DNA from: Psococerastis gibbosa
Lineage: Eukaryota > Arthropoda > Insecta > Psocodea > Psocidae
DNA length: 64,000 nucleotides
Assembly: GCA_963971405.1 (NCBI GenBank)
Contig: OZ020484.1
Span: forward strand, 41,252,770 to 41,316,769
Reading direction: 5' to 3'
Of this stretch, positions 1 to 64,000 are shown one piece after another. The translations under genes were made by a program, and so were the position numbers. The notes beneath the pieces are model-generated. The model saw only the letters and a list, made by a program, of their open reading frames with translations. It ran no database searches and was not told the origin of the DNA. Position 1 is the first letter of the stretch. Every line of letters starts with the position of its first letter.

Positions 1-658
1 ATAATTCAGCAATTTCTCAGCACTTTCGCGGCACTCAACCCCATGCTTTCAGGTGTCAATCACAACTTCCACTTACCGTAGCAAAGCATTGACACCTTTC
101 AATGATTTGCGAGCCTCCCCCTCATACCCCACTCCCCCCACCATTACTCTACTTGACTTCTTGGCATCCCATAAAGCTCCTTTCACCCTCTCATTACCGT
201 TGCGAGCTTTCACTTGCAGTATTGATTTTAGCGATCCTCTCCTCCCCCCCCCCCCCACTATGCCCTGGTACTCAAATTAATTATGATGATGTAATTAGAA
301 ATTGGATAATGAAGTAAACCGTTTGGTATTTTCACAGTTTGGGATTTCAATCTGCAATCTCGTATAGAAGTAGCTATTGTACTATAGATATCATAGCTAA
401 CATTCCTGGGGAAAAAGAAATAAAAAATGCAGTAGCGAAATTTTTTAATCATTTTACATGCATATTTTTAGCCCGTATATCCCCTTCTGGTTTCACCACT
501 GACAGCTTTTGCCCCATACCTAAAACATCTATTGATTAAGCTACATAAATTTAAAGTCCGGGGTATCTCTTACTGTAGATTAACCTAGACTTGGTAAGAG
601 CAGCCCTTATAAGGCTTGTCTTGTGTGAGTCTTCAGTCTAATGCCAGTAATAGTTTAC

Positions 659-765
659 TTTTACTCTTCTTCTGAGGTCACAATCTCAACGTTTGGTGGG
701 CAGCAATTCCCTGCATATCCTCCTCCAACTCTCTCGGTCCTGCGCCTTACCTCCGGAATATATTT
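659..765 (-). pseudogene. LINE reverse-transcriptase ORF, last codons only
   Basis: The - strand reads KAQDRESWRRICRELLPTKR followed by a stop. The AQDR..W.. motif just before the stop is typical of the C-terminus of invertebrate LINE ORF2 proteins. The rest of the ORF is absent, as expected after 5' truncation. Confidence 0.7.
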
Positions 766-3081
766 TTGCTAGAGTCCTTTTCATATTGCTAACAGCCATA
801 GCTTTAATATGGCAGGTTCCCGTTTTTTCCTCATTCTAATTCTATATACCCACTGCAGGTTCAACCGCCTATAGGGAGTTGTACCCCTAAGAGCAATAGA
901 ATTCCCTAATAGTGATTGCTTATTTAGTGGGGGCAACTATTCGCCCCTTCCCATAGTCTGTCATCCTGTGGCTTTTTCTAGATAATCCTACACCACCACA
1001 CTTGCCACCACACCCACATGCCGCTGCTTGCTCGGGGACTGCTTATTCGTCAAATTCACAGCTGACCACCATATCTAGTGGCCTTTTCTCTATCCGCCAC
1101 CTGTAACCCCGTCAGTAACCTGCAGGTCAGCAACTAGTAGTTCCTTATTCCAATGGCTAGTGCTGTTTTTCAATGCTTCTCCAGTCATCCAGGATTATTA
1201 CGACGCTCCAACTGTTCCTACTCCAGCTCCAAACTAGATCAAACTGCTTCATGGGTGTTACTTTAATTTAGTAAATATAAACGACAAAATTAATTGCTCC
1301 GAGTAATTTGATATGCTCATACAACACTGAGATACCTTAGTTAATAAAACCTCCTCAACCAATGCATATTTTTACCTTTTTGCTTTTTTATTACTTTATT
1401 TGCGGTAAATTTTAAATGAAGCCTACAAAAGTTTCATAACCCGCAAATACAGAAAAGTTTTTCCATAATAAAGGAGATCCAATGGAAGAGCCGAAACTAC
1501 TTGAAACTGTTTTGGAAATGAAGAGGATGATAAAGCACCAGGAACCTGCGATAAATGTTACGGAAGTTTCCGTCAAAGCGCTTTATCCCAAAACAGATTC
1601 TCTTACCAACAATTCAAAACTTTCCCCTTGTATTTTTATTTAAAATCATACCTAAGACTTCGTAAACGGAATTCATATTTTCTTGGATGCGCTGGAGTCT
1701 CGAAATGGTTTCTTTAGTAAAATTTCCGTTTATAATTTAACACAGACCTGCTGCAAACTAATGGCAGCAAACCAATGGTAGCACCCACCGTACCTATGGT
1801 CACTATCATCCGAAATAGTGATTTTGGTAGGACCAATCGAACGAATTTCCTAATATATTTCGTTGAAAAACCTGCAGTGGTTTGGCCAGAAGAATGTTGC
1901 TGTTGCAAATCGATGCAGAAACATAGTTGCTGCTGACGGTTAAGATACGAAAACTACATACTTCGGCCATGTGATGAGAACGAATAATATTCGTTCTGCA
2001 TGCTATATATAATCCATGGAAAGACGGAAGGATTAAGGGCTTCCGACATCCTGGTCGAAAAACCAGAGATTTTTGCAAGACTTCCCTTTTCAGAGCAACA
2101 GCCTCCAAGGCCAAAATTGCCATGATGATCGCCAATCTTCGATAGAAGATGCATTTAAAAAAGAAGAAGGACCTGGTGGAGGCAGAAAATGTTGCCTTTT
2201 ATGTCGAGCCGTAAACCTCGACCTTCTGTTTTAAAGTCCAGTTTGCAATCGGCCAAAACGTGTCAAAAAGTCTAATCTCTAACAAAATAAAACATTATCT
2301 TTAAGACACCTGACGTGCCAGAGAGTTAAAAAGTCGTGAAGGAAAGCAATAATGATATGAAAAGCTTGGGGTAAGTAAGTGAGGGTAACCTTTTTGAAAG
2401 TGCAATATTACGGTAAAAAGAGCTTCCTCTGAGGAGATTTTTAAACGGAGACATAGCACCTGATTATTACAGTCATTTCTCTCTGTTTTAACTCTGGCAA
2501 GCCTCTAATGTTCCAACTCTTTCTCGAATAAAAGAGCTGCGAGACTTCTCCCATGAAACTTCATCCATTATCTCTATAAAAACAATAATATCATAAAAAC
2601 TTCTCTGTAGCTGCTTTGCATTTGTCGCTACGCGCTCATCAGCAGTTTCTTTACTTTCCATGGAAATATTAACCATGCAAATGAATTTTAATGGAATGAG
2701 TTACTGTATATCTACTTTGTTTCAGCTGCTTGACTTTGTAATTTTTTTCGTGAATGCGCGGAGTTTTACTTGACATTGTTTTATTTCAGTAGGGATCATT
2801 AAATAGACGTTTGGCTATTGATTGGATATTGATAACCGTAGAAAACCGGTAAATCGATTAAAAACAAAAACTGGCAATTGTAATCTTTTATTTAATTTAC
2901 TACACAATTTATTAAAGATTTTTATTTTTGACTCTTCAAGTTGTAGACTAATTATTTATACATCATATCATGACATTTAAAGGTAATGCTTAATTTTTTT
3001 GTTTTGTAATTATTTCATGAAAATTGCTTGGGACTAAAGTTTCGCGCATTGTAATGTTCAGTGAAAAAGCACCAAAACCGT
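766..3081. other. no recognisable gene
   Basis: No recognisable coding exon or element ends. The short frames near 1714-2154 and 2488-2676 on the - strand have no features I recognise. Confidence 0.5.
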
Positions 3082-3089
3082 CAAATAGT

Positions 3090-3249
3090 CATTGGCGGAT
3101 TTAGGCCGCAAAAAAAAAAAACATTTTGACCAAGCACTGGATAGTGTGAGCTTCTTTATTCCACAAAATACATAAAATAATACAGAACAAGTTCTTCTTT
3201 TAAACAAAGCCCCCTGCCCCCCCCCCCCTTCAAAAAAAATCCGCTAATA
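3090..3249. mobile_element. probable hAT-like MITE with C tract
   Basis: About 160 bp. Near-ends ATTGGCGGATTT and AAATCCGCTAAT are inverted. The flanks CAAATAGT (3082-3089) and GAAATAGT (3250-3257) match in 7 of 8 positions. An A12 run and a C13 run lie inside. Confidence 0.6.
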
Positions 3250-4371
3250 GAAATAGTTCTCCACAACTTGGATACATACTGTATATAGCCAAATATGCAA
3301 CAACTTGCGTCCGTCAATAATTAAATAAAATATAAAAATTGACAGATATGATTGGTTGATCCACTTTCCTAATTCTCCTTTTAAAAACGAATGAGGTGAT
3401 TTTGATGCAACACGCGAGGTATACTGTGTTTAAAGATACATAATCAGAAACGAAAAATTCGTTACATGTCTGGATTGGAACCCGAGATTCACATTAACAA
3501 CTTACTGTAGCTACTTATTTTCAATTGCTTTATTATTTGTCATGGCCGTTTTACCAAAAGAGGCAAAAAGAACTGAAGTTTTTAGCTGTAAATTTAGTGT
3601 TTATACTAACAAATTGCAAGAAGAAACTCATCGGGGTGGGAAATTTTTTGAGGACGCGGGTGTACTTCCCTAGACACGAAAAAATGTTAATTCTGAGAGG
3701 TTTTTATCAAAATTTTAAGGCCCCGCGGGACCACTATCCCTTTTTTTGAACAAAATCAAATTGCACAGCAGACAGCTATTTTTTAGGGTTCTGTTAATTG
3801 AAGGCATTTTTCTCTAAATTTTGATGCGTCGCATGTGGCCGTCACGACTTCGTTTGGCCAGTGGCTACAGTTGCGGATCGCTGTCCACCATACATCCACT
3901 CTCTCCGTATTTATAATATAAATTTATGTTGTTATCAAACTGTGGCAAATCAGTGTTCAGGCAGAGATGTACACATACGTACACATAAACTGCTAAACCC
4001 TGAAAATGGACATAAATGGATTTATTGGATTGAATATTAGAATTAGAGTATGTAATATTGAGAATTCAGTCGGGAAAAGGGGAAATCATGTAATTTTTAT
4101 GAATTTTTCATCTGACTATTTCTTTCATATCTTTTCTGAACAATTGCTGTCGTCCAAACGACACGGTAGTCATTGGGTTACAAAATAGTTTGAAATACCT
4201 ACCTTAATGACGGCAACTTACATTTTATGATAATTTACTCTAAATTTCCTTTATTTTTCTTCAGTAACAGCTCTATTATCGACTTTTCCATTAAGATTTG
4301 ATTTTTTTTTTCCTCCTGTAAAGTTTTTTCCCCTGTCTCATAAGCTGCTTCGCCCTGTTTGACATAAGCGA

Positions 4372-4584
4372 TTGTCAAGGAAGGATGAGTTGGAAACTGA
4401 CCTTCGCGAGTTGGGAGCCCGTAGATGGTGGAACGTTGTTAAAAACCGAGATGACTGGAGGAGTGTTGTCGAGCAGAGCAAAGCTCATCAAGGGCTGTTG
4501 AGCCAGAAGAAGAAGATTGTCAAGGAGATGGATATAAAATGGACACAGAGTAGGCAGAGCGTGGCAGATGATCCAGGGGGTTGA
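4372..4584 (+). pseudogene. LINE reverse-transcriptase ORF, C-terminal fragment
   Basis: It translates as DELETDLRELGARRWWNVVK followed by NRDDWRSVVEQSKAHQGL. The W..V...RDDWR..VEQ.K.HQGL pattern is the usual end of a LINE ORF2. No RT or endonuclease domain remains upstream. Confidence 0.7.
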
Positions 4585-5077
4585 AGTTGGGTCGATGACG
4601 TGATGAATAGCCAGGCCAGTCGGATGTGGGCTGGCAGGTATTGAATTCTATTGAAAAAGCCAGTCATCTTCAATTTTTCATACTATACCCTTTCCGCACT
4701 GTCCTTTGTATACAGTTTTCCCTCAAATTATTGTTTATAGAATTTATAAAGTATAGTAAAGAAACGATTCATCACAATTAAGGCAGATTGTGTCAGTTAT
4801 TGCCCTAAGAGCAGATCGGATCCTCCACGACCATCCGTTTTTTTACAAAATCAAATTTGATATGAAATGAAAAGAAAATTAATGAAAACTACTCTATTGA
4901 CATATAAAAAGGCGCACAATGAGACAATGAGTGTTGTTTTCATGCTGACCCTATTAGACATAAATTGAGCGGAAAAGTTATACTGTAAAGCTATATAGCT
5001 ATATTAGAAATTGTTACTATACATTCTGAAATATAATATACATACATGTATACTTTATGTGTAGGACTATTGGGTTT

Positions 5078-5300
5078 GGGTTATTTGGGATCTGACGTGA
5101 TTTGTTATCGTTAAGTTGAATGGGGTTGGATGGTATTCGATACTGAAAAAGGGTTCTATTATACTTATTTTATTGTATTTCCACATACAGTACATTGTTA
5201 CGAATTAATAGAAGAATAGAAGAATAACGAGTGCCACCCTTGTCACAGAGTCTTCTTAATTTTACTATAATGAGGCAATGACGTCAATCCCAAATAACCC
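5078..5300. mobile_element. short inverted-repeat MITE
   Basis: Ends GGGTTATTTGGGA (5078-5090) and TCCCAAATAACCC (5288-5300), continuing into CTGACGTGA / TGACGTCAA. Non-coding. Confidence 0.65.
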
Positions 5301-6077
5301 GGTTCCCGGTTGTGTATTATTTCCAGCAGTTTCATGATTATGCAACCAAGTTAAAAGTCGACTGTGTTGATATTATTGCAAGACGGAGTGCCACGTATTA
5401 AGTACATTTTTAACAAGTTTTCAGGCGCGTTCAGATGCTATCCTCGGTATGGACTCGCCTGTTGATGGAGGTTGTCTGTCAACCCGGTCATACCTTAGCT
5501 GATTGCAAGAGGGTCTGATGTCCCGCTAGGGGGGTTTAGTTTATATAATAAAAGTCATTATTAATTTTCTTTTTCAATATTATTTCTTTATACTTGAAAA
5601 TTAAAAGGAAAATTTACTGAATTTTAAATAAAACTATCCTAGACAAATGAATTATAAATTGTTTGTTTTTGTTCTTTTTGTCTAAAATAAACAGCTTGAA
5701 GTCATATTTAAAAATAAGTCCCAAAAGCTGTTAACTTGTTTAATCTCGTAACACTAATTATTATAGCAGAACTTGCAGCACAATTAATTGTCTAAGCTTG
5801 TCAGATTTCCCCAGCTACCAGTTAAGCATCTTTAAGATAGTACAATCTGACGTTTCGCAAAAGCGCCCTTAGAATCATTGAAATTCAAGAAGTTAAAAGT
5901 AAGCGCCACCCACAGTAGAAATTGGGGTTTTACCAATCAGTTGGCTAAAAGTCCGTCTTGATTTCTTGAAAAATACATACCTAAATACTTTAGGGCCCCG
6001 TTTACAGCCTGGCTTAAAGTAAACATAAGATCAGCTTGTCATACAGAGTTTACTTTGGGCAAAGTTTTTCCTTCTTA

Positions 6078-6529
6078 GGCGGGTATTCCACATACGTACA
6101 TCGTCAATGAAAATTATGAAATTGAAGGACATTTCAATTTTACTCTATGCCATTGTTAAAATTGATCAATGATCAATTGATCATAGAGTAAAATCACGAA
6201 CAAACAAACTAAAATTAAAAAATGACGTCATGGGATATGTCAAGTACAATTATTTTAATTGATTTTTTTTTAAAACAGTTTTCATCCATTAAACAGATCG
6301 GTGAAGGTCGATCTTACTTCGGATCTCCTACTATTATTAGGTTTTATCCAAAATAATAAGTGTACGAAGAAAACAAATGCAAACAAATTTCAAAAATTTG
6401 GCGCATACGTTTCAATAGAAAATTTCAATTTTTGAGAAAACATGTGGAATGGCCGCCATCAATGAAAAATTGAAATGTCCTTCAATTTCATAATTTTCAT
6501 TGACGATGTACGTATGTGGAATACCCGCC
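6078..6529 (+). mobile_element. palindromic MITE, single-layer type (GGCGGGTATTCCAC ends)
   Basis: 452 bp, with long inverted arms starting GGCGGGTATTCCACATACG and running through the ATTGAAGGACATTTCAATTT region. It is flanked by TTA on both sides, as in TWA-targeting PIF/Harbinger elements. The core includes a TGATCAATGATCAATTGATCA palindromic patch and an AAAAAATGACGTCATGGGAT segment shared with the composite MITEs. Non-coding. Confidence 0.85.
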
Positions 6530-6843
6530 TTATAAACCTTGTGAAGCTTATCGTAAAAAGAGACTACGTTCTATGTACATAAAGAAAATCCAAGCTTTTC
6601 TTATAGTACGTATATTTTACGCCAGACCTCTCGCAACATCCTGCATTAAACGGGTTCTTATTAAAAAGTTTCACTTGTGTAGTCAGTGTCGTTTTTTTTC
6701 AACCTTAAAGTTTGAACAATTTGATCCAATCATCAGTCAGGATTATAAAACTTGAATTTGTCGATCAATGATTAATAATTGGATGAAATTTGCTTGATCA
6801 CCGATGAGCAACTAAAGCATCTATACTACCCTTTTATTCCTTA

Positions 6844-6985
6844 GGTGCTTATTCCACCTACGCCAATAGTCAATAGTAAATGTGGTTTTGAAGTGGTAGC
6901 AGACATTAAAGACAGTCTAAAAATGTCTGCTACCACGTCAATACCGTATTTACTATTGACTATTGACGTAGGTGGAATAACCGCC
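6844..6985. mobile_element. short palindromic MITE (outer-layer arms only)
   Basis: 142 bp, nearly a full palindrome: GGTGCTTATTCCACC ... GGTGGAATAACCGCC, flanked by TTA and TAA. It contains GTGGTAGCAGACATT and its inverse, the same phrase that lies between the outer and inner ends of the composite MITEs. It therefore looks like a relative with no inner element. Confidence 0.8.
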
Positions 6986-7224
6986 TAAAAACGTAAAATT
7001 CCATTTAAAAAAGATTTAACCACAAAATTCTAAAGAAGTTACATCACGTACCAAACCACCATAAATCGGAACTATAGTACAATAAATAGAAGTGCAGGAT
7101 ACCAATGCAACTACATTTTATAATGTACCTTATGATTATGTACTTTAAGTATCCGATATTATAGTCATCTACTATACCTACTGCACAAAATCCAACCACA
7201 GACTTTCATTACGGTGACTTTACT

Positions 7225-7398
7225 CAAGGCCGTAGCCAGGATTTTTTTCGGGGGGGGGGGGGGGGTTCAGAAATTTCATTAGATATTACATAGCAGTTTC
7301 TATTTTTCCTCTCAAAATCCGATTCTATCTAGTGTAAAGCCATTTCATTTGGGGGGGGGGGTTTGAACCCCCATGAACCCCCCTTGGCTACGGCCATC
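7225..7398. mobile_element. hAT-like MITE with G tracts
   Basis: 174 bp. It starts CAAGGCCGTAGCCAGG and ends TTGGCTACGGCCATC, flanked by the perfect 8-bp duplication ACTTTACT (7217-7224 and 7399-7406). Two G runs lie inside. Non-coding. Confidence 0.85.
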
Positions 7399-7886
7399 AC
7401 TTTACTACACCATTTCGGTTTACTCACATTTATACTAGATAGTAGATAGTAATAATCCAGTTAATATTAAATTACCATGATAATAAGACAGTCTGTTACT
7501 ATTGTAGTTCGTGAATGTTGGGCTTTGTTCGGCCAAATTGTAGTTTAATTATTTTAACATGGCTGCTGCATGGTTGCTGAGGAACATCACTTGATATGCA
7601 CAATGCATGCTCTGCTCATTACATGGCTGGTTCAATGAGCTAATCACGTAAACCAACACCCAGCACATATTTCACGTGCTGCTGAAAATTGTGGACTTTG
7701 TCACCTTAATTCGATAGATCTGCAACTAGGATGGACTTATTTATTGGTTGTGAAAACCCCGATCAGCCTGACTTCCTAATATTATTTCACAAAGGGTTAG
7801 TTTGACTTACATTGCCTGTTGTGTTAATAGTCATCAGTCTCAATGGGATCGGATTTACTCAATAATTCAGAGTAGAATACAAAAGC

Positions 7887-8265
7887 CAGGGACGCCGACT
7901 TGTGGGGGGGGGGGCATAGTCCATCTTGCCCCCACAGACTAGTTTCTGGGGGGGCAGCGCCCCCCCAGAAACGAAGAGCTCTTAGTGCAGTTCATTTATT
8001 TATATGGTTTTATGCGACCACGCGCAGACGCAGAGAGACTTAATGCCATGGCCGTCATGAGCATTCACAATGAAGAGGCATAAAACCTTGATATAAAGGC
8101 TTTAGTCAATAATTTTGTATAGAAAGAGCGATACTAGTGTAAATCGGTCGTTTTCTGCATTATTGTTACTTTAAGTAAGTTTACCAATGCATTTTCATAA
8201 TACTTTCCAGAGTACCGGCCGAATTCTCGCCCCCCCCCCAGAATTTTTAAAACTCGGCGTCCCTG
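7887..8265. mobile_element. hAT-like MITE with G/C tracts, nested in an older repeat
   Basis: 379 bp. The ends are CAGGGACGCCGA and TCGGCGTCCCTG, flanked by a perfect 8-bp duplication ACAAAAGC (7879-7886 and 8266-8273). CAGGG termini with 8-bp duplications are the hAT hallmark. A G run follows the left end and a C run precedes the right end. There is no coding capacity. The flanks are one repeat whose uninterrupted relative lies at about 32390-32620. Confidence 0.9.
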
Positions 8266-8964
8266 ACAAAAGCAATGCGTCAATCGTCCAGAAACCTTCA
8301 GTCCTTATCAGAACTTAGCCTGATGATGGGTGTAGCACCCACACAAATTAATGAACTGTAGCCGTGACGTATTTGTTTATATAATTACTTATTTACTTAC
8401 TATTACTTAATTACTTGATCTACCAGAAAACAGATGGAAACAAGATGGAAAAGCAAGCTAATTGTGTATGAGAAACAGAACTCAAAACCAGAATATTATA
8501 TAGACACAACACAAAAGCACTATAGATCACTTAGTTTGTGGTAAGCTGTGGTATGCTTCGTTAAGTTCTCTAAATCTACAGTGTGGGTACTTCCATAGTA
8601 TATAGCTAAAAGTTTGAAATTTGTATGGAATCCCGTGCAAAGCTTTTTTTATGCTGTTTTCATTAATTAAAGAACGTGCGAAGATGAGCGAAAAAAGGGG
8701 TTATTGGGATGTAAAAATTACGTGGACGTCCAACTGGGTGTTACCGTGATTTACGATCACATTAAATTAACTTTCTACAGAAGCAAGTGAAGCAACGGGA
8801 GTGCAAGTTTTATACCTGGCTACCTACCCCATTTCCTAAATTTACTTCAAATTTTTGAAAAGTTGCCGTGTTGTACAATACAGCATGTAATACAGTATAT
8901 TGTATGAGTAGGATAGTGTAAAAAATACGTAAACTAGCCGGTTTTCTGGTAGAGATCAAAATCA

Positions 8965-9175
8965 ATCAATAAATATTGACTTTTTGTTCTATTACTAAGC
9001 CAACATAGCGGAGTTAGGGCTATGAAGCCCACTCTTACACTCAACTAAGAAGGCCCGAGACTGCCTGCTTTACATGCCCCCCAATGCATAGCCTGAAAAT
9101 TTAGTAAGTGTGGGACCAACAACCTTTCGGGAGAAAGTTGGAGTCTGTACCACTACTCTACATGCCCTGATCAAA
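8965..9175 (-). mobile_element. tRNA-derived SINE, family A
   Basis: On the - strand the head has an A-box-like TAGAGTAGTGGTACAGACTC, a B-box-region AGGTTGTTGGTCCCAC, a body with GGCTTCATAGCCCTAACTCC, and the tail TAGTAATAGAACAAAAAGTC followed by TATTTATTGATTG repeats. Confidence 0.8.
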
Positions 9176-9464
9176 CATTTAAAAATTCGTAAAAACCCTT
9201 AATGTTGGACAGATCGGTAGCACATAAGAGGTTTTTTTGCTTAATTCAGAAATTGAGTTTCTGAAAACCACAATATTATAAAACCCAAAAAAGTGGTTTT
9301 TACGAAATGTCTGTCTTTCTGTCTGTCTGTCGCTCTGTCGCCCTGTCTGTCTGTTCATCGATTTGCGGGCAAACTACACGGTGGATTTGGATGAAATTTG
9401 GCATGTAGGTTCACAAACATCATATTTAGGGAACGTTATTTTTATTTTGGGCTAACTCAATTTG

Positions 9465-9683
9465 AACGAATGAATGAATAAACGACTTTATTGCAATAAA
9501 AATGGCGAACAATAAGACAATAATTTTTTTTTAATGTTAACCATAACTTAATAACAGTATACATAGTAAAATGTAACTTAAATTATCGTACACAAAGTAT
9601 CGTATCGTATAAAAAGGGGGGAAAGAAAGTAAAAAGGATAAAAAGGGGGTATAGGAGGGGGGAAAGGGGGAGGTCCATTGTTT
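9465..9683 (-). mobile_element. 5'-truncated LINE 3' end inserted in the HINE-like repeat
   Basis: 219 bp. On the - strand it ends in AATAAAGTCGTTTATTCATT-like sequence with (ATTC)n. The flanks share AATTTG (9459-9464 and 9684-9689), a likely target duplication. The same tail recurs at 50775-50850 on the + strand. Confidence 0.7.
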
Positions 9684-10129
9684 AATTTGGGTGGTTTTAT
9701 CCTCAAAAAAACTCCAAAGTAACGTCTAAAAAATTTTTTTTCTCAAAAACAGCTCCAACTGTTTCTTTTAAATTCACATATACATATATCGTAGCTGTTA
9801 TTAATGTTAATAAACGGTTGCCCCTTGATAGTTTTCTTCTGGGGGTAAAAAAATAAAAATAACTCAATTTTCATGAAAAATTACTAAAACATCATTTTTC
9901 GCGGGACCTTTCTATCGATGATATCTATACCTTCAGGTATGTTTTAGGTATTCAATAGAGTAACAAAACCAAATAGCTTTTCAAAATTGCTTTCCCAAAA
10001 AAGTATTTGGTTCTGGGCAAAAAATTATTTTTTGAAGAAATATGGGCTTACGCCCATCGCCGTCATTGATGTATTGTCAGAAATTTATTTATTTTCTCTT
10101 AAATGTAGTTGTCAATTTTCTGGTCAATA

Positions 10130-10170
10130 CACAATTATTATTATTATTATTATTATAAAATAACAAGTTA
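10130..10170. repeat. (ATT)n microsatellite
   Basis: Eight ATT units followed by AT-rich sequence, inside the broken HINE-like repeat. Confidence 0.8.
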
Positions 10171-11624
10171 AAATAATATAAAAATAAAATAAACATTATA
10201 AATAAATAACAAAAATAAATGATTAAGCCTTGTTTAGCAGCACTGTATGAGTCTTTTGTCCCAAATAAGCACTAGCTTGGGGATGCGGGATGGTATGATT
10301 ATGTATTGTATTTTTGTAATATATGCTCCTTGTCCAGGGAATACTGAACAAGGAAAAGAAAGAAAGTAAGAAAGATACTGGACAAGGAAAAGAAAGAAAG
10401 AAAGATTATATATGAATATGAAATATAATATGAAATGCCAACGATTAATTCAGTGCTTCGGGATAGGGGCCGTAGCTAGAGGGGGTCCAGGGGGTTCGGA
10501 CACCCTCCCCCTTGAAGGATCCGAAATTTAACCAAAGGGAAATTATTTACCATAAATTAACTCATTATCTCTAACTACTAATTGATAAATTGGAAAGCAT
10601 GTTCGAGTAAACTCGGCCCGGTTCTTGTCATTCTTGATGTCTCACGTTTATAAGTGAGCAAATTAGTAGTCCTACCAGTCCTAAAATTTGTGTTGTTCTA
10701 TGTGACCTCATTCGTTGCATTATATTGCAGAGTCGTGTAATAGGAATGGGGTGGCAATGGCAGCTTTATCCGTTATCGGGACCAACACGCCATCTCCTCG
10801 TTTTCCACATTAGAAATATGATTGCGTCGATACCGCGTCATTTGCCGCCAGGAAAACAACGATATCATCGCTGTAATAATCGCCAGTTGCCAACCTTCAA
10901 TTAAATCCCTTTCTAGTCCGTTCCAAAATTTTCCTGCTAAAGTTGTAATTACACTCGTACACTGATTTCTTCGCATTGGGGAAGTTCTACAAAAATGGGG
11001 AATCAAGAAACAGTGATAGGCTGTGCTCTTTGGGTTACTATATAGCGTATCAACTACTCTTTACTGGACCACAAATAGGTTACTTTAATATTATTTACTA
11101 AAAAACTTTACCTCTAAATATGCATGAAAACCTAATATTTTGAGCACTCTACTCATGAAATCAAGAGACCATAACAAGATTTAATGTATAGTCTACGTAA
11201 AATGAGAAAAGTATGGACTTGGAATATTTTGGTGCTGTGCAATACTGTAAAAATATTACTTCCACGAGCCTGTGTTGTCTTACTCCCAATGCATTTTCCC
11301 TATGCAGATATAACGAAAACAATTAGGACTGTTTTGTACAAATACAAAACTTGTAAGCTTCTGTATTCTAAATTGAATGTAAAAAGGGCATCATCGTGGA
11401 TATATACTCTATAGTTTAAATATATTGTAGTTTTATATACAGCATTCGAACAAAATAGTCCTAAGTGTTTCCAATATTATCTACACAGGGAAAATGCATT
11501 CTAAGGCAAAACAGTATGGTGCAAGTAATATTTTTACAGTGTTGTACAAGGTCAAATTCCAAGTCTATACTTTTCTCATTTACCGTGGACGATACAATAC
11601 GTAGAAAGTTTTTGGCATTCATTT

Positions 11625-12455
11625 CATTGGCGTAAATAGGGGGGTCCTGGAGGGCGTAGCCCCCCCCCCCCAGGATTTCTGGTGACAAAGACGTTATGGA
11701 GGCTAAAGGCATAGTATCCACAATAATGAAAGGGAAAATCATTCTCAGCATGCTTATTTTAAAAGGAAAAAGTCAACATATTGACCAAGTACTTTCACAC
11801 AAAATATATTACGCAAAATGCTTAAAACCCAAATACTTCAGAAAAACATTTTTTCTCCGGGGGAGACCCCCGGGCCCTCCTCAATGGTATGTTGATTCGT
11901 CGTTATAATATCTCAATTGTAATATTGTAACATTCCAACATTTTCGTAAATAGGGGGGTCCTGGGCTAAGCCCACCCCCAGGATTTCTGGTGACAAAGGC
12001 GTTATTGAGGCGAAAGCCATAGTATCCACAATAACGATAGGGAAATTAATTCTTGGACCTTGGTATGCTTATTTCATATGAAAGACATCATGGAAAAAGT
12101 CAGCATATTGACCAAGTACTTTCAAAAAAATATATTACTCAAAATGCTTAAAACCTCAATATTTCAGACCTATTTTTGCAATAATTTACCCCAGGCCCCC
12201 CTCAGTGGTAGGTTTATTCGTCTGTAAAATCTCAACTGTACTTCTTGCAAAATGCGTAAAACCTCCCTAATTTGGGCCTATTCATCAATTTTTTTTTCTC
12301 TGGTGGAGACTCGCGGGATCCCCTTTCTCCATGATAAGATATGGGTAAAACCTTACTAATTTGGGCCCATTTATCGATTTTTTTTCTCCGGGTGATCAAA
12401 GTCTTGGGGTCCTAAAGCCCCCCCCCCCCAGAAATTTTGAGAATTTACGCCAATT
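11625..12455. mobile_element. hAT-like element with internal tandem duplication
   Basis: 831 bp. The ends carry ATTGGCGTAAAT and its complement ATTTACGCCAAT, flanked by the perfect 8-bp duplication ATTCATTT (11617-11624 and 12456-12463). Inside, a unit of roughly 300 bp beginning GGGGGGTCCTGG is present twice (from about 11640 and from about 11952), with diverged copies. C runs sit near both ends. No transposase frame. Confidence 0.85.
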
Positions 12456-12969
12456 ATTCATTTTAGTAAGAGCCTTTATCGGACCGTCCTGTATCTACTA
12501 TAATACGATAATCAAATGGAAGCCCTTAGTAGTAATGGCCTTTCCTTGGTCCAGTTACCAAGCGCTCTCTCACCTCTAATGCTGAGCAATGCAGCCGATC
12601 GCTTAAATTCAATCTCAGTAGGGCTAATGCTTAATCCATGTTATATGCTCCCTTCCCCCAGTATATTCAATAATATTCGCGTAGTACGGTAATTTACTAA
12701 TTATACCGTAATACCATGCACACAATTTTGATACTATAGGCTTGTTGATGTTATAGGCTAGACACACTGCAGTGCAGTGTCCTTTCTTGACACGTTTTCT
12801 TCCAAGTCTCTTCCTTTTCCATCTCTTTCTATATAATAGACCTACGATATAAAGTCAATAGACACTGAATAATAGACAGCGTAAATCAATAGATCTATCC
12901 GTCTGTCTGTCCCTTTAAATGGCTGTGGCATAAGTCATACCTACATAATGTAATAAATAAATAATAAAT

Positions 12970-13180
12970 AAATAAGGACTTTTTTGTTCTATTACTAAGC
13001 CACCCTAGCGGAGTTAGGGCTATAAAGCCCTCTCTTACACTCAACTAAGAAAGCCCGGGTCCGCCTGCTTTACATGCCCTCCGAAGCATGGCCAGAAAAT
13101 GCAAGAAGTGTAGGACTCGAACCAACAACCTTTCGGGTGAAAGTCAGAGTCCGTACCACTTCTCTGCATGTCCGTAGTCT
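12970..13180 (-). mobile_element. tRNA-derived SINE, family A
   Basis: Same head, body and tail as 8965-9175, with an intact B-box GGTTCGAGTCC on the - strand and an (ATTT)n-like tail on the left. Confidence 0.85.
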
Positions 13181-13377
13181 ACATGTCATGTAGTCGCGGG
13201 GCAACCTTTCCAAGCCGTTTGCTTCTCAGGGGAAGCGGAGGAAAGGAGCTGCTGTCCCTGGAGGTACGTTTTGTCCCCTCCCCGCTAAAGATGCAAAAAT
13301 TATGTTTAAAAAAGTCAGTTTAATTTTTAGCAAATGTTCTGTATTTTAAAAATGCAAATAATCTTCAGTCTTTTCTT

Positions 13378-13440
13378 CTAAGGTCACAATATCATCGATT
13401 GGTTGGCAGCAACTCCCTACATATTACCCTGTCTCTGACC
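13378..13440 (-). pseudogene. LINE ORF end, same subfamily as 659-765
   Basis: The - strand reads DRVICRELLPTNR then a stop, closely matching the end of the fragment at 659-765. The DNA downstream of the stop (GTGACCTTAGAAGAA) also matches. Confidence 0.6.
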
Positions 13441-14296
13441 AGCAGTACCTTCAGTGCATGCCGTAGATGTGTGCACTTGCCAGTAGTATAAAAGGGGGCC
13501 CTTCCTCTTTTGACTTTCTTTCTTCTTTGCACCACCCTGGGACCATTTTCCAGAATTGCTTCAGGGTGAGTAGACTGACCCCCTGAACGCGAGCTGACGA
13601 CACCCTTGGTTGACTAGTGTAAAATTTTATACAATGTGCCTAATTTTCCTTTGGCCGTTATAACTCCGCAACAGCTCGCGCCATTACATGGAAAACGGCG
13701 ATTGGCTGGTAGCAGAATACCCAAACTTTTTAAAAGAAAGTATTAAAGAAAAAAAACGGTTTGAAAAGGAGGGGGGGGGGGGTGCAAAGTGTCGCGCGTT
13801 CGGATAACTAGTGTCAACAGATTGCGAGAGGTAATGACTGCCATTATATGGGGAAGGAGCTCCTAAGGCAGAGCGGGAGGGGGGGGGGGAGATAGGAGAA
13901 CTGTAGTCTTGCTGCCGCTCTAAATCACTTCTCATTCTGCGGTAACCTAAATCGTTCTGCCACCCCCCCCCCCCCCTACTCCTTTTCGCGAATTCCTGGC
14001 GTGGTAACTAGCTGGGAATTGTGTAGTGGAATTTTCCTCTTTTCGTTATATTGTAACAATAGAAAATAGAAGGTTCTCATTTTGTTGCACAAGTAGCCTA
14101 TCTTCTTCTTCTGGCTCTACAGCTGTTGATGAGCTTTGGCCTGCTCGACAACACTCCTGCAGTCATCTTGGTTTTCTACAACGCTCCACCACCTACAGAC
14201 GAAAATCAGTTTCTAACTCATGCTTCCCACGTTTTCGAGGAACAAGTAGCCTATAGTTTGAATTATCAGCAGGCGCTGAGTTTATTCCTGTGCTCT
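13441..14296. other. G/C-tract-rich stretch, no gene
   Basis: G runs near 13770 and 13880 and a C14 run near 13963 break otherwise plain sequence. A frame of about 80 codons on the - strand across them is driven by the homopolymers. No element ends identified. Confidence 0.5.
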
Positions 14297-14525
14297 AAGG
14301 CCCGGAACACACGGACGATTTGGTCGCCAGTGAAATTGTTTATGGTAGTAATACTTGGCAAAACCAGTCTACTGCAGTGGACTGTTGCTGCGACTAACCT
14401 GAGACAAGCCAGCTACAAAAATCGGCCGCTGTGCGGTTTTGCCAGTGTTACCACCATTGTCCATTTGCTCCCCTGACAAATTCGTCAACGAAACAGTGGA
14501 GACCGAATGGTCCGTGTGCATTGGG
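14297..14525. mobile_element. inverted-repeat MITE related to 61503-61841
   Basis: The left end TAAGGCCCGGAACACACGGA runs into CGATTTGGTCGCCAGTG. The right end has the inverse of ACACGGACCATTCGGTCTCC and of GGGCCCAATG. Short open frames across it are incidental. Confidence 0.6.
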
Positions 14526-15995
14526 CCCAATATTCGACTTCGATGGCCAGGTGGTAGCGTGCTTGTACTTTTGTGAGTATCTCGAGACGCGTCGTAACTT
14601 GACACAAGTACCAATTGGGTTACTTAATGAGGCGACTGAAGAGATCAATCGAATGCATTCATTAAATTGTTTGTAAGTATGTGATTAACCCCTTTATAAC
14701 TAACAACAATAACAACTTCACTGCCTGAAGAACGTCTTGGTTTTACCTGGACAATAATGATAAAATACAGGGGAGTGGCTCACGGGCGTTTGATTGAGGG
14801 CAGAAGGGAGGGGGGGAGGAGTGACATGAAGAGTGACATTTGGGTGAATAACGCAGCGCTTTGTAAAAGCGTTTTGCTGTCCCCCGTCAACCTCTTCTTA
14901 TTGACAATTTTGTCTGCCGCATTTTTTCTATGCTCGATAATTGGAGGGAGGTCACAAATGTGAATGTGCTCCAATCATGGCATTCCGAATTTGTTTAGTG
15001 TATTGTTCCAGTTTTTTTCACCTTCATCACGTTGGCTTGATGTGCTTTTGGGTTAGAAATTTGTTTGACTCCGTAGGTACTTGTGGCATTGAAGTAATTG
15101 TGCACAATAGAGTTTTAATTATTAAGGTAAAATTGTGTGATAATGTACTATATGAAATCAATTCTCCGAAATTAGTACATTACAGAAAGTTACATCCTGT
15201 TATGACGGTGATTTACTAATATAAAATAGACGGCACTGAGCAGCGAAAAGAGAGTCGTGATTAGTTACTGTACGAGTAGAGTCGCTCCCAGTCCATAAGG
15301 GTAAGTTTACATGATTATTAATTAAAGATACAATAGTCGAGATCTGCCGTATTAAAGATATTAAAGCTGAATTAATTTATTGATAAATAATACAAGTAGC
15401 ATTTCAATAGTTCCTCGCCTTATTAATTTGTGTATGAAGTCGGCACGATACAATAAGGATAACTCATTGTCACTTTTTTTTTAAATTATTAGAAATATTG
15501 GGATGACGACAACCCTTTTGGCATAGTTCGCCGGGATGGCATTATATTTCAAGTACGAATATCAAACGGGCCTTGGCCTAGTGCTGTGATACATTTTTGT
15601 GCCTATTTTATTTTCATAATTGTGCCCCTTCTGAAAATTTCAACCTTCGCTGTATAACATCGATCTCAAATATACCCCTAAATGTGAAAATGATAAAAAT
15701 TTTAAATCCGTTGTCCGCCTCCTCCGATACGACACACACGATACTTCAAAACCAACTGTCTGACAAAGAAAGTTCTCCCATGCTTTGGGGTAGAATAACG
15801 GCTTAGTCGAGTTGGTAGAGATAATAGAACTAGACTATGAACCGGAAGCTTAAGGTTTGAGCCTGATATAAAAAACGAAGTTTTTCCACTCAACCATAAT
15901 TGGTACCGGTACCTTAGGTTCACCGGCAGGAGAAGACTTTTTGCTGAACATGACATTCCAAATAGAGCAGTGGTTCAATACTTGGACCTTCTACC

Positions 15996-17474
15996 CAGTG
16001 GCGTAAAGATTTAGAATGCTGGCGGGGGTAAAACTATGTAGGCCTTATGCCGTCATCAGGCTTGTCGCAAGGATATTTTTCTTGCATAGGCTTCATCAAC
16101 ACAGATTCACAAAGCGTTTGAGAGGGCTGCGGTGACTGTGATCCTATCTAGTGGTAGAGGCTCTACCAGTCTACCAGTGCCACTGTTACCATATTCTTGA
16201 TACCATACATACATTCCTAAAAATAATTAAAGAGCATGAATACAAAAGGCGATTTGTCACAAAAAATAACTTTTGAGTTGGTGTTATCACTCGAATCATC
16301 GCATTGACTGCAACAAAAAAATTAATAAAAAGTCTAATGCGACTGCTACATATTATCAATGAATATTAAATAAAAAATAACAAAAACTTAGAGATTTAGA
16401 AAAACTTGTTATAACAACCCGAATTAGTCTCTACCACTACTCTACATGTCCTGACTATAATGAATTCATCTAAAGGGTTATTTCGGTTATATTGAATTTT
16501 CCAGCAGTTTCCAGAACTCTTCAAAATAGGTTAGAAAAATATTGAACAGTCATGATATTATTGGCAATTTGTTGAATTCAGTTTTAGCGAAAACAGAGGA
16601 GGTGGCATTTTTTCCGTTCGTTAAGCGAAGACTAATAACCCAATTTTCCAATATCCTCCACAATCTGTAAAGCATCCGACCGTGCAATTTTCAATATTTT
16701 CTCTCTTGATTGAGACAACATTCTGAGGCGTGGGGTATTATACTGTTATACTGTACGTTCATTATGGTTTCTAGTAATTCTCGAAAGAGAAAATAATTAA
16801 CTTGATATGGAGTTGGTGGGATTTCCGTTTTAAAGAAGGATTAGTTTTGGATGGAAGTACTACGTATTTTTTTAATGAGTTTATTTAATTGAGGAGCATG
16901 TATGCAAAAGGCGATTTGTCACTTGAAACTGTAAATACACGAGAGACAAAAAACTTTTTAAATCTACAAAATGCATCCACATTATGGGATGCAATATTTT
17001 AATTAAATTTTAATTAAAATATACTTTCCGACACCGGTTGTCCCTATCTACTCATACATCTGACAGAATATAATAGAATTTGAAATATCTTGATTTATTT
17101 TCAAAATAACTTGACACTATAACATATTTTACGATTATTACGATTTTACTTTATACTTTCTTGTCAATTACTTGTTGATTACTTGTATTGTATAATTTAA
17201 CAGAAATATATATTTATTTATTTATTTACATAAATACATACAACGTGCAAAACACGACAAAGTAGGGGGGGGGGGGGGTTTCGACCCCCCGTACCTCGAG
17301 AATTGTATGACATGGTTCATGGAGACCCCTTTGCAGCAATATGAATATAAGCATTCCTACTATTAAAGGCGTAAAACCCTACTATTTTGCACTTATATTT
17401 TCAATTTTTCCTAATCCTGCCTGATGACGTCATAAGGTCTACCCCCGCCATCATTATAAAACTTTACGCCTCTG
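15996..17474. mobile_element. long inverted-repeat element, probably hAT-like
   Basis: About 1.48 kb. Arms of about 60 bp match in inverse: CAGTGGCGTAAAG at the left and CTTTACGCCTCTG at the right, both continuing into GGCGGGGGTA and a GCCTGATGACG-type segment. CAGTGGCG is a common hAT terminus. I found no matching 8-bp flanks. Inside are a SINE-head-like remnant (16425-16470) and two copies of a phrase containing AAAAGGCGATTTGTCAC (near 16240 and 16905). No coding frame. Confidence 0.65.
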
Positions 17475-17627
17475 TGCATGCCTCAAATGGTTAGCTATAC
17501 TATTGCAAAAAAGGAGAAGACTTATTAATAGAAATAGGTAAATAGGTAATTAAAAAGATTTCTTGATATTTGCTAGTATTTCGATTTGAGTGATTTCTTT
17601 AGCATCGGAAGCATCATGTCCTCCACA

Positions 17628-17693
17628 CAAGGCCGTAGCCAATGAAATTTCTAACCCCCCCCCCCCCGAAAAAAAATCCTGGCTACGGCTTTG
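17628..17693. mobile_element. 66-bp hAT-like MITE of the same family as 7225-7398
   Basis: Only 66 bp: CAAGGCCGTAGCCA at the left and TGGCTACGGCTTTG at the right, around a C14 run. It is flanked by a perfect 8-bp duplication CCTCCACA (17620-17627 and 17694-17701). It is among the shortest elements one could still call with both ends and a duplication. Confidence 0.85.
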
Positions 17694-18460
17694 CCTCCAC
17701 ATACAAACATTTATCAAGAAGATGCTGCTTTAGTGTTCCTGACTTATGGCCTGTTCCTATATAACATCAGCTCGGTTATCTTCTGACTCCTGACTTAATA
17801 TTTCATTTCTTGCAATTCCTTAGCAGGCAGGAGGCATATATACACCAGTGAAAAAAACATTGGTAGAAAACTGGCAATATTTTTCTAACTAATCTTGCCC
17901 CTCCCCAAACAAACACCTTCTATTGTGATATTCCTCCTTACTCTGTTGAATGTTCTCGACGGAAATAACGGGGTGGAGCAGTACTTTGGGCAGGTGAGGT
18001 CGCTGACAAGAGCCCAACTAATGAGCCCGCTACCCTCCCCCCCCCCCACTTTACGTGACCTCACATCTCTAACACCCCCTCCCCGCCCCCTATTTCCTCC
18101 TTCTCCAGCAGACGCCTCATATCTTTTCTCATAATCTGGCATGTTCGTCTTAAAGCCCCGCGCTTTGTCCGACACAAAAGAACGTCAGCTGAGTCTGAGA
18201 TGTTTATTACTTTTTATTTTATGTGATGCTTTCAATTCCTTCCGAAGAATTCTACCGTCAGCTGAATTTCATGCTTTTTGTGGATTTAATACCACTTCAA
18301 GAGATCATATGACTTAAGTTCGGAAATTTCTGGCGTGGTAGGTAGACACACTATTGTCTGTAGCAGTTATCTGGACTGTTGTACTGCCCTGTTGGACTGG
18401 CCATTAGTATTACCTACCACGTCAGTTTATTCGATGAAATATCGAAAGAATAAAACTTTA

Positions 18461-19352
18461 TTGCTTTCCAATTTATACTTAGTATAAGGAAAGCTTTGTG
18501 CTGGTCAAAAGTTTCGATTCCACAATTTCAACGGATTTACACGTTTTGAGGTCCTAGGAGCCAAAAAAAGTGGTTTCCACGAAATTTCTGTATGTCGCTC
18601 TGCTCATCGATTTCCCGGCAAACTACTCAGTCGATTTTGATGAAACTTGTCATTTAGGGTCACAAAAATCATACCTCGGGATCAATTTTTATGTATTTTG
18701 GGCAAACTCAATCTTAGGGGGTTTTATTCTGCAAAACTAAAAAAAAAACGTCTTAAAAAAATTATTTCTCAAAAAAGGCTCCAACGATTTCTTTTAAATT
18801 CACATATCGCTCATGCACGAGAAAAGTGACACATTTCAAAAAATTACAAAATTGAGTTATTCATACAAAAATGTCGAGGAAAATATAGCGAATTTTATGA
18901 ATGTAGTGTCACATATCTAGTTTAATTTTTTTCCGTAAGATTGCGTTTTGTCACTGATCCATTGTCAAGTTTGACTACTTCGGGTTTGGCAATACTGACA
19001 TAATTCGGAATGTGCTCCAGGCGTTGACATGGTAATTACACTTCTCTTTCTAGTAAACTGTCATATCTCAAAAGTATTAAGTGCCTCGATAGTACTACAA
19101 GTAAAAACTAAAAAATGGTCAGAACTAAAATTTGATTTATCTCAAAAGTCAATATTTAGAAATGTGTCACTTTCCTCGTGCATGAGCGATATAGTGTAGT
19201 TGTTATTAATGTTTAAAAAAACGCATTGGGGTGCTTGCCCCTTGATAATTTGCTTATGGGGGTTAAAAAATAAAATAACTCAATTCTCTACCAATACTCT
19301 ACTAATTGATAAATTGGAAAGCATATTCGAGTAAACTCGGGCCGGTTCTCTT
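18461..19352 (+). mobile_element. HINE/Helentron-like repeat, interrupted by another element
   Basis: It starts at a TTGCTTTCCAATTTATAC palindrome (GCTTTCC...GGAAAGC) and ends at ATAAATTGG-like sequence with GGAAAGCATATTCGAG and CCGGTTCT. It shares the phrase AAAAAAGTGGTTTCCACGAA and the CTGCTCATCGATTTCC region with the other copies. Subterminal inverted repeats plus a short tandem core resemble Helentron-derived HINEs such as Drosophila DINE-1. An inverted-repeat element is inserted at 18808-19188. Confidence 0.6.
18808..19188. mobile_element. inverted-repeat MITE inserted in the HINE-like repeat
   Basis: 381 bp. Arms begin CGCTCATGCACGAG and its inverse and extend about 30 bp. It is flanked by ATAT on each side (18804-18807 and 19189-19192). 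Other copies of the host repeat read straight through this point, which fixes both borders. Confidence 0.85.
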
Positions 19353-22300
19353 TGATTGAGGACTGTTTACATAATAGAATTTCTTTCGTTTTCTCCCTCA
19401 TGGTGACAGTGCCATGTGAAGAATTCAGGACGAGACAACGTGATTTCATAAGCACCTCTTGCAATTTTTTTTCACGTTCCTATTCTTACTACGAGTCTAA
19501 TCTAACGCACGTTTTTTGCCATTAGTAATCTATTACCTATCTGCGTTGTTTTATTATTGAAATATGGAATGAATAAAACTTCATTTTTGATTGAGGACGG
19601 TTTACATAATAGGATTTTCTCGTTTTCTCCCTCATGGGGAAAAACTTGTGAGCATTAATAAATTGATATTGACGTCATCAGTCATTAATAATACACGTTA
19701 CGTGGCGACAATGTTGACAGTGCCATGTGAAGAATTCAGGTGGGTACAACGTGATTTCATAAGCACCTCTCACAATTTTTTTTTCACGCTCCCACTCGTA
19801 CTATAATGTCTTTAGTAGCCCTATCTATCTATCCCTAGCTATTACCTATCTACGTCATTTTATTCGATGGAATTAATTAAACGTTATCCTTGATTGAGGA
19901 TGGTTCGCCATTAATTAGGATGACTTTACCACTTCGTTTACATAAATAAATAAATAAAGTAAGTGTTGATTTCTTTCCAAACAAAAATACAATGCATGGT
20001 GAAATTATGCAGAAACAGTAAAGTAAACGTAAAGGTGGTAAAGTTGACGCCTCTGACGTTACAAGGGAGTTGTATTGCTATGGTTTCCCGTCGCCTTCTG
20101 CATCCTTTAGTTTTTGACTTTTCATTGAGTTCCTCCGCAAAACAATAGAGTGGCCCTGCACAGAAAATACTGTGTATTCACTTTTCACGGCTGAAACTGG
20201 GCCCGCTATCTGTTCAGTCGCCATTACGCGCTTCCATCTTCACCACGAGGAGGCATACGAGTAGATTGGGGATTTTCGCGTCTTCACCTCTGAGACCCTG
20301 AGACTCAGAAGCTCAGAAGCATTGAAGGCAGACTGTATAAAGCTTCTCTCATGTTTCATACCATTGGCCTCGTATAAATAATAAGTGTGGGTAAAGAACT
20401 TCTTGCAAGTGTGGTCTCGGGCATTGAAAATTCAGACGACAGCAGTGTCCAGCGTAGCTGACCCAAATGTTTATTCTTTGTTAATATTGCATAGCCACTC
20501 CGCTGTACATGCATTCTCCATAAGGTAGATGTCAGCTGCTGCTGAGACTCAATTGGACCAGCTGAAGACCAATCACCGCCTTAGTGCTGTTGCTTGTTCT
20601 TTGCTGATTGGTCCACATTGCAAAGAGCAAGCTGCAAAATATAAACTCTTCTGTCGAGAGTAGTTATTGCAGATTTTTAAATGATAATTCCTTATAATTC
20701 TTCAAAAAAATCTAAAAATAAAAGTGCTGATCTCTATATTATAGTCATTCGCTGTTGGTTTTAAGAATAAAAAATCAAAATAAAATGTTAAAAATTGTTT
20801 TCGGCTCTGGCGGATCAGGTGTAGGGAGATTTCATAAATAAATAAATAAAATGAATTTCGCGAGGTTATGTTATACAGGATTTAACATATTCCACTATTA
20901 AAGTACCACCAGAACACATTTTGCACAAGCGCCGACCCCGCTTTTCCCCTTTTAAATTGTTATGTAGACAACTACGAACTTTTGTGCAATTATCACAATA
21001 TTTTCACTTTGACTGGCCGCTTTCAAGTAATCCTTCATTTGTCGTATAACGTGTTAATTATCATTATCTTATACGCGCTTTCCGTCACGTTTTATTCTAT
21101 ACCTCTACAGCCAATATTAACTATAGGTATCAGGTATGATATGAATTTTTAAGGTTTTGATCGATTGCCTTCTTGAAATGATCACGCTGGTTAATGAATT
21201 TGACCAAGCCAAGGGGGGAGGGGGTCCCTGGATTCAGGAATTTATAATTGTATTCAATAATTTATAAATTTGCACGCAGAAAGGTTGTAGGTGGGAAGGG
21301 TCTAAGCTAAGAAATAATGAGCGGCACCGCTATGTATTGGTAGATGGAGGTGCCGCCCAGTAAACTTTCCAAAGCTATGGTATCCCAACAATTTTGTTTT
21401 CATTTTAAATACATTTATCAGGCTTTTAAATTGCATTTTTTGATTAAGGAACGAGAAATTAATGACGAGAGCAGGTAGGGGAAATATTATCAGAGGAATT
21501 TGTAAGAAATGTAATTTAGCATGATTTGATTAAGCTCACATCAAAGCGATAGGAGCAGCTCCCTTACTTCCTCGCGCTCCTTCATTGCCTTTCCAAGCTA
21601 TCCCTTCATTGCCTCTCCATATCATCCACACATCAACAGCTTTCTTACCCCTCAAAATTACCCTTTTCTTCCTGTATCAAGAGGAATTTTTAACGCGTTC
21701 CCTGATTTACTCTAATATATCAGTTCAAATATAGAGGCAGCGAAGTCTTCGCAAAGTGGAGGAATTAGAGATGCCCCGGGTATTTCGCAACTTAAGGGGT
21801 CAAAAAGAAAGCGCCCACTTTTAAAGGATCCACTTCCCAATGCTATAGTCGCCAAATCTGTTGTGGCCTTTTACAATTTAATAACTAAATACGCATACAT
21901 TGTTAAAACACATTGACTCTATATTCGCTTTTATTGTCACCTTTTTACTAGTGCCACTGATCCGTGGCAGCTACACAAATTGAGTTCCAGTAGTCCTCCG
22001 TGAATTCAATGGTGAGTTGTGTAGCAACACTCGGTACAATAACTAGATATGTGCAGTACCTAGGTATACCGTATTGAATGAAGAGTACTGTACGAGTGTA
22101 TTGATAAACGAGAAATATTATGGATATTAGAGACCCATTGTGCCTTTTATTTGAATCATTTTCCTTCGTTCTCAGATTCTTAGAGATAAACTAATGAGAA
22201 ACTGATGACATTTTGTATTACATTTCTCGATAATATCAAGTTATATAGCAATTTTATTATCAAGTCTGATCATCAATTCACTCCTACTATCCAACCCTAT

Positions 22301-22359
22301 AACATTCATCGATTAAGTATAAACATGTATCTTATGATTTGTGGTAATAAGTATAATAA
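19353..22359. other. no recognisable gene
   Basis: About 3 kb of plain sequence. A phrase containing GTGCCATGTGAAGAATTCAG (near 19410) recurs near 19720, with TTGATTGAGGA...GTTTACATAATAG shared before both, a diverged tandem duplication of roughly 300 bp. Nothing else identified. Confidence 0.5.
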
Positions 22360-22402
22360 GTAATAGTAATAATAATAATAAAAATAATAGTAATAATAAT
22401 AA
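22360..22402. repeat. (AAT)n/(AATAGT)n microsatellite
   Basis: Runs of AATAATAAT interrupted by AATAGT and AAAATAAT, next to a SINE family A tail. Confidence 0.7.
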
Positions 22403-22445
22403 GTAATAGAACAAAAAGTCAATATTTATTGATTTATTTATTAAC
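22400..22445 (+). mobile_element. SINE family A tail, 5'-truncated
   Basis: AAGTAATAGAACAAAAAGTC followed by TATTTATTGATTTATTTA matches the family A 3' end. Upstream is an (AAT)n microsatellite. Confidence 0.6.
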
Positions 22446-23898
22446 ATATTATAAGTATCGTACTTTGCAAACTGGATGAAAACGCGCTGCTTCATGTACA
22501 AGATGGCAACCTGAGCCATTTGTACCCGGTCGCTATGTTCAGTGGCCTCAGTGACCGGGGCAGGAGTGTGTGGGCCGTCATTAAGTACCAACGATTGGCC
22601 TTCATGGTCAAAAATATTTACAGACCGCAACATCTCGCCATTAATGACGCGAAAAAAATTAAACAAAACTAAGTTGTAAACACATCTTTTAAAATAATAA
22701 TAATAATAAGAATACCTACTAATTTTTAACAATATTTTATTGGAATAGTTTAATACTTATGCTCTCGACTGCTTCAATTCTTTGATGCTCTCTTGAAGAT
22801 TCGAAATTCTATGAAAGGCGTGCAGCCTTAGGGGATATAACGAAATATCATAGAGATAGAAGTTCACAAAATAGAGAATATTTTGCGTGTCTAAATCTTT
22901 TGTTAGATTTCGAGGAGAGATGCCTAAGGGCGGCGACCTTTTGCTGTTGGAATGGGAGCTATTTTCCTCAGAAGAAGAACGCCCGTCTTTGAAGTTTCAA
23001 CGTCGCCGCCAGACTTCTTTTTTTTTCAATTTCCTATTTTCTCTTTTCCGTCGACAACGTATTTCTAATTACGCTTCTCGTTTTTGTTTTAGGTAAGATG
23101 GAATGAATTTCCCATGGAAGTAAAGTTGAGTTGTGAATACCAGAACGAAAACTACTTGAATTTCTCCTGCTGGAGGCAGCTGCTTTACGGTACATTCATT
23201 TCACTCTTTGTTTTTCTTTTAATTTTCACTGGTGGTGGAGAAATTATGAACATTTTTTTTCAAATATTTGGTCAGACCCTCACACGTACGTACGTCAGTT
23301 GAAGTATGTCAATGGTACATTAAAGCTTCGGATTGCATTATGCATCTTGATTTATCAACCATCAGTTTTGGCCACTGATGTAGTTTGACAGCTTACCTTT
23401 CTACTGAATTAAGTACATTTGGGCCGTTGTTGCACACAGAAGTGGACAAGGGCGTAAAGTTGGCACGGTTGTCACCCCCCCCCCCCCCCCCGCCTCGACC
23501 ATTGTAAAAAGTAAGACTTGGTTTGTAAAATCTATCAAAGACAAAATGCAGTTAAATTGAAAAATACCTTTCTTTCAGCCTTTTTTTTCACCTTTTTCAC
23601 CTAAATTTATCCACTTTGCTATTGCTGTTGCTTTACATTGCTTACGTTGGAGGGTTTATTAAAGCTTACATAGGAAAGTACCTAATTCAGTAGGAAGAAA
23701 CTCACCAAAAATATAGTTCAATTAAATAATTAATTGTTTTAGATCATTGCATTGGCTACTATTTGAATTTCCCGCTCACTTTTTGCACTCTTGCGAACAT
23801 TACCAGCATGCATTTACAAAGAAATGAATCATTGCGCAATAATAGCTGATATGTTAAAAGCTTTTATTCTTGGCACGTGACAACTTGGGGTTCATTTA

Positions 23899-24339
23899 GG
23901 CGGGTATTCCACATACGTACATCGTCAATGAAAATTATGAAATTGAAGGACATTTCAATTTTCCATTGATGGCGGCCATTACACATGTTTTTTTTCAAAA
24001 ATTGACAATTTTCTATTGAAACGTATGCGCCAAATTTTTGAAATTTATTTGCATTTGTTTCTTGAAATTGTATTTGTTTTCTTCGTCGCCTTATTATTTA
24101 AACCTTATTATAATTTTTATACAGAAATGCGTTCTTTTTAAAGAAATCAATTAAAATAGTTGTACTTGTCATATCCCATGACGCCATCTTTTAATTTTAG
24201 TTTGTTTCTTTCATTGTTTATGATTTTACTCTATGATCAATTGATCATTGATCAATTTTAACAATGGCATAGAGTAAAATTGAAATGTCCTTCAATTTCA
24301 TAATTTTCATTGACGATGTACGTATTTGGAATGGGCGCC
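23899..24339 (-). mobile_element. palindromic MITE, same family as 6078-6529, opposite orientation
   Basis: 441 bp, with the same arms (GGCGGGTATTCCAC at the left, TTTGGAATGGGCGCC at the right) and TTA on both flanks. The interior is the reverse complement of the copy at 6078-6529. Confidence 0.85.
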
Positions 24340-25017
24340 TTAGAATTATTTTATTTCCTGTGTTAAGTTAATCTGTAAATGGCATGGTAGGGCTGCTGCA
24401 CGTGAGAGCATTGTAATTAATAAGATGTCATCAGTGATATATTGTTGATACGTCTGATGGAATTACTGTCCCCTTGGTCAGCATCTATAAGCAACAATGT
24501 ACCCTATCAGCATACAATACATGCAAATGCCATTGCGTCTGGACCACAGGGGCTCACGTCAAAGGCTTCTATTAAGGGGTTGAATAAAATGTGTGTAATT
24601 CACCCTAAGATGACACAAGCAAAGCTTTCATGTCAATTTTGGTTACCCCGAAAATCAGGGTGAATTGGCTACCTACCAACACTATTGTACTGGGGGTTGG
24701 ATTCTAATATGTTCCCTATAACGTTATTGTTCACATTATGTACTATTCACTATTACTAATGTCCAATTCGACAAATTGCCCAAAAGCGTGCTTCAACAAC
24801 TTATATCAAGGTCAAACCGTGCTGCTCGATAAGCTATTAGCAACATTTCTATTTAATTTTTTCACCATTTTCACCGAATTTCTAGTTAGTTTCTTACTCA
24901 TAACTATTTTTAAAAAAAATTGACGATAGTTCATGGGGTTCATAGCATATTTTGTCATTATTCTTTCAATTTTACATTACGCAGGGTTTGTTCAAGGTTA
25001 AAGTGACTGGTAGGTTG

Positions 25018-25651
25018 TGTGGTTTTCTGCGATAGCTCAGTACAATAAAATAAGTACCTAACTCACAACAGGGGCGTATCCTAATAAGCTAATAACTAAG
25101 AACTCCAAATTACGCTCCTGAAGGTTTAGGTACCTATGAAATGAGAGTGGACTGTATGAAAATAATTATGAATTGGTAAGAAAATAAGAGAATAAGCCTA
25201 CCGTACTCTGCTTACTCGGTGGTGAAGGTGTAGTACAGTAGGTAGACCTATTATAAAATGTAATGTATAGTGTGGTGCTGTAAAGTGTCTGGGTGTATGT
25301 GTTTTGAGTGAATAGGCTACGCTACTTATCTACTACCGGAGTCCGTGGCTTGCAAAGTATCCGCAGGAATCTCGGCAGGGGCGAGCACAATAAACACTGT
25401 TTAATATAAAGAATAATAACACAAACAAGAAAACACTACAACCACAACTATAATAAATTAATGTAAATAACAATAGGTATATAATTAAATAAATATACAA
25501 CCTATTGGAGCCGATACAATATTGAGACTGAATTCACTAACTGTAAAATGCGGGGATGAGTACTTGTGTACCTACCCGATTTAGGGTAAGGTACCTGCGA
25601 CAACAACCCGCAACTATATTTAGCTTGTGCAATGCGAGGCATTCACGGACA
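25018..25651 (-). repeat. 3' LTR of the BEL/Pao element
   Basis: 634 bp, same termini and apparently the same sequence as 30305-30938. It is preceded on the left by the target duplication GGTTG. The internal sequence abutting it (25652 onward, read on the - strand as GGCTGGCGGTA before the LTR) is only a weak candidate polypurine tract. Confidence 0.95.
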
Positions 25652-25890
25652 TACCGCCAGCCTTGCAAGGCACTTGCAAAAGGTAAACAAATAAAGAAAT
25701 ATATAAAAATATACATATATACTATATGCAATCTTAAGCATATTAAAGCTTAAAAGAATGAAATGAAATGCACTATGCAAACTAAAATTAAAACAATTTG
25801 GCGAAGTATTAATGTAGGTAATGTTACGATATGCACTACTAAAGCTAAAATTAAAATACAAAATTTTAATACTAATAAAATTAAGGCACC
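25652..25890 (-). other. residual 3' region of the BEL/Pao element where integrase is missing
   Basis: 239 bp, AT-rich and with no coding similarity seen. It lies between the polyprotein stop and the 3' LTR. Full-length relatives need well over 1 kb here for integrase, so this marks the deletion. Confidence 0.7.
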
Positions 25891-28800
25891 CTACTTTTGA
25901 AATGGCAGGGGCAAAAATTTGTTTACAGGGCCCAAATGCAGTTGTAAAATCCGTGAAAATACACGATGTAGTCTCATCGGAAAGCTAAACCGGACGACAA
26001 AACGTTTGTCGAAATCATTTTGCGGTGAAGACAACAATGTCATAGTCTTTTCCGCTTTTAAATTTGGTATATCATAACAAAACGGAGGTGTCTTGGGCCA
26101 TACGCTAGGTACTTGCAACAAAAGGGGAGGATCAGGCCACCGTTGCACATAGTTCAGCGGCTGTTCTGGGCCTAGACCTCGGGAAGCTGGATCAGCACCG
26201 TTAAATTGAGAGCCAATGAAACGCCAATCTTCAATTTTAGCTTTACTCAAAATAATTGGAATACAATTGGCCAAAAATAATTTCAGCTTAGTTACACCTA
26301 AGCGCAACCACGACAACACAATAGTGCTATCTGTGCAAAAATAGGTTCGCTGCATCGGTAATTCGTTAAGAAAATTCATACATCTGTATATATTAACGAG
26401 CAAATCAGCTGCCTGTAGCTCAGTTTTCGAGACTGTCAAGCGCGATTTGAATTTTGCGGGCATGGTTCTACCTTTTGCCCTCATCAGGGTCATAGTAGCG
26501 TGACCCTCATAAACACAACAAATATAAATGGCGACGCCATAGCCAGTAGACGAACTGTCTGAAAAGCAATATAGCTCAAGTTTTGGGCAACCAAAACAGT
26601 CTATTAGACGTGGAATACGTAGGCCTAATTCCTGTAAAAATGGAAGACCATCCATAAGAATTTGCCATTCTTTCCGCAAGTTTTCGTCGAAAACTGCATC
26701 CCAATCAATGCCAATTTCCCATAATTTGCAGAGAAAGTGTCTGGTTTTTCCAGTAAAAGTGGCAAGTAGTCCCATAATGTCATAACGACATGCAATAAAG
26801 CTTAGGACTCCGCGCTTGGTATATACATAATTAAACTCAGTGACTCGATACATAAAAATATCTTTCGCTGAAGTCCAAAATAGACCGAATACCTTAATTA
26901 CAGCCTTTTTGCCATGTAGATCAGTGTCTTCACATTGATCACGCGGTAGATTGAACAAAAGGCTGTGGTGTGAACTTCCAAATTTTTGGAGTTCAAAGCC
27001 ACCTTTGCGCAGCAAATCGTTGACAGCAAATCGGATTTCGTCATCGCTGCCGTCTAAACTGGTAATTAAATCTTCAACATATAGCTGAGTCAGCGAAATG
27101 TTGGTACCTCTTCGGAAATTAACGCTCTCGTCAGCAATGAACTGCTTTATAGTTCGCTGTGCTAAAAATGCACTAGGTGCCATGCTGAATAGCACACGAG
27201 TGAACTTAAGTTCCTCAGAACCACCATCAGGTGCAGGCCTCCACAAAATATGCTGATAACACCTATCAGCAGGAGCAATCACAACCTGATTGTACATTTT
27301 TCTAATGTCGGGTATCAAACCAACACTTCTTTCTTTGAAAGACAATAACTCATCGCAAATATCAGTTTGCAATGCTGGTCCCGTCAGCAATTGAGGATTC
27401 AGAGAGTTGCCATTCTTGTCGAGGCAACTGGCATTCATAACGGGCCGCAAACGAGTACAACTACTGGACCGTTTGATAACCGAATGATGAGGTAACATAT
27501 ACTTTGAAACGGTTCTAGCCTTTTCTAGAATACCGCTTTCAAGATAGTCAGCAAAAAAATTCCGATACAATTTAAATTTCTCGGGCTCCTTGCATAGCCC
27601 ACTTTCTAATGAAAGCAGACTCTTAAGGGGTGAAAAGTTATTTTTCACTAATGGGACAGCATTTGGCTTAAAGGGTAGTCGTACCTCATTTCTGCCGTCA
27701 GCTCTACATACTGTAGTTTGTGAGTAAATATCCTCAGCCAGCTGTTCATCAGCAGAAAGTGGTATGGACTTAGGACCTTCTCCAATCTCACATAACCGCT
27801 CAACATCCTCAGTTAAATCCTGGTCTACACTTAGACCTAAAAGTGACACGGAAGCTTCGTCAGCAGTCGTACTTCCCAGTAGCACGTAACCCAACTGAGT
27901 CCACTGCGCCGTTAGCCCACCCAACCTGAGTAGAGGCTTGGAATCGCTTAAAATAGAGGAGTAGACTCTGGCTCCCAGTAGAATGTCTACGTTAGCAGGT
28001 TTATAAAAAAGGGGATCAGCCAAGGCTATATCACCTAAATGGCCACTTATATCAGAAGTGACGGGTCGAGAAGGAAGATTCCCGCAGATTTGGGGAAGAA
28101 CCAAAGCCTCAATCTTTTGCTTAAAATGGGGATTAACAGTTGATTCAATGGTAAAGATAACCCTTCCTTTGGTCTTAGTTGTTCCGGCAATACCTCGAAT
28201 GAGAGTTTTGTCGTAAAACCGCTTGCAACCAAGTTGTGAAGCAGCCTTTTCTGTTATAAAACTAAGATGGCTTCCATTGTCAATTACAGTACGCATTGAA
28301 AACCCATGAATAGTGACTACAGCCGTAGCCAATAGAGCCTGTGGACCGGATGCCACCAATGCACTAGCTGGCTCCTCATAAGTTGTAGGAGTCTGGCGGT
28401 GCCCTAAAGAGGTACTATTGTTAGTAGGCCTTTGCTTTCGGTCCAAAGTAGAAGAACCGCCTTTGCGGCACAATAGACTATTGTGCTGATTATCTCCATC
28501 AGAGCAATTTCGACACAAAAATTCAACAGGGCATTCAGCGGCCGAATGCTGAGTGCTGTTGAGGCATTTTGCACACAATTTTATTTCTAAAGCTTTTTCC
28601 CATCGTTTGGGAACAGTCAGCTTCAAAAGTTGCTGACACCGGTATGCAGGATGGGACCCGTTGCAAACCGGGCATTTCTTGCTGATTGGACGCACTGCTT
28701 TACGAGCATTGGCAGAGTCCGCAGTGTCCACCAAAAGAGCTGATTTAGGCTTGAAAGTGCTTAGGCTAGCTTTCAAAGGTTTGGCTATAACCTTATCTAG

Positions 28801-29733
28801 GTCCGAAGCTTGTACCTTTGCCTGTAAAAATTTTATTAGGTCATGTACGTTGCATAACGCCTTAATATCTTTAAGTTGATGGTCAAATGCCCTACGGGTT
28901 TGAACATCAATTTTAGCGTAGAGCGCTTGAAAGAAGACAAATTCCGTTAAATCTGTAATTTGCATTTTATCTAATGCGCTAATTGAATTCCGATAAATCT
29001 GAATTAAATTGCTTAAATCAGAGCTGCTCCGCCCAGACGCAAGGGGAGAGCAATTGAGCATGTTGCTGACCATGGTCGATGCCTTAAGCCTTTTATTTTC
29101 AAAATGCGATTTTAAACAATTCAATGCCAAAGCGTAATTCGCATCGCATATTGGCAAGAACTCACTGATTAAGGCTTTGGCGTCATGCCCTAAGCTGCTT
29201 ATAAGGTAATGGAATTTAACGGTAGGTGTCCAAGACGCACTACTGTTGACTAAGCTGTCAAAAACTGCATACCACATGTCGAAATTGTGGCTTTCAAGAG
29301 TAGGGATTTCAATTGGCTTTAACAAGTTTGGGCCTAAGCCACAAACAGGGCCGGAACAGTTGGACACTGTTCCCTTATCCATGCCATCAATGGCCAAAAT
29401 CTGCACTTCATCACAAAGACAATAAAATTCCTCACGCTCCGCTTCAACCGATATGCGGCTGGAGGTGGAACTTCCGGAATTGATATCCATCAGTTCAGAC
29501 TCTATAGATTCGAATTGAGTGACCAATCCTTCAGCACGCTGAGATTTGATCTTTAGAGCTCCGGGCGTGAGAGATGTGGTGCATTTTAAATATGCTAAAA
29601 TTGACTTAACGTCATTAATAATCATTGACCGTTTGTCAAGCAAAATTTGTAGCCTACTACAATTAGACGCATCAGGGTCACTTCTAACGGTTCGCCTTCT
29701 TGTCGGTGCCATTTCCGCAATAAATGAACCCAC
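25891..29733 (-). CDS. BEL/Pao Gag-protease-RT-RNase H polyprotein, no integrase
   Basis: One open frame of 1280 codons without frameshift or stop. Residues about 20-340 are Gag-like. Cys/His knuckles follow at 354-366 (CPVCNGSHPAYRC), 387-401 and 407-422. The aspartic protease site is at 483-491 (VIDNGSHLS), with Asn where Ser or Thr is usual. The RT spans about 690-960: first catalytic Asp at 809 (LIPDIRKMYNQV), polymerase box YVED at 885-888, where the family has an Asp-Asp pair. RNase H carboxylates are all present: D1059 (FSDSSSTGYG), E1105, D1135 (CTDSTIVLSWL) and D1181 (ADPASRGL). The frame then ends after about 100 residues that show no integrase. The protein would copy RNA into DNA inside a Gag particle; whether this copy's RT is active is doubtful. 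The first Met is used as start; a second Met lies 7 codons on. Confidence 0.93.
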   Translation of the reverse strand: MGSFIAEMAPTRRRTVRSDPDASNCSRLQILLDKRSMIINDVKSILAYLKCTTSLTPGALKIKSQRAEGLVTQFESIESELMDINSGSSTSSRISVEAEREEFYCLCDEVQILAIDGMDKGTVSNCSGPVCGLGPNLLKPIEIPTLESHNFDMWYAVFDSLVNSSASWTPTVKFHYLISSLGHDAKALISEFLPICDANYALALNCLKSHFENKRLKASTMVSNMLNCSPLASGRSSSDLSNLIQIYRNSISALDKMQITDLTEFVFFQALYAKIDVQTRRAFDHQLKDIKALCNVHDLIKFLQAKVQASDLDKVIAKPLKASLSTFKPKSALLVDTADSANARKAVRPISKKCPVCNGSHPAYRCQQLLKLTVPKRWEKALEIKLCAKCLNSTQHSAAECPVEFLCRNCSDGDNQHNSLLCRKGGSSTLDRKQRPTNNSTSLGHRQTPTTYEEPASALVASGPQALLATAVVTIHGFSMRTVIDNGSHLSFITEKAASQLGCKRFYDKTLIRGIAGTTKTKGRVIFTIESTVNPHFKQKIEALVLPQICGNLPSRPVTSDISGHLGDIALADPLFYKPANVDILLGARVYSSILSDSKPLLRLGGLTAQWTQLGYVLLGSTTADEASVSLLGLSVDQDLTEDVERLCEIGEGPKSIPLSADEQLAEDIYSQTTVCRADGRNEVRLPFKPNAVPLVKNNFSPLKSLLSLESGLCKEPEKFKLYRNFFADYLESGILEKARTVSKYMLPHHSVIKRSSSCTRLRPVMNASCLDKNGNSLNPQLLTGPALQTDICDELLSFKERSVGLIPDIRKMYNQVVIAPADRCYQHILWRPAPDGGSEELKFTRVLFSMAPSAFLAQRTIKQFIADESVNFRRGTNISLTQLYVEDLITSLDGSDDEIRFAVNDLLRKGGFELQKFGSSHHSLLFNLPRDQCEDTDLHGKKAVIKVFGLFWTSAKDIFMYRVTEFNYVYTKRGVLSFIACRYDIMGLLATFTGKTRHFLCKLWEIGIDWDAVFDENLRKEWQILMDGLPFLQELGLRIPRLIDCFGCPKLELYCFSDSSSTGYGVAIYICCVYEGHATMTLMRAKGRTMPAKFKSRLTVSKTELQAADLLVNIYRCMNFLNELPMQRTYFCTDSTIVLSWLRLGVTKLKLFLANCIPIILSKAKIEDWRFIGSQFNGADPASRGLGPEQPLNYVQRWPDPPLLLQVPSVWPKTPPFCYDIPNLKAEKTMTLLSSPQNDFDKRFVVRFSFPMRLHRVFSRILQLHLGPVNKFLPLPFQK

Positions 29734-30284
29734 AATTCACAAAAGGGAACCTAACGGGACAGGCTATACTCGATCCCCTATTTGCACAACACAATGACTA
29801 TGACACCATAAATTGACCCAAATGTCAGTTCAATAATAGAAACCGTATAGTATCGGTACCATGTAATGGTGTCTTAACAATAAAGACCGTAAAACCTGCC
29901 AATTCCAAAAAAATCCCCCTAAAAGTATCTATTGAAAGAGGGTGACGAGAAGGTCAGATCCAGGTACCAGTCCTTGGGTAGTAATATCCCCACGACCAAT
30001 ATAACCATAACGGTTACCGTTATACCATGCTCTATAACATAGGCTACTACAGATTCTAATAGGCTCAATGCCAATAATTAAATATAAAATTATAATAAAA
30101 TATAATATTGTATTATATCGTAATGCCTACGAAAATAATAATATATCAACCTTATCTAAGAGCTGATAGTTGCGAATTGTTGCGCCAGGTATGTAAATGC
30201 AGAACTGGACAATAGCATAAAACAATCGGGGCTAGAAGTAAGGTGTAAAAAGACAAAAGAAAGAACTATTCAGATCGTAGGACC
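29734..30284 (-). other. 5' leader of the BEL/Pao element
   Basis: About 550 bp between the primer-binding-like site and the polyprotein start. No open frame of note; presumed untranslated leader and packaging region. Confidence 0.6.
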
Positions 30285-30303
30285 GATCCGGTTCGTTGGA
30301 CCA
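30285..30303 (-). promoter_or_regulatory. candidate tRNA primer-binding site of the BEL/Pao element
   Basis: One base inside the 5' LTR, the - strand reads TGGTCCAACGAACCGGATC. The initial TGG is what is expected for pairing with a tRNA 3' CCA end. I could not assign the primer tRNA. Confidence 0.6.
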
Positions 30304-30304
30304 A

Positions 30305-30938
30305 TGTGGTTTTCTGCGATAGCTCAGTACAATAAAATAAGTACCTAACTCACAACAGGGGCGTATCCTAATAAGCTAATAACTAAGAACTCCAAATTAC
30401 GCTCCTGAAGGTTTAGGTACCTATGAAATGAGAGTGGACTGTATGAAAATAATTATGAATTGGTAAGAAAATAAGAGAATAAGCCTACCGTACTCTGCTT
30501 ACTCGGTGGTGAAGGTGTAGTACAGTAGGTAGACCTATTATAAAATGTAATGTATAGTGTGGTGCTGTAAAGTGTCTGGGTGTATGTGTTTTGAGTGAAT
30601 AGGCTACGCTACTTATCTACTACCGGAGTCCGTGGCTTGCAAAGTATCCGCAGGAATCTCGGCAGGGGCGAGCACAATAAACACTGTTTAATATAAAGAA
30701 TAATAACACAAACAAGAAAACACTACAACCACAACTATAATAAATTAATGTAAATAACAATAGGTATATAATTAAATAAATATACAACCTATTGGAGCCG
30801 ATACAATATTGAGACTGAATTCACTAACTGTAAAATGCGGGGATGAGTACTTGTGTACCTACCCGATTTAGGGTAAGGTACCTGCGACAACAACCCGCAA
30901 CTATATTTAGCTTGTGCAATGCGAGGCATTCACGGACA
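30305..30938 (-). repeat. 5' LTR of the BEL/Pao element
   Basis: 634 bp, TGT...ACA termini on the + strand. It is identical by eye to the copy at 25018-25651. Because the element is on the - strand, this right-hand copy is the 5' LTR and would hold the promoter. Its right edge abuts the target duplication GGTTG. Confidence 0.95.
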
Positions 30939-31137
30939 GGTTGTAAGTGTTGTAGGGAAGTTGTTTCCGGCCGTTTTGTCACTGGATAATGAACTTGTTT
31001 GGGGATTAAGATGAACTTGTGGTGAAGCGTATGGAGTACTTTATCGGTCATATTGTAGAATCGAAAAACTGACCCATAATAAATAATTATACTTACGCTT
31101 ACGCAGTAGCTCTATAACCCATGGGCGGTTCAGCAGG

Positions 31138-31215
31138 CATGATCAACATTTCCCCATGCAGCACGGTCCTGGGCTTGGCGCCTCCATCCTCGTATTCCCA
31201 GCTGCCTGAAATCTA
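31138..31215 (-). pseudogene. LINE ORF end fragment
   Basis: The - strand reads FRQLGIRGWRRQAQDRAAW then GNVDHAC and a stop, again the G.RGWRRQAQDR..W pattern of a LINE C-terminus. It lies just right of the BEL/Pao element. Confidence 0.65.
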
Positions 31216-31272
31216 CGCTCACTCAACGCTAAGATGAGCCATACGGCACGGTAGAAATAAAATAAAAAAATT

Positions 31273-31432
31273 ACGGTAAGTTGACTGAGGCAAACTCTGC
31301 AAGTGTTAAGCGAACAGCAATACAATCTTACAAACGCTATATGGGATGCGGGCTTTCACATATACTCGTATCATGTGTAAGATGACAGTTGATCACGTAA
31401 CACTTGGACAGTATGACTCAGTCAACTTACCG
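31273..31432. mobile_element. short inverted-repeat MITE
   Basis: Ends ACGGTAAGTTGACTGAG and CTCAGTCAACTTACCGT are perfect inverse copies; inner parts (AAGTGTTA / TAACACTT) also pair. A relative lies at about 44389-44660. Confidence 0.75.
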
Positions 31433-32389
31433 TGATATTTCTGCTGTGACGTATGATTCACAATACTGACCAACGTTGACCATTTTCGGCCGTCTTATGA
31501 CCCTAGAGGTTTTTTGGAATTACAATTACTGGCACTATCGCATTAGGTAAGTAGCCTACCCTATTAGTTCCCTCAGGTTCAGCGTTTACCGAAGGGAGTT
31601 AAACTGTAAAAAACTGGGATAAATAACTGAAAAGCCTCTCCCCACTCGGCAATGTTGGTATTTTTGGTTTCTGATACCAAAATCAAATTTGAACTGCTAA
31701 ATCAACGTTCATCTTCACCATTTCTCAAACTTTAAGCAAACAACACCCAAAAAAAACCTTCGGAGGCACGTCTTTCATTCGAAACTCAAAGTTAAAAAGC
31801 TTAAGCTGGCATTCAGTTGCAGAATTTGATGTCATTGTCAGCTAGACAATAATTAATTATTCCTCCAGCTCGACAAAAGCTATTACGCTCTCCAACTATG
31901 TTTCGCTAAATGCCCCAGGAGCAGTCATTACTGAAGCATTGTAAGTTTGGGGTGCTGTAAGCAAGAGACGCGACAATTACATCGTCTCCTTAAGACCAGC
32001 AGGTTCACGTTCCATCTGTAAAGGCTGAAAAGTAGTTGCTTTTGCTTCTGGCATTCGGAAAATCTGCTTAGCAGAAGAGCATTGCGAATCTTTCTTTGTG
32101 TTTTCAGTGCTCTCGAAAGCTCTTTGTCAGATTTGACGAGTGGAGGACCTATGTTTAATCTTTGCTGTCGTCGTCTTTTTGACAACTCTTCCGGGCCTTT
32201 TCATTGTTCCTCTTAGACTAGTTTCCATGGAAATTTTAATTTTCTAATATTTTCGCAGACTTGAGGGTGTTCTTCAATAGAGCAAAATATTAGGATGATC
32301 TCATTTGGGGGGAGGGGGGGGGGGAGATCAACGATATGTGGGGTTTCATGTCACTTTTCATTTAAATATAAATATAAATAATCTAAATT

Positions 32390-32635
32390 CAGAGTAGAAT
32401 ACAAGAGCGATGAGCCAATCGACCAGAAACCATCAGTCCTCCTCAGGACTACGCCTGATGATCCACTCCCGAAACGTCGCCCCTTTCCCCTGACAATGGG
32501 CTGCGCCCTAATCGTTCGGTGACTATGAGACCCATGCCTCTAATGACTATTAACACAACAGGCAATGTAAGTCAAACTAACCCTTTGTTTAATAGTATTA
32601 CACCATTGCCATTAACCTTTACATATAGACTGTGA
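32390..32635 (-). repeat. dispersed repeat, uninterrupted relative of the repeat at about 7790-8340
   Basis: It contains CAGAGTAGAATACAAGAGC, CAGTCCTCCTCAGGACTACG, GCCTGATGAT and, at its right, AACACAACAGGCAATGTAAG plus TCAAACTAACCCTTTG. The same phrases flank the hAT MITE at 7887-8265. The AACACAACAGG...CTAACCC part also recurs near 54300-54430. Confidence 0.6.
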
Positions 32636-33185
32636 AACCAGAAAATAGGAAATAAAATAATCCTAACATCATAATTTCTCTTTTTTCGCCCCCCAGAGAA
32701 GTATAAATTTCCCACCGTCACGCATTACAAGCGCTATCTGTCGGGGTAGCAGTGAACCATGTAAAAGTTGACAAGGCGGAGGGGGGGGGGGTGGTAGGTG
32801 GGGGAGGAAGAGGGGGAACCTCATTTGGGGATGAAAAAACCCCACGATTGTGCATGCTGAATAACAGTATAACGTATTGCTCGCGTATATAAATTATTAT
32901 TATAGCCTTCGTCCATTTGAATATGAAAACTAATTTGCATTCATGAGCTTCTGTTTACTGGTTATTATTTGTACTTCTTTCCAGCCATTGTTCTGTGACG
33001 TGAACTTCTCCCTCAAGCCCTTCCTTGTTGGCCATTGTTTTGAAAGTAATTTTCCGGCGCTTGTGCTTTTACATTTGCTCTGGTGTTTTTATTGTTATTC
33101 ATATCATATTCTACTGTGTGGCCATTTTTTGGCGTGCCCGAATGTCCCATCTCTCCTACATAGAACTCTATTTTTTCGGTTAAAA

Positions 33186-33262
33186 CGAGGAGGTTATCTC
33201 TTCGACCAAAAATAATTTAATGGCAGTGTTATATATACCATATAAATAGCAATATAATAGAA
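33186..33262 (+). mobile_element. SINE family B 3' fragment
   Basis: GAGGAGGTTATCTCTTCGACC with AATTTAATGGCAG and ATATATACCATATAAATAGC, matching the 37379-37480 3' part. Confidence 0.55.
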
Positions 33263-34126
33263 CACTATGCTTCACCATGTGAGAATTATTTGGGGTCTGA
33301 ATACCATGTCCTAATAATATAATATGGCTCCTGCAATCGTGAAATACAATGCTATAAAATGACTCATCCTAAAATCACGCAAAAGTCGAAAGCAATTTTT
33401 TGAAGTAGTTGACTTGTTTTGCGACGACTAAATTATAGAAAAGTCACATAAAAGGGGGGTAGGTACTTTGAATGTGAACTTCATGTATTATTCGTAAGAC
33501 TGAGCAAATAAATGCTCGAGACTTTCAAATGTCGAGACAGTTTCTCTGACAATCCGGCAAGAAGCACGGCTTATAATTTATACATGACGTTGCCTGTCCA
33601 TGTCGAATATCTGCTATAGATTCTCGATATCGGCCGTCAATAAAATTGTTATTTGTGACTGCACTAGCGATGCGTACTGTATGTTGCTTTATTTTATTTC
33701 CAATCTTCATTCTCCCAACATGGCTGATAGGCATTAGGGCTCTATATTAGACAGGTATTGTCATCCGCCATTTTTTATCCATTATAAGCCTGGTGTATAA
33801 GCCAAGCATTGGGAGTTTACCCATTTATTATTAGAAATTTATCGTTGTTTATTAATTTTTATTTAAAAAACGTCCTACCAATTAGGGTAGTGTTTAATGA
33901 AAAAATAATAAAACATGTTTTCGTTTTTTTTAAATCCTTTGCATTTCTTAAAAATAATTACAATACTTGCCATATAGGAAATATAGGATAAAAAATGGCG
34001 GATGACAATACCCGGGTATATAATGCCTTAATAGGCATGCATTATATCGCCACCATCCTTAGTAGTGGTAAAGGTTGTTGGTTCGAGTCCCACACTTGCT
34101 ACATTTTCCGGCCATGTTTCGTAGGG

Positions 34127-34590
34127 TGTTAGATGTGTCGATATCCTATCGACACATTGCTTTATGCTCTTATGCTTGGTAGAGCCGCCATTTTTCTGAT
34201 TGCTCAAGAGGAATGAAAAAAGGTGGGAAGCATTGAAATGCCTTTTTTATCACAAAGCTGAAGTTAATAAGATCCTAGACAGTGACAAGACACGAGCCTG
34301 CAATCTTTGGAGAAACGGCGGCTCTAAATAAATAAATAAATATCGACTTTTTTTGTTGTTCTATTACTGAGCCAACCTAGTGGAGTTAGGGCTATAAGCC
34401 CTCTCTTACACTCAATTAGGAAAGCCCGGGACCGCCTGCTTTACATGCCCTCCGAAGCATGGCCAGAAAATATAGCAAGTGTAGGACTCGAACCAACAAC
34501 CTTTCGGGTGAAAGTTGGAGTCCGTTCCACTACACTATTGAGCATAAGACTCAAAAACAATGTGTTGATATCCTATCGACACATCTAACA
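34127..34590. mobile_element. inverted-repeat element inserted in a SINE
   Basis: 464 bp including a later SINE. The ends are TGTTAGATGTGTCGATA and its inverse; arms run about 33 bp with a palindromic GATATCCTATC stretch. It interrupts the + strand SINE at its GGAGGGCATG segment: GTAGGG precedes the left end and GAGGGCATG follows the right end, so the duplication is about 5 bp (TAGGG/GAGGG). Confidence 0.8.
34335..34545 (-). mobile_element. tRNA-derived SINE, family A, nested inside another element
   Basis: Family A copy with B-box GGTTCGAGTCC on the - strand. It lies within the inverted-repeat element 34127-34590, which itself splits a family A SINE on the + strand. Confidence 0.85.
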
Positions 34591-34786
34591 GAGGGCATGT
34601 AAAATAGGCGGTCCCGGGTCTTTTTAGTTGAGTGTAAAAGTGGGCTTTATAGCCCTAACTCCGCTAGGTTGGCTTAGTAATAGAACAAGAAAAGTCAATA
34701 TTTATTATTTACTATTATTATTTATCCTTGCAAAATAAAAGTGGAAGTTTCTACAAATAGTAAGTAGTTACTTAATCTAAATATTA

Positions 34787-35411
34787 TACCGTAAAACCGC
34801 CTAAATTGGGTCAATTTTCAGTGAATTTTTCAACTCTTGAAATTGTTTGTTGTAATATTTCAGTTATTGACGTTAATACATAGAAGCACGCACACGAGAT
34901 TTATCAGGAGTGTAGTTTTTCGAATGGAATGGTCCCACTAAGAATAAAAAATTAAAAAGACTGACCCAATTTGGACTCTAAGGGTGGGTAATTTGGGTCA
35001 CTGAAAGAACCCATTCTTAACTAGTGCCCTCCCTCTTGTACCACAGTTAAGCGCTACGCGTCTCATTTAGGTTACTCTTAAAACTATTCGAGAATGTCCA
35101 AATAAACATTATTCAATAATATTAGCGGCAAAACTGGATAGCTTTTCTCAGTAATTGCCTACAACTGAAGTTTTTTCCGGGTTTTTGGAATTCAAATATT
35201 TCAAATTTAACTAGGAATTAAAATAAACTAACTTGCCATTACAGAAGTGCCTCACTTTTGCCTAAATTATTTACTTTAGTTATTGTACTGTGTTTACAGA
35301 CATCAACATCGCCATGATGCTTGTCGGTGGTTCTAGAATAACTTTTTTTTAACATTTTAGCGCGCTGACCCATAATACACTCTCTGACCCAATATAGGCG
35401 GTTTGACGGTA
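34787..35411. mobile_element. 625-bp inverted-repeat element
   Basis: Arms of 27 bp: TACCGTAAAACCGCCTAAAT and the inverse of TACCGTCAAACCGCCTATAT, both running into TTGGGTCA. A further TTGGGTCA motif lies inside near 34972 and 35012. The TA at each end could be part of the arms or a TA target. Confidence 0.75.
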
Positions 35412-37189
35412 CTACATACACAATACTTAGCCTACCGTACATACATGGTCTGTATTAATTACATGCAGTACGAAACAATGCAATTAAAAACCTTCTCACA
35501 ACCCCCACCACATCAATTAAAATTGGTTTAAGACATACTGTTCCGGTCCAAAAAACGGCTGTAACTTTTTATTTTAAATTTAATACAAAGCCATCAAAAG
35601 CGATATTCAACTAAGTTGTCTCTGGCCCTAATCTCGCTGTATTATTCTTTATTCAATAGAGACGTTATTATTATTACTATTATTATTTTGGAGTGACGCC
35701 CCTAACGCAGCATTCATTTTATTATATATATCATTTAGCACTATGGTAATAATATTTATAGGCAGCTAGTAACTGAAGCCTTTTCACTTGGCGTGTACGA
35801 ATCACCTGGTGTTACAATTCAACTTTTCACAAAGTAAGCTGAAAATTGAAAGTTGTGAAAGTTTGTAAAATAGAGAATAATTCCTACCTGAACAGTGTAA
35901 TTTATCACATAACGTCACACACTACGTATTTTCACCCTTTCAACGCGGTGACTTATTTCTATTTTTTATGTTTAGGAGTAAAGCGATTTTTCAAATCTGA
36001 AATTTCACCGCGTCATTGTAGAAACGACAGTTTAAGGATAATTAATTGTGCTGTGAAAATTGAAAAGGGGTAAGTTTTAGTTGGATGGCCGTTCTGAAGC
36101 TGAAAATTAAAGACATTGCACATATTATGTACTGTAGAGTTGTAATACTGTACGTTACCGTATGTAATGACTGACTCTGACTTTTAGCTATGTAATAATG
36201 TTACTAGAGTGGAAGAAGTAGAATACAAAATAATTGTATACACATACGGTGGTAGTAAATTACTGTACTTCTACAGGTTATGTAGGTGCTTTTACAAAAC
36301 CTAACATCTTTATGAATCTGATAATTTACTACACATCCATTATTGAGAACCTATTGTATGGTCTCATACATATTGGGCAAACCTGTTGTACAATATATAT
36401 AATTTACTGCCTTGGTATAATAAAAATAGCTCGCAAGTTGACAAAATTACTGAAAGGGTAATACATTTTTAGGCAAATTCAAATCTTCTTGAATGTACTG
36501 TGGTCAACAATAGTCGTCGGACACATCTTCTTCTTTAACGAAATTGTTTGTACCTCTTTCTAGGGACTCTTAATCTCTGCCATTTGCACGATTTTTCGCT
36601 TGGGCATGAGTTAAACTCTGGAGCTTATATAGAGCCAAGCCTTCGCGTTTGAACTTGCTATGATATTAATGAGGGGGTCTAAAGAGAGAAGACGCTCTCA
36701 ACATTGTTGTCTGTCTAGAAACGCCTTGAGGACAAAGGCGACGTAGAATTCAAAGTAAGTTCCTCGTATTCTGGTACATGGTCATAGAGGCCATCCAAAA
36801 TAGCAGTATATCGGATGGACAATGGTTTCAGGTTGCTGCAAGTCGAGCACCGATAAGGAAATTTTTGAAATAAATTTACTTTACTTTACTTTTTTAGCTG
36901 TGCTCAATGGCAACTTCCATTACAAAAAAGTCACCACTAGAGCAAACATGAAGCAAAAAGACAGACAGGGCATTGTACCTGTTTGAATCAAAGTTGGAAT
37001 TAGTGAAAACGTTGGGAAAGGCTCATTGTCATCTCTCCAGTGAACCTCTTCAACGGTCTGTCTGCTGTCACATCAATCATTCAAATCATCTGAAGTGCCT
37101 GTTGAAATCGACTTATTTCAATTAGTAATTTGAAAGCATAGTAGATTTTTCTTAATATTACTCGTGCAATTTAGGGAGACAATAAAATG
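35412..37189. other. no recognisable gene; possible LINE tail
   Basis: The only hint is a TTTACTTTACTTTACTTTT tail at about 36877-36896 that could end a retroelement running from about 36540. No coding motif seen. Confidence 0.4.
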
Positions 37190-37316
37190 GAGCGTCCGAA
37201 AGATTCTAAATGAGCGAAATTAGAGGATATGGAAAAACTGGGCTTGGTGGGATTCGAACCCACGATCTACGCCTAACCGGGGCGTCGTCTTAACCCCTGG
37301 ACTACAAGCCCCGACA
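37190..37316 (-). mobile_element. tRNA-derived SINE, family B head
   Basis: The - strand head GGGGCTTGTAGTCCAGGGG ... GTGGGTTCGAATCCCACC can form acceptor (GGGCTT/AAGCCC), anticodon (ACGCC/GGCGT) and T arms. The loop is CCGGTTA, lacking U33. It continues into CAGTTTTTCCATATCCTC, the family B body. Confidence 0.65.
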
Positions 37317-37378
37317 AGTCCAGTAATCGCCAAATCCTCTACTTATGCTCAAATTGACATGATTCGTGTTGCTAGACG

Positions 37379-37480
37379 CAGTTTTTTCCATATATTCTAA
37401 TTTCGGTTATAACAAAGTTACCTCTTCAACCAAAGTTAATTTAATGCCAGTGTTATATATACCATATAATACAATACTAC
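37379..37480 (+). mobile_element. SINE family B body fragment, + orientation
   Basis: It contains CAGTTTTTTCCATATATTC, ACAAAGTTACCTCTTCAACC and GTTATATATACCATATAATA. It faces the family B head at 37190-37316, making an inverted pair. Confidence 0.6.
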
Positions 37481-37999
37481 AATGTATTCTAAATGAGCCC
37501 CCAAGAGTTGCAACTTTTAAAGCCCACCTTTGTCCATTCACTTTGAAGCTGTTGACGAAAGTTTTGATGTTCATCTACAAGTCGACCACGGGCCCAAGTT
37601 CCATTGGACCGGATTCTTTGACTTCATTATTTCACTCTGGCTGTAAAACGCTGAAGTGACATTAGTCAATGATACCCATAAAACCCGACAAATACGTGTT
37701 ATGGTACACAGAAGAAGCAAAAACAGGTACTATAGGGGCTGAGCCATAAGCAGCTAGCAGTAAGCACTCAGAAACTTGGAACCTTATTGGTAAAGACGCC
37801 GACAAACCACAAGTATTGGACCCCGAAGGGTGGCGTAAAGGAAACATCGCCGAAATATACGTAAAATATGCACTGGAGTAAACATAGTCCATTTTATAAA
37901 AGCACAACTTCAACTTCTAAGATGTCGTAAGAATGTCATAAGACCGCATGCCAAGCCAAAACAAGCATGACGGCAAGGCGACTGCAAAGAGGAAGGAAG

Positions 38000-38090
38000 G
38001 ACGAATTAGAAAACAACCTCCATGAGATGTGAGTTCGTAGAAGACGGAGAATCGTGCAAAACCAAGATGGTTGGAAGAGAAAGAAAGAGA
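38000..38090 (+). pseudogene. decayed LINE ORF end
   Basis: It translates as DELENNLHEM, stop, VRRRRIVQNQDGW. It is homologous in layout to 4372-4584 but carries an in-frame stop. Confidence 0.5.
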
Positions 38091-38268
38091 AAGCCTATTA
38101 TGGGCATTAGAGCTGAAAGAAGATGAATACATGCAGTGGGTATCTACAGGCTAGCCTTCTCGTATTTCCAAAAACAAATAATTGATATAAGCCCATGCAC
38201 TACCCTATACGCAGTTATCCATTATCCTGGATTGTTGCTTTCCTATTTATTTGGAAAGGCTACAAGCA

Positions 38269-38345
38269 AGCGGTAAATAAATAAATAAACGACTTTATTT
38301 TTACCTGCGCGAACCATAAGACTAGAAGGTCTTCTATGGGCTAAC
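38269..38345 (-). mobile_element. LINE-like 3' tail fragment
   Basis: On the - strand it reads AATAAAGTCGTTTATTTATT after a GGTTCGCGCAGG segment. The AATAAAGTCG junction is shared with 9465-9683 and 50775-50850, but the upstream body differs. Confidence 0.45.
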
Positions 38346-38583
38346 CCAGGTAAGGCAAGGAATGGTTAGTATTACAATAATCAAGATTTTTAAGACTAGT
38401 GTTGTTAGTATTGTCCTAAAGTTTCCCTAATTCAATAAAAGCACAAACAAAAACAAAACAGAAACGAGAAAAATAACAATAATTATTGGCCTAACTGCCC
38501 AAAAAGAACTCAAAACAGCATGGACTGTGTCTAGGCCTAATGCTGGGATACCGACCTTTGCCGGGCTAGCAGCTGAGACCTTA

Positions 38584-38970
38584 GGCGCGGTTTCCACCGA
38601 CCTCTAAGAGCAAAATACACATACGGTGGCGTAGTAGCAGACATTCAAGACTTAGGCGGAGTTTCCAAAGACCTCTCATTGCAGAATGCACATGACATTG
38701 ACGGAAATTTGAATTTTTCTTTTAATAGAAATCTATTAAAATGTTTGTACTTAACATATCCCATCACGCCATTTTTTAATTTAATTTTGTTTGTTTGTGA
38801 TTTTACTCTATGATCATTGATCAATGTTAACTATTTAACACAATAATTTCAGTTAATGTCATTTGCATTCTGCAATGAGAGGTCGGTGGATACCCCGCCT
38901 TTATTAATGATATCTGCTACCACGTCACCGTATGTGTATTTTGCACTTAGAGGTCGGTGGAAACCGCGCC
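38584..38970. mobile_element. composite nested palindromic MITE, variant with GGCGCGG outer ends
   Basis: 387 bp. Outer ends are GGCGCGGTTTCCACCGACC and its inverse. A second pair of ends (GGCGGAGTTTCCAAAG ... GGATACCCCGCC) lies inside at about 38655-38899 around the shared core. The left flank is TTA and the right flank ATA. Confidence 0.8.
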
Positions 38971-38999
38971 ATAGGCTTTTTTTAAAAGTGGCAAGGGAT

Positions 39000-40857
39000 G
39001 ATGACTGGGACCTTATGCTACAGGTAGTGATAAGCAATTGGTTTCCCGCCTAAAATTGGTAGAGGTGCATCGCGTTTAATCCACAAGGATCTTATAAAAA
39101 ATGCATTACATGCGATCCAAGTGATAGCCGGCACTCACATAAAACATTTACGCCTAGAAGAACCAGCAGTGAATTTTAAAGCGTGAAAACCGCATAGAAG
39201 TTCAAAATGTGGTTTCGAGAAAGCTACTACTCTGCACGTGATGTATACGCAGTTTTGCTTGCTTCATCGGTTCTCTGCTGAATTTTTCACCGGGATCAAT
39301 CGCAAGACGGATGTCTCGTTTACGGCTGCAACTTTTCTGATTAACAAGCTTTTTCACCGTGTAATGGTTCCCAGACTCGTCTTGCCCGCTCCTTTAACGA
39401 TTTCGGATATTGAGCTGTAAGCTTACAGGTAGCGTAAAGAGTAGAAATTTCATTTCGCGAATGACTTTCTGATGCTGTGAAACACTGTACTCCCCTCTTT
39501 TAGTTTAATAGAATACGTTTTTCAATCTCACTGACTTATGGACGTCAGGGATTTCGGAGCTGCAGTAAGGAGTGTCGATAAATTAACCTGTATTTTACAG
39601 AGTGGCACAGATTCAGTGGAACAGAGATTTTTCTCGGAAATATTGGAAACATCAAAGATTTGAGAAACACGTAAAATAAGTTTGATATCTCCAGACTCCT
39701 CAGACTCGTATCTGTACTTGGTTAAGTCATGCTTTCGCCTATTTCATTGCGCCAATGGTAAGCTTGTGTCAGCTTCTCCATTATCGCTTGTAGCCGGTGT
39801 AGGTGGACATCGAGGACGTATACCACTTTGCCAGTGGCCAAAAATGCATTCAGAAACAATACAAATCATGTCCGAAGTCCATGGCATTGGACAAGGGCCC
39901 TATGGGCCACTATAAGTAGGCTTGGGGCCATAAAATTTCCGTAAAAAAATAACCTCTAACCTCTCGATATCTCCAACACTTTCGGAGACAAATGCTGGTC
40001 TACCATCTGGAACGATCCCAATACAAAACTTGTGAACTGGAATGGTCCCTTTACAAGATCCAAGATCATTCAATATATGAAAGCATGAGTGTGATATACA
40101 TATTATTGTATTGTTTGAAAAATTGTCAATAAACGTCCCTTTGCCCGGTAACCCCGGACAATGGAAAAAGTGAATACGTGAAGTGATTATTATTAATTGC
40201 GAGCTTGGGTGAACTGTATGCATTCCATGGAATCACGAATTCGCAAATAGGCTTGTTTACAGGTTTTCTGTATAGACACTTTCAGCCTAGTCTATGAAGC
40301 TAAATCCTCTAGGCAACATTCAAGTATTCAAAAGCACATACGACGCGACGCGTTGAAGCGTTCTAAAACATCGAGTACACAGCTGAAGAAAGTTCAAACG
40401 ATTTCTCAATGACACCCCGCCCCCACCCCCACCCTCGCCCTCGCCTCCTTCCAGCAGTAGCACAGCACCACCAAGCTTTTCTTCAATGAGAAATTAAGAT
40501 GCATTAGTTTTGAAGTAACTTAGACATTCCGGGGAAGTCATCAGCATAAGGACGGGAAAGAGACGTGCTTAGGGCAATAACAGCCGTGGGGGGGGGGGGG
40601 GGTTGCTGCCTTAGTACCTCTTCTGGCATTGGTTTGAAGGCGTCACTACCTTGGAGCATGTCCAATTAGAGTATTATTTAACATACGTATTATTACATAC
40701 ATACATATTATTTAACATACATGGTGATGACAATGGATCCCCCTGTATACCTTTTAACCTTCTTTTTGACGTGACAACGTCTTATAAATCGATGAGCGCC
40801 GGCTGGACTACTAGGTGCATCTACGAAAAAGTGTAACGCGGGCCGCTAACTCGGGTC
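39000..40857. other. no recognisable gene
   Basis: Plain AT-rich sequence with a C/A-rich patch near 40415-40455 and a G13 run near 40590. No domain recognised in the short frames. Confidence 0.5.
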
Positions 40858-40897
40858 TGTAAGTTGGCTTAGTAATAGAACAACAAAAAGTCAAGAT

Positions 40898-40932
<35 letters not shown>

Positions 40933-40935
40933 GAG
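40858..40935 (+). mobile_element. SINE family A tail with long (ATTT)n
   Basis: GTTGGCTTAGTAATAGAACA, then AAAAAGTC and about ten TTTA repeats. A 5'-truncated copy. Confidence 0.7.
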
Positions 40936-42860
40936 GATGAAAGTTATGCTTATTACATTAATTTTTAAGGTTTTCTGTTATGGATGTAGACCTATTAGTA
41001 GTGGTCCATTTAACCTTACTAGTTAACGGCTTCAATGATTTATCGGAAACTATTGGTCGCAAACCTGCGGGTCTTCTCCTTCTTGTTCTTCTTCTTCCCT
41101 CAGCCAACGCTCGTCCTTGGCTTGTAGGCCAATTGACGCCGTGCCACATAGTAGAGCTGGGCCAATCCCTCCTGTGTCGTAGTTTGGTTTTCTACCTGTA
41201 TGCCATTGCAGCTGAATAGATACGGGCTTACTATGGCGATTACTTGTAATCTTAACTTGGGATTAAAAAATGTAAACAAGATACTTTTAGAACAGAAAGT
41301 GATATTCAAAATTGTTTTGTACACATTTTTTTACCCCAAGAATATGACAATACTAAATGGCATTGGGCCCGCTGGTACACATTCCTGATGCCAACTTATA
41401 CCGGCTACAAGCGATAATGGACACCCTGAGACAAACTCACCATTGCCACAATTTAGTAGACATGAAAGTAGTATGACTTAACCAGCTATTTGGGTATGAC
41501 TATGAGTCTACTTACCGCCTCATAGACATAGTAAAACTATAGACTCATCGTAAACATTCGGGTTGAAGCCGCTTGACTTCGGCTATTTCCGTAGTATAGG
41601 ACCAGATTGAGCCTTTTGCCATTTGATACCATGTTAACATTTTATTTTTTATTTGATTATTTAAAGATTATTTAGAACGGAAAATCATGCCAGCTAACCA
41701 GCAATATTTTTATGCAGAACTTGGAGTACTTTTAATTTGCATTTTAAACAATATTTTTAGCAAAGTTTTCCCTACTTTTAGATAAAAATAAATTTTTTTA
41801 ATGCAGATCATTTAGTACTTTCAATTTAAATTTTAAACAATATATATAATAAATGTAAATAATAAATATAATTATATATGAAACAACAAAGAAAACTATA
41901 AAGAAAACATATAATAAAATTATTAAATTTGAATTTCCCGCCAGAATGCACTTAGGGGGCGTGGTCGTGGCTTCAGTCCTCCAGCACAGCCGAAATACGA
42001 CATGATGGCTCCATAGTTTTATTAGCTCCATGTTACCGCCTACATAATTCTAATTGGATAAGATTGCATTTCATTCTAAAACTGAAAGAGTAAATAAAAA
42101 TAGTCTTATTTTGAATAAACTCACATAAAATATAAATAAAGGTCCAGTAATAAAGTCAAAGGAAGGTAATTCCCGCGAAAATAACTTGAAAATCTGGTGC
42201 GAAAAACCCACAGACGAAAGAAAAACAATTTCGTTTACAACTTAATTAAAGTGAAAGCATAATTAAATGCGTTTCAAATTAAACAAATTGATAAGGGTCA
42301 CATTTTACTTTCGGTTCTCCTCTCTATTGAGATAAACACGGTGACAGCAGGGTTTAAAAAGTTTTCTGCTAAATCTATTGTATAAAGATACTTTTCGACT
42401 AAAACAACGAGCTTGTTAAAGCTCTCTTGCCAACCTGGCTTGGAGTTTGGAAGAAGGGTGGCAAAGCAAATACATTTGCTAACACGAAATTCAAATATGG
42501 TGTTAGCTTAATGTTTCGGAAACCCTGTGTCGCAATGTCATACTATAAAATTCGCATTCATACTTTAATTTGGTTAACTTGTAAGATAAATGTGTTTTTT
42601 CTTGTTAGTTTCGAATTTATACTCAAATATTTAAGTGGGAATCCTCAATACTATTTAAGAGACAATCTGAGGGGAAAAGCAAAATTATCTTTCAGAAGAA
42701 ATCTTTATCTCGGAACTATCAAAGAAGAACTAGTAAATAGAAGAAACGGTCATCTTCTATACCTTTTGATATACAATGTTGCTATCACAATTCACTAACA
42801 CCGATTGGCAAGTGTTATGGAACTTAATTTGTATGAAAACCGGATAATTCCATTTGTTAA

Positions 42861-44077
42861 GAGGACATGCTACGTAGAAAATGAGCACCCCAAAATGTGT
42901 TGTTTTTATTGACTTTATATAAGGCGTATTTTGTTACACTAATATTTTACATTTGAACACAAATCCGTATTAGAAGTTGGACCAATCAGGGAACAGGAGG
43001 AAAACAAGCAAAAAAAATGCAACAAAATGAGCGTATTGTGATATTCAAATATTATATTCTAAGCAGTAGACATGAATTCAAATTAAAGGCGCCAATCCAA
43101 AATTTGAAGAAAATAAATGATATCAACATCACCCACTATAAAAAATAACTTAAAACAACTAACTAAAAAAAATAAAGAACCAGTAGAAATTGGGCGGGCT
43201 GATGGGCCGTGGTTGATTTGAAAGTTTATTATGGAAGTTGACTTTCATATCGACTATGGACCATCAGCCCATTTTCTACTGATTCTTCATATACTCTGGC
43301 CGCGAAAGCCTTTGCAGTTACATTTTAAAAAATAAACCCTATAAAAAGTCACACCAACAGCATAATATTAACCATTAACACGATAGTCATCACAAATCCA
43401 AGATGTCAGCCTAGCGTAAACAAATTTTTGTAAGCCAAAATCGTGGCAATTAAAACTAAAAAAAACTTATCAGAAAAAAAAATGAATATCTGATCTACCT
43501 CCCGACCAAGATTAAATATTATTGAATACATAATAGTAATCCTGTTCTCTAATCCGGGTTAAGAATCGAACATTTAATACGCTCCGCCCCCTTTGGTAAC
43601 AAAATGCACCAAATCCAGTAATCCAAATTCGAGTTCGTGTAACAAAATACGCCTATATTGACATTATATATTGACTTTATATATTGACATTTAATTAACA
43701 AAGCAAGTCATTCAAGATTTGGCTCATGGAAGTTGTAGAAGACTACTTCATGCATCATATAATAAGAAATATTAAATTTTTAGTACCTTAGGTCTTCCAT
43801 AAATACCAGAACAGATAGGACAGGACTAAAATTTCGCGTATTCTGGGATTTTTGGGAGAACTACAAAACCGAAAAGTAATAATACCCGATTATATGATGC
43901 AGTTGTCTTCTACAACTTACATGAGCCAAGTTTTTAATAACTTGCTGAGTTAATTAAATAAAAAATGAAAAATATTGCTTTTTTTTTTTTTTTTTTAAGG
44001 TTAATCGCATACAAACAATTCAATGAATGTATTAATTACTTTTGGGGTGCCGCCAATTTTCTACGTGACATATCCTC
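42861..44077. mobile_element. 1.2-kb inverted-repeat element at TTAA, with internal palindromes
   Basis: The arms start GAGGACATGCTACGTAG at the left and end with the inverse of GAGGATATGTCACGTAG at the right, extending about 35 bp to CACCCC. Both flanks are TTAA (42857-42860 and 44078-44081). Inside are three further inverted pairs: GGCGTATTTTGTTACAC (near 42924) with its inverse (near 43637); a roughly 45-bp arm pair at 43184-43281; and TTGGCTCATG...TAGAAGAC (near 43719) with its inverse (near 43901-43931). No coding frame. TTAA suggests piggyBac-like targeting, but the termini are not the usual ones. Confidence 0.7.
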
Positions 44078-44283
44078 TTAAGAGGTACAGGAGTATTTCT
44101 TTTATTTGCTTAGTTCTCAGTGATAACACTGCGGTCGCTGCTGCCTGTGTAATTCGATGTTTTCCAAAAATAACGGGTAGTGGGAATGCCTAGTTTTCTC
44201 TTGAAATTGGTATCTACTTTTCAATTCACTATAGTAAAACTACCCTGAGTTATGCCAGCAGGTAAAACACGGTAAGTTGAAAC

Positions 44284-44390
44284 CAAAATTTGAGGATATA
44301 GAAAAACTAGACTTGGCGGTTACCTCTTCAACCAAAGTTAAATTAATGTCAGAGTTATATTCTCCATATTATAATACTGTAATATAACGG
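44284..44390 (+). mobile_element. SINE family B 3' fragment
   Basis: GAGGATATAGAAAAACTAGAC directly joins GCGGTTACCTCTTCAACC and AATTAATGTCAGAG. A rearranged or deleted family B copy. Confidence 0.5.
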
Positions 44391-44660
44391 TAAGTTGACT
44401 AAGGCACACTGGCAAGTTTTACACAAACAACAGTATAAGTATGAAGTATATTCCAGAATGTTCCATAGAATGTTGGAATTACAATGGTCTACCGCAAGGA
44501 GGGCCCGTGCTCGGTTTACCCATTACTGGCTCAGTTAAATTAATAGTCATCTTACAAATGAGACATGCGATGCGAACTTTTGTATTATTCATTTGTAAGA
44601 TGACTGTTGATCGCATAACGCTTGCCTTGTATACCTCAGTTAGTTACCTTGACTTTTCTG
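44389..44660. mobile_element. inverted-repeat MITE related to 31273-31432
   Basis: The left end ACGGTAAGTTGACTAAGGCA is shared. The right end (CTTGTATACCTCAGTTAGTTA) is more diverged. A central TCATCTTACAAATGAGACAT / ATTTGTAAGATGACTGTTG inverse pair is visible. Confidence 0.6.
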
Positions 44661-45732
44661 CTGCGACATATGACTCAACTCTACGTAGTTTTACTATAAC
44701 ACTATAGTTTTATTGAAACTGCTATTCCGGAATTTATTGAAATCAAACGATGTAGATCAAGATTAGTGCATGACATAAGCAACCACTGTGTCATTTTTAA
44801 TTGCTCTGCTAGTTGTTCCTGCTCCTGCAGCCCGATCATGGCGATTTGGGATTATTATAATACCGGGGTTTATTTTTTAATACAGCAGTAGGAAGGTGTC
44901 ATGTGACGGTGTAAAATATGTGCGGGTAATGCAAATTAATAAAATATTAGAATACAAGAGAATGGTTGTATTGTTTAATAATTGAAGTAAAAACTAATAA
45001 ACATTAAAATGTACTAGTAGAATTTTGAGATACCTATAATAAGAAGTTTAATTAATGTGTTTACATCCAAGGGAGAAATAATTGAAAACTTATCAAACCT
45101 ATTAATTTATCAATTTGAATTTCCCCCGCATTTAGCACTCGTTTGTTTAAAACAATTGAAAGAAACCTCGGTAGTATAATAATAATTCCAAATCGCCCTG
45201 ATAGGGCCGCTGCTATTAAAACAATAATTACCTATGCTTACCTTATGATTTCGTAAAATGCAGAAATATTAACTTAAGAGTACCTACACTTTCAAATTGT
45301 TTTCATTGGAAAGGCATTCACAGACTGAATAACTTTTAAACGAAATCCCCCCGGGATATCCTGCGTGTGCAGATGGAAAATTCAGATTTCATCTGCAATA
45401 TTTCGGATGCTCCATCCCTAAATTCAATTTAACGGTGTCGCTTTATGTATCATCTCAAGTGTTTGTCGACCTCGCAGGTGTGTTTTATACTGTTTTATAA
45501 CTTTACAAACTTTAAAGTGCTTGTGCCTCTCCGCATGGAGTGGAGGAAGTTTTGAGCAACTTTTTTTTAATTTAAATGAAAATATGTAATATACAATTCG
45601 TCGTCGCATATTATGAGCTTTATCAAGTTTACAAACATTCCATGTCAAATTTATCTCATATTTTTAAAATGAACAAAGCATTGCAGAGTGTTGTTTAATA
45701 CTATTGAACTATATGTGTAATAATACGTATTG

Positions 45733-46131
45733 TCTTTATATATAAAAATTACGTGTCACTTGTTTGTTCGCGATGGACTCCTAAACTACTGAACCGATTT
45801 TAAATTTGATTTGCACACCGTGTGCAATTCGACCCAACTTCAAAGATAGGATAGCTTACATTTCAATTTATAGTCGCAATATTATTTTATTATTTTTATT
45901 TTATTATTTGTCTGCATTACATGGTTGCGTAATCGCAAATTCATAGGAAAAACGTAAAGACATCGCGATTTTCAAAAACCCTGCTGCGGAGCAGTACACG
46001 GGATGGGATGAGTGAAAAACATGCCCAATGAAAAATGTAATGCAGACAAAGGAGATTGTGGAAAATTGACGGAATCCCTGACACGACATTCATTGACTGT
46101 TAGTCGGTACGAAGTTCGCCGGGTCCACTAT
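45733..46131 (+). mobile_element. short non-autonomous Helitron
   Basis: About 400 bp. The 5' end TCTTTATATATAAAAATTAC is followed by GGACTCCTAAACTACTGAAC and CCGATTTTAAATTTG, the typical start of insect Helitrons. The 3' end has the small hairpin ACGAAGTTCG followed by CCGGGTCCACTA. There are no inverted repeats or target duplication, as expected for Helitrons. The last base departs from the usual CTRR. No Rep/helicase frame. Confidence 0.8.
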
Positions 46132-46320
46132 TCTATTATATACAATACTATAGTAGGTACTTTAGGAATTGTGTTTCAAAGTATATCCTGACGCGCAGAG
46201 ACAGGAAGACATGAGAAATTAGGTGTGAAAGGTACATATTCAACCCCTAGTTTGTCTTACCGGGGCTGTGCGCTGACATCTACACAACAATCTCCCTCTA
46301 CCTCAACTATCTTCGCATTA

Positions 46321-46704
46321 GGCGCCCATTCCATTGACCGGCTAGGGCTATTTTCAACAACGGTGACGTGGTAGCAGACATTCAAGACTTAGGTAGCGTT
46401 TCCACCGACCTCGCATTGCAGAATGCAAATGACATTGACAGAAATTAGAATTTTTCTTTTTATAGAAATCTATTAAAATGTTTGTACTTAACATATCCCA
46501 TGACGCCATTTTTTAATATTAGTTTGTTTGTTTGTGATTTTACTGTGTGATCATTGATCAATTTTAACTATGGCATAGAGGAAAATAAACATTTCCGTCA
46601 ATTCTGCAATGCGAGGTCGGTGGAAACGCCACCTAAGTCTTGAATGTCTGCTACCACGTCACCGTTGTTGGAAATAGCCCTAGCCGGTCAATGGAATGGG
46701 CACC
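46321..46704. mobile_element. composite nested palindromic MITE (upstream of cpo exon)
   Basis: 384 bp. Outer ends GGCGCCCATTCCATTGACC and its inverse; inner ends GGTAGCGTTTCCACCGACC and its inverse at about 46392-46633. The inner element sits at the centre of the outer palindrome (CAAGACTTA | TAAGTCTTG). Flanks TTA/TAA. The core runs in the opposite direction to the copies at 55710 and 56936. Confidence 0.85.
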
Positions 46705-47802
46705 TAACCACAACACCAAGTGTCCGTCTTGTCCACACCTGGCTTGATCCTCTATATGCTCATGGACAAGATTAGAATATTCTGAGCCTCAGAATCACGA
46801 GAAATCTATTATCATTATTGCCAACAACCTTACTAAGTTTAATCCACCAGAACAGAGCCTGTTCAAAACTGTTGACTTGGTAGAGCGCATAGTGTTATCA
46901 GGGGAACATGGTGAGACATGATATCGTGCTGAGACTGCCAGTCAGCCTAAGTGCATTTCGACTACTGGTCACCACCGAATTAATCATGTAACTTTACTAT
47001 GTTCCCCAAGTAGTTGCGGGCGTTGGCTAGTAAGTAAGTAAGTAGTATGTTCCCCAAGTATTTCGGAATCAAGAGGTCTGCCCCTAGGGTGTCTCAAGTT
47101 AATAAACAGACTGACTCCTGACTCCTTAAAGCAGAAATGGTGAAAGCAGGTGTTGGAAAAATAAGTAAACAAATTATCAGTACTGAATGCCATGTGATCT
47201 GGCGCCCCAGACTTTATCATCTACTGGGGTGCGCTGTTGTTAATGGTGGTTGGGCTCTAATAGTCCAACCTGCTGCCATAGCGAGATTCACAAAAGCAAT
47301 AGAACTCGACTAGTACAACTAGGGGACCTATGGGCCCCAATTGTGGCCTTATTACTGAAGATATGGAAGTCGTAAAAGCGAAACCACGCATATGAGAATA
47401 TTCAATATGTTATAATTCACCAATAATAAACTGCAATGCATTTAACGGGAGATCCGAATCACTGAGGGAAAACAATTGTAGCCCAGGTTCGAACCCTCCT
47501 ACTGTTGATTTAATCCTGCAGACTACTTCTTATTTGTAAACAGAAATGGTATTAATTTATTTTTATAACCTGCAGGGCTGGAGCTAGGTTGATATAATTT
47601 GAAAAATACATTACTTTCCTTATTTCTTTCATTATTTCTGCTCAGCCAATAGGCTCTCATTTATTTACTGCATTATTATTGCAACGTGTACAGAGCCAAT
47701 CAGATCAGTTCAATTTATTTTTGTTCACCACTTATGGTTCGGCTCTTTTATCGGTCGTAATAAATCTTCAAAACTAACATGAGTTTAATTGTTTTTGTAC
47801 AG

Positions 47803-47880
47803 GTGCGGACTCTGTTTGTGAGTGGGCTGCCGATGGACGCAAAACCAAGAGAATTGTATCTCTTGTTCCGAGCATATGAG
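47803..47880 (+). CDS. cpo: couch potato/RBPMS-family RNA-binding protein, internal exon (RRM start)
   Basis: This 78-nt exon encodes 26 residues, beginning [18 protein letters not shown] and continuing through LYLLFRAYE. That is the first beta strand, RNP2-like segment (LFVSGLP) and first helix of the single RRM of the couch potato / RBPMS family. Proteins of this family bind RNA as dimers through this RRM and act in post-transcriptional control. The acceptor is a T-rich tract ending TTTTTGTACAG at 47802 and the donor is GTGAGT at 47881. Both ends are phase 0, because the next exon resumes at a codon boundary with the expected family residues. The preceding exon, with the N-terminus and start codon, was not found upstream. 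The intron before it therefore reaches at least to the window edge unless a short unrecognised exon lies there. The family call rests on recognised protein sequence; the symbol is the arthropod name. Confidence 0.93.
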
Positions 47881-48629
47881 GTGAGTCTACCATGCATTTC
47901 CAATAACTATTTGCATCGACACACAGATCAGTGTTTAAGAAACAATGTGTAGCCATATCTGAAAAGAGCATTATCCTCAGCCAGAGCCTGGGTGATAAGC
48001 TAGCATTTATTTTTTTTGTACTGGACGTGAAATGAAAGCTGCTCATTTGTTACGATTGTTAAAAATTGAAACTGTTTACATTTTTAATCCAAGGTAAGGG
48101 TTGCAAATAAACGCCATTATACATATTATACAAAATTATTATTATGTTTATATTTGTACAGGTACAGTTACAGTTTACAAAAGATGAAAAAAATATATAT
48201 AAAACATGGGAATCGAAGTGCGGTTTCATTCTGTTTCATTCCAGTACAAAAAAAAAAACAGAAACAAAAAGAACCATAAAAAAATATAACTTAAACTACT
48301 AGCATTAACCTTATTATAAGGCTTATACGAGCCTTATTTGTTAAATGCAGAATTCACCATTTGCCTAGTATGCGCTTTGAAAGTTTTAATAGATGTATAG
48401 AAATAAGGTAACTACCGAAAATTGGTTGTCAACTCGCAAAAACGGTACAGTGGTAATGCTTTCTCATTTTCTTTGGTAATAGTGGGCATATATAGTAAAT
48501 ATCTATTCCTATGGGCTCTAGAAATATCATCTTTGCCTGCTATCAGTATTTCTGCTTCTTGCTTAAAGTAGAAATTCTGAAAACTTTGGAAACAACAACA
48601 GAAATATCAAAATAATAATACAGGTACCG

Positions 48630-48700
48630 TACTATATATATATATACAGTACATACCTATATATATATGTATGTAAATATATGTACCGTATATATTGATT
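48630..48700. repeat. (TA)n tract
   Basis: TATATATATATACAGTACAT and TATATATATGTATGTAAATA, simple repeats in the first visible cpo intron. Confidence 0.7.
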
Positions 48701-50774
48701 GATCTACCCCTGAAATTTTGACCCCGTATTTTCACTGTGCTGGTTGGATTTCTCAATGTCAAACTACCCTACTTCATTGTTAGCTCCATTAAATCCGTCA
48801 AAAAATAATAAAGAAGAAATAAAAATACTGTAGTCCTATGACATTATGAGTATTCATTGTGACGCTTCGGAACAAAGGAGGAAATTAAAAATTCAACATC
48901 CCATTAAAGAGGTTTCAAAGTTTGAACATAAGGTAAGCTTTTGTAAAAAAAAAAAAAAAGCAAAAACTTTTAAAAGGCTGTGTTGGTTTGCTTAGTGGAG
49001 CTGCTACATGGAAAGTTGTTTCTTTGCCCCCTACCCCACCACCCCCCCCCCCCCCCCCCATCCCCTTACGTTTTGAAAGCAGGATAAAACGAACATCATT
49101 TTTTAATAAAGTGAATTTCATCTATGCAATGTCCAATACAGATAGAAAAGAGACCAATTTTCCACCAATGGGATGGGTTAGAAAGGGGGGAATTTTTTTA
49201 TGAATCGTACAAAGAGAGCTATATTTGAAGCTGTCTCCTATACATGCACGCTGAGGCTGCATATTATTGTAATACTTTTGAATACTTTTGGCATTTACCA
49301 GTTGAAAGCAGATAAATTAACTAATATTTTAAAAAATAATTAATCCGTGTATTTTTTAGAAATGTTACTCTTTGTATTTCATAAATGAGGCAATTTATAA
49401 CCATTTTTTTTTAAATGTTAATCGCATGCAAACAATTAAATGAATCTATCCAATTGATCTCTTCAGTCGCCTCTGTAGGTTAGTACCAGTGTTGAGCTAC
49501 GATACGTCTCCGATCCCAAGGCGTGTAAAGACTCGCACAAGTAAAAGCACGCTACCACCTTGATATCGAGGTCGGTTATTTGATTAATGTAGCCTACTAT
49601 GCCGATTATTGTTAACAAGATGATTTTGCAGTGAATAGTGCTATTCAAAACTGCGTTTTTTACATTTTTAACCCCATGAGTAAGTTGATCCTAATCGCCA
49701 TAGTTGGCCCCCTGCCCCTTAACAAGCGGGATAGCTACTAACATGTATGCCAACTTAAAACTGATTCATTTCCTTCTCTAATGCTTTCAAAGAAAATGTA
49801 TAATAAACACTTGTGCATTGCATTATAATACATTACACTATTACAGAAATATAACCTAAATTTTTCAACTGCTCTGGGCTATACGGTAACTCTTTTGGTA
49901 TCATATACCCAATCCCCTCCTATCGTCCCTGTACCTTGTTGGGTACGGGAAATAACGAAAGTTGACGGCTCAAAATGCTAAGAGATAGCAAAAACGAAAG
50001 AGATGCTTTCTGGGAATACCAAGTCAAGTGGGATGCAAGTACCTGGAAAATTCTATGCGTTCGGAAAGTGGAGTCTGGAAATTGCAGCTTACTGGAAAAA
50101 GTGAGGATTTAAATTTCGTTTCGGTGGATTTCGCTTTCTTGTGCTTGCGATCAGAGTACACATTTTTCGTTTGCTTGTTTTCTGGATAAGCTTGTGTGTT
50201 CTGCGACGAACTTTTTCACACTTGCGGTGCAAAAGTCTAAAAATAACAGGATTATCTACAGCTGCCACGTTTTCTTCTTATAATGCTTGGGATTATGGCT
50301 GATTTGGCTAGAGAAGTACGGTACCTCCTCAATTCCTGCGGAGGTGGTGAGATTACTTATGACTCGAACTTTAAACCTTCATGCTATACAGTAAACAGAT
50401 ATTGTGAAATTTTAATCAAGTAGAATTTAATTGATTTCATTGGGGATGATTTAGGATAATTTACTCTCGATATTAAGTTATTCTTTTGAGTTAGGGGTAC
50501 GTCTGCAAATCCACAAAATTCCTCGAAACATACACTTTTGTTAAAAAAGAATATAATTATAATTTATTAATACTTTTATAGCAGTTTTATACCAATATTA
50601 GAGATTATCTACTTACATCATTAATACATAACATATAATATTATGTTTGCAAAAAACTGTGATATGTGAAGCAAACGGTTTCGGTCCTGGGTCTTCTTGT
50701 GATGGTGATTGCCCTTACTCTACTGAGGCTCAGTACTAGAACAACGAGAGTCATTATATAGAGTATTGAGGTCC

Positions 50775-50850
50775 AAAATCAAATATCGTCTTATTGTTCG
50801 CCATTTGTATTGCAATAAAGTCGTTATTTATTCATTCATTCATTCATCGT
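50775..50850 (+). mobile_element. LINE 3' tail fragment
   Basis: It ends GCAATAAAGTCGTTATTTAT followed by (ATTC)n and matches the reverse complement of 9465-9530. Short tandem (ATTC)n tails are typical of CR1/L2-type LINEs. Confidence 0.6.
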
Positions 50851-51511
50851 CTATTAATGGATCCAGTGGGTTCTAAATAGATAAATATGACATTTTCCAG
50901 AAAAATACGAATTTTTTATCAGTTACACCGTGCAAAATGACCCAAATTCGAATCAACCGAACAAAATATTCGTGTAACATATCTTTTAAACCCCTCTCCC
51001 TCCCCATTACATCCATATTGCTGCCGATTTAGGATGCAAACGCGAACATTTACATACATAACACGAAAAGCAAAAAACTTAAATTTCGTCGTCATGGCAT
51101 ATAGCTATTTATCAAATTAGTACACCCGGATAGGTACTTAACAGTCAAGTTAAATTTGTTGGCGAAGTCAAGTGGCAGATTGATGACCTAAAAATGAAGT
51201 AGCTAAGGTTGACTCATGAATACTAATTGAGCAAAGTTATGCTAAGTTACGTTAGTGCCGAAATTAATTTGATTCTCTTCGTCTCAATGTTCCCCTGATT
51301 CGATTACCATTGTGTCATTTGCATTTTCTATCTGTTTTCGACTTTGCTTTCTTGGTGAGAAACATTATTCTAACTTGCGTCTACAGATATTTTACTAAAA
51401 TTCACGACTCAAGTTAATATTAAGATGTAAGCAACTACAGAGATGTCAGCTAATCAGGGTGGCCGAAGTCTGAGTGCTTTTCTTAATTTTCACCAGTGGG
51501 CCGATTATGAC

Positions 51512-51679
51512 CAAGGACGGATACAGGGGGGGGGTATGGGGGTAGCTGCCCCCCCCCAATTTGGTAAATCTATTGTAAATTAATTTATTACGCTCTGATT
51601 TAATCGATCCTACATGTGTTTTTCCTATTTTGACCCACAACTACCCCCCCCCCCCCCAAATGGGCTGGATCCGTCCCTG
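51512..51679. mobile_element. hAT-like MITE with G/C tracts
   Basis: 168 bp. The ends are CAAGGACGGATACAG and CTGGATCCGTCCCTG, flanked by ATTATGAC and ATTATGGC (51504-51511 and 51680-51687), an 8-bp duplication with one mismatch. G and C runs lie near both ends. It appears to split the left arm of another palindromic repeat whose right arm is near 51815-51835. Confidence 0.75.
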
Positions 51680-52053
51680 ATTATGGCGATTGGTATAAAC
51701 TTACTCCTGGGGTTAAAACTGTACACAAACAAATTTTGAATAGCGCTTTCCATTGTAAAATTGTCTTGTTTACATTTTTAATACCATGGTATTATATTAA
51801 CCCCGGTATTAAAATCGCCATGACCAGGCCGCTGGATGAGAAATTTGAGTGCTCAGTTAATAGAAATATATTGTTGTCTGTAAAATCAACTGGCTCTAGT
51901 ATATTATCATATTTATTCTATTCTAATGTACATACATGCAAACATACATGACGCATATCGCGTCAAGTTCTTTATTAGCCTATGTATGCGTGCTAAACGT
52001 GGTCAGCTCATGATGTAGCTCAGACTATGCGGCGTTAATGCATTTTGACGCAT

Positions 52054-52654
52054 TTTTGCTTTCCAATTTATACGTAGTATATGGAAAGCTTTGTGATGGT
52101 CGAAATTTTCGATTCCGAGGTCCCAGGAACCCAAAAAAGGGGTTTTTACGAAATGTCTGTCTGTCTGTCGGTCTGTCTGTTCATCGATTTCCGGGTAAAC
52201 TACTCGGTGGATTTGGGTGGAATTTGGCGTGTAGGTTCACAAAATTCCTGCCTCGGGACAATTTTTTTTATTTTGGGGCTAACTGAATTTTGGGGGGTTT
52301 TATTCTCAAAAAACTCCAAAAAAAACGTCTAAAAAAATTATTTCTCAAAAACGGCTCCAACGATTTCTTCTAAATTCTCATATATGGTATAGTCGTTATT
52401 AATGTTGATTGGTCGCTTGCCCCTTGATAGTTTGCTTCTGGGGGTAAAACAATAATAATAACTGCATTTTAATGAAAAATGACTAAAAAAGAATTTATCT
52501 CACTTTCAGTGACGTCATGTGGACAACCCCCCCCCCCTGAGATTTCGGAAATTTTACCACTGGAAAATTATTTACCATGAAATTACTCATATTCTCTATC
52601 TACTAATGATGATAAATTGGAAAGCATGTTCGGGTAAACTCGGACCGGTTCTTT
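52054..52654 (+). mobile_element. HINE/Helentron-like repeat
   Basis: About 600 bp. It starts at a GCTTTCCAATTTATACG palindrome and contains a GTCTGTCTGTCGGTCTGT tract, a C8 run near 52527, and a right end with GGAAAGCATGTTCGGGTAAA and GGACCGGTTCTTTT. Subterminal GCTTTCCAATTTAT / ATAAATTGGAAAGC repeats pair the two ends. Confidence 0.65.
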
Positions 52655-52708
52655 TAAAAGTAATCTACGAAACAACAAATTACCAAGCATGCATGTCGGG
52701 AAAAACTG

Positions 52709-52842
52709 CATGGACACCGCTGGTTGGACAAACTAGAAATGGACCTCCGTGAGTAAGGAGTCCATAGATGGTGGAGCGTCGTACAAAACTGAGATGATTG
52801 TAACAGTATTATTGAGCGGGCCAAAGTCCATCAAGAGCTGTA
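52709..52842 (+). pseudogene. decayed LINE ORF end
   Basis: It translates as HGHRWLDKLEMDLRE, stop, GVHRWWSVVQN, stop, DDCNSIIERAKVHQEL and a final stop. It aligns with 4372-4520 (DLRELGARRWWNVVKNRDDW...EQSKAHQGL) with two in-frame stops. Confidence 0.7.
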
Positions 52843-53204
52843 GAGCCAGAAAAACAACATCTGCAAGTGCATATTAAATTGCAATAGAAATTAGTTTTAT
52901 AACAGATGATCCGCAAAAATTAACGTTGGCCACCTTCCTCAATTTCACTGTCTAATAATGAACTAAAGATCTCACACCTTTCTCATCTCACTTATATATC
53001 TGGTAACTTCAATGCGCCAAAGAACTTGGCAAACTTCGATAAGTGACTACTTTAATCTAAGCTTTTTGCAAGACTTAGGACTGCTGAGAACTGGGGCTTA
53101 TTTTCACGCGACTCATTTGGCTAGGATATACATACTGTATATATACCCGTATAACTCATTATATTATATTATATTATAGCCTATATGGAGAGTATATATA
53201 TATA

Positions 53205-53362
53205 TAAAACACTGACTTTTTTAAATTAGCTTTGGCTGAAGAGGCAACCACCACGTTATAACTGAAATTAGAGGATAGATAAAAACTGGACTTGCGGGAT
53301 TCGAACCCACGATCTACGCCTAGCCGGGGCGTCATCATAACCGCTCGACTACAAGCCCGCAC
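53205..53362 (-). mobile_element. tRNA-derived SINE, family B
   Basis: On the - strand a tRNA-like head (GGGCTTGTAGTCGAGCGG ... GTGGGTTCGAATCCCGC) is followed by CAGTTTTTATCTATCCTC, TAATTTCAGTTATAAC and GGTTGCCTCTTCAGCC. The head can fold as a cloverleaf, but the anticodon loop reads CCGGCTA with C where U33 belongs. It is attached to a SINE body, so it is not a working tRNA gene. Confidence 0.75.
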
Positions 53363-53413
53363 AAGCACAGTTGACACGTATAACTCCTTTAATAATTACT
53401 TAATTCGTTTCAG

Positions 53414-53530
53414 GGTTATGAAGGATCGTTGCTCAAAGTAACAAGCAAGAATGGAAAAACAGCCTCGCCAGTCGGTTTCGTCACATTTAACACAAGAGCG
53501 GGCGCTGAAGCTGCTAAACAGGATCTCCAG
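53414..53530 (+). CDS. cpo: couch potato/RBPMS-family protein, second visible exon (RRM core)
   Basis: This 117-nt exon encodes 39 residues, beginning [15 protein letters not shown] and containing [21 protein letters not shown]. The segment GFVTF is the RNP1 strand of the RRM, the most conserved RNA-contacting strand, and the following helix carries the AEAAKQDLQ signature of the family. The acceptor is TTTCAG at 53408-53413 and the donor is GTACTG at 53531. Phase is 0 at both ends, so it joins the exon at 47803-47880 without a frame change (...FRAYE|GYEGSLL...). The intron between them is 5,533 bp and holds LINE, SINE, hAT and HINE copies. The exon length is divisible by three, so skipping it would keep frame but remove RNP1. 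Confidence 0.94.
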
Positions 53531-53734
53531 GTACTGTACCTGTTTTCATATTTATTCAAATTATGGGGAACCTCATACATTACATTAAATTAATTATCGT
53601 TCTAAATTATTTTGAACCAGGTCAATTTGGATATTCTGGCTAATTAGTAAACTAAATGGATTCATTACCAATTGTCACAAATTTTTAGTACCAGCAGTAT
53701 TCTCGTAAGTTTTAAATGAAAGTTCTTTTATAAT

Positions 53735-53800
53735 TATATATAATATATATATATAATATATTAATTATATAATTATATATATAATAATATATTTAAAAAT
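53735..53800. repeat. AT-rich palindromic tract
   Basis: Alternating ATATAATATATATAT and ATTATATAATTATAT, able to fold on itself, in the cpo intron about 200 bp after the second exon. Confidence 0.7.
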
Positions 53801-54530
53801 AAAATATAAAAGCCACACTAATAATAAATAAATACCGCTCTTAAATTTTATGAGATGGGGTTTCCTTTGACTGAGCCTTTTCATATAGTATAAGGATCAT
53901 TTATAATGAAAGGAAGGTCAGTGATTCCGGGGGGAATACGAGAGACTTGCTGAAAAACAGTGTTGATTCAGCGAAAACAGCCCTTATCTGGCGATATTTA
54001 CCTAAAAATTGAAGGAAAATCTTGTAATACCTTGTTTGCCGACATTACTGCAATTTTCTTTTCAACGTGTCTGATTGCTGACTCCCAAATTTTCAACCGT
54101 AATTGTACCTCGCTGAATACTACTACCACTATAATTTTAGAATTTCATTTTCTTATTATGTGAGACTGCTCACCTCATTCCCCAATAATGATAAATTGCA
54201 TTAGGTATTCTACTACGAAATTGGCATTTTCATTTGTTTTTTTTTTTAATTATTTGAAATAACTTTATTGCAAATGGGTAAGATACACGTCTATTTAACA
54301 AAGAGTTAGTTAGACTTACATTGTCTGCTGTGTTAATAGTGATGAATTGTATTTATAGGAGGCAAAGTAAGTCCAACTAACCCTATGTTAAATTGTATTA
54401 CACCATTGTCTTTACCTTTACAAATAGATTAAGATACATCTCCCTAAGGTAATTTAAATACCTAGCTGTGCATGCCTCTCTTACGACAAAGATTTCAAAA
54501 TATTTTGTAAACAGATAAGAGACAAATGTT

Positions 54531-55357
54531 TTTGCTTTCCAATTTATACGTAGTATAAGGAAAGCTTTGTGATGGTCGAAATTTTCGATTCCGAGATTTC
54601 AACGGATTTACAAGTTTTCAGGTCCCAGGAACCCAAAAAAGTGGTTTTTACGAAATGTCTGTCTGTTTGTCGCTCTTTCGCTCTGTCTGTCGCTCTGTCT
54701 GTCTGTGCGTCGATTTCCGGGCAAACTACTCGGTCGATTTTCTTTTTCTTTTTATTTTGGGCTAACTCAATTTGGGGCGGTTTGATTCTCAAAAAACTCA
54801 TAAAAAAGTCTAAAAAAATTATTTCCCAAAAACGGCTGCAACGATTTCTTTTCAATTCACATATATTGTGGTCGTTATTAATGTTGACAAAATTCGGGGG
54901 CTCGCTTGCCCCTTGGTTGTTTGCTTCTGGTGGTAAAAAAAATAAAAATAACTAAATTTTAATGAACAATGACTAAAAAATAATTTTTCTGTAAAACCTT
55001 TCCAACGATGATTTCTACCTTCAGGCATGTTTTGGGTGTTAAATTGAGTAACGAAACCGGACAGGTTGCTTTCCCAAAAAATTATTTGGTTTTGTGCAAA
55101 AAAAAAATGTTTTTGAAAAAATGATAGAAAATTCACAGTCAAATGCCATAATTGCTGTGTGGTAATTTGTTGGTCTGACCTATCTAGAATTTAACTCACC
55201 TCCAGTGACGTCAGGTGGACAACCCCCCCCCCCCCCCCCCCGAGATGCCCGAAATTTAGCTATAGGCAAATTATTTACCATGAAATTACTCATTTTCTCT
55301 ATAGCTACTACTTGATAAATTGGAAAGCATGTTCGAGTAAACTCGGACCGGTTCTTT
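54531..55357 (+). mobile_element. HINE/Helentron-like repeat, longest uninterrupted copy
   Basis: 827 bp, with both subterminal inverted repeats, a GTCTGTCTGTTTGTCGCTCT-type microsatellite near 54656-54712, a C18 run near 55221 and the terminal phrase GGACCGGTTCTTT. It defines the family for the other copies. Confidence 0.7.
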
Positions 55358-55709
55358 AATAAACCCTCCACGGTCGCAAACATGCAAAATTAGTCTTTAC
55401 CGGAAAGCAGTGTATTTGTCTGACAGCTACTCTGACTGGTCTGCAAAATCGGTATAATGCACTTAATCACATTTTTAGAGCAATTATATTGCCTAATGAT
55501 AAAAATGTAAATTTGTTGCAAACTCTAGTATTTCATATCATTCTTTCATAAATCAATTTTCAATTCTTTGCAGATGTGAAACGATGAATTCATTAATTTT
55601 GTCAATATTACCAGTCTCAAATTGTTTCCAAATTATTTTTAAAATATTTTTAAATTGCTGCTAAGCAGTATTTATTGTTTCAGCATTTTTTTAATTACCT
55701 ATGAGATAA

Positions 55710-56090
55710 GGTGCACATTCCATTGACCGGCTAGGGCTATTTCCAAAAACGGTGACGTGGTAGCAGACATTCAAGACTTAGGTGGCGTTTCCACCGACCT
55801 CGCATTGCTGAATTGACGGAAATGTTTATTTTCCTCCAAGCCATAGTTAAAATTAATCAATGATCATACAGTAAAATCACAAACAAACTAAAATTAAAAA
55901 ATGGCGTCATGGGATATGTTAAGAAACAACCTTTTTATTAGATTTCTATAAAAAGAAAAATTCTAATTTCCGTCAATGTCATTTGCATTCTGCAATGCGA
56001 GGTCGGTGGAAACGCAACCTAAGTCTTGAATGTCTGCTACCACGTCGCTCTTTTTGGAGATAGCCCTAGCCGGTCGGTGGAATGGGCGCC
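55710..56090. mobile_element. composite nested palindromic MITE (in cpo intron)
   Basis: 381 bp. Outer ends GGTGCACATTCCATTGACC and GGTCGGTGGAATGGGCGCC; inner ends at about 55781-56019 (GGTGGCGTTTCCACC and inverse) at the palindrome centre, between CAAGACTTA and TAAGTCTTG. The core is in the same direction as the copy at 56936 and reverse to that at 46321. Confidence 0.85.
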
Positions 56091-56935
56091 TTAAGAAAGT
56101 ACTTACGGCTGATGAAACGCTGTATATTAAGTCATTAGTATGATAACCGCCCTTGCCCTGAACCTGTACATATTTAATAATGAATGGAAATCTAGACTTG
56201 TATTGCGCGACATATTAGCCTAGTATTCTAGTTGGGATTACTTAAATCTCTGTTTAATCCCTTTATTAAGTTTAAGCTTCTTGTCGAAGCGTTAAGCTTT
56301 GCATCCGGATTTCTGTGAGCTGCTTACAACAGACCCAAGTCTCTTTAAACTACTTTTTCTCCACTTTCGTTCCTACTTACAAATCTATGCGAATTTTCTA
56401 ATACGATACCTATCTATTACCCGAAACCCGAAAGAACCTATTTATGGATTCGTTGCTTTGTCGGAAAAAAGCTTGCATGTGCCTCATCCGGTTTGTAGGC
56501 ACTTTCCTACCAAAATGAAAAACATTTATGTATGTAAGAATGCATTCTTATCTTTCAGCTGTTGATAAATAAGTTTACGCCTTGTTTACCCATAACGTAA
56601 GGAACGTTCTATTGGGGAACCTAAAAAACACAGAACGGCTGAGGCTACTGCTGTACTACTGTTTGCCTAGGCATTGAATAGACCGAAACACTTTATTTGC
56701 TCCAATACTACTAAAAGCTTGCATTAGTAAAATCGAAAAAACTCGGTGTTTCGTTCTGTTCAATACTTGGTCCAACAGTAGGGTACCTAATACTTACTAC
56801 AGTGGCGTACAAATAAAGTATTTTTGCGGGGTCAAGACCAGATCGCATATAGCTATCACATACTATCCGACCACGATGGCACTTGGAACACTTATAGAAA
56901 TGGAATAAACTCGGTGTTCCGCTTAGGTGCCAATT

Positions 56936-57309
56936 CCATTGACCGGCTAGGGCTATTTCCAAAAATGGTGACGTGGTAGCAGACATTCAAGACTTAGGTG
57001 GCGTTTCCACCGACCTCGCATTGCAGAATTGACAAAAATGTTTATTTTCCTCTATGCCATAGTTAAAATTGATCAATGATCCTACAGTAAAATCACAAAC
57101 AAACAAACTAAAATTAAAAAATGGCGTCATGGGATATGTTAAGTACAAACATTTTAATAGATTTCTATAAAAAGAAAAATTCTAATTTCCGTCAATGTCA
57201 TTTGCATTCTGCAATGCGAGGTCGGTGGAAACTCAACATAAGTCTTGAATGTCTGCTACCACGTCACTGTTTTTGGAAATAGCCCTAGCCGGTCAATGGA
57301 ATGGGCGCC
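56936..57309. mobile_element. composite nested palindromic MITE (in cpo intron)
   Basis: 374 bp. Outer ends GGTGCCAATTCCATTGACC and its inverse, flanked by TTA on both sides; inner ends at about 56997-57238. Same layout as 55710-56090, 845 bp away, in the same direction. Confidence 0.85.
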
Positions 57310-58149
57310 TTATGTAAGGTTTCTAAGAAACAAAGTGTTTCTAGTGCCCTCCTATCGTGGTAGGGTTGTATATACGCAACTGTATTACTGTATTTTGGTG
57401 CTCGAAATAATATTATTAATTAAACTGTACTTTGTGTGTAAGCTGTTTTCATGAGAGTAGCACCGCAGCGCTGGTCACCTTAGAAGTCACAATTTGAACT
57501 GCTCACTATTTTCCAAGAGCTCCCTTACTGTATGTACACTTAGGCGTCATTCTCTACAGCTTTCTCCTGTACACTCCCAACACGATGGGCACTCGGGAAG
57601 TGAAAGTAGGAAAGAAAGAGACAAACGTGGCACCACTTTGCAGTGAATAATGCAAAAAAGATCCCTGTATGTAACGCCAAGGTAATCAATTTTTTGCAGT
57701 GGCTTGTTAATGATGTGGATTCATACAACAACCTAAAGGCAGAATAGTTCGCGGACCTCAAAAATTTCTAACTCTTGATTTAAAAAATAATAATAATAAT
57801 CTCTCAAGAGGAAAACCAATTTCTAAAGAGAAGAGAAAGAAGATCTTCTGGATCTTTGCTGCATCTGTGAGAAACATTGTTAGCAAATACTTCTATCACC
57901 TTCAGCAGGCCATTATCAGGCTGTTCTGTGAAAACGATAGTAGCAGTCTCAAACGAAAAACTACAATTTCTCAGAAGAAAGGCAGTCACCAGAAATCCTT
58001 AATTCTTCTTGCATGGGCGAATAATGTTGAAGGAAATCACTGTAAGTGGAGGCAGGCAGTATGCCAACCTGTCACTATAAGAACATGCCGAAGGATCATG
58101 AAAAAAATTATACATGCATCGCCATATCACCATATCGCTGATCGGGAAC

Positions 58150-58269
58150 TTGACCATCTGTAAGCTTCACACTCCATTCTGATGACTTTAGGTCCTTGGT
58201 TGCCCTCATAGAGCTCAAATCATGACTCATTGGACCAAATGCCTCCCTCCACGTTATGGTGATTTACAT
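58150..58269 (-). pseudogene. possible Tc1-like transposase fragment
   Basis: The - strand reads VEGGIWSNES, stop, FELYEGNQGPKVIRMECEAY. In Tc1-like transposases the second catalytic Asp sits in a W/FSDES.FEL stretch followed by V.R..GE.Y. Here the Asp is replaced by Asn and a stop follows, so the copy is dead. Only about 40 codons survive; the call rests on pattern memory. Confidence 0.4.
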
Positions 58270-59873
58270 CAACGTTGCTCATCTATGCAGAAAAATTAAG
58301 GACTACAGGTGCTTGCTTTCTCAAGGGAAAATAGTAGATTTTCCGTCTACTTTTGGTTTGGAACTACAACTACCGTTGGACAATTATTATTATCATTATG
58401 TTTGCAATTAAACTATTATTATCATTATCATGTGCGTGAGGACAATTTGAATTTCGCGCCCAAATCAGTTGCGTGTTTTGAAGTAATGTGTGCGCGCGCA
58501 GCAGAAAAATTAAGTACAGTATCGCAGAAATCTCGTAGCGGTATGAGCAATTTTTATAACTTAAATAATCATATAATTCATTCCCAACCGTTTTCACGGA
58601 ATAGATCCGGAAGATGTATGGTCTTTTTTCTTGTCTCATCAGAAATTGGTTTACCTCTTGGCATTTCTTTAATTATGATGTTTACAGTATTTTTTTAGCA
58701 CTTTTCTCCTAATCAGTAAATGCGTGCAACTGATACGCCTCACAAACGGATGAAACAAAATTTATTTCTGAGGACTCCATAATTATGTATTCCATTTGAT
58801 GTTTATATTAATTACATTGGGTTGTTGAAGCCTTGTTCCCATTCTTTTAAATGCTGGATTAACTAAGTTACGCTAATGATATGTTTTAACCAACAATTAA
58901 ATGCTAATTATTAATTTCATTTTTTATACTAAAATAATGGACCAGAAACAAAATAGATAGGGTAGGTACCTAGCAGCAATATATAATATTTCATCTTCTA
59001 CTGCACATTTTTCATGCCTACTGAAACAGAAAATAATTTAAATTTCAAATAGGAGCTTTGTTTTCTTGGGAGCAGAATAATTTTACAAAAATATGATAAA
59101 CAATTCAAGGGTAAACGTTGTCAATTTTAGTAAAGGTACATATCTCGTTATGTATTTACCCATCCATACAAGTACGTTACACTTACGGTGGACTGCGAAT
59201 TTGAAACATATTAAAATGTCGTAAAAAACTACTCCACAAGCTACTTTTTCATGGGTATTGCCCTCCCTCACCAATAATGGATACTGGAAAATCCCATCAC
59301 CCTTACGCACTACACATTTTGTGGAATATTTGCTTTTGAATTCCAATATGGCTGCTTTCAATGGACAACTTTCGCGTAGGAGAATGCTTAAGCTTAACCA
59401 GGCCGGCTGGATGGGCATCCGGAGCTCAGTCACTCCACCATTCCACCATTTCGCGGTAGTTTCCTTGTGTAAGCGGGTGGTGCTCGCTATAAGCCCAATA
59501 CAATAAAAATCAAGCTATTTACGAGTCAAATGCGCAGAAACTTACTGTGTCTGTTGAATTGTTCATTTATTCATCCTTTGCCTCTATTTTTTATGTTGGA
59601 ACACATGGCCAAACGCTTCCTTTTGCCATTTCCTCCTCTACACTTCACTGCTATCGGCCTTACTTAGCTTATGGTCTGGCGCTATCTATTCTATTATCGT
59701 GTGCGCCCAACCAATCAAAACATTTTGTTTTAACGTCATTTCTCTATGAATTCCTTTACGAAAGTTGTCCATGTTTCCACGGTTCACATCAGTGGTCTAT
59801 GGTGGTGCCAGGTTTGTCTTTCCCGACGGTGCCCCGTTCAATACACCTCTAATGCTTGTTCCTCTCACAGCAG

Positions 59874-60006
59874 GGTGTCCGCTTTGACCCGGACATGCCG
59901 CAGACCATACGGCTGGAGTTTGCAAAGAGTAACACGAAAGTGAGCAAGCCGAAGCAAGCGACCGCGACGGCGGGCCACCCCACCCTCGTTCACCCCCTCA
60001 CTGGTC
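59874..60006 (+). CDS. cpo: couch potato/RBPMS-family protein, third visible exon (RRM end and linker)
   Basis: This 133-nt exon encodes [20 protein letters not shown] followed by [24 protein letters not shown] and the first base of the next codon. It completes the RRM (final strand [12 protein letters not shown]) and begins the linker typical of arthropod couch potato. The donor is GTAAGT at 60007, phase 1. A split codon starting with C fits the His that follows HPLTG in known couch potato proteins, but the next exon is not in the remaining 4 kb. The acceptor is doubled: CACAG at 59870 and CAG at 59873 are 3 bp apart. The intron before it is 6,343 bp. The exon is clearly richer in G+C than the surrounding intron. 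If this intron were retained, the frame would run on about 15 codons to a stop at 60051-60053. Confidence 0.94.
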
Positions 60007-61258
60007 GTAAGTACACTCTCACCTCTTATGCTTCTGCACGTAGTATAGAGTAGTTACCACCAAGACCCCGGGCACAGTGGCAGACCTACTGCAACAGTAC
60101 TGCTGGGAGATCTGTCATTGTTAGTGCAAAACCTAGAGTCTACTGCAGTATATAATTCTCTGATGAATTACTGCTGTTGTACGATTTTCGGAAATACTGC
60201 TGCAGTAGATCTGCCTTTGTGCATAGCTTTCCAAATCTTACAGTTTTCGACACAAATGAGGAAATTCACCGCGGCGGTGCCGCCGAGATGCATCGCCTGC
60301 AATGGGTCGATGAACAAGGGCAAACATTTGCACCGCGGTATTTTACATTGGCTGCAATGTATTAGCGGCGGGACCGCCGCGTTGCCTCGCAGCCTCTGTT
60401 TATTTGGTCTTAGTATTAACATTACCATAAACATCAATATTGTTATTTATTTATTCAAATGATGTACTGTCTAAATAGAAATTATCTCCAAAAATATGGA
60501 AGCATGAAAAATCTCGAACACACGATCCGCATTGTTCTAATTTTTCATGATTCCCTGTTTTCGGATGCAGTGTCCTGCGGAGGTTGCCTCTTCAATCTAA
60601 GGCAATAAAATGCTGAAAAATTAGAATGTAACGATCATACTATTGTACTGTTATAAGTTAAGAATTAATGTGTAGACAGGTAAAACGTTGATCATTAGCC
60701 ATAATGTGTTGTTCCGTTCCATATTTCGAAATAAAAACTGTTTTATGTTAAAGTGCAATGCTTTTATTTGGAAACGCATAACTTACTCAAACACCCCCTC
60801 TCAAAATATAATAATTATTTAAGCCTTGAATGCAGTCTGTAGTCTAAATGAAACTTCCTGCCTCCAATAGGCATACTATTAATTAATTACTATCCACACT
60901 AGTTTGGTAAGTAATTTAATTTTCGGCAAACTGTTCTGTTATGTACACAACGTAAATTTACGTAATTTATCTAGGGCCTAAGCTATGTAAATAACTTTCG
61001 TATTGCGATATCAAATTTCCTATCGACAACAACGTACAGTAAACGCAAGTTAGGTACTTTGAAATTTTACGGATATGCAATGCTCGCGTGTTATTTCTGG
61101 GTTCTGCGTGTTTTTTGCAGATTAAGCTTTCTTTTATTTTCCTGGGAGACTGCTATTAATCATGAAAAGTTTCGTTTCCAATTAATGGCCCACAACATGG
61201 TTGCCCACTTTTTTAGTCTCCACAACAGACATTTCTTACTTTTTCGTGTGATTGCAGC
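60007..61258 (+). other. start of next cpo intron
   Basis: It begins with the strong donor GTAAGT. Apart from the G+C-rich inverted repeat at 60268-60385 and a SINE B-like piece near 60575-60625, nothing is recognised. Confidence 0.6.
60268..60385. repeat. G+C-rich inverted repeat
   Basis: CGCGGCGGTGCCGCCG near 60269 pairs with CGGCGGGACCGCCGCG near 60366, followed inward by GCATCGCCTGCAATG / GGCTGCAATGTATTAG. Each arm is itself nearly self-complementary. It stands out from the AT-rich surroundings in the intron after exon 59874-60006. Confidence 0.65.
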
Positions 61259-61266
61259 CTTAGACC

Positions 61267-61500
61267 CAGTGCCGAATTAACCCCTGTGGGGGCCGTGGGC
61301 ACAAGATATGTGGGGGCCGTGGGTGCCAACTCCTCAAAATTCAAAATTGCTCTTGGCGCACTCCTCTCATTTCCCATTGTTATCAACTTTTAATTTTTTT
61401 TTTTTAAAGAAAAAAATTTCTTTGTGGGGGCTGAAATTTTAGGCATTTTTGGAGGGCCGTGGGCCTTTGCCCCAAGTGCCCATGGGTTAATCTGGCACTG
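61267..61500. mobile_element. hAT-like MITE
   Basis: 234 bp. The ends are CAGTGCCGAATTAACCC and GGGTTAATCTGGCACTG, flanked by CTTAGACC (61259-61266) and CTTAGGCC (61501-61508), an 8-bp duplication with one mismatch. The interior repeats GTGGGGGCCGTGGG-like phrases. Non-coding. Confidence 0.8.
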
Positions 61501-61502
61501 CT

Positions 61503-61841
61503 TAGGCCCGGTACACACGGACGTAAGACGCACGTGAGACGCACGTGAAACGCTGAGAAATTTATCTAGGGAACAAATGGGCTAGTGATAATTGTAATAA
61601 CAAGTGATTGGTGCAAAGAAAAGTTAATTTCAGAACGCACTTCCGAAGGTTTTGTGATGTTTACGCGTGTTCAGGGTGTATCTGGGGGGGCGGGACCGTG
61701 CAGTTTTGTGCGGTCGTCTTCACGCTATCTAGTGAAATCGTCGATAAAACGACATAAAATCTTCTGCTAGCCTTATGGCTATAATGGAAAAGACGTCGGC
61801 AAATAACGAGCGGTGGAATCGTCCGTGTGTAGCAGGCCTTA
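61503..61841. mobile_element. inverted-repeat MITE (GGCCCGGTACACACGG ends)
   Basis: Ends TTAGGCCCGGTACACACGGA and the inverse of TAAGGCCTGCTACACACGGA. With GGCC as the terminal bases, the flanks are TTA and TTA, as in PIF/Harbinger-type elements. A related element lies at 14297-14525. Confidence 0.65.
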
Positions 61842-62119
61842 GTGCGGGGGAGGCGTCACTGTGTCAGTATACGATTTTGCACGCAAACTGACTGCTAAAT
61901 GGGCAGGCTGAATTATATAAAATTTGACTTATAATGTGTATGCGACTGAAAAAGTACAGGGTTACTTCAAATTAATAGCGTGCTACAGTAATATACAACG
62001 AGAGGTTATGTCCGAAAATAGAGAGTCCAGAAAGTATAGGATTATTACGAATTAATGACATGTTACAGTAACATACAACCACAGGTTGTGTTCGAAAATG
62101 GAGACTCTAGATAAAACTG

Positions 62120-62265
62120 GATAGTGCGGGACTAAAATCAACTGCTAATGACTTACATCTTGGGTTCGAGTCCCGCAGTGTCCTGTTTTTTCTTGTTTCT
62201 CTATTTTGGGATGTAATGCCTTGAGGAGGTTGTCTCTTCAACCTAAGTCAGTTTAATAGTTAAAA
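62120..62265 (+). mobile_element. tRNA-derived SINE, family B-like
   Basis: TTGGGTTCGAGTCCCGCAGTG (B-box) is followed by TTTCTTGTTTCTC and GAGGAGGTTGTCTCTTCAACC, then AGTTTAATAG. The head differs from the other family B copies. A related 3' piece lies near 60575-60625. Confidence 0.6.
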
Positions 62266-64000
62266 ATAAACCAGTGGTACGTATTTGGTGAGACGAATGC
62301 ACTATTCTGTTCAATGGACATTTCTATCACTTACAATATAAAAGTTCAATTGGCGCAGTCTGCACAAGGACTGTTATGTACTAGAAAACTTTCTGGTGAT
62401 AGCTTTCTATCTTTTATTCTTGGCTTACAACATACCTCAGTCTCTCCAAATCATCTATCCTCCGCCAAGCCTTTCAGCCTTTAAGCGTACAGTTACAGTA
62501 CAGTACAGCTGGCCCAAGTACCCAAGTACACTAAGCGCTGAGACCTCGCCCCACATCACCTACCCTAAATGCATCTGGCTTTTCTTAATCGTAAACAGCA
62601 GCTTTCGTTAAAGTAAATGGGAAGAAGAGTTTATCTAGCATAAGCATATTTAATTGGGGGGGGGGGGGCAGGAACCAAAAAGCTTAGGTTGCACAGTAGT
62701 TGCTATAAATTTACTCCACCTACTTCGCTCACAGATGTAACCAAACCATCATCCTTGACGACAAAGTCCAACATCCGCTCAACCGAAAATGTTACCCACT
62801 TCCCAAATGAGATGCCAGAGCACCGTCTTTACCTACTGGTCCCATTTAAATTATCCAGCCCGGGGAACTTACAAGATCTTGTAGCAAAGTAATCAGTTGT
62901 TAATTGATTGAGACGGGGTTCTGGTCAGCAGTGCTGTGAATCTCTACCTCCCCCGTTTCAATTTGCCGCTCGTCTTTACCGACGGATCCATTTACTAATG
63001 GAATTAAACGCTGCTCAGCTACAGACCTCCATACTCCTTCCTAAGTATTCCTGTAGGCCAGGCATCAAATTATGACTTAAGCCCTTCCTTACCTCCTTCC
63101 GTGCTGCTTACTGAATTGAATGCTTCTCAAACGGTTTCTTGGTCCCAGCATTTCTAGACCTCTGCCAGAATACACTCTTCTTTTACACTATCATCTTTTG
63201 TGAATGCAGTTCTTCTTTCGACGCCTGCCAATCATAACACATTATAGAGTATAGTGTATTGTACTTACTACCCGTAACTTAGGTGGTTCTAATGCGTCGG
63301 AAATTTATTGACATTTATATCCAATGCAATGGCAAAACTGTGGTATAGTGTAAAAGGTGGAACATAAATAATGAGATTACTCGTGACTTCGTGGTATTTC
63401 ATTTTAATAAACAAAAAATAACAAAAACTTAGAGTTTTAGAAAAACTTGTTATAACAACCCGAATTAGTAAAACCCAAATAATCGTTAAGAAATTAACTT
63501 TGTCTAAGAAACCCACTTGTGTTAGTATAAAACCCTGAGCGCTTTCGGCAAGAACTGCCATCTACAGAGGGAAACCCACTAGCACAGTTACACCTTATCT
63601 GCGATTTGAGACTTGCTCAACTCGAGGAGAAGATGCAAATGTGACTAGAGAGAGGAAACCTTGGTTTATATAGGACTGGGAGCGGGGGGAGGAGGGGGTG
63701 GCTAAATACAATATATGCATTTGCAATATATGCAGTAATTCAGCAGTGTCTCTTTCCTCGACAACCAAGTCTCTAGCAACACATTTAAGGCAAACGATCG
63801 AGCATCTCCGGACTGCACGTTCAGTGAAGTAGACCACCTGTCGTGTCACTGAGGACCACTGTGTTCCCTTTTTAGAATTCACTTAAAAGAATTAGAAATA
63901 AAATCGATCAAAACTACAATACTATACAACATAGCTTATCATTGGATTATGGGAAAACAATAAAATGTGCTATAGTGCAATAGGTATTTCGCAATCAAAT
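62266..64000 (+). other. cpo intron continuing to window end, no exon seen
   Basis: I searched by eye for the next couch potato exon and did not find it. A phrase containing AACAAAAACTTAGAG and GTTATAACAACCCGAATTAG (63418-63468) also occurs at 16379-16428, a dispersed repeat. Confidence 0.5.

Follow-up and report, generated by a model that had tools for sequence, protein, structure and literature searches.

The window, a stretch of 64,000 nucleotides of Psococerastis gibbosa DNA, contains four composite elements in which a complete inner element lies between two outer arms of 71 nt, confirming the nested anatomy described in the first-pass annotation. It also holds a hairpin with nothing inside, single-layer elements (that at 23899-24339 absent from the first-pass annotation) and two repeat copies that represent empty sites:

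6078..6529, + strand: single-layer element, core related to the inner-element core of the composites, ends different
6844..6985, + strand: empty hairpin carrying the GTGGTAGCAGACATT layer
16890..17006, - strand: empty-site copy, 85% identity, of the repeat hit by hairpin L022; 3-bp target TTA
23899..24339, + strand: single-layer element resembling that at 6078
38584..38654, + strand: composite 4, left outer arm, 71 nt, outermost 45 nt different (GGCGCGGTTTCCACCGACCTCTAAG...)
38655..38899, + strand: composite 4, inner element
38900..38970, + strand: composite 4, right outer arm (length from coordinates), asymmetrical centre half TTTATTAATGATATC
38584-38970: composite 4 as a whole, with ATA adjoining its right side
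46321..46391, + strand: composite 1, left outer arm, 71 nt, ending CAAGACTTA
46392..46633, + strand: composite 1, inner element, AT-rich core between GGTAGCG...CGCCACC ends of its own
46634..46704, + strand: composite 1, right outer arm, 71 nt, starting TAAGTCTTG
46321-46704: composite 1 as a whole (locus L001), flanked by TTA on the left and TAA on the right
49407..49554, - strand: empty-site copy, 80% identity, of the repeat hit by composite L062; 3-bp target TAA
55710..55780, + strand: composite 2, left outer arm, 71 nt
55781..56019, + strand: composite 2, inner element
56020..56090, + strand: composite 2, right outer arm, 71 nt
55710-56090: composite 2 as a whole, flanked by TAA on the left and TTA on the right
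56926..56996, + strand: composite 3, left outer arm, 71 nt
56997..57238, + strand: composite 3, inner element
57239..57309, + strand: composite 3, right outer arm, 71 nt
56926-57309: composite 3 as a whole, flanked by TTA on the left and on the right

The window elements start with GG(C/T)G, carry a similar sequence in inverse form at the other end and are flanked by TTA, TAA or, on the right of 38584, ATA. As had been noticed earlier, ends of the GG(C/T)G...TTCCA type are common to the outer and inner layers. The positions first assigned to the elements hold on re-reading, except that the third composite starts at 56926, ten bases before 56936. The outer palindrome is split exactly between CAAGACTTA and TAAGTCTTG in 46321, 55710 and 56926, with the 71-nt outer arms on either side. 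However, the exact central split does not extend to 38584, where CAAGACTTA is answered by TTTATTAATGA, so that this outer palindrome is asymmetrical at its centre. The right arm of 38584 was unmatched by the arm-search motif and its 71 nt were taken from the coordinates; its right junction, with GTC replacing ATC, recurs at 11 further genomic places. Outer arms are alike within one copy and different between outer types, and the same kind of inner element is carried by several outer types. The element at 6078, described as a single-layer copy, shares its core with the composites but differs in its ends. Similarly, the hairpin at 6844-6985, taken to be an empty outer layer, shares the GTGGTAGCAGACATT layer with the 46321 type but departs from it at its centre and in its outermost sequence. 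In 23899-24339, the right terminal 13 nt are those of the 46321 type, indicating a one-sided end exchange.

The inverted arms are complementary over 107 nt at 97% in 46321, 107 nt at 91% in 55710 and 105 nt at 93% in 56926. Single-strand folding of 46321-46704 yields -142 kcal/mol against a mean of -38 over 100 shuffles (z -26.8), and that of 6844-6985 yields -54 against -11 over 200 shuffles (z -15.5), values so far below the shuffles that chance is excluded. As expected of MITEs, the elements are 131-452 nt in length with matching ends, long complementary arms and a high copy number. Five open reading frames of at least 120 aa are present in the window, none of them inside these elements.

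A search of the 409-Mb genome revealed 56,828 exact ends of the GG(C/T)G...TTCCA kind, against 90 in the reversed control, and 11,872 outer/inner junction arms, against none in the reversed control. The junction pattern allowed a gap of 2-30 bases and required TAGG, which places TAA junctions outside its reach. The 100 junction arms listed come from the first 4.6 Mb of C1. Across the junction, 87 of them agree in every letter and the other 13 carry one substitution or a one-base deletion; no second junction site was found among them within the permitted gap. Of 1,970 first-look candidates, 40 composite copies were scored, and every one shows 98-100% identity. In addition, among 100 listed of the 56,828 ends, all 22 pairs less than 150 bases apart have an outer-inner spacing of exactly 71. 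The earlier proposal that the composite spread as a unit is thus supported. The outer flank of these 22 pairs is TAA in 12 and TTA in 10, whereas the inner junction is TTA in 21 and TAA in one, indicating that the outer ends are re-set at every jump and the inner ones are frozen.

The first-pass annotation had further suggested that one transposase family inserts repeatedly at the centres of its own hairpins. A transposase favouring such centres, for example the tip of an extruded cruciform, would account for the inner element lying at the exact centre of the outer palindrome and for several outer types with the same kind of inner element, and the roughly symmetrical target preference described below fits a palindrome with a central TWA. 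However, the junction of the 100 listed arms out of 11,872 falls at a single position to within one base, which fits one founding insertion followed by spread as a unit rather than repeated self-insertion. The empty outer elements that had been predicted are represented by 2,458 hairpins of the same layer that still hold nothing inside, but the exact symmetrical empty outer was not found: the genome gave no exact match with a gap of 0-4, no match around TTAA with up to three mismatches, and, for the GCTAGGGCTAT outer type, no match when as many as 30 bases were allowed at the centre. The pre-insertion hairpin is therefore reconstructed from relatives. Among the matches listed, the closest empty relative is GTAGCAGACATTCAAGACTTATTAATGATGTCTGCTAC (one place), which differs from the 38584-type junction by one extra T. 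A single fresh nest was found (L057), and it lies off-centre within the core of another composite. Repeated nesting at hairpin centres is therefore unlikely.

The target is a 3-bp TWA and not the TTAA proposed for the hairpin centres. At all three empty sites (L057, L062 and L022) the target is 3 bp, the best empty-site copies being 91%, 80% and 85% identical to the filled sites, respectively, which leaves some room for a one-base indel there. Of 47 elements, 38 are flanked by TWA on the left and on the right, in agreement with the TWA target predicted earlier, but 16 of these 38 have a mismatched middle base. The base preference round TWA is roughly symmetrical (C/T before and G/T after, T-rich then A-rich), with C preceding the triplet in 22 of 47 and G following it in 16 of 47. 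The occurrence of both TAA and TTA directly before GG led us to discard a 2-bp TA duplication. Blunt insertion into TWWA of an element running A...T, without duplication and with the W bases as neighbouring target bases, was attractive from the flanks, as it explains the independence of the two middle bases without an extra assumption. However, it would require one base more than any of the three empty sites has, which refutes it at these sites if no indel is present; it was therefore abandoned and we regard it as very improbable.

Young copies also show the mismatched middle base. In a set of 28 composites 98.4-100% identical to the 46321 copy, it differs in 11 of the 23 with TWA on both sides, and the two sides show no association (Fisher p 1.0). 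The proportion is 13 of 28 in all 34 composites of the 46321 outer type (Fisher p 1.0), the remaining six being 90-96% identical to the 46321 copy, and the 16 of 38 in all 47 elements give a Fisher p of 0.51. TWA on both sides is absent in five of the 28 young composites and six of the 34 overall. The composites sampled are best matches and not a random draw. The flank counts exclude seven pairings of ends across elements or layers (L002 1076-1884, L002 1147-1813, L005 225-455, L020 211-1030, L023 1745-2067, L059 152-393 and window 38655-38970) as well as L025, treated as the nested site of L026 on the opposite strand; one element (L002 1076-1459) was added, and L086 and L087 were left out. 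Two mismatched insertions can be read against their empty sites: L062 has the empty site TAA and the right flank TTA, and L022 has the empty site TTA and the left flank TAA. The mismatched base is likely a donor flank carried over from the previous site. Alternatively, W could be overwritten by ectopic gene conversion between copies, because T-W-A flanks most insertions and homology thus reaches three bases beyond the element. This route is favoured by the arms, alike within copies though the types differ, which make some form of conversion or template switching probable. However, the conversion tracts would have to end 1-2 bases outside W, on either flank, in nearly half of very young copies, which makes conversion an unlikely source of the mismatches, and we retain carry-over of donor flanks.

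Therefore, we propose the following course, which we consider fairly probable. The elements are very abundant non-coding hairpin MITEs that would be moved by a PIF/Harbinger-like transposase recognising GG(C/T)G...TTCCA ends and inserting at TWA. In a single ancient event, an inner element would have inserted into the central TWA of the palindrome of another member (CAAGAC-TWA-GTCTTG or a closely related one). Mobilisation of the whole composite by its outer ends may then have given rise to roughly 6,000 or more copies as a unit. Upon excision, the three flanking bases of the donor would be taken along as a 5' overhang and joined at the new site, where the middle base of each side might be set by donor or target at random, which would explain the mismatched duplications. 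Both arms of a copy would be rewritten together, one arm being copied from the other. A broader version, to which we give even chances, holds that the overhang of old flanks is routinely joined, making every insertion a heteroduplex whose duplication is a mosaic of donor and target. The flank triplets would then partly record the origin of each copy, and layered palindromes would arise and lose layers because both sets of ends remain usable and arms are copied from one another.

The inner ends are preceded by the junction C in 7,532 cases and lack it in 206. The inner-only copies anticipated earlier were not found among the four readable of these 206, which are two hybrids (L086 and L087), one composite and one rearranged copy. 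Both hybrids have an inner end on the left and an outer end on the right, with clean TWA flanks (TAA/TAA and TAA/TTA, respectively). They could have arisen by deletion of one outer arm between direct repeats or by mixed-end transposition, and we see the two routes as evenly balanced. Deletion is favoured by the outer and inner left ends, which are similar direct repeats 71 bases apart, and by L089, in which the outer arm is largely deleted; nothing decisive speaks against it, the clean TWA flanks being expected by either route. The deletion concerns the hybrids only and can be combined with the course proposed above. The composite also illustrates a simple route for a MITE to swap its ends while the core is retained.

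The 3-bp TWA target and the GG start, which was itself required by the search pattern, agree with PIF/Harbinger elements, whereas the identical 3-bp duplications of that superfamily are not seen in the mismatched copies (16 of 38; 11 of 23 young composites). The TTAA duplication of Kolobok or piggyBac, the former having TTAA as its target, is seen neither in the flanks nor in the 3-bp empty sites. The 2-bp TA duplication of Tc1/mariner (Stowaway) is likewise at odds with the empty sites, and the 2-bp AT duplication within AATT of ISL2EU with both these and the mostly TWA flanks. The rice element mPing (Tourist-like, Ping/Pong transposase) is short and non-coding with a 3-bp TTA/TAA target, as here, and its ends also start with GG, but it is not a nested double palindrome, unlike the composites. 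In the sections consulted, free mPing transposition is described with an intact target-site duplication, whereas the young natural insertions here are mismatched in nearly half. An excerpt on the PHIS superfamily states that PIF/Harbinger terminal inverted repeats usually start with G or A and that NuwaII has the target C-TNA-G and ends that are mostly GG (PMC4482050). The present elements resemble NuwaII in their GG ends, 3-bp TNA target and occasional C before and G after, but here these bases are a bias and not a rule. KolobokP, as outlined in PMC9587614, comprises composite-like transposons whose flanking units have their own inverted ends; its long direct repeats surround a coding region, whereas here inverted arms surround a non-coding inner element. 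The Anopheles composite P-MITE AgaP2-P12MITE is summarised as having two ends from two subfamilies (PMC1562414), resembling 23899-24339, L086 and L087 in its mixed ends, but its relatives are P elements with 8-bp duplications.

No report of donor-base mosaic duplications or centre-nested MITEs was found in titles and abstract openings of the open-licence literature, a scope that makes this weak evidence of absence. One PIF/Harbinger survey, in the portion cited, permitted no mismatch in the target-site duplications (PMC2213677). If the independence of the middle bases is genome-wide, searches demanding identical duplications would overlook a large proportion of the genuine copies in families of this kind. 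In that case, natural insertions would also provide population-scale evidence on how PIF/Harbinger-type elements handle donor overhangs. Such handling is described in extracts on mPing, where 5' staggered cleavage of the duplication was proposed from yeast assays (PMC4561436) and donor-derived TTA/TAA was reported at Cas9-targeted insertion sites in plants (PMC11254759).

A PIF/Harbinger-like class is our best guess for the transposase. PF13359 matches were scored for 150 of 220 candidates, and the open reading frame at L024 contains both PF13359 and PF13613. No GG(C/T)G...TTCCA ends bracketing a PF13359 gene were found in 42 loci (L024-L053 and L074-L085, the latter being 12 regions of 5 kb), where many copies exceed the stretch read. 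A 151-bp element beside the L024-type transposase was rejected as an autonomous end, as it sits within a longer conserved stretch; L044 was unusable as its empty site because the sequence departs after CTTTA. To one side of the gene, the loose end motif marks an unrelated inverted pair in L074, L075, L079 and L084, a single match in L076 and the end of a family member in L081. Other inverted repeats were observed in these regions, namely 52 bp (perfect) in L081, 164 bp (80%) in L080, 33 bp (94%) in L084 and 43 bp (81%) in L075.

Inspection of the window revealed four composite palindromes, a hairpin with nothing inside and two single-layer elements whose core is related to that of the composites.

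Palindromic elements in the window
38584-38970, composite palindrome
46321-46704, composite palindrome
55710-56090, composite palindrome
56926-57309, composite palindrome
6844-6985, hairpin with nothing inside
6078-6529, single-layer element with related core
23899-24339, single-layer element with related core

In each of the four composites, a 71-nt outer arm leads into another complete element that itself bears GG(C/T)G...TTCCA-type ends, and this arrangement is mirrored on the right (the right arm of 38584-38970 has a different centre half, its length being taken from coordinates). This confirms the nesting of an element with similar ends inside an outer palindrome, as described in the first-pass annotation. 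The arms of 46321-46704 and 6844-6985 fold much more strongly than shuffled sequence.

The genome (409 Mb in 68 contigs) contains 28,407 + 28,421 exact ends TWAGGYGNNNNTTCCA (reversed control 38 + 52), 13,471 + 13,668 matches to the outer-layer word TGGTAGCAGACATT (reversed control 3 + 3) and 5,874 + 5,998 outer/inner junctions (control 0), the last indicating, with two junction arms per composite, some 6,000 composites or more. In the junction search, the outer word could be separated from the TAGG of the inner end by any gap of 2-30 bases; TAA junctions were invisible to it, as the pattern required TAGG. Among the 100 matches listed of 11,872, all within the initial 4.6 Mb of a single contig, the junction GTAGCAGACATTCAAGACTTAGG was letter-identical in 87 and carried one substitution or one-base deletion in each of the other 13, with no second junction position found among them despite the permitted gap. 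Repeated insertion at hairpin centres, as originally proposed, was thus not borne out. Of 100 listed exact-end matches, 22 end pairs lay less than 150 bases apart, all 22 with a spacing of exactly 71 bases. Their outer flanks were mixed (12 TAA, 10 TTA) and their inner junctions almost constant (21 TTA, 1 TAA); therefore, the outer flank is reset at every jump and the inner flank is not. Genome searches found no exact symmetrical outer palindrome without an inner element. The first-pass annotation had made its reading depend on the layers occurring apart, which holds for the hairpin layer as such (empty hairpins with the TGGTAGCAGACATT layer at 2,458 places; control 0) and fails for the outer type of the composites, always found with the inner layer as far as searched. 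The structure is real, striking and mostly ordinary in kind, probably a single nested MITE that has grown into a successful family.

Inner ends matching a 34-base pattern were preceded by the junction C in 7,532 cases versus 206 without it. Four of the 206 were examined, comprising two hybrids with an inner end at the start and an outer end at the finish (L086 and L087, with flanks TAA/TAA and TAA/TTA), a composite with a slightly altered junction (L088) and a rearranged copy (L089), so that no inner-only copy was established among these four. Either mixed-end transposition or deletion between repeated ends would account for the two hybrids, with little to choose between them.

Searching the genome for the joined flanks of insertions yielded empty copies for three of them. 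The insertion at locus L057, a composite lying off-centre within the core of another composite and hence a higher-order nest of the kind originally sought, has flanks TAA/TAA, and its best empty-site match reads TAA (91% identity). Two further insertions, L062 and L022, both have flanks TAA/TTA; their empty sites read TAA at window 49407-49554 (80% identity) and TTA at 16890-17006 (85% identity), respectively. A 3-bp target fits all three empty sites. A 4-bp target without duplication would require one extra base at each of them. The TTAA centre proposed in the first-pass annotation was accordingly replaced by TWA, and we infer that the founding nest had CAAGAC-TWA-GTCTTG or a near relative at its centre rather than TTAA.

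The mixed TTA/TAA ends had been noticed earlier and left unquestioned, yet the duplications are often mismatched even in young copies. Among 28 composites 98.4-100% identical to 46321-46704, chosen as best genome matches, 23 are flanked by TWA at both ends (TTA/TTA 6, TAA/TAA 6, TAA/TTA 6, TTA/TAA 5). The middle base is unequal in 11 of these 23 (95% interval 27-69%), which has a probability of 3.6e-10 against an assumed 4% background, and left and right middle bases show no association (Fisher p 1.0). Among copies with TWA at both ends, mismatches number 13/28 with six older composites included and 16/38 when all 47 elements are counted. Ageing is ruled out as their source by the mere 1-2% divergence of the young copies. 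In our reading, the donor TWA overhang is carried into the new site. The excised element would retain the donor TWA as a 5' overhang; when this overhang is joined to that of the target, T and A would pair and W may fail to, and repair or replication would then resolve the middle base of each side independently. With random donors, our own arithmetic predicts about 37-50% mismatch. The remaining five young composites have flanks TCA/TTA, ATA/ATA, ATA/TAA, TAT/CAA and TAT/TAT. The matched ATA/ATA and TAT/TAT agree with a carried donor overhang, because pairing with a TWA overhang would be impossible at such sites, although two cases prove nothing; ATA/TAA and TAT/CAA are mixed. This mismatch is the unusual part of the structure and is worth a genome-wide count.

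Comparison of the outermost 45 nt yielded a median identity of 0.93 (range 0.82-1.00) between left and right arms within 16 hand-chosen elements, and of 0.56 (0.40-0.84) between nine chosen types (144 arm comparisons). Thus, changes arising in one arm are somehow transferred to its partner; template switching between palindrome arms would achieve this. The element 23899-24339 belongs to the 6078 type except for its last 13 nt on the right, which are those of the 46321 type; it looks like a half-finished arm change.

The TWA target and GG ends agree with PIF/Harbinger, whereas the targets of ISL2EU, Kolobok, piggyBac and mariner do not match. The NuwaII target (PMC4482050) agrees with these flanks only as a bias. 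Genes for PF13359 transposases are numerous (220 candidates, of which 150 were scored), and several of them have long open frames and are nearly identical to one another; the L024 frame encodes DDE_Tnp_4 and HTH_Tnp_4 domains. At the 42 loci read, no GG(C/T)G...TTCCA ends bracketed a transposase gene, many copies extending beyond the stretch read. Downstream of the gene, 20 L024-type copies (L024-L043) carry a MITE of this family at the same place, with a MITE end at 2574 in forward-lying and 931 in reverse-lying copies; in L025 and L026 it is 151 bp long. This MITE is therefore carried along by another transposon.

Several copies are closely packed: composites 1076-1459 and 1501-1884 of locus L002 are separated by 41 bp, and ends of other family members directly abut elements at L008, L010 and L013, so insertion beside older copies may be common. 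At L014 and L015, three copies of the same left flank and hairpin, spaced about 416 and 584 bp apart, occur in one 3-kb stretch; this hairpin is caught in a local duplication. ARAGORN called tRNA-Thr(ggt) and tRNA-Ala(ggc) at window 37234-37324 and 53281-53371, each within a 91-nt repeat. The two repeats, 82% alike, may derive from tRNAs and not be tRNA genes themselves. A dispersed repeat of about 1 kb, which includes stretches like AACCCAAAAAAGTGGTTTTTACGAAATGTCTGTC and is among repeat families D6-D16, is partially present in four places.

Copies of the dispersed repeat (approximate)
9282-10626
18446-19350
52053-52653
54517-55356

A Pao-type retrotransposon frame (Peptidase_A17, DUF1759) occupies 25891-29733 and is probably a recent insertion, given the 100% identity of its flanking 300-bp direct repeats (25018-25317 and 30305-30604).
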